Below, piece by piece: positions 1-40,979 of a DNA stretch of 40,979 bases. The position numbers were made by a program, and so were the translations under genes. How positions within the stretch are numbered: position 1 is the first letter of the stretch; every line of letters starts with the position of its first letter. The stretch lies in NCBI GenBank assembly GCA_023247275.1, contig JAHFGT010000016.1, positions 1 through 40,979 of the forward strand, written 5' to 3'. The DNA comes from Candidatus Omnitrophota bacterium. GTDB taxonomy: Bacteria > Omnitrophota > Gorgyraeia > Aquiviventales > Aquiviventaceae. The notes beneath the pieces are model-generated. The model saw only the letters and a program-made list of their open reading frames with translations. It was not told the origin of the DNA and made no database searches.

Positions 1-23
1 CAGGAGGCCATTGCCCCGACCCG

Positions 24-860
24 ATGAGCGCTACCCCTCCAGATCTGCGCACGTTGCGCCAGCTGGCGGTCGACCTGCGCCAAACGATTCTTCGGATGAT
101 CGCCGCTGCAGGAAGCGGCCATCCAGGCGGCTCGCTCTCCATGGTCGAGTTGTTGATCGGCTTGTACTGGTACAAGCTCCGCCACGATCCTGCGCGGCCG
201 GATTGGCCGGATCGGGATCTGTTTCTCCTCTCGAAGGGACATGGCTGTCCGGCCTTGTATGCGGCGCTGGCCTATCGAGGCTACTTTTCCAAGGATGAGC
301 TGATGACGCTGCGCAAATTCCCGACGCGGTTGCAGGGGCATCCAGAGCGCGGCTGCGTGCCGGGCGTTGAGATTGCCGCCGGGTCATTGGGTCAGGGGCT
401 GTCGATGGCCAATGGAATTGCGTTGGCGGATCGACTGGACCGTCGACGGCGCCGGATCTATTGCCTCATGGGAGATGGCGAGATTCAGGAAGGCCAGGTG
501 TGGGAAGCGGCGATGACGGCGCACCACCACCATTTGGATTCAGTGTGTGCCATCATCGACGCCAACCAACTGCAGCAGAATGGGCCGGTCATGCAGATCA
601 AAGACATCGAGCCGTTGCCCGACAAGTGGCGGTCGTTCGGCTGGCAGGCAATTGAGATTGATGGACATGACCTCGCCCAAGTGCTCCAGGCGTACGATGA
701 CGCTGAGCAGGTCACCGGCCGCCCTCAAGTGATTGTCGCCCGCACCGTCAAAGGCAAAGGCGTGTCCTTTATGGAGCTCAACCATGCCTGGCATGGCGTC
801 GCGCCAAAACCGGATGAGTTGGAGCGGGCGTTGAAAGAACTGCAAGCCGCAGTGGGATAA
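24..860 (+). CDS. Transketolase, N-terminal (TPP pyrophosphate-binding) subunit
   Basis: The 278-residue protein matches the first half of transketolase, which together with the next gene transfers two-carbon ketol units in the non-oxidative pentose phosphate pathway. Visible motifs are GSGHPGGSLS near residue 30, SKGHG with His73, and the thiamine-diphosphate motif GDGEIQEGQVWEA from about residue 150 followed by the D-x-N-x-x-Q segment. The length is typical for a split N-terminal subunit; the pyrimidine-binding half is encoded by the gene starting 6 bp downstream, so the two form one heterodimeric enzyme. The start at 24 is the first in-frame ATG; an AGGAGG at 2-7 lies 16 bp upstream, farther than usual, so the start is good but not certain. 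The upstream promoter lies outside the window. Confidence 0.95.
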   Translation: MSATPPDLRTLRQLAVDLRQTILRMIAAAGSGHPGGSLSMVELLIGLYWYKLRHDPARPDWPDRDLFLLSKGHGCPALYAALAYRGYFSKDELMTLRKFPTRLQGHPERGCVPGVEIAAGSLGQGLSMANGIALADRLDRRRRRIYCLMGDGEIQEGQVWEAAMTAHHHHLDSVCAIIDANQLQQNGPVMQIKDIEPLPDKWRSFGWQAIEIDGHDLAQVLQAYDDAEQVTGRPQVIVARTVKGKGVSFMELNHAWHGVAPKPDELERALKELQAAVG

Positions 861-866
861 GAGTCG

Positions 867-1829
867 ATGGCCGACAAAGCCACACGAGACGGGTTCGGCG
901 AAGGGTTGTTGGAGTTGGGACACACACACCCGCAGGTTGTCGCGTTGTCCGGCGATTTGGAAGATTCGTGCCGGGCGGTCGCGTTCAAGCAGCAGTATCC
1001 AGACCGGTTTTTCTCCGTCGGGATCGCCGAGCAGGATATGATCGGCACCGCGGCCGGGCTGGCGCTGGCCGGCAAAATCCCATTCGCCTGCTCGTTCGCG
1101 CAATTCGTTACCGGCAAAACGCTGGAACAGTTGCGGATGGCGGTGTGCTATCAACAATTGAACGTCAAAGTCGCCGGCTCGCACGGCGGCTTATCGGTCG
1201 GCGCGGATGGCGCCACCGCCGAGGCGCTGGAAGAGTTCACGCATATGCGCAGCTTGCCGCACATGACCGTCATCGTTCCCTGCGATGCGGTGGAGGCCAA
1301 GCGGGCCACCATCGCCTGCGCGGAGTATCCCGGCCCGGTGTTCCTCCGACTAGGTCGCAGCCCGGTGCCGGCGATCTCAAGAGACGCTGACCCGTTTGCG
1401 ATCGGCCAAGCGACGACGCTGCGGCGCGGTGATGATGTGACGCTGATCGGCTGCGGGATCATGGTGTGGCATGCGCTGCAAGCCGCCGACCTCTTGGCCA
1501 AGGACGGAATCGAAGCCCGTGTCGTCAATCTGCATACGATCAAACCGATCGACCGCGCGGCCGTCATCGCGGCGGCGAAAGAGACCGGAGCGATCGTCGC
1601 GGCTGAAGAGCATACCGTGATCGGCGGGCTTGGCAGCGCGATCGCTGAAGTCGTGGTGCACGCGCAGCCGGTGCCGATGCGGTTTGTCGGGGTCGAGGAT
1701 CGATTCGGCACCTCCGGCGATCCAGCCGATCTGTTACGCGCCTTCCACCTCATGCCTGACGATATCGTCCGCGCCGCGAAAGACGTCCTGCGCGCCAAGC
1801 ACGCCTGGACCCCGTCCGCCTCGCACTAA
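867..1829 (+). CDS. Transketolase, C-terminal (pyrimidine-binding) subunit
   Basis: This 320-residue protein is the second half of a split transketolase. It carries the pyrimidine-binding domain with the catalytic glutamate in GIAEQDM (Glu55), the segment FACSFAQFV, and the C-terminal transketolase domain with the EEHTVIGGLGSA stretch near residue 250. It begins 6 bp after the N-terminal subunit, so the pair is surely co-transcribed and co-translated. No strong ribosome-binding site is visible (only AAGAG just before the ATG), consistent with translational coupling. The protein is similar in layout to DXS C-terminal domains, but the short split form and its partner favour transketolase. Confidence 0.95.
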   Translation: MADKATRDGFGEGLLELGHTHPQVVALSGDLEDSCRAVAFKQQYPDRFFSVGIAEQDMIGTAAGLALAGKIPFACSFAQFVTGKTLEQLRMAVCYQQLNVKVAGSHGGLSVGADGATAEALEEFTHMRSLPHMTVIVPCDAVEAKRATIACAEYPGPVFLRLGRSPVPAISRDADPFAIGQATTLRRGDDVTLIGCGIMVWHALQAADLLAKDGIEARVVNLHTIKPIDRAAVIAAAKETGAIVAAEEHTVIGGLGSAIAEVVVHAQPVPMRFVGVEDRFGTSGDPADLLRAFHLMPDDIVRAAKDVLRAKHAWTPSASH

Positions 1830-1854
1830 AGCAACTCCTTCTGACCGTCGATAT

Positions 1855-1877
1855 AATTGTCACTTTAATTGACAATT
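1855..1877. promoter_or_regulatory. Palindromic operator of the toxin-antitoxin genes
   Basis: AATTGTCA at 1855-1862 and TGACAATT at 1870-1877 form a perfect 8-bp inverted repeat with a 7-bp AT-rich spacer. The right arm contains the -35 box of the promoter that follows. Phd/YefM antitoxins typically repress their own promoter by binding such palindromes, so I infer this is the autoregulatory operator. Confidence 0.6.
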
Positions 1878-1897
1878 CATGTGTCATATAGTATGCT
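1869..1897 (+). promoter_or_regulatory. Sigma-70-type promoter of the toxin-antitoxin operon
   Basis: A consensus -35 box TTGACA (1869-1874) is followed after exactly 17 bp by TATGCT (1892-1897, 4 of 6 matches). Transcription would start near 1904, only about 12 nt before the antitoxin ATG, with the Shine-Dalgarno GGGAGG (1905-1910) at the very 5' end of the transcript. The surrounding DNA is clearly more AT-rich than the flanking genes. Confidence 0.6.
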
Positions 1898-1915
1898 TGT
1901 ACGTGGGAGGTCACA

Positions 1916-2203
1916 ATGCGCAGGATTAAAGCAGATACAACGCTGATTGGGGTTTCCGAGTTACGCACGCAGGCTGATGCAATTCTCAAAGTGGCCCGAG
2001 AGCAGCCGGTCATCGTCGAGAAACGCCATAAGCCGGTTGCGGTCCTCATGCCGGTCGAGCAGTACAATCGTACGGAGCAGCTCTTGGACGCTTTGGAGGA
2101 TACGATCTTGGGATTGCTGGCCAAGGAGCGCGAACGGCGAGCACCTCGGAAAGGCTGGCTGACGTTAGAGCAACTCGAACATCGAGTGAGTCTGCGGTCC
2201 TAA
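1916..2203 (+). CDS. Type II antitoxin, Phd/YefM family
   Basis: The 95-residue protein has the Phd/YefM pattern: an N-terminal dimerisation and DNA-binding part with GVSELRTQADAIL (residues 12-24), VIVEKRHKPVAVLMP (32-46) and the following EQYNR, then a charged C-terminal tail that would wrap the toxin. It is preceded by GGGAGG with 5-nt spacing. The toxin gene starts 3 bp after its stop codon, as usual for such pairs. The family neutralises its toxin and represses the operon; the palindrome overlapping the -35 box supports autoregulation. The long helical tail ending in SLRS is the part expected to vary with the toxin partner. Confidence 0.88.
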   Translation: MRRIKADTTLIGVSELRTQADAILKVAREQPVIVEKRHKPVAVLMPVEQYNRTEQLLDALEDTILGLLAKERERRAPRKGWLTLEQLEHRVSLRS

Positions 2204-2206
2204 CTG

Positions 2207-2509
2207 ATGTGGGATGTTAAGATTCATCCGCTTGTCTGGGAAGAAGATTTTGCTCGGCTCGACCCGCACACCCGTGCCTTGATCACCAAGGCGATCCGAA
2301 CGAAACTCAGCACACATCCGACCGAATTCGGCAAGCCGCTGTCCGGACCGCTGCGGGGCTACTGGCGCTTGCGGGTTGGCGACTACCGCGTGATCTATCG
2401 TATCGAGCAGCAGCGGCTAGTGGTGCTTGTGATCAAGGCTGGCATGCGACGCGACGCGGAAATCTATCTCGAGGCAATCCCCCGACTTCGCAAGCTGGGC
2501 TGGCTTTGA
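2207..2509 (+). CDS. Type II toxin, RelE/ParE family
   Basis: This 100-residue basic protein fits the RelE/ParE fold: an N-terminal helical part (EEDFARLDPHTRALITKAIRTKL), then the strand region with GPLRGYWRLRVGDYRVIYRI and the C-terminal VLVIKAGMRRDAEIY. RelE toxins cleave mRNA on the ribosome, whereas ParE toxins poison gyrase; the YRVIY and RRDAEIY signature is closer to the RelE type, but I cannot separate the two by eye. It is encoded directly behind the antitoxin and stops 16 bp before ispE, so the pair has been placed between two housekeeping genes. Read-through from the module could add to ispE transcription. Confidence 0.88.
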   Translation: MWDVKIHPLVWEEDFARLDPHTRALITKAIRTKLSTHPTEFGKPLSGPLRGYWRLRVGDYRVIYRIEQQRLVVLVIKAGMRRDAEIYLEAIPRLRKLGWL

Positions 2510-2525
2510 CGTCTCACGCTGCAAC

Positions 2526-3392
2526 ATGTTTCGGCTTCGAGCCCCAGCCAAACTCAACCTGTATCTCCGGGTGGTCGGACGCCGGCCGGATGGCTACCAT
2601 GAGATTGAGACCGTGTTCGAACGGGTCAATCTCGCGGATGAGTTGGTGTTCGAATCGGACGCCCACCGTCTCGAGCTCACGTGCGATGATCCAGCCCTCT
2701 CGTGCGGCCCGGAGAACCTGGTCATCAAGGCGGCCACCCTGCTGCAGCAGCACACCGCGACACGGCACGGGGCTCGCATCCATCTGATCAAGCGGGTGCC
2801 GGTCGGTGCCGGGCTTGGTGGGGGATCATCGGACGCCGCCACGACATTGCAGGGGCTCAATCAATTGTGGGAGTTACACGTATCGCAGCCAACGCTAATC
2901 CAGCTTGCCGGGCAGCTCGGGGCTGATGTCCCATTCTTCCTCTATAATACGGTGTGTGCGATTGGCCGTGATCGAGGAGATATCTGCCAGCCCATTGCAT
3001 GCCGTGAACCGTTATTCCATGTTCTTGTTACTCCTGGAATTGCGCTGTCGACCAAGGAAATCTACGCCGGCCTGCAATTGGACTTGACAGCGCAGAAACC
3101 CTCAATTACGATAGTCCAACACGCCTTAAGCAACGGCTCGCTCAGCGAGCTCGCTTGCGGGTTGTGGAACGATTTAGAACCTGAAGCGATCCGGCGTTGT
3201 CCTATCATTGCGCACATCCAGGCTCACCTACAGCGTTTCAACTGTCGTGGCGTTCGTCTGTCCGGAAGCGGTTCAGCCGTCTTCGGACTGTGTCAGAATG
3301 CTGCCAACGCCGACACAGTGGCTGCAGCGATGCGGCGGGTTGCAGAGCCTGGATGGCGCATTGACGTTCTCCACACCGACGAGTCAACGTAA
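2526..3392 (+). CDS. ispE: 4-diphosphocytidyl-2-C-methyl-D-erythritol kinase
   Basis: IspE phosphorylates CDP-ME at the 2-hydroxyl in the MEP pathway to isoprenoid precursors. The 288-residue protein shows the GHMP-kinase layout: the N-terminal APAKLNLYLRV motif (residues 6-16, with the catalytic Lys), GRRPDGYHEIETVF, the ATP-binding glycine-rich loop PVGAGLGGGSSDAA (92-105), catalytic Asp134 in GADVPFFL, and a C-terminal third motif GVRLSGSGSAVFG. Length is normal for the family. The ATG is 16 bp after the toxin stop. With ispH at the far end of this window, the cell evidently uses the MEP route. No separate promoter is obvious, so transcription may come from the transketolase or toxin-antitoxin promoters. 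Confidence 0.97.
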   Translation: MFRLRAPAKLNLYLRVVGRRPDGYHEIETVFERVNLADELVFESDAHRLELTCDDPALSCGPENLVIKAATLLQQHTATRHGARIHLIKRVPVGAGLGGGSSDAATTLQGLNQLWELHVSQPTLIQLAGQLGADVPFFLYNTVCAIGRDRGDICQPIACREPLFHVLVTPGIALSTKEIYAGLQLDLTAQKPSITIVQHALSNGSLSELACGLWNDLEPEAIRRCPIIAHIQAHLQRFNCRGVRLSGSGSAVFGLCQNAANADTVAAAMRRVAEPGWRIDVLHTDEST

Positions 3393-3457
3393 GTCCTGGT
3401 TTCGGCATCAGTCCCGTCCAACGGGCAGGTAGGACCATCCTTGGCACTCATGGGCTG

Positions 3458-3480
3458 TGCTCCACCGGTAGGTGGGAGCA
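3458..3480 (+). other. Hairpin before spoVG
   Basis: TGCTCCACC (3458-3466) and GGTGGGAGCA (3471-3480) can form a 9-bp stem with one bulged G and a four-base loop. It has no T-tract, so it is not a convincing terminator for ispE. It lies 11 bp before the Shine-Dalgarno of spoVG and could shape that leader. A smaller CCCGT-cca-ACGGG hairpin sits at 3413-3425. Confidence 0.3.
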
Positions 3481-3501
3481 GCGTGGGTCAGGAGGGACGG
3501 G

Positions 3502-3906
3502 ATGGAGATTACCGAAGTCCGAGTCGCGGTGCGTGATAGCCCAGAAAAGCGGCTGAGAGGCTACGCGACCCTGACGTTCGACCATTGTTTCGTCGTGCGG
3601 AACATTAAGATCATTGAAGGCAAGCAGGGCTTGTTCGTGGCGATGCCGTCGCACAAGCCGAAGGTGACCTGCGCGCGCTGCCACGCCAAAAGCGATGTGG
3701 GTGCCCGCTACTGCGGCCAATGCGGGAGCGCGATCACCCGATCGATGGCGCCGACTGGCGATCAAGAGGTGGTCGATCCGCAGGCGCATCGAGATATCGC
3801 GCACCCGATCACCGTCGAGTTCCGCCAGTATCTTCAGGAGAAAGTCCTCGAAGCCTACGAAGCGGAACGAGTCAAGGCGCAGGCAGCAGCCAGTTCCTCA
3901 TCGTGA
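3502..3906 (+). CDS. spoVG: SpoVG family protein with an inserted zinc ribbon
   Basis: The first 50 residues (MEITEVRVAV through GLFVAMPS) and residues 97-122 (RDIAHPI to VLEAYE) match SpoVG, a small family of site-specific nucleic-acid-binding regulators first known from sporulation but widespread elsewhere. Between them, where SpoVG normally has a short KDGxF-type loop, this protein has about 45 extra residues with two CxxC pairs (Cys57/Cys60 and Cys71/Cys74), a typical zinc-ribbon spacing. The start at 3502 is chosen because GGAGGG at 3491-3496 lies 5 bp upstream and MEITEV is the usual family N-terminus; a longer in-frame reading from 3472 lacks such a site. The gene is about 110 bp after ispE, a neighbour it often has. 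The role is regulatory, target unknown. Confidence 0.85.
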   Translation: MEITEVRVAVRDSPEKRLRGYATLTFDHCFVVRNIKIIEGKQGLFVAMPSHKPKVTCARCHAKSDVGARYCGQCGSAITRSMAPTGDQEVVDPQAHRDIAHPITVEFRQYLQEKVLEAYEAERVKAQAAASSSS

Positions 3907-3915
3907 GTTGATGGT

Positions 3916-4839
3916 ATGAACAAATCGGCGCAGCGTGAGCAGGCGCTGCAGCTCCGCAACAGCGGGTACACATATCAAGCGATTCAGAGCCGCCTGCACG
4001 TTGCCAAATCAACCGTGTGGCGTTGGCTGAAAGCGGCTGGCTACGCTGAGACACAAGCACAGCGATACACACGGCTGAAACGCCAAGCACAGGAACGCGC
4101 GGCTGTGGTGAATCGACAGCGACGGATCGATCGCACCAATCGACTCATTGAGCAGGCGCGGAAGGCGGTAGGCGCCCTGACAGCACGTGACTTGTGGTTA
4201 CTAGGCACCGCACTGTATTGGGCTGAGGGTGCGAAGCAGAAGCCACACAATATTTCACAACAAACGCGGATCTCGAACTCCGATCCCTCGATGATCTTGC
4301 TGATCATTCGATGGCTGCGAGACTGCTGTGCAATCACTGCAGATCGTGTCTCAGTGGAATTGTACATTCACGAATCAGCGAACATCGTGGCCGCGTTGCA
4401 ATTCTGGAGCCGCACGCTACAGATTCCTAGCACACGCATACCGGTTCGGTTAAAACGGCACCGGCTGTCGTCGAGCCGCAGGAATACCGGTGCAAATTAT
4501 GTCGGTCTGGTGCGTGTGTCGGTGGCTCGGAGCGCCGACCTCAATCGGACGATTACCGGATGGATCGAGGGAATCTGCATGATCCTCGGCGAGTCGATTG
4601 GGGAGTCGGCTAAGGGTAAGCCCGGAGACTTTGGATCTCCGTATCCAGGTTCGAGTCCTGGCTCCCCAGTTTTTCAGGCCGGTGCCGATGGATCATCAGT
4701 TGCGGCCGACGCAGAAATGTTCTTTCCTCGTCGGAGCGTATTGGAAGCGTTGAAGAGACTCGAATCTCATCGACAGTTCGCAGGACTTTACTCAGCGGCC
4801 CACCGGGTCATTAGACGGGAGAGCAGAATAGACCCATGA
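3916..4839 (+). CDS. HTH protein with a homing-endonuclease-like domain, reading through tRNA-Gln
   Basis: The N-terminus (residues about 5-40: EQALQLRNSGYTYQAIQSRL then VAKSTVWRWLK) is a resolvase-type helix-turn-helix. After a basic linker, residues 93-220 contain LWLLGTALYWAEGAK and NSDPSMILLIIRWL, a pattern I associate with small HTH proteins having a LAGLIDADG-like fold, and end with TGWIEGI, where related proteins usually stop. Here no stop codon follows: the frame continues through the complete tRNA-Gln gene (from residue 228) and ends in TGA overlapping the glmU ATG. The last 80 residues are therefore probably not a true domain, and the gene may have lost its stop or be decaying. No strong ribosome-binding site is seen. 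Function is unproven; DNA binding is likely. Confidence 0.55.
   Translation: MNKSAQREQALQLRNSGYTYQAIQSRLHVAKSTVWRWLKAAGYAETQAQRYTRLKRQAQERAAVVNRQRRIDRTNRLIEQARKAVGALTARDLWLLGTALYWAEGAKQKPHNISQQTRISNSDPSMILLIIRWLRDCCAITADRVSVELYIHESANIVAALQFWSRTLQIPSTRIPVRLKRHRLSSSRRNTGANYVGLVRVSVARSADLNRTITGWIEGICMILGESIGESAKGKPGDFGSPYPGSSPGSPVFQAGADGSSVAADAEMFFPRRSVLEALKRLESHRQFAGLYSAAHRVIRRESRIDP
4599..4669 (+). tRNA. tRNA-Gln (anticodon TTG)
   Basis: A full cloverleaf can be drawn: acceptor TGGGGAG pairs with CTCCCCA; D-stem GGCT/AGCC with a 7-base loop; anticodon stem GGAGA/TCTCC with loop CTTTGGA, anticodon TTG; a 4-base variable region; T-stem CCAGG/CCTGG with loop TTCGAGT; discriminator G at 4669. The TGGGG start and the discriminator G are typical of bacterial tRNA-Gln. 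CCA is not encoded, which fits the CCA-adding-type nucleotidyltransferase gene at 31777. Five T residues follow directly (4670-4674). The gene lies inside a longer protein reading frame on the same strand. Confidence 0.95.
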
Positions 4840-6281
4840 GAACACTCAATGCGATCATCCTAGCGGCCGGGGAAGGCACGCGGATGAAGTCTGAGCGGCC
4901 CAAAGTGCTCCATACGATCTGCGGCCGTCCGATGATTTCGTATGCGTTGGATCTGGCGACCGCGACCGGGGCGAAACAGCCGATCGTGATCCTCGGCCAT
5001 GGAGCCGATCAGGTCAAACCGGTGCTCCCGAAGGAAGCGCGGGTCGTGATCCAGGCGAAACAGCTAGGCACCGGCGACGCTGTGATCGCCGCCAAGCGGA
5101 CGCTGGGCAGTGTCGGCGATGTGTTGATCCTCTATGCGGACACGCCGCTGTTGCGGCGCACGACCGTCCAGAAGTTAGTCGAAAGCCACTTCAAGACGAG
5201 CGCCACCTGTACGTTGTTGACCGCGCACCTGGCCGACCCAAGCGGGTATGGGCGGATTGTGCGCAATGAGACCGGTCAAATCATCGGGATTATTGAGGAC
5301 GGCGAGGCGAACGCCAGCCAACGCGCGATCCGGGAGATCAACATCGGTGCCTTGGCGTGCAAAGTCCCGGCGTTGGTGGAGGCGCTCGCGGTCATCACCC
5401 CGAGTCCGCACAAACGGGAACTGTATTTGACCGAAGTCATTTCCCATATCGCGCGGCAAGAAGGGACCAAGATCCAGGCCACGCGCGTCGAAGAGGTGTC
5501 AGAGGCGTTGGGGGTCAATTCCCGCACCGAGCTGGCGCGCGCGATTGGTGTGATCCGGCAGCGGATCGTCGACGCCCATCTGCACAACGGGGTGACCATT
5601 GAAGATCCCCAGACAGCCTTTATTGATCATGGGGTCACGATCGGCGCTGACACGATTATCCATCCGTATACAGTGATCGAAACCGGTGTGTCGATTGGAC
5701 GACGGTGTTCCATCGGGCCGTTTGCTCGACTGCGCACCGGCACGGCGATTGCGGATGACGTCCGCGTGGGCAACTTTGCTGAGCTGGTGCGCACCAAAGT
5801 GAGTTCGCATGTGCGGATCAACCATGTCAGCTACCTCGGCGATGCGACCATCGAGGAGAGCGTCAACATTGGAGCGGGCAGTATCACGGCGAACTTCGAC
5901 GGGACCGAGAAACATCCAACGCAGATCGGCAAGGGCGCGTTTATCGGCTGCGATACGGTGCTCATCGCTCCGGTGAACATTGGGCAGAAAGCTGTGACCG
6001 GGGCTGGGGCCGTCATCCCGCGCGGGCATGATGTGCCGGCCAAAGGCGTGGTGGTTGGCGTCCCAGCTCGACCACTGGGGCTGTCAGGGGTAGATCATGG
6101 GGTTGGGGCGAGGCACAAGTCGTTGGATGGGTCGCCAAAGTCCACCGCCTCGCCACCGCGAACATCAACCGCCACCAGGCGCGTGCGACCGGCCGCGCGG
6201 CCCTCACGAGCGATCAACCACCGAACCGCCCGTCGATCAGGTCGCTCGACCCGCGCGCGGCTGCACAAGTCGCGGCGGTAA
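4836..6281 (+). CDS. glmU: Bifunctional GlmU: GlcN-1-P acetyltransferase / GlcNAc-1-P uridyltransferase
   Basis: GlmU makes UDP-GlcNAc for peptidoglycan and lipid A. The N-terminal domain has the nucleotidyltransferase signature LAAGEGTRMKSERPKVLH (residues 9-26), the GTGDAV substrate segment and YADTPLL. The C-terminal half is a left-handed beta-helix with hexapeptide repeats, the catalytic His in NHVSYLGDA, and NIGAGSITANFDG. After about residue 418 (GVPARPLGLSG) comes an unusual 63-residue tail rich in Arg, Ser, Thr and Pro, with no resemblance to the normal short GlmU C-terminus. The ATG overlaps the TGA of the upstream frame; GGGAGAG at 4817-4823 is 12 bp away, rather far. Supplying UDP-GlcNAc links this gene to the lpx genes 10 kb downstream. 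Confidence 0.95.
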   Translation: MRTLNAIILAAGEGTRMKSERPKVLHTICGRPMISYALDLATATGAKQPIVILGHGADQVKPVLPKEARVVIQAKQLGTGDAVIAAKRTLGSVGDVLILYADTPLLRRTTVQKLVESHFKTSATCTLLTAHLADPSGYGRIVRNETGQIIGIIEDGEANASQRAIREINIGALACKVPALVEALAVITPSPHKRELYLTEVISHIARQEGTKIQATRVEEVSEALGVNSRTELARAIGVIRQRIVDAHLHNGVTIEDPQTAFIDHGVTIGADTIIHPYTVIETGVSIGRRCSIGPFARLRTGTAIADDVRVGNFAELVRTKVSSHVRINHVSYLGDATIEESVNIGAGSITANFDGTEKHPTQIGKGAFIGCDTVLIAPVNIGQKAVTGAGAVIPRGHDVPAKGVVVGVPARPLGLSGVDHGVGARHKSLDGSPKSTASPPRTSTATRRVRPAARPSRAINHRTARRSGRSTRARLHKSRR

Positions 6282-6306
6282 TTCCGTCGGCTGTTGAGGC
6301 AGATCC

Positions 6307-7368
6307 ATGGCGAAAACCCGTACGACGCTTCATCCGCACATGCGCACGACGGCGACGCACAGCACGGTGGCGACTCCGCGGCCTCGGCCAGGTGCTGCGG
6401 CGCTGTCCGGTCGGTTGCTCAGCGCCGAGCTGGCGATCGTGACGGGCAACTCAAACCCAGAGCTCGCCCGAGCGATTTGCAGAAATCTTCACGTGCCGCT
6501 GACCGACTCGTTCGTTGGCCGGTTCAGTGAAGGTGAGATCCGCGCCAAGATCAACGAAAACGTCCGCGGCAAAGACGTGTTCGTCGTCCAGCCGACCTGT
6601 CCGCCGGTCAATGACAATTTGATGGAGTTGCTCATTATGACGGATGCGCTGCGCCGGGCATCCGCCCGGCGGATCACCGCAGTCATTCCGTATTTCGGCT
6701 ATGCGCGCCAAGACCGCAAAGATCAGCCCCGGGTGCCGATTACGGCCAAATTGGTGGCGAACCTCATCACGACCGCAGGGGCTGACCGAGTGTTAACCAT
6801 GGATCTGCACGCCGGCCAAATCCAAGGCTTCTTCGATATCCCGGTGGACCATCTCTATGCGGTCACCGTGTTCGAGCAACATCTCCGGCAGCGCCGGCTC
6901 AAGCCGATCGTGATCGTGTCGCCTGATGTCGGCGGCATCAAAATGGCCCGAGCCTATGCGAAACGGTTGGGCGCCGGTCTGGCGATCGTGGATAAGCGCC
7001 GCGACAGCCCGGATGCTGTTGAAGTGATGCATGTGCTCGGTGAAGTCAAGGGGAAGATCTGCATCCTGGTCGATGACTTGATTGCGACCGGCAGCTCGCT
7101 CGTTGAGGCGGCGGACAAACTTCAGCGAGACGGGGCTACCGCGGTCTATGCGTATGTGACGCATCCGGTCCTGTCAGGACCGGCCCGAGAGCGGGTCGCC
7201 CGCTCGACGATGAAGGAGCTGATGGTCACGGATACCATCCCGCTCGATCCGAAAAGACCGCATGGCAAAATTGCGGTCGTGTCAGTTGCCAAGCTGCTGA
7301 GCGAGGCGATTAAGCGGATTCACTACGAGTTGTCGATCAGTGTGCTGTTTGACGGCATGCCGGGATAA
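6307..7368 (+). CDS. prs: Ribose-phosphate pyrophosphokinase (PRPP synthase)
   Basis: Prs makes PRPP from ribose-5-phosphate and ATP. Residues 41 onward follow the family: ELAIVTGNSNPELARAI, the flexible-loop region YFGYARQDRKDQPRVPITAK (129-148), DLHAGQIQGFFDIPVDHL, and the PRPP-binding loop near 255-265. That loop reads VDDLIATGSSL instead of the usual VDDMIDTGGTL, so an Asp and the GT pair are replaced. There is also a roughly 40-residue Thr/Arg/Pro-rich N-terminal extension before the normal family start. The ATG at 6307 has TGAGG 7 bp upstream, which supports the longer start. The gene follows glmU by 25 bp and precedes rplY, a common arrangement. Confidence 0.95.
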   Translation: MAKTRTTLHPHMRTTATHSTVATPRPRPGAAALSGRLLSAELAIVTGNSNPELARAICRNLHVPLTDSFVGRFSEGEIRAKINENVRGKDVFVVQPTCPPVNDNLMELLIMTDALRRASARRITAVIPYFGYARQDRKDQPRVPITAKLVANLITTAGADRVLTMDLHAGQIQGFFDIPVDHLYAVTVFEQHLRQRRLKPIVIVSPDVGGIKMARAYAKRLGAGLAIVDKRRDSPDAVEVMHVLGEVKGKICILVDDLIATGSSLVEAADKLQRDGATAVYAYVTHPVLSGPARERVARSTMKELMVTDTIPLDPKRPHGKIAVVSVAKLLSEAIKRIHYELSISVLFDGMPG

Positions 7369-7394
7369 CCGGAAGAGCTATCCGTGAACCGTGA

Positions 7395-7438
7395 ACAGGT
7401 GAACTGGTACGAGCCAACCCGTACACGTCTTCACCTGT
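7395..7438 (+). promoter_or_regulatory. Two-tier hairpin in the rplY leader
   Basis: ACAGGTGAA (7395-7403) and TTCACCTGT (7430-7438) are a perfect 9-bp inverted repeat, and inside it GTACG (7407-7411) pairs with CGTAC (7420-7424). The left side is preceded by tandem CGTGAAC units (7383-7396). There is no T-tract. It may act as a leader structure or a repeat remnant between prs and rplY. Confidence 0.45.
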
Positions 7439-7469
7439 ATACCGGTACACGAATCGTACGAGGAGCCCT

Positions 7470-8183
7470 ATGGTAACCACAGCGAAAACCACCACAACGA
7501 TTCAACAGGAGCTGGTGTTGCAGCGACGGTCAACCCACGGCACTCGGCCGGTTCGACGGCTGCGCGCCGAGGGTGTGGTGCCAGGCGTGGTGTACGGCCG
7601 GCAGATGGATCCGCTGCCGGTCTCGGTGAACCGCCGGGAGCTGATCCGGTTGCTGCATTCACAGGGGGGCGAACACTCGCTCATTCGCCTTCGGCTGGAG
7701 GGAGACGGTTGGGAGAAGCCGGCGTTGGTTCAGTCGATCCAGCATGACCCGGTGGATGGCCATCTGGTCCATGTCGACTTCCACGCCATTGTGCTGACCG
7801 AGCGGCTGAAATTGCGGGTGCCGTTACTCCTGAAAGGTGACTCGGTTGGTGTCAAACAAGAGGGTGGAATCCTGGAGCAGTTCTTGCGGGACGTTGAGGT
7901 CGAATGTCTCCCGACCGAAATTCCTGCGTCAGTAGAATTCGATGTGAGCCTGCTGACGATCGGTCAAACGGTTCACGTGCGCGACTTGATCGCTCCGAGC
8001 AATGCCCGCATTACCAGCGACCCTGACGGTGCCATCGCCTCGGTGTTGATGCCGAAGGTGGAGAAGCCTGAGGAGGAAGCGGCAGCGGTCGCCGAGCCAG
8101 AAGTGCTCCGCGAGAAGAAGGAAGAGCCAGAGGCTGGTGCGGCCGAGCAGGCGAAGCCTGAGCCGAAGAAAGAGAAAGAGTAA
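7470..8183 (+). CDS. rplY: 50S ribosomal protein bL25, CTC/TL5 type
   Basis: This 237-residue protein is the long (CTC/TL5) form of bL25, which binds 5S rRNA. The N-terminal 5S-binding domain includes LVLQRRSTHGTRPVRRLRAEG and VPGVVYGR; the second domain runs from about residue 100 to 200 (LKLRVPLLLKGDSVGVKQEGG, then the ECLPTEIPASVEFDVS segment). The last 40 residues are a Glu/Lys/Ala/Pro-rich tail of low complexity, often seen in this family. The start has GAGGAG a few bases upstream (7460-7465). It lies between prs and pth, the order seen in many bacteria. Confidence 0.95.
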   Translation: MVTTAKTTTTIQQELVLQRRSTHGTRPVRRLRAEGVVPGVVYGRQMDPLPVSVNRRELIRLLHSQGGEHSLIRLRLEGDGWEKPALVQSIQHDPVDGHLVHVDFHAIVLTERLKLRVPLLLKGDSVGVKQEGGILEQFLRDVEVECLPTEIPASVEFDVSLLTIGQTVHVRDLIAPSNARITSDPDGAIASVLMPKVEKPEEEAAAVAEPEVLREKKEEPEAGAAEQAKPEPKKEKE

Positions 8184-8192
8184 GACCGCAGC

Positions 8193-8771
8193 GTGAACGT
8201 CATTGTTGGATTAGGCAACCCAGGGCACACCTACCACGAAACCCGTCACAATGTCGGGTTTATGGTAGTCCAGGTGCTCGCTCAGCGGCATGGGATCCAG
8301 TTGGCCGAGCGATTGATGAGCCCTGACGGCGACCATCCGGCAGCGGTCTATGGCGATTATACGCAGGACAGCCACACCGTGCGATTACTGTTGCCGTTGA
8401 CCATGATGAACGAGTCCGGAGAAGCGCTGCGGGTGGTCAACGTGCCAACCGATCAGGTGTTGGTGGTGTGTGACGATGTCAATTTGCCGTTGGGGTCGAT
8501 TCGGCTACGGCCGCATGGCACCGCTGGCGGTCACCACGGTCTGCAGTCGTGTTTGGACGTGCTGCAGACCGAGTTGGTCCCACGGCTGCGGGTGGGTGTT
8601 GGCGCAGAGCCCCTGCCGGCTGATCTGACGCAATTTGTGCTCTCGCGATTTGTCAGCGGCGAGCGCCCGCTGATGAAGCGGACCATCGAGCAGGCCGTGG
8701 ATGCCTGCGAGGCGTGGGCCCTGACGGGCATCACCGCTGCGATGAATCGGTTCAACCGCGTTGAAGGATGA
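8193..8771 (+). CDS. pth: Peptidyl-tRNA hydrolase
   Basis: Pth recycles peptidyl-tRNA released from stalled ribosomes. The 192-residue protein has the diagnostic VGLGNPGHTYHETRHNVGF with the catalytic His in TRHNVGF, then LLPLTMMNESGEAL with the conserved Asn, VVCDDVNLPLG, and GTAGGHHGLQS. It uses a GTG start: this codon gives the family-typical MNVIVGLGNPG, and no ATG fits. It begins 9 bp after rplY and its end is 16 bp before rpsF. Length is normal. Confidence 0.96.
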   Translation: MNVIVGLGNPGHTYHETRHNVGFMVVQVLAQRHGIQLAERLMSPDGDHPAAVYGDYTQDSHTVRLLLPLTMMNESGEALRVVNVPTDQVLVVCDDVNLPLGSIRLRPHGTAGGHHGLQSCLDVLQTELVPRLRVGVGAEPLPADLTQFVLSRFVSGERPLMKRTIEQAVDACEAWALTGITAAMNRFNRVEG

Positions 8772-8787
8772 CGAAGAAGGTGACCAC

Positions 8788-9129
8788 ATGACACCGACCA
8801 AGGCCTATGAGGCGCTGGTGATTTTGAAAACCGCCGGGACCGAGCAGGACCTCGCGCGCCACGGGGCGCAACTCGAAGAGCTCATCAAGCGCGTGGGCGG
8901 TCGGATGGTCGCCTCGCAAAATATGGGCCGGCGCAAGCTCGCGTTTCGAATCTCTCGACAGACCGAGGGCTATTATTACCTGGTTCGATTTCAGGCCCCG
9001 GCAGATCATGTGGCCGAGCTGGAACGATTGCTGCGGCTCAATGAGGTCGTGGTCCGATTTATGGTGTTGAGCGCGGACGACGTGTCGACGACTCAGCCAG
9101 TGGCCACGACCGCTGCGGTTGCGAGCTAA
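8788..9129 (+). CDS. rpsF: 30S ribosomal protein bS6
   Basis: The 113-residue protein matches bS6, which sits on the small-subunit platform with bS18. Recognisable are YEALVILK near the start, GGRMVASQNMGRRKLAF, YYYLVRFQAPADHVAELERLLRLNEVVVRFMVL. The ATG at 8788 is preferred over an upstream TTG in frame inside pth because AAGAAGGTGA ends 4 bp before it and the protein then begins like the family. The C-terminal Thr/Ala tail is short. It leads the rpsF-ssb-rpsR-rplI group. Confidence 0.95.
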   Translation: MTPTKAYEALVILKTAGTEQDLARHGAQLEELIKRVGGRMVASQNMGRRKLAFRISRQTEGYYYLVRFQAPADHVAELERLLRLNEVVVRFMVLSADDVSTTQPVATTAAVAS

Positions 9130-9131
9130 CA

Positions 9132-9596
9132 ATGGTCAGCTTGAATCGTGTCTTGCTCATTGGAAACCTGACCAAGGATCCAGAGTTACGCTATACCCCG
9201 TCCGGGACCCCGGTGGCGAATTTGCGGCTGGCCGTCAACTCCACCTTCAAGGACCAGGCGGGTCAGCGCAAAGAAGAGACCTGTTTTGTCACGATCGTGG
9301 TCTGGAGCAAGCAGGCTGAATTGTGTAACCAGTATTTGAAGAAGGGACGCTCCGTGTTCATCGAGGGCCGCCTGCTCTATCGCAGTTGGGAGGCCGAAGG
9401 CAAGACGCGTTCTACGATGGAAGTGCGGGCGGATCGCGTGCAGTTCCTGGGCGGGCCAGGCGGGCCCTCGGGCGGATCGAGCGCTGGGCCGGCCGCGATG
9501 CGGACTGAATCGCCAGCCGATGTTTCCAATGAGCGGTCAGAGGAACCAGAGGCTGAGCCGGTGCCAGAGGGGTCGGATGCCGACGTGCCGTTCTAG
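9132..9596 (+). CDS. ssb: Single-stranded DNA-binding protein
   Basis: SSB coats single-stranded DNA in replication and repair. The OB-fold spans residues 1-108: LNRVLLIGNLTKDPELRYTPSGTPVA, FVTIVVWSKQAELCNQYLKKG, VFIEGRLLYRSW. It is followed by a Gly/Ser/Pro/Glu-rich linker and the acidic tip DADVPF, the partner-binding tail that recruits replication and repair proteins. The gene lies between rpsF and rpsR with 2-bp and 21-bp gaps, the classical arrangement. Length 154 is typical. Confidence 0.97.
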   Translation: MVSLNRVLLIGNLTKDPELRYTPSGTPVANLRLAVNSTFKDQAGQRKEETCFVTIVVWSKQAELCNQYLKKGRSVFIEGRLLYRSWEAEGKTRSTMEVRADRVQFLGGPGGPSGGSSAGPAAMRTESPADVSNERSEEPEAEPVPEGSDADVPF

Positions 9597-9617
9597 TGCC
9601 GCCACGAAGGAGTAAGG

Positions 9618-9845
9618 ATGCCGATTCCACGACGCAGCTTTGTCAAGAAACCCTGCCGGTTCTGTACCGAGAAGGTCGAGCACATTGACTATAAGGACCT
9701 GGACCGGATCGGGCGGTACGTCACCGAGCGAGGAAAGATCTTACCCTCCCGGTTGACCGGGACGTGTGCCAGACACCAGCGGATTTTGACACGGGCGATC
9801 AAGCGCGCCCGGTTTATGGCGCTGTTGCCGTACGTCTCAATCTGA
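9618..9845 (+). CDS. rpsR: 30S ribosomal protein bS18
   Basis: The 75-residue basic protein contains the bS18 core [20 protein letters not shown] followed by [23 protein letters not shown] and a hydrophobic C-terminal ALLPYVS. It has an N-terminal CRFCTEK segment, giving two Cys plus Cys52 and His54, a possible zinc site as found in some bS18 forms. AAGGAG lies 7 bp upstream of the ATG. It binds 16S rRNA with bS6 encoded two genes upstream. Confidence 0.96.
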
Positions 9846-9871
9846 GTCATCCGATGCGGGAAAACGCTCAG

Positions 9872-9944
9872 TGGTTCATTGGCTCAGTAGCTCACTGGTT
9901 GACATGGCCAACCAGTGCGCAATTGAACCATTGAGCTATTGAGC
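9872..9944 (+). promoter_or_regulatory. Competing hairpins between rpsR and rplI
   Basis: Two mutually exclusive folds are visible. The long one pairs 9882-9900 with 9926-9944 (19-nt arms, one G-T wobble and one mismatch). The short one pairs CACTGGTTG (9893-9901) with CAACCAGTG (9909-9917) exactly. TGGTTCA (9872-9878) can also pair with TGAACCA (9924-9930). GCTCA and TGGTT words recur through the segment. No T-tract follows. It could be an attenuator-like leader for rplI-dnaB or a decayed palindromic repeat. Confidence 0.45.
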
Positions 9945-9981
9945 GATTTGACGATACAGATGCGAGCTATGAGGTGATCCC

Positions 9982-10425
9982 ATGGATGTGCTCTTGCTCA
10001 AACCAGTGGAGAAGTTAGGCGCTGAGGGCACGGTGGTGCGCGTCAAACCCGGATATGCGCGAAACTATCTGTTGCCACGCGGGTGGGCTGTTCTGGCGAC
10101 GCCTGAGCAACTTCGCGCGGTGGAGCAGCACCAGCGACAGCAGGTGGCCAAGGACCAACGGATCAAGACGGCCGCCGAGGCGCTGAGGCAGCGCATGGAA
10201 CAGCGTTCCCTGAGCTTGAAGCTGACCGTCGGGACTGATGAGAAAGCTTTTGGGTCGATTTCAGCCCACGATATCGTCGACGCCCTGAAGGCCGACGGGA
10301 TCGAGCTCGAGAAACATCTGGTCCATCTCGACGAACCACTCAAGAGTTTGGGGATGTTTGAACTTCCTGTCCGCCTGCATCCGGATGTGGTGGCGACGCT
10401 GAAGATTCGAGTCGTGAAGGCGTAA
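9982..10425 (+). CDS. rplI: 50S ribosomal protein bL9
   Basis: The 147-residue protein shows the bL9 signature: MDVLLLKPVEKLGAEGTVVRV followed by KPGYARNYLLPRGWAVLAT (5S/23S-binding N-domain), a long charged connecting helix (residues 43-78), and the C-terminal domain with KAFGSISAHDIVDAL. Length is normal. GAGGTGA at 9971-9977 is a good ribosome-binding site. The 136-bp gap before it holds strong inverted repeats; dnaB follows after 37 bp. Confidence 0.96.
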   Translation: MDVLLLKPVEKLGAEGTVVRVKPGYARNYLLPRGWAVLATPEQLRAVEQHQRQQVAKDQRIKTAAEALRQRMEQRSLSLKLTVGTDEKAFGSISAHDIVDALKADGIELEKHLVHLDEPLKSLGMFELPVRLHPDVVATLKIRVVKA

Positions 10426-10462
10426 CGATCACGCCTGAAACACGGTTGTTGGATTCGGATTG

Positions 10463-11806
10463 ATGGAGCACATTTCCCATCTCACCACGGCGCATTTTCG
10501 TACCCCTCCCTCGAGTGAAGAGGCTGAGCAAGCCGTGCTCGGATCCATGCTGCTGGAGGAGGACGCTGTGGTTCAAGCGGCCGAGCTGCTTGAAGACCTC
10601 GCGTTCTACCGCGATGCACACCGGAAACTGTTCGCCGCGCTCCTCGAATTGTATAAAAAAGATGTCACCATCGATCTGGTCACCGTGACGGATGAGCTGA
10701 GAAAGCGCGGGTGGCTGGAGGAGATCGGAGGACCGAGCTACCTGGCGACCCTGACGAATGTGGTGCCCAGCGCGGCGAATATCAAGCACTACTGCCACAT
10801 TGTCAAAGAGAAATATATCCTGCGACGATTGATTCAGGTCACCAGCGAAATTCAGACGGATTGTTTTGATTTGGTGAAGGAAGCCGACCTGCAGTTGGAC
10901 GAGGCAGAGTCGAAGATCTTTCACATCGCGGATTTGAAGATCAAGCGCGATGCGGTGGCCATGAAAGACATCGTCAAGAGCTCGATCGAGATGATCGATC
11001 AGCTCTATCAGCGCAAAGGCGCGATCACCGGCCTGCCGACCGGGTTCATGGAATTGGACCAGCAACTGGCCGGGTTGCAGCCGGCTGATCTGATTGTCGT
11101 GGCTGGCCGCCCGGCCATGGGCAAGAGCAGTTTCGCGTTGTGCGTCGCCGAGCATGTGGCGCTTCAGCAGAAGGCCGGTGTCGCGGTCTTCAGTCTGGAG
11201 ATGTCGAAGGAAAATGTCGTGCAACGCATGCTGTGCTCGCACGCCCGCATCAATGCGCATAATGTCCGGACCGGCCTGCTCTCCCACAGCGACTGGCCAA
11301 AGCTGACCCAGGCGGCTGGCAAGCTGTCCGAGTCGCCAATCTATGTCGACGACTCCCCAGGGATCTCTATCTTGGAACTGCGCGCCAAAGGGCGACGGCT
11401 CAAGCGAAAGTTCAGCATCGGGCTGATCGTGATCGATTATCTCCAGCTCATGGATGCGACCGCCGCCGGCGAAAACCGCCAGCAGGAGATCTCCACGATT
11501 TCCCGAGGACTCAAGGCGCTGGCGCGGCAGCTCAATGTGCCGGTGATCGCGGTAAGCCAATTATCACGAGCTCCGGAGAAGGAGCTGCGACGGCCTCGGT
11601 TGTCCGACCTGCGAGAGTCCGGCGCGATCGAACAGGATGCTGATGTGGTGTTGATGCTGTTTCGCGAGGATTACTACAGTCCGACCGAAGAGAACAAGGG
11701 TGTGGCCGAAGTGATCATTGCCAAACAGCGCAACGGCCCGACCGGCACGGTGAAGCTGGCCTTTATTAAGGAGTACACACGGTTTGAGACCCTGGCGCAG
11801 GGCTAA
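10463..11806 (+). CDS. dnaB: Replicative DNA helicase DnaB
   Basis: DnaB unwinds DNA ahead of the replisome as a hexamer. The N-terminal collar domain begins at about residue 13 (PPSSEEAEQAVLGSML), followed by the RecA-type ATPase with Walker A GRPAMGKS (215-222), FSLEMSKE, the DYLQLM Walker-B region, ISRGLKALARQLNVPVIAVSQLSR and LRESGAIEQDADVV. The length of 447 is standard and there is no intein. The ATG at 10463 is taken as start; an adjacent in-frame TTG at 10460 is less likely. bamA begins at its stop codon. Confidence 0.97.
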   Translation: MEHISHLTTAHFRTPPSSEEAEQAVLGSMLLEEDAVVQAAELLEDLAFYRDAHRKLFAALLELYKKDVTIDLVTVTDELRKRGWLEEIGGPSYLATLTNVVPSAANIKHYCHIVKEKYILRRLIQVTSEIQTDCFDLVKEADLQLDEAESKIFHIADLKIKRDAVAMKDIVKSSIEMIDQLYQRKGAITGLPTGFMELDQQLAGLQPADLIVVAGRPAMGKSSFALCVAEHVALQQKAGVAVFSLEMSKENVVQRMLCSHARINAHNVRTGLLSHSDWPKLTQAAGKLSESPIYVDDSPGISILELRAKGRRLKRKFSIGLIVIDYLQLMDATAAGENRQQEISTISRGLKALARQLNVPVIAVSQLSRAPEKELRRPRLSDLRESGAIEQDADVVLMLFREDYYSPTEENKGVAEVIIAKQRNGPTGTVKLAFIKEYTRFETLAQG

Positions 11807-11807
11807 C

Positions 11808-14099
11808 GTGCGGGTGGCCATTGGGTTCTTGCTGGCCATTGGTCTGGCCGGCGTGGTGCACGCGGAAGATGGTCGCCGAATCATCGCGGTCGACGTCAGC
11901 GGAGCGAGCACCATTGCCAAGGAAACCATCTTGGCAAAGGTGCAGACCAAACCAGGGGCTCCGTACAACGACTCGATGGTGAGCGAAGACATCCGGCGAC
12001 TGTTTGCCTTGGGCTATTTCACCGATGTTCGGGCTGACCTTGAAGATCTCCCAGACGGCCTGAAGTTGATTTTTGTGGTGGTGGAAAAACCCACGATCAG
12101 CAGCCTCCAGGTGCAGGGTAACCATGCGTTGCCGCGCGCGAAGCTGCTCGAGCTGTTGGGGATTTCGAAAGGCACCCTGTATGATCCGCGGAAGGTCAAA
12201 GAAGGCATCGATGCGATCAAAGCAGAGTACGCTCGCCGCGGATTTTCACAGGCAGAGGTCGTGTCCCGGGTGGATTCCCAACCGACCGACAACGTGGCCG
12301 TACTCCATCTGCTGGTGGACGAAGGGGTCCGGCTGCGGATTGCGCAGATTCTCATCGAAGGCAATCAGGCATTCTCCGATCGACGGATCCGCAAACTCCT
12401 GAAAACCAAGCGACGCCGATGGTTGTTGCCAGGCCTGTACACCGAGCAGGTGGTGGAAGAGGATGTCGAGCGGATTCGAACCTTCTATCATAAGCACGGG
12501 TACCAAGATGTCGAGGTCACCAAGCAGGTGTACCGAGATCCGTCCGGCAAAGGCCTGCTGATTCATTTTACGATCGTGGAAGGGCTCCAACATCGCGTTG
12601 GGACGGTGCGACTCGAGGGCGCGGTGTTGTTTCCTGAGCCAGAGCTGCGCAAGACGATCGCGCTGAAACCTGGCACGGTGTTTAACGATGAAACGCTCCA
12701 AGAAGACCTCCGCTTATTGAAGCAGTACTACGGGGATCGCGGGTATATCCATGCCCAGGTGGCGGCGGATCCGCAACTGGATCCGACGACCAAGCGGGTG
12801 AACCTGACGTACCGGATGACCGAGAACGAGTTGGTCTATGTCAACCGGATCGATATTCAGGGTAACCTGCGCACCAAAGATATCGTGGTGCGCCGAGAAA
12901 TGCGCATCTATCCGGGCGAGTCGTTCAACGGCGCGAAGATTCGCAAGTCATTAGACCGGCTCTACAACCTCGGATACTTTGAAGAAGTCAACGTGGACAC
13001 TGAGCCGACCAGCGCGTCGGATCATGAGGATTTGATCGTGCAGGTCAAGGAGTCCAAAACCGGCAGCTTTAGCTTTGGCGGCGGGTTTTCCTCAGTCGAT
13101 CGGCTCGTTGGACTGGTGGAGCTGGAGCAGCGGAATTTCGATTGGAAAAATTTCCCGAACTTTACCGGCGCTGGGCAAGATCTGCGGCTCCGGGCTGAGA
13201 TCGGCACGGTGCGGCGGTTTTTCGATTTGTCGTTCACCGAGCCGTGGATCTTTGGGTACCCGCTCTCCTTTGGTCTTGACGCGTTTAACCGCACCCGGTT
13301 GCGCAGCCGCAACCTCGGGTTGGCGTTTGAAGAGCAGCGACGGGGTGGCGGGCTGCGGCTCGGCAAGGAGTTCGCCGACGTGCTGCAAGTCAATCTGAGT
13401 CACGAGGTCTTCCGGACAGTCATTTCGGATGTGGTGTCAGAGGCGTCAGCCGATCTGAAGGCAGAGGAGGGCACGAACACCATCAGCGCCAGCGGGCTGT
13501 CGGTGTCGTTTGATAAACGGAATAACCGGTTCGATCCGACCCGGGGATATTTCCTGTTTAGCTCTGCGGACTTGGCTGGCGGGATTGTCGGTGGCGACAA
13601 AGATTTCTATCGGGTCCAAGGCGGGACCAGCACCTATCTTCCTCACTTCGATCGGTTTGTTCTAGAGACTCGGCTACGGACCGGAATCGTGAAAGCCTAT
13701 GGCGATAGCGATGAGGTCCCAATCTTTGAGCGATTCTTTGGCGGCGGTTCAGGCACGATCCGCGGATTCCGCGAACGGCGGGTCGGGCCGCGCGATCCGC
13801 TCTCCAACGATCCTATTGGTGGAGAGGCGAGCATGACCGGGAGTGTTGAGGAAGTGATCACCCTCATCAAGGATGAGCGGGGCCGGTCGATCCTCAAAGG
13901 CTCGGTCTTCTACGATGTCGGCAACGTGTGGCGCCGGGTCGACCAGTTTGCCGAATCGTTTCGATCCGGCGTGGGTGTGGGCACTCGGGTCAATACGCCG
14001 ATCGGCCCGGTCCGACTGGATTTGGGATTTCCGGTGAGCAACGTGGGCGATGGAGGCCATAAGCCACGGCTGCATTTCAACGTCAGCCGGAGCTTTTAA
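11808..14099 (+). CDS. bamA: Outer membrane protein assembly factor BamA
   Basis: BamA inserts beta-barrel proteins into the outer membrane. A signal peptide (VRVAIGFLLAIGLAGVVHA, cut before EDG) is followed by five POTRA domains to about residue 405, each with G-x-x-x-Y/F and GYF-type ends, and a 16-strand barrel containing the conserved FGGGSGTIRGF motif and a C-terminal Phe. The GTG at 11808, just past the dnaB stop with AGGG 5 bp upstream, gives a normal signal peptide. A TTG at 11784 with AAGGAG 10 bp upstream is an alternative that adds eight residues. Position before ompH and lpx genes is the classical envelope-biogenesis order. Confidence 0.96.
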   Translation: MRVAIGFLLAIGLAGVVHAEDGRRIIAVDVSGASTIAKETILAKVQTKPGAPYNDSMVSEDIRRLFALGYFTDVRADLEDLPDGLKLIFVVVEKPTISSLQVQGNHALPRAKLLELLGISKGTLYDPRKVKEGIDAIKAEYARRGFSQAEVVSRVDSQPTDNVAVLHLLVDEGVRLRIAQILIEGNQAFSDRRIRKLLKTKRRRWLLPGLYTEQVVEEDVERIRTFYHKHGYQDVEVTKQVYRDPSGKGLLIHFTIVEGLQHRVGTVRLEGAVLFPEPELRKTIALKPGTVFNDETLQEDLRLLKQYYGDRGYIHAQVAADPQLDPTTKRVNLTYRMTENELVYVNRIDIQGNLRTKDIVVRREMRIYPGESFNGAKIRKSLDRLYNLGYFEEVNVDTEPTSASDHEDLIVQVKESKTGSFSFGGGFSSVDRLVGLVELEQRNFDWKNFPNFTGAGQDLRLRAEIGTVRRFFDLSFTEPWIFGYPLSFGLDAFNRTRLRSRNLGLAFEEQRRGGGLRLGKEFADVLQVNLSHEVFRTVISDVVSEASADLKAEEGTNTISASGLSVSFDKRNNRFDPTRGYFLFSSADLAGGIVGGDKDFYRVQGGTSTYLPHFDRFVLETRLRTGIVKAYGDSDEVPIFERFFGGGSGTIRGFRERRVGPRDPLSNDPIGGEASMTGSVEEVITLIKDERGRSILKGSVFYDVGNVWRRVDQFAESFRSGVGVGTRVNTPIGPVRLDLGFPVSNVGDGGHKPRLHFNVSRSF

Positions 14100-14243
14100 C
14101 TAGCGTGACAAGCTGAAGATACCTCACGATCTGTTTGAGCAACAACCAACCGCTTCTGCCCAACCGGACAGTTGACGCTTGGCGCAACAAGTGAGAACGG
14201 CACTAGGCCAAGGAAGAGCACAAGATCCACAGGGAGCCAATCG

Positions 14244-14885
14244 ATGAGCAACCGAGCAACGACCACCCAGCGGGTTCTATGGTTTGTACTTGTCGCTTGT
14301 CGCTTGTCGCTTGTCGCTGCAAGCGACGCACGGGCCGCAGAACAGGCCGCCACGCCGAGCGCTCCCCATCCGGCGCGAGCGGCAGCCCAGCCGGTTGCGG
14401 CCCAGCCAGAGGCTGCGCCCGCACCCGTGCTTGCGACGTTCAGAATCGGCTCGGTCAATGTGGCGAAACTGTTTAGCGAGTACAACCGCACCAAGGCCCA
14501 GGACGTCCAGCTGCAACAGAAAGGCAAACAAAAGGAAGAGGAATTGAAGGCGCGAGCCGATCAGCTCAAAGAGCTGCAGCAAGGTCTTGGCAAGTCCGAG
14601 TTGCTCAATGACCAGACGCGGGAATCCAAAGCGCGCGAGCTGGAGCACAAACAGGATGACTTGCAAAATTTCCGCAAAAGCGCGTCACGTGAGCTGGGTC
14701 GAGAGCGCGATAAACTGGCCCGGGATATTCTCACCGACGTCTACAGCGCGATTGAAGAGTATGGCAAAACCAACGGGTTTACCGTGATCCTGGATCAGCG
14801 GTCGCTGACGTATGCTCAGTCGGCGGTGGACGTGACCGACGACGTCCTGAAGTTACTCAACAGTCATTACAGCGCAACTCGGTGA
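14244..14885 (+). CDS. OmpH/Skp family periplasmic chaperone
   Basis: Skp-type chaperones hold unfolded outer-membrane proteins in the periplasm. The 213-residue protein has a signal peptide (residues 1-31, ending SDARA), an Ala/Pro-rich spacer (32-62), IGSVNVAKLFSEYNRTKAQ (69-87) and then a long, highly charged coiled coil (QLQQKGKQKEEELKARADQL onward), ending with the family C-terminal GFTVILDQRSLTYAQSAVDVTDDVL. AGGGAG at 14231-14236 supports the ATG at 14244. Within the signal sequence the DNA consists of four exact copies of a 7-bp unit, so slippage would shift the frame. It follows bamA and precedes lpxC-fabZ. Confidence 0.92.
   Translation: MSNRATTTQRVLWFVLVACRLSLVAASDARAAEQAATPSAPHPARAAAQPVAAQPEAAPAPVLATFRIGSVNVAKLFSEYNRTKAQDVQLQQKGKQKEEELKARADQLKELQQGLGKSELLNDQTRESKARELEHKQDDLQNFRKSASRELGRERDKLARDILTDVYSAIEEYGKTNGFTVILDQRSLTYAQSAVDVTDDVLKLLNSHYSATR
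14290..14317 (+). repeat. Heptanucleotide tandem repeat (TTGTCGC)x4 in the OmpH signal peptide
   Basis: Four perfect head-to-tail copies of TTGTCGC occupy 14290-14317 and encode residues 16-25 (hydrophobic core) of the signal peptide. Gain or loss of one unit would frameshift the gene. GTCGCTTG (14306-14313) also pairs with CAAGCGAC (14320-14327), giving an 8-bp hairpin. Confidence 0.85.
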
Positions 14886-14910
14886 GTCGACGGCGACTGA
14901 GGGTGGTGTC

Positions 14911-16224
14911 ATGAGCGAGCAACAGCGCACGATCGCCAAAGACGTGTTCATGAGCGGGCCGGGGTTGCACACCGGCGAGTCGGTGTCGATCCGGGTTCGA
15001 CCAGCGTCTGTGAACACGGGAATTGTGTTCATCCGGACCGACCTACCGCATCGGCCGGCGATCCCGGTGAGCGCTGCGGCGGTGGATGTGGCCAAGAGTG
15101 TGCGCCGCACGACCCTGTCCAAGGATGGGGTGGAGATTCAGACGATCGAGCACTTCATGGCATCGCTGTGGGGCGCTGGGATTGATAATGCGTATGTGGA
15201 AATCACCGGCCCTGAAGTGCCAGGAATGGATGGGTCTGCGGTCCAGTTTCTGCAGCAGTTCAAGGCGGCGGGTGTCACATCGCTGGGCGCGCCGAAACGG
15301 TATTTCTCGTTACGCGAGCCGGTGCTCGTCGAAGAGGGCGACTCGTCCATCGTGGTGTTTCCGGATCGCGCGTTGCGGGTCTCGTACCTGTTGAGCTACC
15401 CGCACCCGCTGTTACGGTCACAGTTCGTGTCGTATCTGCAGGATGGGGCGTCGTTTGAAGAGTCGATTGCCCCGGCGCGGACGTTTTGTTTGAAAGAAGA
15501 AGCCGAGGCGTTGCGCGCCAGCGGGTTTGGCAAGGGGGCGACGCTGGACAATACCCTGGTGCTGGACCGTGATGGGGTCATGCAGAACACGTTGCGGTTC
15601 GACGATGAATGCGCGCGCCACAAGATCCTGGACTTGCTCGGGGACTTGTACGTGCTCGGGTGCCACCTGCGAGCTCGGGTCATTGCGGTCAAAAGCGGCC
15701 ATCCGCTCAACGTCAAGCTGCTGAAGAAGCTGGACCAGGCGTTGGAGCAGTGGCGGCTCGGCTCGCTGCAGTCCGCGACGTCTGAAGTGATGGTCGGGCC
15801 ACAGCTCGATATCACGCAAATCGAAAAAATCTTACCGCATCGATATCCCTTTCTGTTGGTGGACCGGGTCAGCGAATTGACCGAGACCCGGGCGGTTGGC
15901 TTGAAATGCGTGACGATTAATGACTATTTTTTCCGAGGCCATTTTCCCGGCCGACCGGTGATGCCCGGGGTGCTGATCGTTGAAGCCATGGCCCAGGTGG
16001 GCGGGATCATCCTGCTCAACAAGCGGGAAAATCACGGCAAACTGGCGTATTTCATGGCGGTCGATAAGGTCAAGTTCCGCAAGCCGGTGGTGCCGGGCGA
16101 TCAGCTGATTATCGAAGCCGAGCTAGGCAAGTTGCGGTCGCGGACCGGTCAACTCACCTGCCGGGCTTCGGTCGACGGCAAGATGGTCTGCGAGGGTGAG
16201 TTGATGTTTGCCTTGGCGGACTAA
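14911..16224 (+). CDS. lpxC-fabZ: Fused LpxC deacetylase / FabZ dehydratase
   Basis: One 437-residue protein joins two enzymes. Residues 1-290 are LpxC, the zinc deacetylase that commits UDP-3-O-acyl-GlcNAc to lipid A, with ligands His81 (TIEHFMAS), His237 and Asp241 (DECARHKILDLLGDL), catalytic Glu80 and His264 (SGHPLN). Residues 298-437 are FabZ, the 3-hydroxyacyl-ACP dehydratase, with ILPHRYPFLLVDRV, catalytic His344 in GHFPGRPVMPGV and Glu358 in VEAMAQ. Both sites look intact. The two enzymes compete for 3-hydroxyacyl chains, so fusion may balance lipid A and phospholipid synthesis. The fusion is known in Bacteroidota and several candidate phyla. lpxA follows after 2 bp. Confidence 0.96.
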   Translation: MSEQQRTIAKDVFMSGPGLHTGESVSIRVRPASVNTGIVFIRTDLPHRPAIPVSAAAVDVAKSVRRTTLSKDGVEIQTIEHFMASLWGAGIDNAYVEITGPEVPGMDGSAVQFLQQFKAAGVTSLGAPKRYFSLREPVLVEEGDSSIVVFPDRALRVSYLLSYPHPLLRSQFVSYLQDGASFEESIAPARTFCLKEEAEALRASGFGKGATLDNTLVLDRDGVMQNTLRFDDECARHKILDLLGDLYVLGCHLRARVIAVKSGHPLNVKLLKKLDQALEQWRLGSLQSATSEVMVGPQLDITQIEKILPHRYPFLLVDRVSELTETRAVGLKCVTINDYFFRGHFPGRPVMPGVLIVEAMAQVGGIILLNKRENHGKLAYFMAVDKVKFRKPVVPGDQLIIEAELGKLRSRTGQLTCRASVDGKMVCEGELMFALAD

Positions 16225-16226
16225 CG

Positions 16227-17030
16227 ATGGGTGCAACCGACGTGAGCGAGCCGAAGATTCATCCGACGGCGATCATTCACCCGACCGCGAAGCTGGGGGA
16301 GGGGGTGCAAGTCGGGCCCTACGCGGTCATTGAGGCCCAGGTGACGATCGGCGCGGACACGAGAATCGGCGCGCACTGCGTGCTGGAAGGCCGCACGACG
16401 ATTGGCGAAGAGTGCGAGATCTTCACCGGGGCGGTCATCGGCAGCATCCCGCAGGATTTGAAATATCGCGGGGAAGAGAGTTCGCTGACGATCGGGGATC
16501 GGAATAAGATCCGCGAGTACGTGACCATCAACCCAGGGACGACCGCCGGCGGTGGACGGACCGTGATCGGCTCAGACTGCCTGCTGATGGCGTCGACCCA
16601 CGTGGCCCACGACTGTCTGATCGGCGATCACGTGATCATCGCCAATAGCTCGGCGATGGCCGGACATGTTGTGGTGGGCGACCGCGCGGTCATTGGCGGC
16701 CTGGTCGGGATGCATCAATTCGTGCGGGTTGGGACGTTAGCCATGGTCGGGGGCTGTTCTCGCATCACGCAGGACATTCCGCCGTATGCGATGTGCGTCG
16801 GCTATCCGGCCCGCGTGTTTGGCTTGAATACCGAGGGGCTGCGCCGGGCTGATGTCCCGACGGAGTCGAAGCAGCAGCTCCACCACGCGTTTCGAATCCT
16901 CTTCCATTCCAAGTTGTCCATGAACAGTGCGCTGGAGCAACTCGAGCAGGAGCCGGTCCGGTGTCCTGAGTTGCAGCAGCTGCTGGAGTTTATTCGACAA
17001 CCCTCCCAGCGCGGCATCTGCCGGGCGTGA
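16227..17030 (+). CDS. lpxA: UDP-N-acetylglucosamine O-acyltransferase LpxA
   Basis: LpxA catalyses the first acylation of UDP-GlcNAc in lipid A synthesis. The 267-residue protein is a left-handed beta-helix with hexapeptide repeats (IHPTAIIHPTAKLGEGVQVG onward), the LpxA-typical segment GSIPQDLKYRGE, the catalytic histidine His128 in STHVAHDCLIGD, the MAGHVVVGD and GLVGMHQFVRVG segments, and a helical C-terminal domain. Product and substrate relate directly to the fused LpxC upstream. No lpxD is present between ompH and lpxC, where it often lies, so that gene must be elsewhere. lpxI begins around its stop codon. Confidence 0.96.
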   Translation: MGATDVSEPKIHPTAIIHPTAKLGEGVQVGPYAVIEAQVTIGADTRIGAHCVLEGRTTIGEECEIFTGAVIGSIPQDLKYRGEESSLTIGDRNKIREYVTINPGTTAGGGRTVIGSDCLLMASTHVAHDCLIGDHVIIANSSAMAGHVVVGDRAVIGGLVGMHQFVRVGTLAMVGGCSRITQDIPPYAMCVGYPARVFGLNTEGLRRADVPTESKQQLHHAFRILFHSKLSMNSALEQLEQEPVRCPELQQLLEFIRQPSQRGICRA

Positions 17031-17038
17031 TCCCCGGC

Positions 17039-17860
17039 ATGGAGACGCGCGTCGCCCTCATTGCCGGCGCTGGCCGGTTTCCCTTCCACGTCGCCCAAGA
17101 AGCCCGTCGCCACGGTACCGAGGTGGTCGCGATCGGGCTCGAAGGCTGGGTGGATTGTTCACTGGCCCAAGGGGTCAGCGCCTATGAAGAAGTGGCGGTC
17201 GGGCAGCTCACCCGGCTCATCGAGCGGCTCAAAGCACACGGGATCCACCGCGCCATTATGGCTGGGAAAGTCACCAAAGACGTGTTGTTTGATCAGGCCC
17301 TAACCTTCGATCAAGAGACGGTGGCGATCCTGGGCCGGGTGAAAGATTTTTCGGTCACCAGCCTGCTGGGGGCGATTGCGGATCGGCTGGCGACTGACGG
17401 GATCACACTGCTCGATTCGTCCACATTTTTGCACGACAGCGTGTGTCCGATTGGCGTGCAGACCGCTCGACTGCCCACGCCAGCCGAGCAGCTCGATCTT
17501 CATGTTGGGCTTGGTGTCGCGCGTCAACTGACAGCGCTGGATGTGGGCCAGACGGTGCTGGTCAAGGGTCGGGTGGTGGTGGCCGTCGAGGCGCTGGAAG
17601 GCACCGATGCTTGTGTCCGTCGTGCGCACGCGCTCAGCGGTCATGGGTTGGTAATGGTCAAGGCGGCTGGCCCGGGGTATGATCGTCGGTTCGATTTGCC
17701 GGTGATTGGGAGGGAGACCGCCACGCTGTTGGCCAGCTGCGGCGTGACCTGCGTGGCGGTGGAATCCGGCGCAACGCTCTTGTTGGATAAAGAGGCGTTG
17801 CTGACGACTCTGAACACCGCCGGGATCTGTCTCACCGGCGTGACACTCGGGACCTCCTAA
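17039..17860 (+). CDS. lpxI: UDP-2,3-diacylglucosamine pyrophosphatase LpxI
   Basis: LpxI (DUF1009 family) hydrolyses UDP-2,3-diacylglucosamine to lipid X, replacing LpxH in many bacteria. The 273-residue protein starts METRVALIAGAGRFPFHVAQ, and shows GKVTKDVLFD and the conserved C-terminal domain with QTVLVKGRVVVAVEALEGTD and VKAAGPGYDRRFDLPVIG. The ATG at 17039 gives the family-like N-terminus; a GTG at 17027 overlapping the lpxA stop (GTGA) would add four residues. No Shine-Dalgarno is evident, suggesting coupling to lpxA. Being next to lpxA and lpxC-fabZ strongly supports the assignment. Confidence 0.93.
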   Translation: METRVALIAGAGRFPFHVAQEARRHGTEVVAIGLEGWVDCSLAQGVSAYEEVAVGQLTRLIERLKAHGIHRAIMAGKVTKDVLFDQALTFDQETVAILGRVKDFSVTSLLGAIADRLATDGITLLDSSTFLHDSVCPIGVQTARLPTPAEQLDLHVGLGVARQLTALDVGQTVLVKGRVVVAVEALEGTDACVRRAHALSGHGLVMVKAAGPGYDRRFDLPVIGRETATLLASCGVTCVAVESGATLLLDKEALLTTLNTAGICLTGVTLGTS

Positions 17861-17934
17861 ATGGCACCATCCATGCAGATGAACATGCAGGATGGTTCCA
17901 TTGATCCTGAGCACGCCCCGCCACCGGCGGGGCG
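17860..17934 (+). terminator. Two hairpins after lpxI, putative terminator region
   Basis: The first stem pairs 17860-17877 with 17886-17902 (16 pairs, one mismatch, one bulge, 8-nt loop) and begins at the last base of the lpxI stop codon. The second, CGCCCCGCC (17914-17922) with GGCGGGGCG (17926-17934), is a perfect 9-bp GC stem with a 3-nt loop. A third small one (GTCGA/TCGAC) lies near 17951-17964. No T-tract follows, so termination is possible but not shown; mRNA 3'-end stabilisation is an alternative. Confidence 0.45.
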
Positions 17935-17992
17935 CGTCGAGAAGTAACCCGTCGATCCTTCGACACGGCCACTGGCCTTGCTGCTGACCCCC

Positions 17993-18445
17993 ATGTCTCG
18001 TCCCGTTGTTCGTGAAATCTCTGCCGGTGGGGTTGTCGTCAGGCGATCGGATTTCCGGGATGAGGTCTGCCTGGTGCGTCGCGATCGCCATGGCAAGGAA
18101 GATTGGTGTTTGCCCAAGGGACACCTTGAGTCTGGCGAAGATGCCCCCACCGCGGCGTTGCGCGAAGTCCTCGAAGAAACTGGTGTTCGAGCCAGTATTC
18201 TCGAACCGATCGGCCAGGTGAGTTACCGATTTACCGCCCTGGATCGACGGACGCTCATCCATAAGACCGTCGCATTTTTCCTCATGCAGGCGATCGGTGA
18301 TTCCCAGCCGCATGCGGATACTCACGAGGTGCTTGAAGCTCGTTGGATGCCGCTCGACGAAGCTATGGCCTGCGCGACCTATGACAGTGAACGGGAATTG
18401 CTCGTGAAGGCCAGGCAACGTCTTCAAGACCATCCGCTCCGGTAA
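17993..18445 (+). CDS. Nudix hydrolase
   Basis: The 150-residue protein contains a full Nudix box at residues 43-65 (GHLESGEDAPTAALREVLEE then TGV), which binds divalent metal for hydrolysis of a nucleoside diphosphate linked to another moiety. Preceding are EISAGGVVVRR and WCLPKG; the later part has VSYRFTALDRRTLIHKTVAFFL and EARWMPLDEA. This shape resembles Ap4A/8-oxo-dGTP type Nudix proteins, but the substrate cannot be read from sequence. The ATG at 17993 is chosen over an in-frame TTG at 17978. It is separated from lpxI by two hairpins, so it may begin a new transcription unit. Confidence 0.9.
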   Translation: MSRPVVREISAGGVVVRRSDFRDEVCLVRRDRHGKEDWCLPKGHLESGEDAPTAALREVLEETGVRASILEPIGQVSYRFTALDRRTLIHKTVAFFLMQAIGDSQPHADTHEVLEARWMPLDEAMACATYDSERELLVKARQRLQDHPLR

Positions 18446-18469
18446 CGGTGCTGCGATTTCTCTCCGTGA

Positions 18470-19147
18470 ATGATTCCGATCCGTGACACGATCCCATCCA
18501 GGACGACCGCGTGGGTGACGCGCGCCTTGCTGGTGGCGAACGTCGCGGCTTTTGCGCTGGAATTACACCAAGGACCTCGGCTCGAGCGGTTCATCTATCG
18601 ATTCGGGGTGGTGCCCAGACTGTGGGGTGTTAGCACCCCGAGCGATTTCCTGGATTGGCCACACCAGTTCCTCACGCTGCTGACTTCCCAGTTTTTGCAT
18701 GGCGGGTTTCTCCATCTCGCTTCCAATATGTTGTTTCTCTGGATTTTTGCCGATAATGTCGAAGACCGGCTGGGCCATCTGCGGTTTACGCTGCTGTATC
18801 TGGGGAGCGGAATCGTCGCGGCGATGAGCCAATTGGTGATGTCCCCGCGCTCAGACATCCCCATGGTGGGAGCCAGTGGAGCGATCGCTGGGGTGCTAGG
18901 CGCCTATCTGTTGATGTTCCCATCCGCGCGGATCGTGACGCTGGTGACCCTGGGGTGGTATTGGACCGCGCGGGAGATCCCGGCCTATTTCTTTCTCGGC
19001 CTGTGGTTTTTCCTGCAATGGTTCGCCGGCTTAATGACGATCGGGCAGGTGGCCGATACAGGCGGGGTGGCGTTCTGGGCACACATTGGCGGGTTTGTCG
19101 CCGGCATGATTGGGGTCGCCACGCTGCGCCGTCGACGGTCTTGGTAA
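18470..19147 (+). CDS. Rhomboid family intramembrane serine protease
   Basis: The 225-residue protein has six hydrophobic segments and the rhomboid signatures: HGGFLHLASNMLFLWIF (His82, Asn86 region), GASGAIAG with catalytic Ser136, and FWAHIGGFVAG with catalytic His205. Rhomboids cleave membrane-spanning substrates within the bilayer. The catalytic Ser-His dyad is intact, so it is predicted active. It begins 24 bp after the Nudix gene with no clear ribosome-binding site. Natural substrates are unknown; the envelope genes nearby do not identify one. Confidence 0.93.
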   Translation: MIPIRDTIPSRTTAWVTRALLVANVAAFALELHQGPRLERFIYRFGVVPRLWGVSTPSDFLDWPHQFLTLLTSQFLHGGFLHLASNMLFLWIFADNVEDRLGHLRFTLLYLGSGIVAAMSQLVMSPRSDIPMVGASGAIAGVLGAYLLMFPSARIVTLVTLGWYWTAREIPAYFFLGLWFFLQWFAGLMTIGQVADTGGVAFWAHIGGFVAGMIGVATLRRRRSW

Positions 19148-19178
19148 GAGAAGGCACACCCCGTGCACCTGTACACGA

Positions 19179-20381
19179 ATGATCAATGGATCCAAGGAAT
19201 CTTCGAGCCTAGAGCCGCGTTGCCGCTATTTCGGCCGATGCGGCGGCTGCTCGCTGCAAGATCTCTCTCCTGGGGATCAGCTGACCCTCAAACACCATCG
19301 GCTGTCCCGCGTCTTTGCCACGCTTCCTGACCCCCCTGCGGTCACGCTCGTCGCACTCGCCAACCCGTGGCGATACCGCAATAAGGCCGAATTCAGCTTT
19401 GGTGAATCGGACGGGCGATTGATTCTCGGCTATCATGCCGCAGGGTCGTACCACCGGGTCGTCGATTTGGAGGATTGCCTGCTGCTGCCTGAGCATGCGA
19501 TGTGGATTGTCCGGAATCTGCATGCGGCGGCAGCACAGACCGGCCTACCAGCGTATCATCCCCGTACGCATCAAGGGTTCTTTCGGCATCTCATCGTGCG
19601 TGCGAGTCAGTCCACCGGGAAGGTGTTGGTCGGGTTGATGACCACACCGGAGAATCGCGAGCGCATCGAGCCGATTGCCCGCCAACTGCTCGAGCAGCAG
19701 GCCGAGCTCAGCGGGTTTTATCTCGGCCATTCGCAGCGGCTGGCTGATGTGGCGGTGCCGGAGGCGTTGTGGCTGCTCGCCGGGTCAGGATTCCTCGAAG
19801 AGCAGTTCGGGCCGTTGACCGTGCGGTTCGATCTCTTGAGCTTCTTGCAAGCGGCTGGTCCGCAGGCGCACCCGCTCTATGAATCGATCGTGGAGTCACT
19901 CACTGGCGGTCCGCATGACGTGGCCTGGGATCTGTACTGTGGGATTGGACTCGTGGGACTGTACCTGGCGCGGCAGTTTCGAACGGTCTACGCGATCGAT
20001 GTGGCGTCACACCACATCGCGTTGGCAGCCACCAACGCGGCGCTCAATCAGGTGACCAATCTGGTGTGCCACACCGGGACGGTGGAAACCGTGCTGGCTG
20101 ATCGGCGGTTCTGGCTCGGTCAGGCGAAGCCAGACGCTATCGTGGTCGATCCGCCGCGGGCCGGATTGCAGCCCACCGTGCTCTCGTCGCTCTTAGCCGC
20201 TCGGCCGCGACGCATCGTGTACGTTTCGTGCAACCCCGACTCCTTGGTCCGAGATCTTCGGGGGCTACTCACAAGCTATCCTCGGTATCGCCTCACCCGG
20301 CTACAAGGGTTCGACCTGTTTCCTCAGACCGCGCATGTCGAGATACTCGCCGTGCTGGAACGATCGCCTCAGACCTTTTGA
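19179..20381 (+). CDS. Fe-S-dependent RNA m5U methyltransferase (TrmA/RlmC/RlmD family)
   Basis: The 400-residue protein has the four cysteines of the [4Fe-4S] cluster found in this family (Cys15, Cys21, Cys24 in CRYFGRCGGCSLQ, and Cys100 in DLEDCLLL), the AdoMet-binding motif DLYCGIGLVGL near 251, DPPRAGL at 324, and the catalytic Cys351 in VSCNPDSL, followed by a general base near the C-terminal QTAHVE. It methylates C5 of a uridine in rRNA or tRNA. No TRAM domain precedes the cluster, so it resembles RlmC or TrmFO-independent TrmA-like short forms; the exact target is unclear. The ATG at 19179 is the best fit but lacks a clear Shine-Dalgarno. Its 3' end overlaps the convergent gene by 13 bp. 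Confidence 0.9.
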   Translation: MINGSKESSSLEPRCRYFGRCGGCSLQDLSPGDQLTLKHHRLSRVFATLPDPPAVTLVALANPWRYRNKAEFSFGESDGRLILGYHAAGSYHRVVDLEDCLLLPEHAMWIVRNLHAAAAQTGLPAYHPRTHQGFFRHLIVRASQSTGKVLVGLMTTPENRERIEPIARQLLEQQAELSGFYLGHSQRLADVAVPEALWLLAGSGFLEEQFGPLTVRFDLLSFLQAAGPQAHPLYESIVESLTGGPHDVAWDLYCGIGLVGLYLARQFRTVYAIDVASHHIALAATNAALNQVTNLVCHTGTVETVLADRRFWLGQAKPDAIVVDPPRAGLQPTVLSSLLAARPRRIVYVSCNPDSLVRDLRGLLTSYPRYRLTRLQGFDLFPQTAHVEILAVLERSPQTF

Positions 20382-21166
20382 ATCACGTGGAGCATTTCAC
20401 GGTGGATCCGCCCATTGGAGGCGACCAGTCGACCAGCATCGAGATCCACCGGACCGCCGTCCATGTCGCTGACCCGGCCGCCGGATTCCTGCACCAGTAA
20501 CAGGCCTGCCGCCATATCCCAGGGCCAGAGGTCTTGTTCGTAGAATCCTTCCAATCGACCCGCTGCGACCGCCGCTAAGCTGATCACGGTCGATCCGATT
20601 CGCCGCACGCCGTGCGAGCGGCATTGAAACGCGCTGAACCAACTCAGATACGGTTCGCGGTGGCGCAGAAAGTTTGACGAGAACCCGGTCGAGAGCAGGC
20701 TCAGCGCCAGCCGCCGCGTCGGCGCGACATGAAGACGTCGACCATTCAACAGGGCTCCGCGATCCTTGATGGCGACGAACAGTTCTCGACGCATCGGATC
20801 ATAGATGACGCCGACCACGATCCGCCCCTGGTGTTCAAGCCCGATGGACACCCCAAACAGCGGCAAGCCGTGCACGAAATTGTTCGTGCCGTCCAGCGGA
20901 TCGACGATCCATCGATACGCAGAGGCGTGGCGCTGCTGACCCTGTTCCTCTCCAAGGACATCAAAGCGTGGTGTGGCGCGCCGCAGGATTCGGCGAATCC
21001 GGCCTTCGGCAGCTCGGTCGATCTCTGTGACCAGATCACTCGCACTCCGCTTGGTATGGACCTGCTTGGGTCGACCGATGTGCCGGGACAACAGCGCCCC
21101 GGCTGTCAGCGCCGCCTCGGAAGCAACGGCGGCAAATCGGCGAAGATCGTTAGAGCCCATCCGCAT
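20369..21166 (-). CDS. Inositol monophosphatase family protein
   Basis: The 265-residue protein carries all metal-binding motifs of the IMPase/CysQ/FBPase superfamily: LVTEID near residue 45, GEEQG at 72, WIVDPLDGTNNFVHG at 86-100, and WPWDMAAGLLLVQESGG near the C-terminus. These Mg-dependent enzymes dephosphorylate inositol-1-phosphate or related sugar or nucleotide phosphates; the substrate cannot be chosen by sequence alone. The start is placed at MRMGSN (21166); the second ATG at 21160 has AGGA 9 bp upstream and is equally possible. It is the only minus-strand gene in a long plus-strand run and has its own extended -10 promoter. Confidence 0.93.
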   Translation of the reverse strand: MRMGSNDLRRFAAVASEAALTAGALLSRHIGRPKQVHTKRSASDLVTEIDRAAEGRIRRILRRATPRFDVLGEEQGQQRHASAYRWIVDPLDGTNNFVHGLPLFGVSIGLEHQGRIVVGVIYDPMRRELFVAIKDRGALLNGRRLHVAPTRRLALSLLSTGFSSNFLRHREPYLSWFSAFQCRSHGVRRIGSTVISLAAVAAGRLEGFYEQDLWPWDMAAGLLLVQESGGRVSDMDGGPVDLDAGRLVASNGRIHREMLHVIQKV

Positions 21167-21241
21167 AATTCCTGGCGCGGTCTGGTCGTTCGGCCCAGCG
21201 CGGCCGCGGGAAGTAGGATGGGTTCTCGGCATGATAGGAGG

Positions 21242-21250
21242 ATTATAACA
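21242..21250 (-). promoter_or_regulatory. Extended -10 promoter for the IMPase gene
   Basis: On the minus strand TGTTATAAT is a perfect TGnTATAAT extended -10 element, in an AT-rich patch. Transcription would start near 21235, about 70 nt before the gene. No -35 match was found, which extended -10 promoters can lack. Confidence 0.5.
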
Positions 21251-21343
21251 AGAAATTTTTTTGCACGCCGGCTACAATCTATGGTTAGCTAGACAGCAGT
21301 GGCGTAGTCATCAGCCGACACACGTCAGAGCCCAGAGGAGACC

Positions 21344-21781
21344 ATGGCCAAACAGGCAACCTCTCCATATAAGCGGCGACGCATTCTTGTCAATCCGTCG
21401 CTCCAGCGGCGATTTGCCCATGTCATGCTGTTAGCGCTAGCGGTGCTCACGATGGGGGCGCTCGCGTGCACCTATCTCGCACTCTGGATCGCTGTGACGG
21501 TGTATGGTCTGCGGGACGATCCAGTGACGACGATGTTGTTTAGTACCGTCGGGCTGATGATCACATTCGAGCTGGTCTTGATCGCTCCCTGTGTGGCGTG
21601 GTTCGCTATCCTCCAGACGCATAAGATCGCTGGTCCGCTGGTCCGGATCATGACGGCGCTTGAGCGGATGACCCAGGGCGACTTCACCGTGCATGTCAAG
21701 TTGCGCGAGGGCGACGCGATCAACGAAGTGGCCGACGCGGTCAACCGGCTGGCCGAATCGCTCCGTGCCCGCAAGCGCTAA
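21344..21781 (+). CDS. Two-TM membrane protein with HAMP domain
   Basis: The 145-residue protein has a basic N-terminus (SPYKRRRILVNPSLQRRFAH), two membrane helices (about residues 27-55 and 66-90), and a HAMP-like segment with KIAGPLVRIMTALERMTQGDFTVHVKLREGDAINEVADAVNRLAESL, the P and DE-containing helices of HAMP. It then stops: there is no kinase, cyclase or methyl-accepting domain. The ILVNPSLQ start is seen in membrane regulators of similar size. AGAGGAG directly precedes the ATG. A stand-alone HAMP protein could act as a partner or adaptor for another signalling protein; nothing nearby proves this. Confidence 0.8.
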   Translation: MAKQATSPYKRRRILVNPSLQRRFAHVMLLALAVLTMGALACTYLALWIAVTVYGLRDDPVTTMLFSTVGLMITFELVLIAPCVAWFAILQTHKIAGPLVRIMTALERMTQGDFTVHVKLREGDAINEVADAVNRLAESLRARKR

Positions 21782-21791
21782 CGAGTCTCGG

Positions 21792-21833
21792 GGATCATCA
21801 GCTTTCCTGCCTGTCGGCTGAGCCGCATCTCTG

Positions 21834-21840
<7 letters not shown>
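21792..21840 (+). promoter_or_regulatory. Hairpin covering the glpK start codon
   Basis: GGATCATCAG (21792-21801) is the exact inverse of CTGATGATCC (21831-21840); the right arm includes the glpK ATG at 21834-21836. The 29-nt loop is long. No Shine-Dalgarno precedes glpK. If formed in the mRNA the helix would hide the start codon. Confidence 0.4.
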
Positions 21841-23333
<1,493 letters not shown>

Positions 23334-23334
23334 G

Positions 23335-25002
23335 ATGGCGACGCGGACACAGCTGTTAGCCCGGCTCGGGTCAACGCCATTTGACCTGCTCGTGATCGGC
23401 GGGGGGATCGTCGGGGCCGGCATCGCGCGAGACGCGGTGATGCGCGGCCTGAAGGTCGCCCTGATCGACCAGGGCGATTTTGCCAGCGGGACCAGCTCCA
23501 AGACGTCGAAGTTGATCCATGGCGGACTGCGCTATCTGGAGCAGGGCCGCCTCAGGCTCGTCTATGAAAGTTTGCGCGAGCGCCAGATTCTGCGCACGAT
23601 CGCCCCGGCACTGGTGCATCCGTTGACCCTGCTACTGCCGGTGTACGCTGGCGACCAGCGATCATCCTGGAAGATTCGCACCGGCTTGTGGCTCTACGAT
23701 CTGTTGGCGTGGGGACGGAACGTGCGACGACATCGCATGCTGTCCGCCCGGCGCACGCTAGCCCTGGAACCAGCGCTGCGCGTGGATGGGTTGCAGGCTG
23801 CGGGCTTGTACGCTGATTGCCAAATGGACGATGCACGGTTATGCTTGGCGAATATCCTCCAGGCGGTGCTGTTTGGGGCGGTGTGCTGTAATTATGTCCG
23901 GCTCGTGCGCTTGCTGAAGACGCCGCGCGGAATCTGCGGCGGTGTCGGAGAGGATGCGCTGACCGGTCGCACGATCGACCTACAGGCGACGGCGGTCATC
24001 AATGCTACCGGTCCTTGGTCGGATCGAATGCGCCGGCTCAGCGATTCGTATGCCACGCCGCGTTTGGCGCCGACCAAGGGAATTCATGTCATCCTGCCAC
24101 GTGTGGCCGAGCAAGCCTTGTTTGTGCAAGGACGGCGTGATGGACGTCTGCTGTTCGTCTTGCCGTGGGGAGCATGTTCGCTTGTTGGCACGACTGAATC
24201 GCCGGCCGGAGAATCGCTCGAGACGCTGCACGCGACAGCCGATGAAGTGGGCTACCTGCTTGAGGAAGTCAACCGGGTGCTCCCAGGTAGCCATGTGAAA
24301 GAACGCGACGTCGTGGCCACCTTCGCCGGAGCTAGGCCGCTGCTGGCTTCTACGACGAGCGCGACCAAGGCGTCGCGCGAATATCGGATCGATGTGGACC
24401 GGTACGGGCTGATCAGTGTCATGGGGGGTAAGTTTACCACGTACCGGCGGATGGCCACACAGGTCGTGGACTTGGTGATCACACGGAATCGATGGAGCGT
24501 GGACCATTGCCTGACGCATGAGGTCGGGTTGTTGGAGACCATTCATCCGGTTTCGCTGGACCATTGGCGAGAAATTACCCGACACATCGACCCGGATGTA
24601 TTGGGCAGATTATTGAGTTGGTACGGCGATGGAACGTTTCACATCCTGCAACTGGTGGACCGGGATGGTGTGCTGGCGAATCGGGTATGCGCGCATCATG
24701 AACAGATCGGGGCTGAATTGGTGCACGCCATGCAGGAAGAACTCACGTGCACCGTGACAGACTTGCTGGCGCGGCGGACCCGGATCGCGTGGAGCCCGTG
24801 CCACGGGTTAGACGCGCTAGCGACCATTGGCGAATGGTTGGTGCGCTATGGAGGATGGTCCCAACAGATGGTGAGCGCATCGATGGAAGAGTACCGGCAA
24901 TTCATCGCGGCTAGCGTGGCGTTTCGTCCTCGCAAGATCCCGCCGGCACCGCGCGCCCGGCCGCGTTCGCGGCCTGCGACTGCCCAGCGTCCTTCCCCAT
25001 GA
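23335..25002 (+). CDS. glpD: Glycerol-3-phosphate dehydrogenase, FAD-dependent
   Basis: GlpD oxidises glycerol-3-phosphate to DHAP and passes electrons to quinone at the inner membrane face. The 555-residue protein begins with the FAD-binding motif DLLVIGGGIVGAGIARD (17-33), then GTSSKTSKLIHGGLRYLEQG (52-71), the INATGPWSD motif, and the C-terminal domain with TDLLARRTRIAW. The ATG at 23335 follows the glpK stop by one base. Its tail (residues 530-555) is Pro/Arg/Ser-rich. The ATG of the M48 gene overlaps its end (ATGA), indicating translational coupling of glycerol catabolism with an envelope protease and stress regulator. Confidence 0.95.
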   Translation: MATRTQLLARLGSTPFDLLVIGGGIVGAGIARDAVMRGLKVALIDQGDFASGTSSKTSKLIHGGLRYLEQGRLRLVYESLRERQILRTIAPALVHPLTLLLPVYAGDQRSSWKIRTGLWLYDLLAWGRNVRRHRMLSARRTLALEPALRVDGLQAAGLYADCQMDDARLCLANILQAVLFGAVCCNYVRLVRLLKTPRGICGGVGEDALTGRTIDLQATAVINATGPWSDRMRRLSDSYATPRLAPTKGIHVILPRVAEQALFVQGRRDGRLLFVLPWGACSLVGTTESPAGESLETLHATADEVGYLLEEVNRVLPGSHVKERDVVATFAGARPLLASTTSATKASREYRIDVDRYGLISVMGGKFTTYRRMATQVVDLVITRNRWSVDHCLTHEVGLLETIHPVSLDHWREITRHIDPDVLGRLLSWYGDGTFHILQLVDRDGVLANRVCAHHEQIGAELVHAMQEELTCTVTDLLARRTRIAWSPCHGLDALATIGEWLVRYGGWSQQMVSASMEEYRQFIAASVAFRPRKIPPAPRARPRSRPATAQRPSP

Positions 25003-26102
25003 CGATGTCGACAGATGCGCGGCGGTATGCCCAAATTCGATACCGGCTCTTGTTGGTTGACGGGTTGCTGACCGCCGTGGTGTTGGCGCTGTTGCAGTTC
25101 AGCGGCTATTCGCGCGCCATCGCGGGCTGGTGGTCGGCGCGACACTGGCCGGCAGAAATCGTCGTCGCTGGATATCTGCTGGTCTTTGGTCTGGTGTCGT
25201 ATTTTACCCTGCTGCCGATTCATGTCTATGGCAGTTTTTACCTGGAGCACCGATTCGGCTTGTCTCGGCTGTCGGTGCGCGGGTGGCTGGTCCGTGAGGC
25301 GAAGCACATCGCGGTCAGTGGTCTCCTCAGCGTGATCCTGATCGAAGGATTGTACGAACTGCTGCGGCACGCGCCGCGCCACTGGCCGGTGTGGGCAACG
25401 ATCGGATGGGTGCTGGTGAGCATCGTGTTGGCGCGAATCTTTCCGACGGTGTTGCTGCCACTGTTCTATAAGACCGCGCCGTTGCAAGATCAGGCCTTGG
25501 TCCGGCGGCTGCTCAACCTCTGCGAGCGGACCGGGCTGTCCGCGCTCGGGGTCTTTCGGTTCGAGCTTGGCGCCGACACCAGGAAGGCGAATGCCGCGCT
25601 GGCCGGTCTTGGCAAGACCCGGCGCGTGTTGGTGTCTGATACGCTCGTTGCCGAGTTTACGCCAGAGGAAATTGAAGGGGTGCTGGCGCATGAGCTGGGG
25701 CATCAGCGGTACCGGCACATCACCAAGCTGTTGATCCTCAGCGCGATCGGCTCGTGGATCGCCTTTCGGCTGACCGACGCTGCGGCGAGTCGTTGGGTGG
25801 CTCCGCTGGGATTGCAAGGGCTTGCGGATATGGCCGGGTTTCCGATGCTGATGTTGTGGTTCTGGCTGCTGGGGTTGCTCGGGTTGCCGCTCCAGAATGG
25901 CGTGTCGCGGCGCTTCGAATGGCAGGCAGATCGGTTTGCCACGACGATGATTCCGTCCGCGCGCGCGTTTGCGGATGCGTTGCGTCGACTGGCCCAGCTC
26001 AATCTAGCCGACCCGAACCCTCCGGCCTGGGTGGTCTGGTTGTTCTATGACCATCCGCCGATAACGGCGCGGATCCAAGCCGCTGAGAAACGCGAACCGT
26101 AA
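24999..26102 (+). CDS. Membrane zinc metalloprotease, M48 (Ste24/CaaX protease-like) family
   Basis: The 367-residue integral membrane protein has about six hydrophobic segments and the gluzincin motif HELGH (231-235) with a third ligand Glu307 in EWQADRFA. The N-terminal five helices (from residue 17) and the ISPxxLPLF-like ARIFPTVLLPLFYK segment resemble Ste24-type CAAX proteases. In bacteria related enzymes act in membrane-protein quality control. It lies in an overlapping string with glpD and an ECF sigma factor (its TAA shares a base with the sigma ATG), so it is probably co-regulated with the stress regulator. Substrate is unknown. Confidence 0.9.
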   Translation: MTMSTDARRYAQIRYRLLLVDGLLTAVVLALLQFSGYSRAIAGWWSARHWPAEIVVAGYLLVFGLVSYFTLLPIHVYGSFYLEHRFGLSRLSVRGWLVREAKHIAVSGLLSVILIEGLYELLRHAPRHWPVWATIGWVLVSIVLARIFPTVLLPLFYKTAPLQDQALVRRLLNLCERTGLSALGVFRFELGADTRKANAALAGLGKTRRVLVSDTLVAEFTPEEIEGVLAHELGHQRYRHITKLLILSAIGSWIAFRLTDAAASRWVAPLGLQGLADMAGFPMLMLWFWLLGLLGLPLQNGVSRRFEWQADRFATTMIPSARAFADALRRLAQLNLADPNPPAWVVWLFYDHPPITARIQAAEKREP

Positions 26103-26710
26103 TGACGGCAGCGGTGTCTGATCATCTAGCGACCCCTGGTGATGAGGCGGCGTTGGTCCAGAGATGCCAGCAGGGGGACCGGCAGGCGTTTGATCAACTG
26201 GTGCTGGCGAATCAACAGCAGGTGTTCGCCGTGGCGCTGCGGATGCTTGGGAATCGGGACGAAGCCGAAGATGTGGCGCAAGATGTGTTCGTGCGCGCGT
26301 TTCGCGGGATCGGCGCCTTTCGACAACAGGCCAAGCTGTCCACCTGGTTGGTGTCGATTACCATGAATCTGTGCCGAAACCGTCGGCGGTGGTGGGCGCG
26401 CCACCGACGAGTGATGGTCGCCTCGCTGGACGACTCAGTGGAGACATCTGATGGTGAGCTCAGTCAGCAGGTGGCGGATCTCTCGCCGTTGCCGGATGAG
26501 ACCGCAGTACGGCGGGAGCAACAGCGGCACGTCCTCGCGGCTGTGCAGCAGCTCGACGAATCGTCTCGGAGCGTCGTGGTGCTGCGCGATCTGCAGGGCT
26601 ACGCGTATGAGGAGATCGCGCAGGTCTTGCATCTGCCGGTTGGAACGGTCAAATCACGGTTGAACCGCGCCCGCCTGGAACTTCGGGCGCTCGTCGACGG
26701 AGCGATCTGA
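26102..26710 (+). CDS. ECF RNA polymerase sigma factor (RpoE-like)
   Basis: The 202-residue protein has region 2 (about residues 33-95: LVLANQQQVFAVALRMLGNR with DEAEDVAQDVFVRAF and STWLVSITMNLCRNRRR) and region 4 (about 140-195: DESSRSVVVLRDLQGYAYEE then IAQVLHLPVGTVKSRLNRAR), with no region 1 or 3. This is an extracytoplasmic-function sigma factor of the RpoE type. Its start overlaps the M48 stop and its TGA overlaps the ATG of the next gene (TGATG), a zinc-finger anti-sigma candidate. It probably directs an envelope-stress regulon that may include this operon; no own promoter was identified. Confidence 0.95.
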   Translation: MTAAVSDHLATPGDEAALVQRCQQGDRQAFDQLVLANQQQVFAVALRMLGNRDEAEDVAQDVFVRAFRGIGAFRQQAKLSTWLVSITMNLCRNRRRWWARHRRVMVASLDDSVETSDGELSQQVADLSPLPDETAVRREQQRHVLAAVQQLDESSRSVVVLRDLQGYAYEEIAQVLHLPVGTVKSRLNRARLELRALVDGAI

Positions 26711-27984
26711 TGGCCTGTCACCCCTATCGCGAATGGCTCTCGGCCTCTCTTGATCAGCAGCTTGAGTCGTCTCACCGGGTCGAGTTGGAGCAACACCTGG
26801 CCGGCTGCGCCGGGTGTCGGGACGAGCTCGCTGGTTTGCAACGTGTCGTCTCCGCGCTGCACGCGGCCACGCCACCCGGTGGGCCGAATTTGTTGCCAGG
26901 GGTCCGCCGAAAGCTGGATCACCAGCCATGGTGGCAGAAGGTCGCGCACCGGGTGGAGTCGCTGTGGCCGGTTCAGGTTTCTCTGCAGACGATGGCGCTG
27001 GCGGCGACCGCGGTCCTTGTCGCGATGGTCGTGGTCATGCCAAAGCCATCCGTCCCACGTTCGAGAGCAAACGTTCCGACACCGGTAGCGGTTGTCCCAA
27101 GCACACCACCCCAACAGCGACTGTCCAACCCGCCACCGACGGTCTCCACTGAACGTGACACGGACGACAAGAACAGGGAACACGTTGTGAGCAAGGGATC
27201 TCTGATCGCTGAGGACCGATTCGATCGATTGGATCAACCGGCCGAGCCGGCTCGGACTCCAGCTGAGGCCCTGATCCTTGAGCTGCCGCAGGCCACCGGA
27301 CTGCAGGAAAGGTCGCTAGAGTTAGCGGCCACTCCAACTGCGACCCGAGCACTCGGCAAGGAAGAACTGAAAACGTTGCATGGGCTGACTGGCGAGGCAA
27401 ACTTTGCCACGACAGATGGCATGGCCCGGTCGACCGATGACACACGGTTGTCGGATCTGACACAGCCTCCAGCTTTGCCAGCCATGGCGTACGGTGGAAT
27501 CGCGCAGGGGTCGTCAACCCAGTCGCCTGCATTTGCGCTGACCGCGGCAAAGAATCGAACGGCCGACCTGTTCCAGGCCCGCTCACCTGGAACCGATCGT
27601 CGGCAGACCACGACTGGCGCAGCGCCGTCAGCCGATCGCACGGCGCCAGCCCAGGCCGGCGCGTCCATCGGGATATCCTCTGCCATGCGCAGTGTGATGC
27701 CGTCGATGTACCTGCGGTGGCATGTGGCCAATTCGGCGAAGGCCACCACCGAGTTGGCCCACTGGGTGCAGGGTCGAGGCGGTGAGTTGACGCCGCTGGA
27801 CAATCAGCACGTGGCTATCGCGCTGCCAGCCGCGGATGTCTCGTTGTTTCTGCATAGCTTCTCCGGCGCGTATGAAATTCCTCCGCCGGCCTCGCCTCCG
27901 TCGCTGCCGCAGTCGAAGTCCGCAGAAAAAGCGAACCAAGCCTCTCCGAACCAGGCGATCCTTGTCATCGATCTCTCTCCCTGA
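26710..27984 (+). CDS. Anti-sigma factor with zinc-finger (zf-HC2) and large periplasmic part
   Basis: Residues 1-40 have the HC2 zinc-finger pattern (Cys3, His29, Cys33, Cys36 in CHPYREWLSASLDQQL and HLAGCAGC) that binds ECF sigma factors. One membrane helix follows (about 94-110), then a 310-residue Thr/Pro/Ala-rich periplasmic part with low predicted structure. A more ordered block near residues 330-390 (MYLRWHVANSAKATTELAHW, ADVSLFLHSFSGAYEIPPPA) may be a sensing domain. The gene starts within the sigma stop codon, so they form a regulatory pair. The long extracellular part is unusual compared with simple RseA-like proteins and may sense ligands or envelope damage. Confidence 0.88.
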   Translation: MACHPYREWLSASLDQQLESSHRVELEQHLAGCAGCRDELAGLQRVVSALHAATPPGGPNLLPGVRRKLDHQPWWQKVAHRVESLWPVQVSLQTMALAATAVLVAMVVVMPKPSVPRSRANVPTPVAVVPSTPPQQRLSNPPPTVSTERDTDDKNREHVVSKGSLIAEDRFDRLDQPAEPARTPAEALILELPQATGLQERSLELAATPTATRALGKEELKTLHGLTGEANFATTDGMARSTDDTRLSDLTQPPALPAMAYGGIAQGSSTQSPAFALTAAKNRTADLFQARSPGTDRRQTTTGAAPSADRTAPAQAGASIGISSAMRSVMPSMYLRWHVANSAKATTELAHWVQGRGGELTPLDNQHVAIALPAADVSLFLHSFSGAYEIPPPASPPSLPQSKSAEKANQASPNQAILVIDLSP

Positions 27985-28053
27985 ACACTTGAGCTCATCC
28001 CACGGAACTTTCCCGCCCCCTGGGTGTCTTACCGGATAACCGGGAGGTGGAGG

Positions 28054-30120
28054 ATGGGACACAGCGATCGAACGGTACTGGGTGTGGTCATCGGGATCTG
28101 GGGTCTGATAGGGAGTGGTGCGCCAGCGCAGGCTGATATCGTTGTGCCAGAACCGATGAGTTGGGTCATCGAGGCGGCGGACTACACCGGCCATCTTGAA
28201 GAACAGGTGGTCCGATTGGATGTCCGGTATACCATTCGTGTGTTGCAAGATGGCTGGGTCCAGGTCCCGCTAAGTCTGGGCGATTCGATGATCACCAAAA
28301 TTGAACTGGAGAAAAAAATAGGACAAACACACATCGCTCCACGTGGCGGCACCTATGTGCTGGTGACGAACAAGAAAGGCACCTACAAAGTGCTGGTGAA
28401 GTGCTCGAAGTTGTTGACCCAGGACAGTCAATTCGAAGGGATTCAACTGGGGATCCCGCAGGCGACATTTTCCACCTTGACGCTGACGCTTCCGTACGAG
28501 GATGTGGAGCTACGTCGCGAGGACCAACTGTATGTCGACCGTCAGGCGGCCGGCGCGAAAAAAACGGTCTTGGTGGCGCGCGTGGGCGCGGCAGAACTGA
28601 TCGACCTGCGCTGGCGTACGCGGCCTGCCGATCCAATCAAGATCGAGCCATTGCTGTATGGGGAGACGAACACGATCGTAACCCTGGAAGAGCAGCTCGC
28701 GCGCGGACTGTCCATCGTTGACTACCGAATCTCGCAGGGGAGCGTGCGCCAGTTCGTGGTTCGCATCCCGGCCGGCCTGAATATCCTCTATGTCCGCGGC
28801 CCAGGGATCGACGATTGGCGAGTGGTTGAACAGGAGGGCACGCGCCTGCTCACCGTCGCGCTCGGGTATGAATTCAAGGAAGGGACATACCGCTTGGTCA
28901 TCGAGTCTGAGCAAACGATCAGTGAGTCTGCCGCCGAGTATGTGGTGCCTGAACTGGTGCTCGATGGCGTCAAGCAAGAGCGGGGCTGTGTGGCCATCGC
29001 GCGATCCGGCAATCTGGAAGTGACGCCGAATGTCAGCGAAGGTATTATGCGGGTTGATGTCAAAGAGCTGCCCAGCGTGATCCAATCCGGCACCGGGTTG
29101 CCGGCCACACTGGCCTATCGTTACCACCAGCATCCATACCGCTTAGCCTTGGCGCTGACGCGGCATGAAGATCATGCGGTGCTGGCGGCGATCGCAGAAC
29201 GAGCTGAGCTGGCCACGGTGCTGTCCCGGCAAGGCGAGCTGTTGACCCGGGCGACGTATCTCATCCGCTCGAACAAGAAACAGTTTCTCGGGGTGGTCCT
29301 CCCGCGCGATGCGACGCTGTGGAGCTGCATCGTCGACGGACGGTCGGTGAAGCCGGTCAAGGGTGACCAGGGACAACTGCTGGTCCCAATGGACGTGGTG
29401 CAAGACTCCACGCGCGCGGTGCCGGTGGAGTTGGTGTATTTTCAGCGGCAGGCCATGTTGACACGGCTGGGCGAGCTGCATCTGACCGGGCCGGTTCTTG
29501 ATGTGCCGACGACCGTTGCGAATTGGGCTGTCTATACGCCGCAGGATGTGCGGTTCTTGAAAGTCAGTGGGAATCTGGATCGTGGAATCGCGGCATCAGA
29601 CTACGTCGAGGATCCATTCATTCAATTAGCGGCGGCCAGCGGACCGATCAATCGGCTGAGTGAGCTCAGCGAGCAAGGGCGGGGACTGGCGGCGCTCGAG
29701 AAGAAGAACGGCGAGGTGGACTCAGATGCCGCCAAGGTGAAACCGCGCGATGGGCGTTGGCGCGAAGATCGCAAGGGTAGCCTGGCGCAGGCCGGCGCAT
29801 GGCTGCGTGGCGATGACCAGGCGAACACATCGACTCAACCGGCAACCGAGCCGCCGACAACTCGGTCCGACGATGAGTTCCAACGCGTGATGGAAGAGAT
29901 GGCGGCGCGGACCAAAGAGACCGGCATCTTGCCCCTGAAGATCCGATTGCCAAAATCCGGCACAGCATATCACTTTAGCCGGCTAATGACCGCGCAGGAT
30001 GCGCTGGCCTTAGATGCCAATTATGTGCGCGTCCATATTCCGTGGATCCTGTTCGCTGGGGTGGGGTTGATCCTGTTGCCGGTGGGTGGAGCAGTTGTCG
30101 CCCGCGTTCGTAAATCCTAA
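28054..30120 (+). CDS. Large secreted, C-terminally membrane-anchored beta-rich protein of unknown family
   Basis: The 688-residue protein has a signal peptide (residues 1-27, ending APAQA before DIVVPEP), a long stretch rich in beta-strand-like, Val/Leu/Thr-rich segments, a low-complexity Arg/Glu/Asp part around 540-625, and one C-terminal membrane helix (IPWILFAGVGLILLPVGGAVVA) with a short basic cytoplasmic end. No enzyme motif is visible and I do not recognise the family. The ATG at 28054 has GGGAGGTGGAGG upstream, an excellent site, and matches the signal peptide. It lies 69 bp after the anti-sigma gene and may be the sensed or regulated partner in the sigma system. Confidence 0.8.
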   Translation: MGHSDRTVLGVVIGIWGLIGSGAPAQADIVVPEPMSWVIEAADYTGHLEEQVVRLDVRYTIRVLQDGWVQVPLSLGDSMITKIELEKKIGQTHIAPRGGTYVLVTNKKGTYKVLVKCSKLLTQDSQFEGIQLGIPQATFSTLTLTLPYEDVELRREDQLYVDRQAAGAKKTVLVARVGAAELIDLRWRTRPADPIKIEPLLYGETNTIVTLEEQLARGLSIVDYRISQGSVRQFVVRIPAGLNILYVRGPGIDDWRVVEQEGTRLLTVALGYEFKEGTYRLVIESEQTISESAAEYVVPELVLDGVKQERGCVAIARSGNLEVTPNVSEGIMRVDVKELPSVIQSGTGLPATLAYRYHQHPYRLALALTRHEDHAVLAAIAERAELATVLSRQGELLTRATYLIRSNKKQFLGVVLPRDATLWSCIVDGRSVKPVKGDQGQLLVPMDVVQDSTRAVPVELVYFQRQAMLTRLGELHLTGPVLDVPTTVANWAVYTPQDVRFLKVSGNLDRGIAASDYVEDPFIQLAAASGPINRLSELSEQGRGLAALEKKNGEVDSDAAKVKPRDGRWREDRKGSLAQAGAWLRGDDQANTSTQPATEPPTTRSDDEFQRVMEEMAARTKETGILPLKIRLPKSGTAYHFSRLMTAQDALALDANYVRVHIPWILFAGVGLILLPVGGAVVARVRKS

Positions 30121-30137
30121 ATCCGGCAAAGCGCCAA

Positions 30138-30198
30138 ATCAGGGACAGCCACTCATTTCCTGGCACGACAACATGGGAAATGAGTGGCTGTCCCTGAT
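30138..30198. repeat. Perfect 23-bp inverted repeat, REP/MITE-like
   Basis: Arms 30138-30160 and 30176-30198 are exact reverse complements over 23 bp with a 15-bp loop. The arm contains GGGACAGCCACTCATTTCC, a type of palindrome I associate with the ends of REP-associated tyrosine transposase (RAYT) elements in many genomes; no transposase gene is in the window. It lies between the unknown protein (stop at 30120) and the next gene, and could also end transcription. Confidence 0.75.
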
Positions 30199-30231
30199 CT
30201 CACACGGTATACTGCAGCATGAGGAGCAGTG

Positions 30232-30549
30232 ATGATGCTTGCCGAACTTGAGATCGTCCCAATCGGCACCAACGGTCCGAGCCTGAGCACCCAACTCGCT
30301 GAAGTTGCCAAGCTGATCGACCAGAGCGGGTTGGATTACCGGCTGGGTCCGATGGGAACGGTGGTCGAAGGCGACTGGGATCAAATTCTCGTCTTAGCCA
30401 AACGATGCCATCAGACGTTGCTCCAGTCCTGCGATCGAGTCATGACGACGATTCGGATCGATGATCGCAAGGATAAACCTGGCAAGGGACGGATCGTCCA
30501 GAAGGTGCAATCGATCGAATCTAAGGTTGGCCGTCCGCTGAAGCGTTGA
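30232..30549 (+). CDS. MTH1187/YkoF-like thiamine-binding family protein
   Basis: The 105-residue protein fits the DUF77/MTH1187 family: MMLAELEIVPIGTNGPSLS, LIDQSGLDYRLGPMGTVVEGDWDQIL, and a C-terminal RIDDRKDKPGKGRIVQKVQSIE. Members form ferredoxin-like folded tetramers and have been linked to thiamine or hydroxymethylpyrimidine binding; the role is not firmly established. GAGGAG at 30221-30226 precedes the ATG at 30232 by 5 bp; GTG at 30229 and ATG at 30235 are alternatives. The stop codon sits at the left edge of the nested inverted repeat. Confidence 0.85.
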   Translation: MMLAELEIVPIGTNGPSLSTQLAEVAKLIDQSGLDYRLGPMGTVVEGDWDQILVLAKRCHQTLLQSCDRVMTTIRIDDRKDKPGKGRIVQKVQSIESKVGRPLKR

Positions 30550-30698
30550 TCCCACCCCCTGGCGGCGGCGCGCCGACAGCAGACGACTTCTGTGTGCGCC
30601 CGAAACGCGCGTCCGCCACACGTCCTAGCTGAACCCCCCATGCTTGAAGTTGCCCGCGTTTCTGACCGCCGGAGGCGGTCACCGCCAGGTGGTGGGAT
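30549..30698. repeat. 150-bp nested inverted-repeat element
   Basis: Outer arms 30549-30565 and 30682-30698 are complementary over 17 bp with one mismatch. Within lie a middle pair GAAACGCG (30602-30609) / CGCGTTTC (30655-30662), and a perfect hairpin GACCGCC-gga-GGCGGTC (30664-30680), plus the palindrome GGCGCGCC near 30567. The left edge touches the upstream stop codon; the right arm holds the Shine-Dalgarno and the ATG of the nuclease gene. No reading frame of note is inside. It looks like a small non-autonomous repeat or structured RNA region. Confidence 0.6.
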
Positions 30699-31218
30699 GA
30701 CCATCCGCGTGTTGTCCGTTCGCCGTCCACTTGTCCGTGTCCTCATACGTCACACAACGCCACTTGCCATCCTCCTGTTGGTGGCAGCTGGGTCATCCCG
30801 CCAGGTCACTCCACCACCGCGCGCCGTCGTCCGGCATGTGATCGATGGCGACACGGTACAGCTCTCTGATGGGCAGCTCGTGCGGTACATTGGGATTGAT
30901 GCCCCTGAGGCGCGACGCCGACGGGGCGACCGATGGGTGGAGGCGGCAGAGCCATTTGCCCACGAGGCGACCGCCTGCAATCAGCAGTTAGTGGACCGCC
31001 AGCCAATTCGGCTGGAGTATGATGTGCAAGTGTACGACGCGTACGGCCGACTCCTGGCGTACGTGTACGTGGGCGACCGGATGGTCAACGCCGAATTGAT
31101 CCGAGCCGGGTGGGCCAGGCCGCTGACGATTCCTCCGGACGTCAAATATGCCCAGCTGTTCCAAGCGCTCGCGCACGAGGCCAGGGAATCGAAGCGAGGA
31201 ATGTGGCAGGTGCGTTAA
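30697..31218 (+). CDS. Secreted thermonuclease (staphylococcal nuclease-like)
   Basis: The 173-residue protein has an N-terminal hydrophobic segment (PLAILLLVAAG, about residues 22-33, a signal peptide with no lipobox Cys) and an SNase domain: VVRHVIDGDTVQL, VRYIGIDAPEARR with the metal-binding and catalytic Asp/Arg, YDAYGRLLAYVYV with the second catalytic Arg, and AELIRAGWARPL. Such enzymes cut DNA and RNA with calcium outside the cytoplasm. The ATG at 30697 follows AGGTGGTGGG. Start and Shine-Dalgarno lie within the right arm of a repeat. Its stop overlaps the convergent TPR gene's stop (TTAA). Confidence 0.92.
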   Translation: MTIRVLSVRRPLVRVLIRHTTPLAILLLVAAGSSRQVTPPPRAVVRHVIDGDTVQLSDGQLVRYIGIDAPEARRRRGDRWVEAAEPFAHEATACNQQLVDRQPIRLEYDVQVYDAYGRLLAYVYVGDRMVNAELIRAGWARPLTIPPDVKYAQLFQALAHEARESKRGMWQVR

Positions 31219-31685
31219 AGGCCTGAGGGACTGCTGGGCGGGCGAGCGCTGCCATCGGTTGCTGGAGGCAGGGGCTGATCAGATCCGCTGGCGGTGGACA
31301 GGCCAGCTTTCTGGACGCAGAACGTGTCCAGAAACTGCCGGTATTTCGGCGACTGTCGGACGTACAACAGATCAGGATCCTTTTGGAGGTAGGCAACGTC
31401 GGTATAGCCAAGTGACAGCGAGCGGCGCAACGCCTCCAACGATTCATCGATGCGCCGCAGGAGCGAATAGCTGCACGCGAGATTATACCAGGTGAGGGGA
31501 TCCTTCCCGCGCAACTGGGTGAGGCGTACGTCGATGACCAGACCCTGCTCGTAGAGTCCGCGGCGGGTGTAGGCCTCGGCGAGCGGCGTCAACACATCGA
31601 CAAAATCTGGATAAGCGCGCAAGAGTTTCTCGTAAAAGGCAATTTCGAAATCGAGGAGCTCTTCGGATTTGGAGCGTCGCGGCAT
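31215..31685 (-). CDS. TPR-repeat protein
   Basis: The 156-residue protein begins MPRRSKSEELLDFEIAFYEK and contains tetratricopeptide-like helical pairs: AYPDFVDVLTPLAEAYTRRG, DPLTWYNLACSYSLLRRIDE and SLEALRRSLSLGYTDVAYL, followed by DPDLLYVRQSPKYRQFLDTF. TPRs mediate protein contacts; no partner is evident. The ATG at 31685 lies about 13 nt from a predicted transcription start, so the transcript would be almost leaderless; no Shine-Dalgarno is seen. It converges with the nuclease gene and diverges from the tRNA nucleotidyltransferase gene. Confidence 0.85.
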   Translation of the reverse strand: MPRRSKSEELLDFEIAFYEKLLRAYPDFVDVLTPLAEAYTRRGLYEQGLVIDVRLTQLRGKDPLTWYNLACSYSLLRRIDESLEALRRSLSLGYTDVAYLQKDPDLLYVRQSPKYRQFLDTFCVQKAGLSTASGSDQPLPPATDGSARPPSSPSGL

Positions 31686-31704
31686 GGGGGATTGTTTGCC
31701 GCCT

Positions 31705-31732
31705 ATTGTGCCAGACCGGCTGGCATTGTCAA
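31705..31732 (-). promoter_or_regulatory. Promoter and operator of the TPR gene
   Basis: On the minus strand TTGACA (31732-31727) is followed after 16 bp by CACAAT (31710-31705). In the spacer TGCCAG (31709-31714) and CTGGCA (31720-31725) form a 6-bp inverted repeat, a likely repressor site that would block polymerase. Confidence 0.5.
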
Positions 31733-31761
31733 GAACCAACACGGTTTTTTTGGATGCAGGG

Positions 31762-31767
31762 TATAAT
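31762..31767 (+). promoter_or_regulatory. Consensus -10 box 9 bp before the tRNA nucleotidyltransferase ATG
   Basis: TATAAT at 31762-31767 is a perfect -10 element. The gene's ATG at 31777 is just where transcription would begin, and no Shine-Dalgarno precedes it, so the transcript would be leaderless. No good -35 was found. Confidence 0.45.
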
Positions 31768-31776
31768 GGCTCCACA

Positions 31777-33246
31777 ATGACCACGTTTCCTGAGGGGTTG
31801 ATCCACACCCTGCGCGAGGTATCCCGGGTGGCTGAATCGGCGCGAATCGCGTGCTACCTCGTCGGTGGATTGATTCGTGATCAGTTGCTGGATCGGCCGC
31901 TACGGTACCTGAATGTGGACGTGGCGGTGCCTCGTGATGGCGTCAGGTTGGCTCATCGGATCGCTGACCAGCTCCATGGGGCGTTTGTGCCGTTAGACGA
32001 TTCGCTGGGCTGTGCCCGCGTCGTCATTGCCGCGGCGACTCGAATTGAAGTGGACATCAGTACCTTCCGCGGCGACTCGATCGACGCTGACCTGCGATTG
32101 CGGGACTTTACCGTCAATGCCATCGCGGTCTCGTTGGCTGATTGGCTGCGCACCCCCAACCGCCCCGGGCCGTTGATCGATCCGCTCCATGGCGAGGTCG
32201 CGCTGCGCCAGCGACGGCTCGTTCCGTGTTTTGCTGGAACCTTCATGGATGATCCGGTGCGGATTCTGCGCGCGGCACGGTTTGCCGCCCAGCTTGAGTT
32301 CTCCCTGGATCCTGACGCCCGCCCGTTGATGACGGCGGCGGTTCCTGCGTTAGCCCGCGTGGCAGGGGAACGGGTCCGTGATGAGCTGCTCGCGATCTTT
32401 GAGACGGATCAAGCGCACCCGGCGATCCAGTTGCTGAATGAGGTGGGCGTGTTGGATGTGCTGATTCCTGAATTGACGGTGGGCCGTGGAGTGGAACAGG
32501 GCGGGTATCATCATTTGGATGTGCTCGGCCACCAGATCGAGACGATCGCGCAAGGAGACCGATTTCTCAAGGATTTTGCCGAGTTTTCCGAGCCGTTGCG
32601 CCAACCGATGGCGGCGTATTGCGCGCAGCAGGTGGTCGAGCGCCGGTCCCGCAAAAGCCTGATCAAGCTGTCATGCCTGTTGCATGATATCGGCAAGCCG
32701 TCGCGCCGGACGGTCGAGTCAGACGGCGAAATCTGGTTTTTGGGTCATGAGGAAACTGGGGCTGAGTACGTGCCAGCGATCACCGAGCGGCTGCGGCTGT
32801 CGAACCGAGAATCTGAACTGGTCCGATTGATGGTACTGCACCATTTGCGACCCGGTTTTTTAAGCCGCGAGCCGCAGTTGACCCGGCGGGCCGTGTATCG
32901 ATTTTTCAAAGATCTCGGGGACGATGGCCCCAGTTGTTTGCTGACATGGTGGGCAGACCGGATGGCCACGCGTGGGCCACAATCCCGACTGGACCAGCTC
33001 GACCAGCAGCGCGCGCGACTCGAAGAACTGCTCAACGCCTACTTTTTTCAGTCGGCCGACGTGGTCAAGCCCCCGCGCCTGATCAACGGCAACGAGTTAA
33101 TGCGAGCGCTCAAGATCCCCTCAGGGCCGCTGGTGGGTGAGCTGTTGCAGCTCATCGAAGAGGCACAGGCCGAGGGACGGATCCACACCGCTGAGGAGGC
33201 ACTCGCGCTGGCTGGCGATCGGATTCGTACGGGAGATGCGCAGTAG
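31777..33246 (+). CDS. CCA-adding-type tRNA nucleotidyltransferase / poly(A) polymerase with HD domain
   Basis: The 489-residue protein is a class II tRNA nucleotidyltransferase, which adds or repairs the CCA tail; the tRNA-Gln here lacks encoded CCA. Head domain: YLVGGLIRDQLLDRPLR (28-43), then LNVDVAV where the family has the two-metal D-x-D; the first Asp is Asn46 here, the second is Asp48. EVDIST (91-96) and LRDFTVNAIA (108-117, normally RRDFTINA) follow. The C-terminal half has an HD phosphohydrolase domain (SCLLHDIGKPSRR). The changed catalytic Asp is notable and may alter activity. The start at 31777 follows a perfect -10 box. Its end overlaps the next gene by 11 bp. Confidence 0.9.
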   Translation: MTTFPEGLIHTLREVSRVAESARIACYLVGGLIRDQLLDRPLRYLNVDVAVPRDGVRLAHRIADQLHGAFVPLDDSLGCARVVIAAATRIEVDISTFRGDSIDADLRLRDFTVNAIAVSLADWLRTPNRPGPLIDPLHGEVALRQRRLVPCFAGTFMDDPVRILRAARFAAQLEFSLDPDARPLMTAAVPALARVAGERVRDELLAIFETDQAHPAIQLLNEVGVLDVLIPELTVGRGVEQGGYHHLDVLGHQIETIAQGDRFLKDFAEFSEPLRQPMAAYCAQQVVERRSRKSLIKLSCLLHDIGKPSRRTVESDGEIWFLGHEETGAEYVPAITERLRLSNRESELVRLMVLHHLRPGFLSREPQLTRRAVYRFFKDLGDDGPSCLLTWWADRMATRGPQSRLDQLDQQRARLEELLNAYFFQSADVVKPPRLINGNELMRALKIPSGPLVGELLQLIEEAQAEGRIHTAEEALALAGDRIRTGDAQ

Positions 33247-34489
33247 TCGACAGTTCACAGCGGCCTTGGCTGTGCTGTTCGGTTTCCTCATCGCTGCAGC
33301 ACCACTGGCCGCGATGGAAGCTGGCGTAGCAGAGACGCCATTCATCCTGCCAGCGCATGTGCCGTTGGCCGGCTATAGCCGTCGACACGGCAAGCCGTCA
33401 ACCGGAATGCATGACCCGGTCGGGGTCCGCGCGTTGGTCATGAGCGACGGCGCGACGACCGTGGCGTTGGTGAGTTGCGACCTGCTCATCATCGACGAGC
33501 GGTTGTCCGACGCTGTCCGACGCCGACTGATCCAACACGGATGGCCGGCGAAGGGGGTCATCCTGCTGGCGGCGACGCATACCCATTCCGGCCCTGGCGC
33601 GTACGGCACGAAATTTCTTGAACAACTGTCGATGGGGCATTTCAGCCAGCCGGTCTTCGACGCGCTGGTTGACCGCATCAGCGAGACGGTTGTGAGAGCG
33701 CACAGGCAACAACACCCCGCACGAATCGGATGTGGTTCCGCAACGACCCACGGACTGGTGACCAACCGCATGACGCCGAACGGCCGGGTGGAGACCGAGC
33801 TATCGGTGTGCGCGGTTGTTCCGGATGGGGAAGGCCAGCCGCTCGCTATCCTGGTCGATTTCTCGGCTCATCCAACCACCTTGGGCGCCTGGAACCATGA
33901 ACTGTCAGCCGACTATCCAGGGGTGATCGCCCGCCAGGTTCGGGAGCGTTATCCGAAGACGGTCCCGATGTTCTTCGCGGGATCGGTCGGTGACCAAGCG
34001 CCGACAAAAGACGCCCCCCGGTATGACAACACTGAACGAATCGGTCGCGCGCTGGCCGAGCAGGTCGTCACGCTGGTCGGACAGATCAGGGTCGCCGATT
34101 CCTCGATTCAAATTCTGCAGGAGGTTTGGCCACTGCCGCCGGCACGGGTCCGGCTCGGGTCGTGGACGATGCCCCGCTGGTTGGGGCAGCGGTTCGTCGA
34201 TGACGATGCGACGCTGACCGTGGTCCGTGTGGGGCAGACGGTGTTGTTTGGGGTGCCGTGCGATTTGTCCGCCGAACTCGGTGGGCAACTCCACGCCGCG
34301 GCTCGTGGTTGCGGCTGTAAGCCCATCGTCATCGGATTCGCGAACGACTACATCGGCTACTGCCTTTCAGCGGCCGCCTATACGTCAGGCGCGTATGAGG
34401 CCTACATGGTGTTCAATGGCCCACAGACCGGCGAGCGGCTCGTCGAGCAGCTGCTGACGATGCTGCAAGCGCTGCTCCGCACTCCATGA
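33236..34489 (+). CDS. Secreted neutral/alkaline ceramidase-like protein
   Basis: After a signal peptide (residues 1-26, AALAVLFGFLIAAAPLAA) the 417-residue protein matches the N-terminal domain of neutral non-lysosomal ceramidases: PLAGYSRRHGKPSTGMHDPV, RALVMSDGATTVALVSCDLL, AATHTHSGPGAYG (zinc-ligand His region, 112-124), VDFSAHPTTLG, and FFAGSVGDQAP. It hydrolyses an N-acyl amide in known members, but this shorter form lacks the C-terminal domain, so the substrate may be something other than ceramide. The ATG at 33236 overlaps the upstream gene; its GGGAG lies unusually close. A lipoprotein hydrolase gene follows with an ATGA overlap. Confidence 0.85.
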   Translation: MRSSRQFTAALAVLFGFLIAAAPLAAMEAGVAETPFILPAHVPLAGYSRRHGKPSTGMHDPVGVRALVMSDGATTVALVSCDLLIIDERLSDAVRRRLIQHGWPAKGVILLAATHTHSGPGAYGTKFLEQLSMGHFSQPVFDALVDRISETVVRAHRQQHPARIGCGSATTHGLVTNRMTPNGRVETELSVCAVVPDGEGQPLAILVDFSAHPTTLGAWNHELSADYPGVIARQVRERYPKTVPMFFAGSVGDQAPTKDAPRYDNTERIGRALAEQVVTLVGQIRVADSSIQILQEVWPLPPARVRLGSWTMPRWLGQRFVDDDATLTVVRVGQTVLFGVPCDLSAELGGQLHAAARGCGCKPIVIGFANDYIGYCLSAAAYTSGAYEAYMVFNGPQTGERLVEQLLTMLQALLRTP

Positions 34490-35718
34490 TTCCCACGGTG
34501 GTTCGGCGTCTCGGCGTTCTGTTGAGCGTTGGCTTTTTGCTCCTCGCCTGCTCCCCTGCAGATATCTTCGCGGATGGGCAAGTTGAGTGGATCGACGGGG
34601 TACGGGTCGTGAATCTGTGGGGAGCCCCGTATGAGATGGGCCGCCAACACGGCGAGCTGCTTCGCGACGAAGTCAGAGGCTCGGTCCAGCAAGCCCTCGG
34701 CTATTGCCGCCGGTATCTGAAGATTCCTTTCATCGGCGCCTGGGCAGCCGACTGGTGGTTGGGGTCTGCCTGGCGGACATTACAGCCGTTCGTGCCTCAG
34801 GATCGGCTCGAAGAGCTGCGCGGACTCGCCGACGGCTCAGGCGTGTCGCTTGCAGATCTGTATCGGCTCCACGCCCTGCCAGAACGCACGTATGCCTGCT
34901 CCAACTTCGCGGTCTGGGGGCCGGCCACCATCGATGGTCGGCTGATCCATGTGAGGAACCTGGATTGGAATTTCACTCTGGGCATCCAACGGTATGCGAC
35001 GGTGTTTGTCATGCATCCGATTGGCCACGCCGCGTTTGTCAGCGTGGGCTGGGCTGGTTTTATTGGCGTGCTCACCGGAATCAATGAGCACGAGGTGTCG
35101 ATTGGGCAGGTGGGCGCCCAGACCCAGGCCGCCAGCTTTCGCGGCGAGCCGTTTCCATTCGTGATGCGCCGCGTGCTGGAGCAAGCCCATGATGTGGACG
35201 ACGCGGCGACCATGATCAGGACCGCAACGCGGACCACCGGAATCAATTACGTGATCGGTGATGCGGCCACCCGCCAGGCCATTGCCATTGAGACCAACCG
35301 GGTCTATGCCTGCGTCTTCAAGGACGACGACCCGCTGGAGCATGCGGTCAGTTATGCGCGCCCAATTCCCTCTGCGGTCTTCCGCGCTGATACGGCCATC
35401 AATCCGCAGATTCGCGCCCAGCAGTTGGCATCCAATGGGAATCCGCGCCGGCCTGGGCTTGAACCACCCAGTGGATCAGCGTACGAAATCCGCTATCTGG
35501 GCCAAGCCGCCGGAATCATGGCCTTCTATGGCCAGATCGACGCAGAGAAAGCCCAGTACATTGCCAAGACGGTTGCGCCAGAATCAAATATCCAGAGCGT
35601 GATCTTCTCCTGGCCTGACGCCTGGATCGCCAACGCCAGTAGCACGACCAGAGCTTCTCAGACGGCCTACCATCACCTGCAACTCCAACAGCTGCTCGCC
35701 GACCCGCCAGTCAACTAG
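34486..35718 (+). CDS. Lipoprotein of the C45/acyl-CoA:6-APA acyltransferase NTN-hydrolase type
   Basis: The 410-residue protein has a lipoprotein signal with lipobox LLAC (Cys22, after VLLSVGFLLLAC) and then a region similar to C45-like hydrolases: GAPYEMGRQHGELLRDEVR, a Cys138 preceded by LPERTYA and followed by SNFAVWGPATIDGRLIHVRN with LDW, and later INEHEVSIGQVGAQ. In that family an N-terminal or autoprocessed Cys attacks amide bonds; Cys138 is the candidate. Substrates range from penicillins to N-acyl amides and lipids. With the ceramidase-like gene upstream (ATGA overlap) it forms a likely pair acting on acyl-amide compounds outside the cytoplasm. Confidence 0.82.
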   Translation: MIPTVVRRLGVLLSVGFLLLACSPADIFADGQVEWIDGVRVVNLWGAPYEMGRQHGELLRDEVRGSVQQALGYCRRYLKIPFIGAWAADWWLGSAWRTLQPFVPQDRLEELRGLADGSGVSLADLYRLHALPERTYACSNFAVWGPATIDGRLIHVRNLDWNFTLGIQRYATVFVMHPIGHAAFVSVGWAGFIGVLTGINEHEVSIGQVGAQTQAASFRGEPFPFVMRRVLEQAHDVDDAATMIRTATRTTGINYVIGDAATRQAIAIETNRVYACVFKDDDPLEHAVSYARPIPSAVFRADTAINPQIRAQQLASNGNPRRPGLEPPSGSAYEIRYLGQAAGIMAFYGQIDAEKAQYIAKTVAPESNIQSVIFSWPDAWIANASSTTRASQTAYHHLQLQQLLADPPVN

Positions 35719-35848
35719 ACCGTCTCTCCGCTCTTACGCCTAGTCTAACCAATGTAATAACAAAGTGTTATACAGTTAAGCCAAATAAACAAATTTTGTT
35801 TCATATGCCCTTGACGGTTTCAGCATACATATGGTATGGTTGGCGTAC
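35719..35848 (+). other. AT-rich upstream region with short palindromes
   Basis: This stretch is far more AT-rich than its surroundings and holds no reading frame. AAACAAATTTTGTTT (35787-35801) is a perfect palindrome with one central base, and ATAACA-aag-TGTTAT lies near 35758-35772. A possible promoter TTGACG (35811-35816) with TATGGT (35835-35840, 18-bp spacer) is also present. It belongs to the control region of the protease downstream. Confidence 0.5.
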
Positions 35849-35877
35849 TTCATACAATTGATAATCGATTGTAAAAT
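35849..35877 (+). promoter_or_regulatory. Promoter with palindromic operator before the riboswitch
   Basis: TTCATA (35849-35854) and TAAAAT (35872-35877) are separated by 17 bp; transcription would begin near 35884, just before the aptamer. The spacer is almost filled by a 19-bp near-perfect palindrome ACAATTGATAATCGATTGT (35854-35872, one mismatch), a plausible repressor site. The alternative promoter at 35811-35840 would add about 40 nt of leader. Confidence 0.5.
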
Positions 35878-35889
35878 GACAATCTGACG

Positions 35890-35960
35890 AGAAAGGCACA
35901 CTCCGAGCAATCGGAGGTCGCAAAACCGCGGGTCCAACAAACAGGATAGCCGGGTTGCCG
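35890..35960 (+). promoter_or_regulatory. GEMM-I (cyclic di-GMP-I type) riboswitch aptamer
   Basis: The segment has the GEMM-I layout: AAAGGCA (35892-35898), a hairpin CTCCGA-GCAA-TCGGAG (35901-35916) with a GNRA loop, GTCGCAAAACC (35917-35927, cf. GACGCAAAGCC), a second arm GGGTCC...AGGATAGCC with the tetraloop-receptor-like part, and GGGTTGCCG (35952-35960) closing P1 with GGCA. The base aligned to the ligand-selecting position near the 5' GGCA reads as G, which favours c-di-GMP over the cGAMP-responsive variant, though I numbered this by eye. The 3' strand of the aptamer is also the left arm of the terminator, so ligand binding should prevent termination (ON switch). No GEMM copy is seen elsewhere. 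Confidence 0.88.
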
Positions 35961-35986
35961 AACGAGGCAACCCGGTTTTTGTTTTT
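35950..35986 (+). terminator. Riboswitch-controlled intrinsic terminator
   Basis: CCGGGTTGCC (35950-35959) and GGCAACCCGG (35966-35975) form a perfect 10-bp stem with a 6-base loop, followed by TTTTTGTTTTT (35976-35986). It lies 52 bp before the protease ATG and overlaps the aptamer's 3' strand. Confidence 0.93.
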
Positions 35987-36037
35987 CTAAGCCAACGCAC
36001 TCGCTGCTGATGGATCGGACAACATAGGGAGGTTCGG

Positions 36038-39000
36038 ATGAGACGTGCGCTACATGGGATGTGGCTCGGCCTAGTGATTGGGACCAGCGCGATCGTCGGT
36101 ATCGCAGCGACCTCAGACGCGAAGGCTGCACGGACCAGCATTGGGCAAGACCAGGCCATGGTGGCCACTCGATCCGGAAAGACACTGTCCCACACCAAAG
36201 GCCGATTCATCGTTAAATTTAAGCCCAGCCTCACGCAGTGCGCCCACTGTCTGCTCCATGAGCACCAGCAGTTTTCGTCCGCCCTCACCGATCATTCCAC
36301 ATCGCTCGACCGGCTCAACGCCGAGGTTCGTGTCAAAGCAATCCATCATTTGTTCGTGGATCATGACACCCGGTCCGTCGCTGACGTCCACGCGACCCAA
36401 GTGCGACAACTGCACGCGAAATCAGGCCGGCGTGGGAAGAAAGCCCTGACCGGCCAGGCCCCGGATTTGTCGAATGTGTACATGTATGACATCCCGGAAG
36501 ATGCGGATATCGACGCCGTCTGCCAGCAGTTTGCCACCGACCCACATGTCGAGTACGCCCAACCAGACTACACGATCGTCGCCACCCTGGTGCCGAACGA
36601 CCCGTACTTCAATTCCTCTGGGTCCTGGGGCCAGTCCTACGACGATCTGTGGGGATTAAAGAAGATCCAGGCAGTCCCGGCGTGGGATGTGACCCAAGGC
36701 CAAGGGGTCGTGGTGGGTGTGGTGGACTCTGGACTGGACTATACCCACCCGGACATCGCGGCCAACGTCTGGACCAACCCACGCGAAATCGCTGGCAACA
36801 AAATCGACGATGACGGCAACGGCTTTGTCGATGATGTCCGTGGCTGGAACTTTGCCGGCAACAACAACGATCCGAAAGACGGCAATGGCCACGGGACGCA
36901 TGTCTCCGGCACGATCGCGGCGGTGGGCAACAACAACCTGGGGATCATCGGCGTGGCGCCGCAGGCGAAGATCATGCCAGTCAAGGCGCTGGACGACAAC
37001 GGTTCTGGCAGCAGCACCAGCCTGGCACAAGCCATCCTGTATGCGGCCAAGAACGGCGCGGATGTGATCAGCAATAGCTGGGGCTGCGGCTCACCGTGTC
37101 CCAGCAATCCGGTGGTGGAGGACGCGGTGCGCACCGCCTATAACCTGGGAGCGGTCGTGGTCTTCGCCGCGGGCAATAGCGCGGATGATGTCTCCAAATA
37201 TAGCCCGACCAACATGACCAACCCGAAGCCGATCGTCGTGGCAGCCTCGGATCAACTCGACCAGCCGACGTCGTTCACGAACTTCGGCGCGACCGTTGAT
37301 GTGACCGCACCTGGCGGTGGCACCAACATCTCGCCACCCGCGTCACCGGTCAACAATATTCTGTCGTTGAAGTCCAGCGCTTGCACCATCTGCACCTCCG
37401 CCCCCAATCTGGTCATCGGCGGCAACTACCTGCGGATCGCTGGTACGTCGATGGCCACCCCGCATGTGTCCGGGGCGGCGGCGCTGATCATCGCCAAGCA
37501 ACCCTCGATCACGAACGAGGAAGTGCGGCAGTTACTCCGCAATTCAGCCGACGATGTCGGGCCGGTCGGGTTTGATCCCAAGACCGGGGCTGGTCGGATC
37601 AATCTGTTCAAGGCCTTGACGACCAACGGGACCTTGCAGGTGAAAATCACCAGTCCCGCCGTCGGAGTTGAACTGTCATCGGTGAAAGGGACCGTCACGA
37701 TCACGGGGACCGTCAAGGGCACCAACTTGAAAGAATACACGCTGTCGTACAGCCGGGCCTCGACACCGACCACGTGGGTGCCGATCGGTGGGCCGGCTGT
37801 GATCCCGGTCGATAACGGGACGTTAGGCGTCTGGAATCCGAGCGGGTTGGCGGACGACTTCTATACATTGCGGGTCGTCGGCATGACCCAGACCGGCGGG
37901 AAATTTGAGGATACGGTGCAGGTGATCGTGCTCAAGTACATCGCAACGCCCCTGACCACCAACACCGCCACCCAGGCCACGCCATCGATTTTCGGTGACA
38001 AGGTCGCGTGGTCCGATTTCCGCAACAACAAGGCTGATGTGTTTCTCTATGATCTGACCGCCAAGACCGAGCGCCAACTGACCACCGCCACGAACGTGGA
38101 ACCGCGGTATCCGATCATCGCAGGCTCGCGGGTGGTGTGGCGAGAGTCGTTGAGCGCCTCTAACAACGATCGGCTGGTGCTCCATGAGTTGGCGTCGAAC
38201 ACTCAGCGGATCCTGGACAATGTCACCTCGGCCAAGCTGGATCTGGCCTTCGCTGACGACAAAGTCGTCTGGACCGATTGGCGCAATAGCTCGACCACCG
38301 GGCAGGATGTCTACCTGTACGATCTGACCAGCAACACCGAACGGCGGCTGACGACCGATCCGGCGAATCAGCAACAGCCATCCGTGTCCGGCAATCGCGT
38401 GGTCTGGACCGACCAACGCAACGGCAATATGGAGATCTACCTGTACGATCTGACCAGCAACACCGAACGGCGGCTGACGACCGATCCGGCCAGCGATGAG
38501 AATCCGGCGATTTCAGGCGACCGGGTCATTTGGCTGCGTCGACGCAGCGGTGGAGATGATCTGTACCTGTATGACCTCACGACCAATACTGAACGTCGGC
38601 TGACGACCTCAGATTCCTTCAAGTACACTCCGAAGATCTCTGGTAGCCGTGTGGTGTGGGCCGACCAACGACAGAGCCAGATGGACATCTACACGTTGGA
38701 CCTGACCAACGGCACCGAGCAGCGGTTGACGTGGAACCCGGCCGTGCAGCAGAACCCGGCGGTCTCGGGTGGGCGGGTGGTGTGGGAAGACCAGCGCGCC
38801 GGCAACTTTGACATCGATGTTCTGGCGCTGAACAATCCACCCGTGCTCAATAGCATTGGCAGCAAGACCGTCGCAGCTGGGCAACCGCTCACGTTCGCGA
38901 TCGCTGGATCGGATCCTGACGGCGATGTGCTGACGTTCTCGGCCGGCTCGTTGCCGACGGGCGCGGTATTCAATCCGACCGCGCGGACCTTTACTTGGAC

Positions 39001-40429
39001 GCCGACGGCAAACCAAGCGGGTACCTACGCCATTGTATTCACCGTGAGCGACGGGCAGGCCCAGCAGTCAGAAACGGTACCAGTCACAGTGACCGCTCCG
39101 GATCTGAGTATGGTCTCGATCAGCGGGCCCACCAGCGCGGTGCGGGGCACGACCATCTTGATGAGTTACGCGCTCAAGAACCAGGGCACCGCACCGAGTG
39201 GCGGCTGCACGCTCAGTCTCTATCTCTCGAGCGATGCGACCATCACTACCGGGGACACCTTCTTGGGAAGCGTGAGTATTGGCAGCTTAACACCAGGCAG
39301 CAGTACGCAGGGCAGCGGCAATCTCCTGGTCCCAGCTGCGTTACCGACCGGGACGTACGTGCTGGGTGCGGTCGTCGATTCGTCTGGGGTGGTCAATGAA
39401 AGCAATGAAGCGAACAACGCGCTCGCCGGCAATACGATCGCGGTCAGCGATGGCGGATCAGACACCACGCCGCCGGCGGTAGCGATCACCACCCCTGCGG
39501 CCGGGGCCACCGTGCCGGCCAGCGGGTTTGCGTTCTCCGGCACCGCGACCGATGCCAGTGGGGTCAAAGAGATCCACATCTATGTGTACGACAATGCGCG
39601 CAGCCTCTACACCGTCGCGGACGCGCTGGCGAGCTACGATCCCGCCACCTCGACGTGGACCTTCCCGGTCCTCTCCAGCCACATCACGCCAGGACAAGCG
39701 GTTCGGCTGTGGGTCTTGGCGGTCGATATCAATAACAACGTGAGCGCCTGGCAGTCGCGGGACGTGACGGTTGCCGGATCGGCTGATACCGCACCGCCGT
39801 CAGTGGTGATCAGCGCTCCTGCGGCCGGGGCCACCGTGCCGTGGACCGGGTTCGCGTTCTCCGGGACTGCGACCGATGCGAGCGGGGTGAAAGAAGTCCG
39901 GATCTACGTGTACGACATCGCGCGCAATACGTTCACGGTGTCGAATGCCCTCGCCAGTTATACCGCCAGCACAGGGGGGTGGAGCTTCTCAGTGCTGTCG
40001 TCGCATGTGACGCCGGGGACGACAGCCCGGTTATGGGTCCAGGCAACGGATACCAAAGGAAATTTCAGTGCCTGGCAATCTCGTGATGTCGTGATCAGCG
40101 CGACCGGATTGGATACGCAAGCACCCAGTGTCGCGATTATGCAGCCGGCCACTGGCACCATTTTGCCAGCCAGCGGGTTTACCTTCGCCGGCACCGCGAC
40201 TGATGCCAGTGGGGTGAGCGAGGTGCGGGTCTTTGTGTACGACTACGGCCGCCAGTTCTACACCGTCAGCAATGCGCTGGCCACGTACAATGCCAGCGCT
40301 GGAACCTGGTCGTTCCAGGTGCTGGCGTCCCATGTGACGGCTGGCGCTGATGCTCGCCTCTGGGTGAAAGCGACTGACACGAAAGGCAACACCAGCAACT
40401 GGCGATATCGGCAGTTGCCCGTGCGATAA
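36038..40429 (+). CDS. Secreted subtilisin-like (S8) multidomain protease under riboswitch control
   Basis: The 1463-residue protein begins with a signal peptide (1-30, ending SDAKA) and an inhibitor-like propeptide to about 185 (RFIVKFKP, HVEYAQPDY). The S8 catalytic domain (205-530) has Asp230 (VVDSGLDYTHPD), His285 (GNGHGTHVSG), oxyanion Asn in FAAGNSAD and Ser471 (AGTSMATPHVSG), all intact. Then follow an Ig-like domain (535-630), about six TolB-like beta-propeller blades (632-930; YDLTSNTERRLTTDP), a cadherin/He_PIG-like domain (930-1018), a CARDB domain (1019-1136) and three tandem ~105-residue Ig-like repeats (1141-1463). No LPXTG, PEP-CTERM or T9SS signal is seen at the end. AGGGAGG at 36026-36032 sets the start. 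Likely exported; substrate unknown. Confidence 0.96.
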   Translation: MRRALHGMWLGLVIGTSAIVGIAATSDAKAARTSIGQDQAMVATRSGKTLSHTKGRFIVKFKPSLTQCAHCLLHEHQQFSSALTDHSTSLDRLNAEVRVKAIHHLFVDHDTRSVADVHATQVRQLHAKSGRRGKKALTGQAPDLSNVYMYDIPEDADIDAVCQQFATDPHVEYAQPDYTIVATLVPNDPYFNSSGSWGQSYDDLWGLKKIQAVPAWDVTQGQGVVVGVVDSGLDYTHPDIAANVWTNPREIAGNKIDDDGNGFVDDVRGWNFAGNNNDPKDGNGHGTHVSGTIAAVGNNNLGIIGVAPQAKIMPVKALDDNGSGSSTSLAQAILYAAKNGADVISNSWGCGSPCPSNPVVEDAVRTAYNLGAVVVFAAGNSADDVSKYSPTNMTNPKPIVVAASDQLDQPTSFTNFGATVDVTAPGGGTNISPPASPVNNILSLKSSACTICTSAPNLVIGGNYLRIAGTSMATPHVSGAAALIIAKQPSITNEEVRQLLRNSADDVGPVGFDPKTGAGRINLFKALTTNGTLQVKITSPAVGVELSSVKGTVTITGTVKGTNLKEYTLSYSRASTPTTWVPIGGPAVIPVDNGTLGVWNPSGLADDFYTLRVVGMTQTGGKFEDTVQVIVLKYIATPLTTNTATQATPSIFGDKVAWSDFRNNKADVFLYDLTAKTERQLTTATNVEPRYPIIAGSRVVWRESLSASNNDRLVLHELASNTQRILDNVTSAKLDLAFADDKVVWTDWRNSSTTGQDVYLYDLTSNTERRLTTDPANQQQPSVSGNRVVWTDQRNGNMEIYLYDLTSNTERRLTTDPASDENPAISGDRVIWLRRRSGGDDLYLYDLTTNTERRLTTSDSFKYTPKISGSRVVWADQRQSQMDIYTLDLTNGTEQRLTWNPAVQQNPAVSGGRVVWEDQRAGNFDIDVLALNNPPVLNSIGSKTVAAGQPLTFAIAGSDPDGDVLTFSAGSLPTGAVFNPTARTFTWTPTANQAGTYAIVFTVSDGQAQQSETVPVTVTAPDLSMVSISGPTSAVRGTTILMSYALKNQGTAPSGGCTLSLYLSSDATITTGDTFLGSVSIGSLTPGSSTQGSGNLLVPAALPTGTYVLGAVVDSSGVVNESNEANNALAGNTIAVSDGGSDTTPPAVAITTPAAGATVPASGFAFSGTATDASGVKEIHIYVYDNARSLYTVADALASYDPATSTWTFPVLSSHITPGQAVRLWVLAVDINNNVSAWQSRDVTVAGSADTAPPSVVISAPAAGATVPWTGFAFSGTATDASGVKEVRIYVYDIARNTFTVSNALASYTASTGGWSFSVLSSHVTPGTTARLWVQATDTKGNFSAWQSRDVVISATGLDTQAPSVAIMQPATGTILPASGFTFAGTATDASGVSEVRVFVYDYGRQFYTVSNALATYNASAGTWSFQVLASHVTAGADARLWVKATDTKGNTSNWRYRQLPVR
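38310..38490 (+). repeat. Exact 55-bp duplicated segment in the TolB-like blades
   Basis: Positions 38310-38364 and 38436-38490 are identical over 55 bp, 126 bp apart, encoding YLYDLTSNTERRLTTDPA in adjacent blades. Other blades differ at the DNA level. This points to recent duplication or gene conversion within the propeller. Confidence 0.85.
39460..40429 (+). repeat. Three tandem Ig-like domain repeats at the protease C-terminus
   Basis: Units of about 320 bp starting near 39460, 39786 and 40114 each encode SGF-F-SGTATDASGVKE/SEV, IYVYD or VFVYD, the SHVTPG-type turn and a final D-W-Q-S-like end. Spacing is regular and the units are clearly related in both DNA and protein. Confidence 0.85.
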
Positions 40430-40456
40430 CACCGTCGCGCAGTCTGCGTTAGCAAC

Positions 40457-40489
40457 GCGGCCGGTTGCCCTTCTCGGGCAACCGGCCGC
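40457..40489 (+). terminator. Terminator hairpin after the S8 protease gene
   Basis: GCGGCCGGTTGCCC (40457-40470) and GGGCAACCGGCCGC (40476-40489) are perfectly complementary over 14 bp with a 5-base loop, followed by TGTGTGTTGTG. The GGTTGCC/GGCAACC core repeats that of the riboswitch terminator. Confidence 0.75.
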
Positions 40490-40500
40490 TGTGTGTTGTG

Positions 40501-40520
40501 CGACGCGACAGAGCGCGTCG
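40501..40520 (-). terminator. Hairpin downstream of ispH
   Basis: CGACGCG (40501-40507) and CGCGTCG (40514-40520) form a 7-bp stem with a 6-base loop, just past the ispH stop on the minus strand. No T-tract follows in that direction, so terminator activity is uncertain. Confidence 0.4.
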
Positions 40521-40523
40521 ACT

Positions 40524-40979
40524 TTAGATTGCTGGTAGACCCGCGTGACGCACAGGGGCAGCGTGTTGAAGCGGGGCTGGCAAGCCGAAGCTGACGTCTT
40601 CCCGAACCAGTTCCCACTCCTCAATCTGGGTCGCCCCCAGCTGCCGCAGCCGTTCGACGACGGCTTGCACCAGATGTTCTGGTGCTGACGCGCCTGAGGT
40701 AACCCCGACGCAGCGGATGCCCTCAAACCACGCTGGATCAATTTCGCTCGCGTCGTTGATCAGGTATCCGCGACGGCCCGCGTCCTCGGCGACTTCTGTC
40801 AGGCGGATGGAGTTCGAACTATTCTTGGCCCCAATGACCAGGATGACTTCGGCTTCGCGGGCCATGGCTTTCACAGCGTTCTGCCGATTTTGCGTCGCGT
40901 AACAGATATCATCCTTTGGTGGCACGATCAGCGCCGGAAATCTGGCCGTCAACGCCTGAATGATCTCGCGCGTGTCATC
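40524..40979 (-). CDS. ispH: 4-hydroxy-3-methylbut-2-enyl diphosphate reductase IspH (5'-truncated by window edge)
   Basis: Only the C-terminal 151 residues are in the window; the frame continues off the right edge, so the true start is outside. They show DDTREIIQALTARFP, DDICYATQNRQNAV, ILVIGAKNSSNS, YLINDASEI, and GVTSGASAPEHLVQAVVERL, all typical of IspH (LytB), the [4Fe-4S] enzyme making IPP and DMAPP in the last MEP step. The conserved third cluster cysteine, which belongs to the C-terminal region of the family, reads Ser or Thr in the VGVTSGASAPE neighbourhood only if aligned wrongly; the Cys in DICYATQ is the candidate ligand. The gene complements ispE at 2526. Confidence 0.94.
   Translation of the reverse strand, partial: DDTREIIQALTARFPALIVPPKDDICYATQNRQNAVKAMAREAEVILVIGAKNSSNSIRLTEVAEDAGRRGYLINDASEIDPAWFEGIRCVGVTSGASAPEHLVQAVVERLRQLGATQIEEWELVREDVSFGLPAPLQHAAPVRHAGLPAI

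Follow-up and report, generated by a model that had tools for sequence, protein, structure and literature searches.

A c-di-GMP-I riboswitch predicted to switch on a secreted subtilase gene in an uncultured Omnitrophota bacterium

Introduction

How might an uncultured bacterium decide when to make a large exported protease? The window analysed here (the whole stretch of 40,979 nucleotides) is contig C5 of a 1.89-Mb draft genome (G000) that is 86% complete, and an initial annotation had placed a GEMM-I aptamer and an intrinsic terminator directly ahead of a gene for a giant S8 protease. The leader raises the questions of whether the aptamer is genuine, which ligand it would bind, and whether binding would turn the gene on or off. 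The Bc2 class-I switch on the cap adhesin gene of Bacillus thuringiensis is a transcription read-through ON switch for a surface protein (PMC6366702), and a class-I c-di-GMP riboswitch on ppep-1/zmp1 (CD2830) of Clostridioides difficile directly controls a secreted protease as an OFF switch (PMC11477304). In the open-licence literature we found nothing on riboswitches in Omnitrophota. From the sequence and from folding models, a single secreted subtilase gene in the window is very probably under the transcriptional control of a c-di-GMP-I riboswitch, which would act as an ON switch for c-di-GMP.

Results and discussion

The leader contains a canonical c-di-GMP-I aptamer

The covariance check against RF01051 that the initial annotation had proposed gives 65.3 bits (cut-off 35, E 1.1e-12 over the genome) for a match at 35885-35962, and our own covariance model scores the window aptamer at 80.4 bits. 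The aptamer spans 35885-35963 on the plus strand, and the elements that had been named from the sequence were all located: a P2 hairpin (35901-35916) of six pairs, supported by sequence and covariation and capped by a GCAA (GNRA) loop at 35907-35910, the core GTCGCAAAACC, and the P1 closing strand. The 5′ strand of P3 (AACC.CGGGTC, 35924-35934) is followed by a segment (35945-35959) that holds the 3′ strand of P3, the ligand-contact C and the P1 closing C, such that AACC-C-GGGTC pairs with GAT-AG-CCGGGTT and the final aptamer bases are GCCGAA. In an alignment of 20 homologous aptamers from the genome and its relatives, 97% of the pair cells are paired, so the known structure holds; double changes occur in 14 of the 20 pairs, with covarying pairs in P1b, P2 and P3, and none of the shuffle and slid controls on this alignment comes near the observed pairing and covariation.

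Pocket positions are numbered here after Vc2. Among 102 aptamers A47 and C92 are invariant and position 20 is G in 98, and the corresponding bases in the window (G20 at 35895, A47 at 35922, C92 at 35958) are all as in canonical c-di-GMP-I. The window aptamer is a genuine class-I c-di-GMP aptamer with a canonical binding pocket, and because it has all three bases c-di-GMP is its expected ligand. It has in common with RF01051 the fold, the pairing pattern, the pocket, the GNRA-capped P2 and a short P3, and its target is likewise an exported, surface-related gene; it differs in the P1b internal loop, where C24 and U43 (35899 and 35918) replace A24 and A43, a common covarying variant in this lineage. 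The covariation, at the second base of this loop, is non-Watson-Crick: A24 goes with A or G43 (61 cases) and C24 with U or C43 (28 cases), with one exception.

Might the aptamer sense another ligand, either 3′,3′ cGAMP or whatever the c-di-GMP-I-GGC variant binds? The best Rfam label is in fact RF03167 (c-di-GMP-I-GGC), which matches at 35886-35963 with 66.4 bits (cut-off 59, E 1.1e-13 over the window), one bit above RF01051. However, the RF03167 consensus CGCGAA has G at the A47 position, which we infer to be the base that defines and names that variant, and the window and all 102 family aptamers have A there. For this reason the RF03167 label was dropped and the aptamer is filed under RF01051. 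An A at position 20 is the change known from cGAMP-responding variants (GEMM-Ib); 35895 is G, and only three of the 102 relatives carry the A (L236:50-127; L256:2737-2840, minus strand; L203:2367-2446, minus strand). We therefore regard a different ligand as improbable.

The aptamer shares a strand with the terminator

Two promoter-like sites precede the aptamer on the plus strand, each recognized by consensus match only: TTGACG-18-TATGGT (35811-35840), whose GGTATGGT element recurs ahead of the riboswitch leaders L078 and L083 in the same genome, and an alternative TTCATA-17-TAAAAT (35849-35877). Downstream, sequence and folding identify an intrinsic terminator (35950-35986) that reads CCGGGTTGCC-GAACGA-GGCAACCCGG-TTTTTGTTTTT, and the stem and T-tract described initially are both present: a perfect 10-bp stem (35950-35959 with 35966-35975), a 6-nt loop and the T-rich TTTTTGTTTTT tail. 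The tail runs to 35986, 51 bp before the ATG at 36038 (52 bp in the initial annotation). A Shine-Dalgarno-like AGGGAGG (36026-36032) lies outside the terminator.

All 10 bases of the terminator 5′ arm (35950-35959) lie inside the aptamer and include the ligand-contact C and the P1 closing C, such that the two forms are mutually exclusive; the shared strand of the initial annotation is thus confirmed. The predicted folding energy of the 102-nt leader is -44.8 kcal/mol, where shuffled sequences average -26.9 (z -5.2). In these folding calculations an RNA truncated at 35962 folds as the aptamer, and when extended to 35986 it refolds as the terminator. Without ligand, the 3′ strand of the aptamer (35950-35959) would pair with 35966-35975, and the resulting terminator would stop the transcript ahead of the gene. 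If c-di-GMP were bound as the aptamer emerges, this strand, including the ligand-contact C, would be locked in P3 and P1, the terminator would be blocked, and the protease would be made. Because the bound aptamer and the terminator exclude each other, read-through with ligand is predicted, that is, an ON switch; the ON logic originally proposed holds on this evidence. The terminator form (about -45 kcal/mol) is computed to be far more stable than the free aptamer (-18 to -25 kcal/mol), and the switch decision must therefore be kinetic. The overlapping design recurs in 29 of 109 sampled leaders; in 61 the terminator starts after the aptamer, and in 19 none was detected.

An alternative hypothesis is that the sign is reversed and ligand binding promotes termination, as on ppep-1. 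Class-I OFF switches exist, one of them on a secreted protease (PMC11477304), and some homologous leaders repeat the aptamer 3′ strand, which would permit such a design. However, the window leader has a single copy of this strand with the entire terminator 5′ arm inside the aptamer, which makes an OFF switch at this locus quite improbable. It is very improbable that the leader is a decayed, non-functional remnant, since the absence of aptamers from half of the related S8 genes is outweighed by paired positions and pocket bases that are all intact in the window and covary in relatives, and by an intact promoter-like site, terminator, Shine-Dalgarno sequence and reading frame.

The favoured ON switch is mechanistically of an ordinary, known kind. 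It shares with Bc2 the class-I aptamer and, by prediction, the ON sign, but the target of Bc2 is an adhesin and that of the window switch a protease. An S8 subtilase is an unusual target, not an unprecedented one, the one known parallel being ppep-1, which has the opposite sign: ppep-1 is a metalloprotease made at low c-di-GMP, whereas the window gene encodes a serine protease predicted to be ON.

The controlled gene encodes an exported subtilase

As initially annotated, the gene at 36038-40429 (plus strand) encodes an exported S8 subtilase of 1463 residues, identified by its open reading frame, Pfam domains, structure matches and motifs. Its length is as stated, and "giant" is a relative term, as the open frames of some homologues reach about 3,000 residues. 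Inspection of the sequence suggests a probable Sec signal peptide in residues 1 to about 31 (36038-36130), and with this predicted N terminus the protein looks secreted; no clear anchor was found in it. The Peptidase_S8 domain (residues 221-519, 36698-37594, E 1.5e-62) has an intact catalytic triad (D230, H285, S471) and the oxyanion Asn380. The propeller and Ig-like modules of the initial annotation are also present: a TolB/PD40-like region (37955-38827) with a weak PD40 match and seven V-x-W blade motifs spaced about 43 residues apart, followed by He_PIG, CARDB and three Big_7 Ig-like domains found by domain search (38837-40426). These modules and the propeller region are additional to what is seen in the closest solved structures, which are subtilases of the deseasin MCP-01 and thermitase types (3vv3, 1dbi, 1thm; E 3e-52 to 6e-45 for the catalytic domain). 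Among named genomes the close relatives are only distant subtilases at 28-43% identity, many of them from one genus because of the pattern bias of the search. We suggest that the subtilase would work extracellularly when the cells are attached.

None of the tested upstream neighbours (alkaline ceramidase-like, acyltransferase-like and SNase-like) forms an obvious operon with the protease gene, and on its downstream side lies a convergent gene, read from the opposite strand. The transcripts of these two genes may both end at a GC-rich inverted repeat between them (40457-40489).

The pairing of switch and subtilase recurs in the family

The initial annotation had pointed to homologous loci as a place where its reading could fail, and the pairing recurs there, at 8 to 10 of 20 S8 genes in the family. 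The sample comprised 27 same-family genomes (about 39 Mb) holding about 322 aptamers at E <= 0.001, or about 8 per Mb, which corresponds to roughly 1 per 120 genes (about 0.85% of genes) if one gene per kilobase is assumed. From 24 S8 genes with a substantial match, three cut at the 5′ side and one that was the second of a gene pair were left out. An aptamer lies directly upstream of the 20 testable genes in eight clear cases, 60-165 nt away (the window gene at G000:C5, and G015:C7, G015:C11, G015:C40, G005:C217, G001:C50, G012:C13 and G020:C53), and in two weak ones (G015:C30, G004:C244). Chance would give about 0.2 such genes (binomial 3e-12 for 8 of 20), and even if 5% of genes had an aptamer the probability of eight would be 3e-6. 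The switch-S8 pairing is recurrent in the family, and its spread over seven genera marks it as a regulatory habit of the family rather than an isolated case. Half of the family S8 genes have no switch, and the genes that carry an aptamer do not cluster on the S8 tree: the label is scattered, with 9 changes against a shuffled mean of 7.8, and the pairing has therefore been gained or lost repeatedly. A 54%-identical S8 paralogue in the window genome (G000:C64:7151-8935; L110, L172) has no detectable aptamer upstream.

Other aptamer targets include type IV pilus and pseudopilin genes, secreted Ig-like and beta-helix proteins, response regulators and helix-turn-helix regulators, and this remaining regulon is the usual one for a c-di-GMP-I riboswitch; the Pfam count of S8 among targets is biased, because S8 loci were added on purpose. 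Since the pairing recurs in relatives, these uncultured bacteria probably tie extracellular protein digestion to the signal for surface attachment. For an uncultured lineage, this connects a second messenger to extracellular proteolysis in a way that can be tested, and the predicted sign is opposite to that of the best-known case, ppep-1 of C. difficile. Moreover, c-di-GMP-I switches are dense in this family and use several expression platforms ahead of similar genes, a natural collection in which evolutionary changes of switch sign can be studied.

Some relatives carry a doubled aptamer 3′ strand

In 17 of the 102 sampled aptamers (~17%) the 18-nt 3′ strand (for example GATCGCCGGGTTGCCGAA) occurs twice, the second copy lying near the first and mostly 25-43 nt away. 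G015:C7 and G015:C40 also have it, and the protease leaders with a doubled strand are four (G012:C13, G020:C53, G015:C7, G015:C40). Each copy carries the P3-pairing bases and the ligand-contact CC, and nearly all keep the P1 bases. The RCCGAA tail is dispensable for P3 pairing, yet it is kept in 15 listed second copies, where far fewer than one would be expected for a random 6-mer. Counting second copies without the CC/GAA tail gave 47 of 102 against 33 expected and was discarded as uninformative. The second copy has the ligand-contact C, and usually the GAA tail, at L187:1302-1420, L189 (minus strand, upstream of the G020:C53 S8 gene), L177:594-730, L186 (minus strand), L205, L211, L217, L222, L226, L233, L235, L239, L244, L250, L254, L265 and L281-L287. 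In exact-pattern searches of 384 genomes of the phylum, matches to the doubled strand came from family f1, from two further families of its class (f17 and f4) and from f65, which belongs to a different class; a reversed control pattern gave zero matches. The window leader has no second copy, its sole secondary match being the 3′ arm of the terminator, and its switch is the single-copy ON form.

What would a second copy do? Where a terminator is recognisable, the later copy is its 5′ arm. In growing-transcript folds of G012:C13, G015:C40 and L250 the 5′ strand of P3 pairs with copy 1, next with copy 2, and then the terminator wins; G020:C53 and G015:C7 follow this order only partly, and L211 does not. 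An extra helix that extends P3 supports the copy-2 register in three protease leaders and L250 (shuffle p 0 to 0.025). As a general feature of two-copy leaders this helix was rejected, as it is not significant elsewhere in the form tested. A cautious reading is that the doubled strand may be an antiterminator obliged to resemble the strand it replaces, which would make an OFF switch. A bolder reading, which we consider possible but doubtful, is that one 5′ half is shared by two mutually exclusive aptamers: the early one, built with copy 1, would leave the second copy free to form the terminator (OFF), and the later one, built with copy 2 and extended in some leaders by the extra helix, would block it (ON). 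If true, a two-copy switch could invert the sign of control or answer only to mid-range c-di-GMP, and sister genera would regulate the same type of protease with opposite signs or in a band-pass manner. We found no description of a doubled 3′ strand in the open-licence literature. Whole tandem c-di-GMP-I aptamers have been described (PMC9481103) and are likewise repeated c-di-GMP-I elements ahead of one gene, but in the relatives of the window only the 18-nt 3′ strand is doubled and not the whole aptamer, and the window has neither.

Genome setting and other aptamers

The draft genome has 17 GGDEF matches and one HD-GYP-type match, so that it can probably make and degrade c-di-GMP; no EAL match was found in it, and c-di-GMP turnover is plausible. 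Seven of the GGDEF matches lie consecutively on one strand of a 9-kb stretch (G000:C65, about 400-9539). An LpxC-FabZ fusion reading frame, LpxI and Omp85 indicate an outer membrane with lipid A, as judged from gene content, and a 16S fragment contains GGGTGTAAAGGGCACGTA, which is presumably one base off the OP3 probe site.

The genome holds 16-17 c-di-GMP-I switches. In L089 (G000:C51:10319-10458, minus strand) two hairpins are inserted exactly between GACGC and AAAGCC, beside the A47 position. Low-scoring aptamers ahead of pseudopilin-type genes, L091 (G000:C73:8545-8622 and 10615-10736), L092 (G000:C8:6076-6155) and L090 (G000:C54:3038-3109), have hairpins inserted in or beside P1b/P2, and some of their true 5′ halves lie upstream of the Rfam match. 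The aptamer L087 (G000:C6:4395-4469, minus strand) is without the 3x3 internal loop of P1b and precedes a run of small secreted proteins that resembles a chaperone-usher (Csu-like) pilus cluster.
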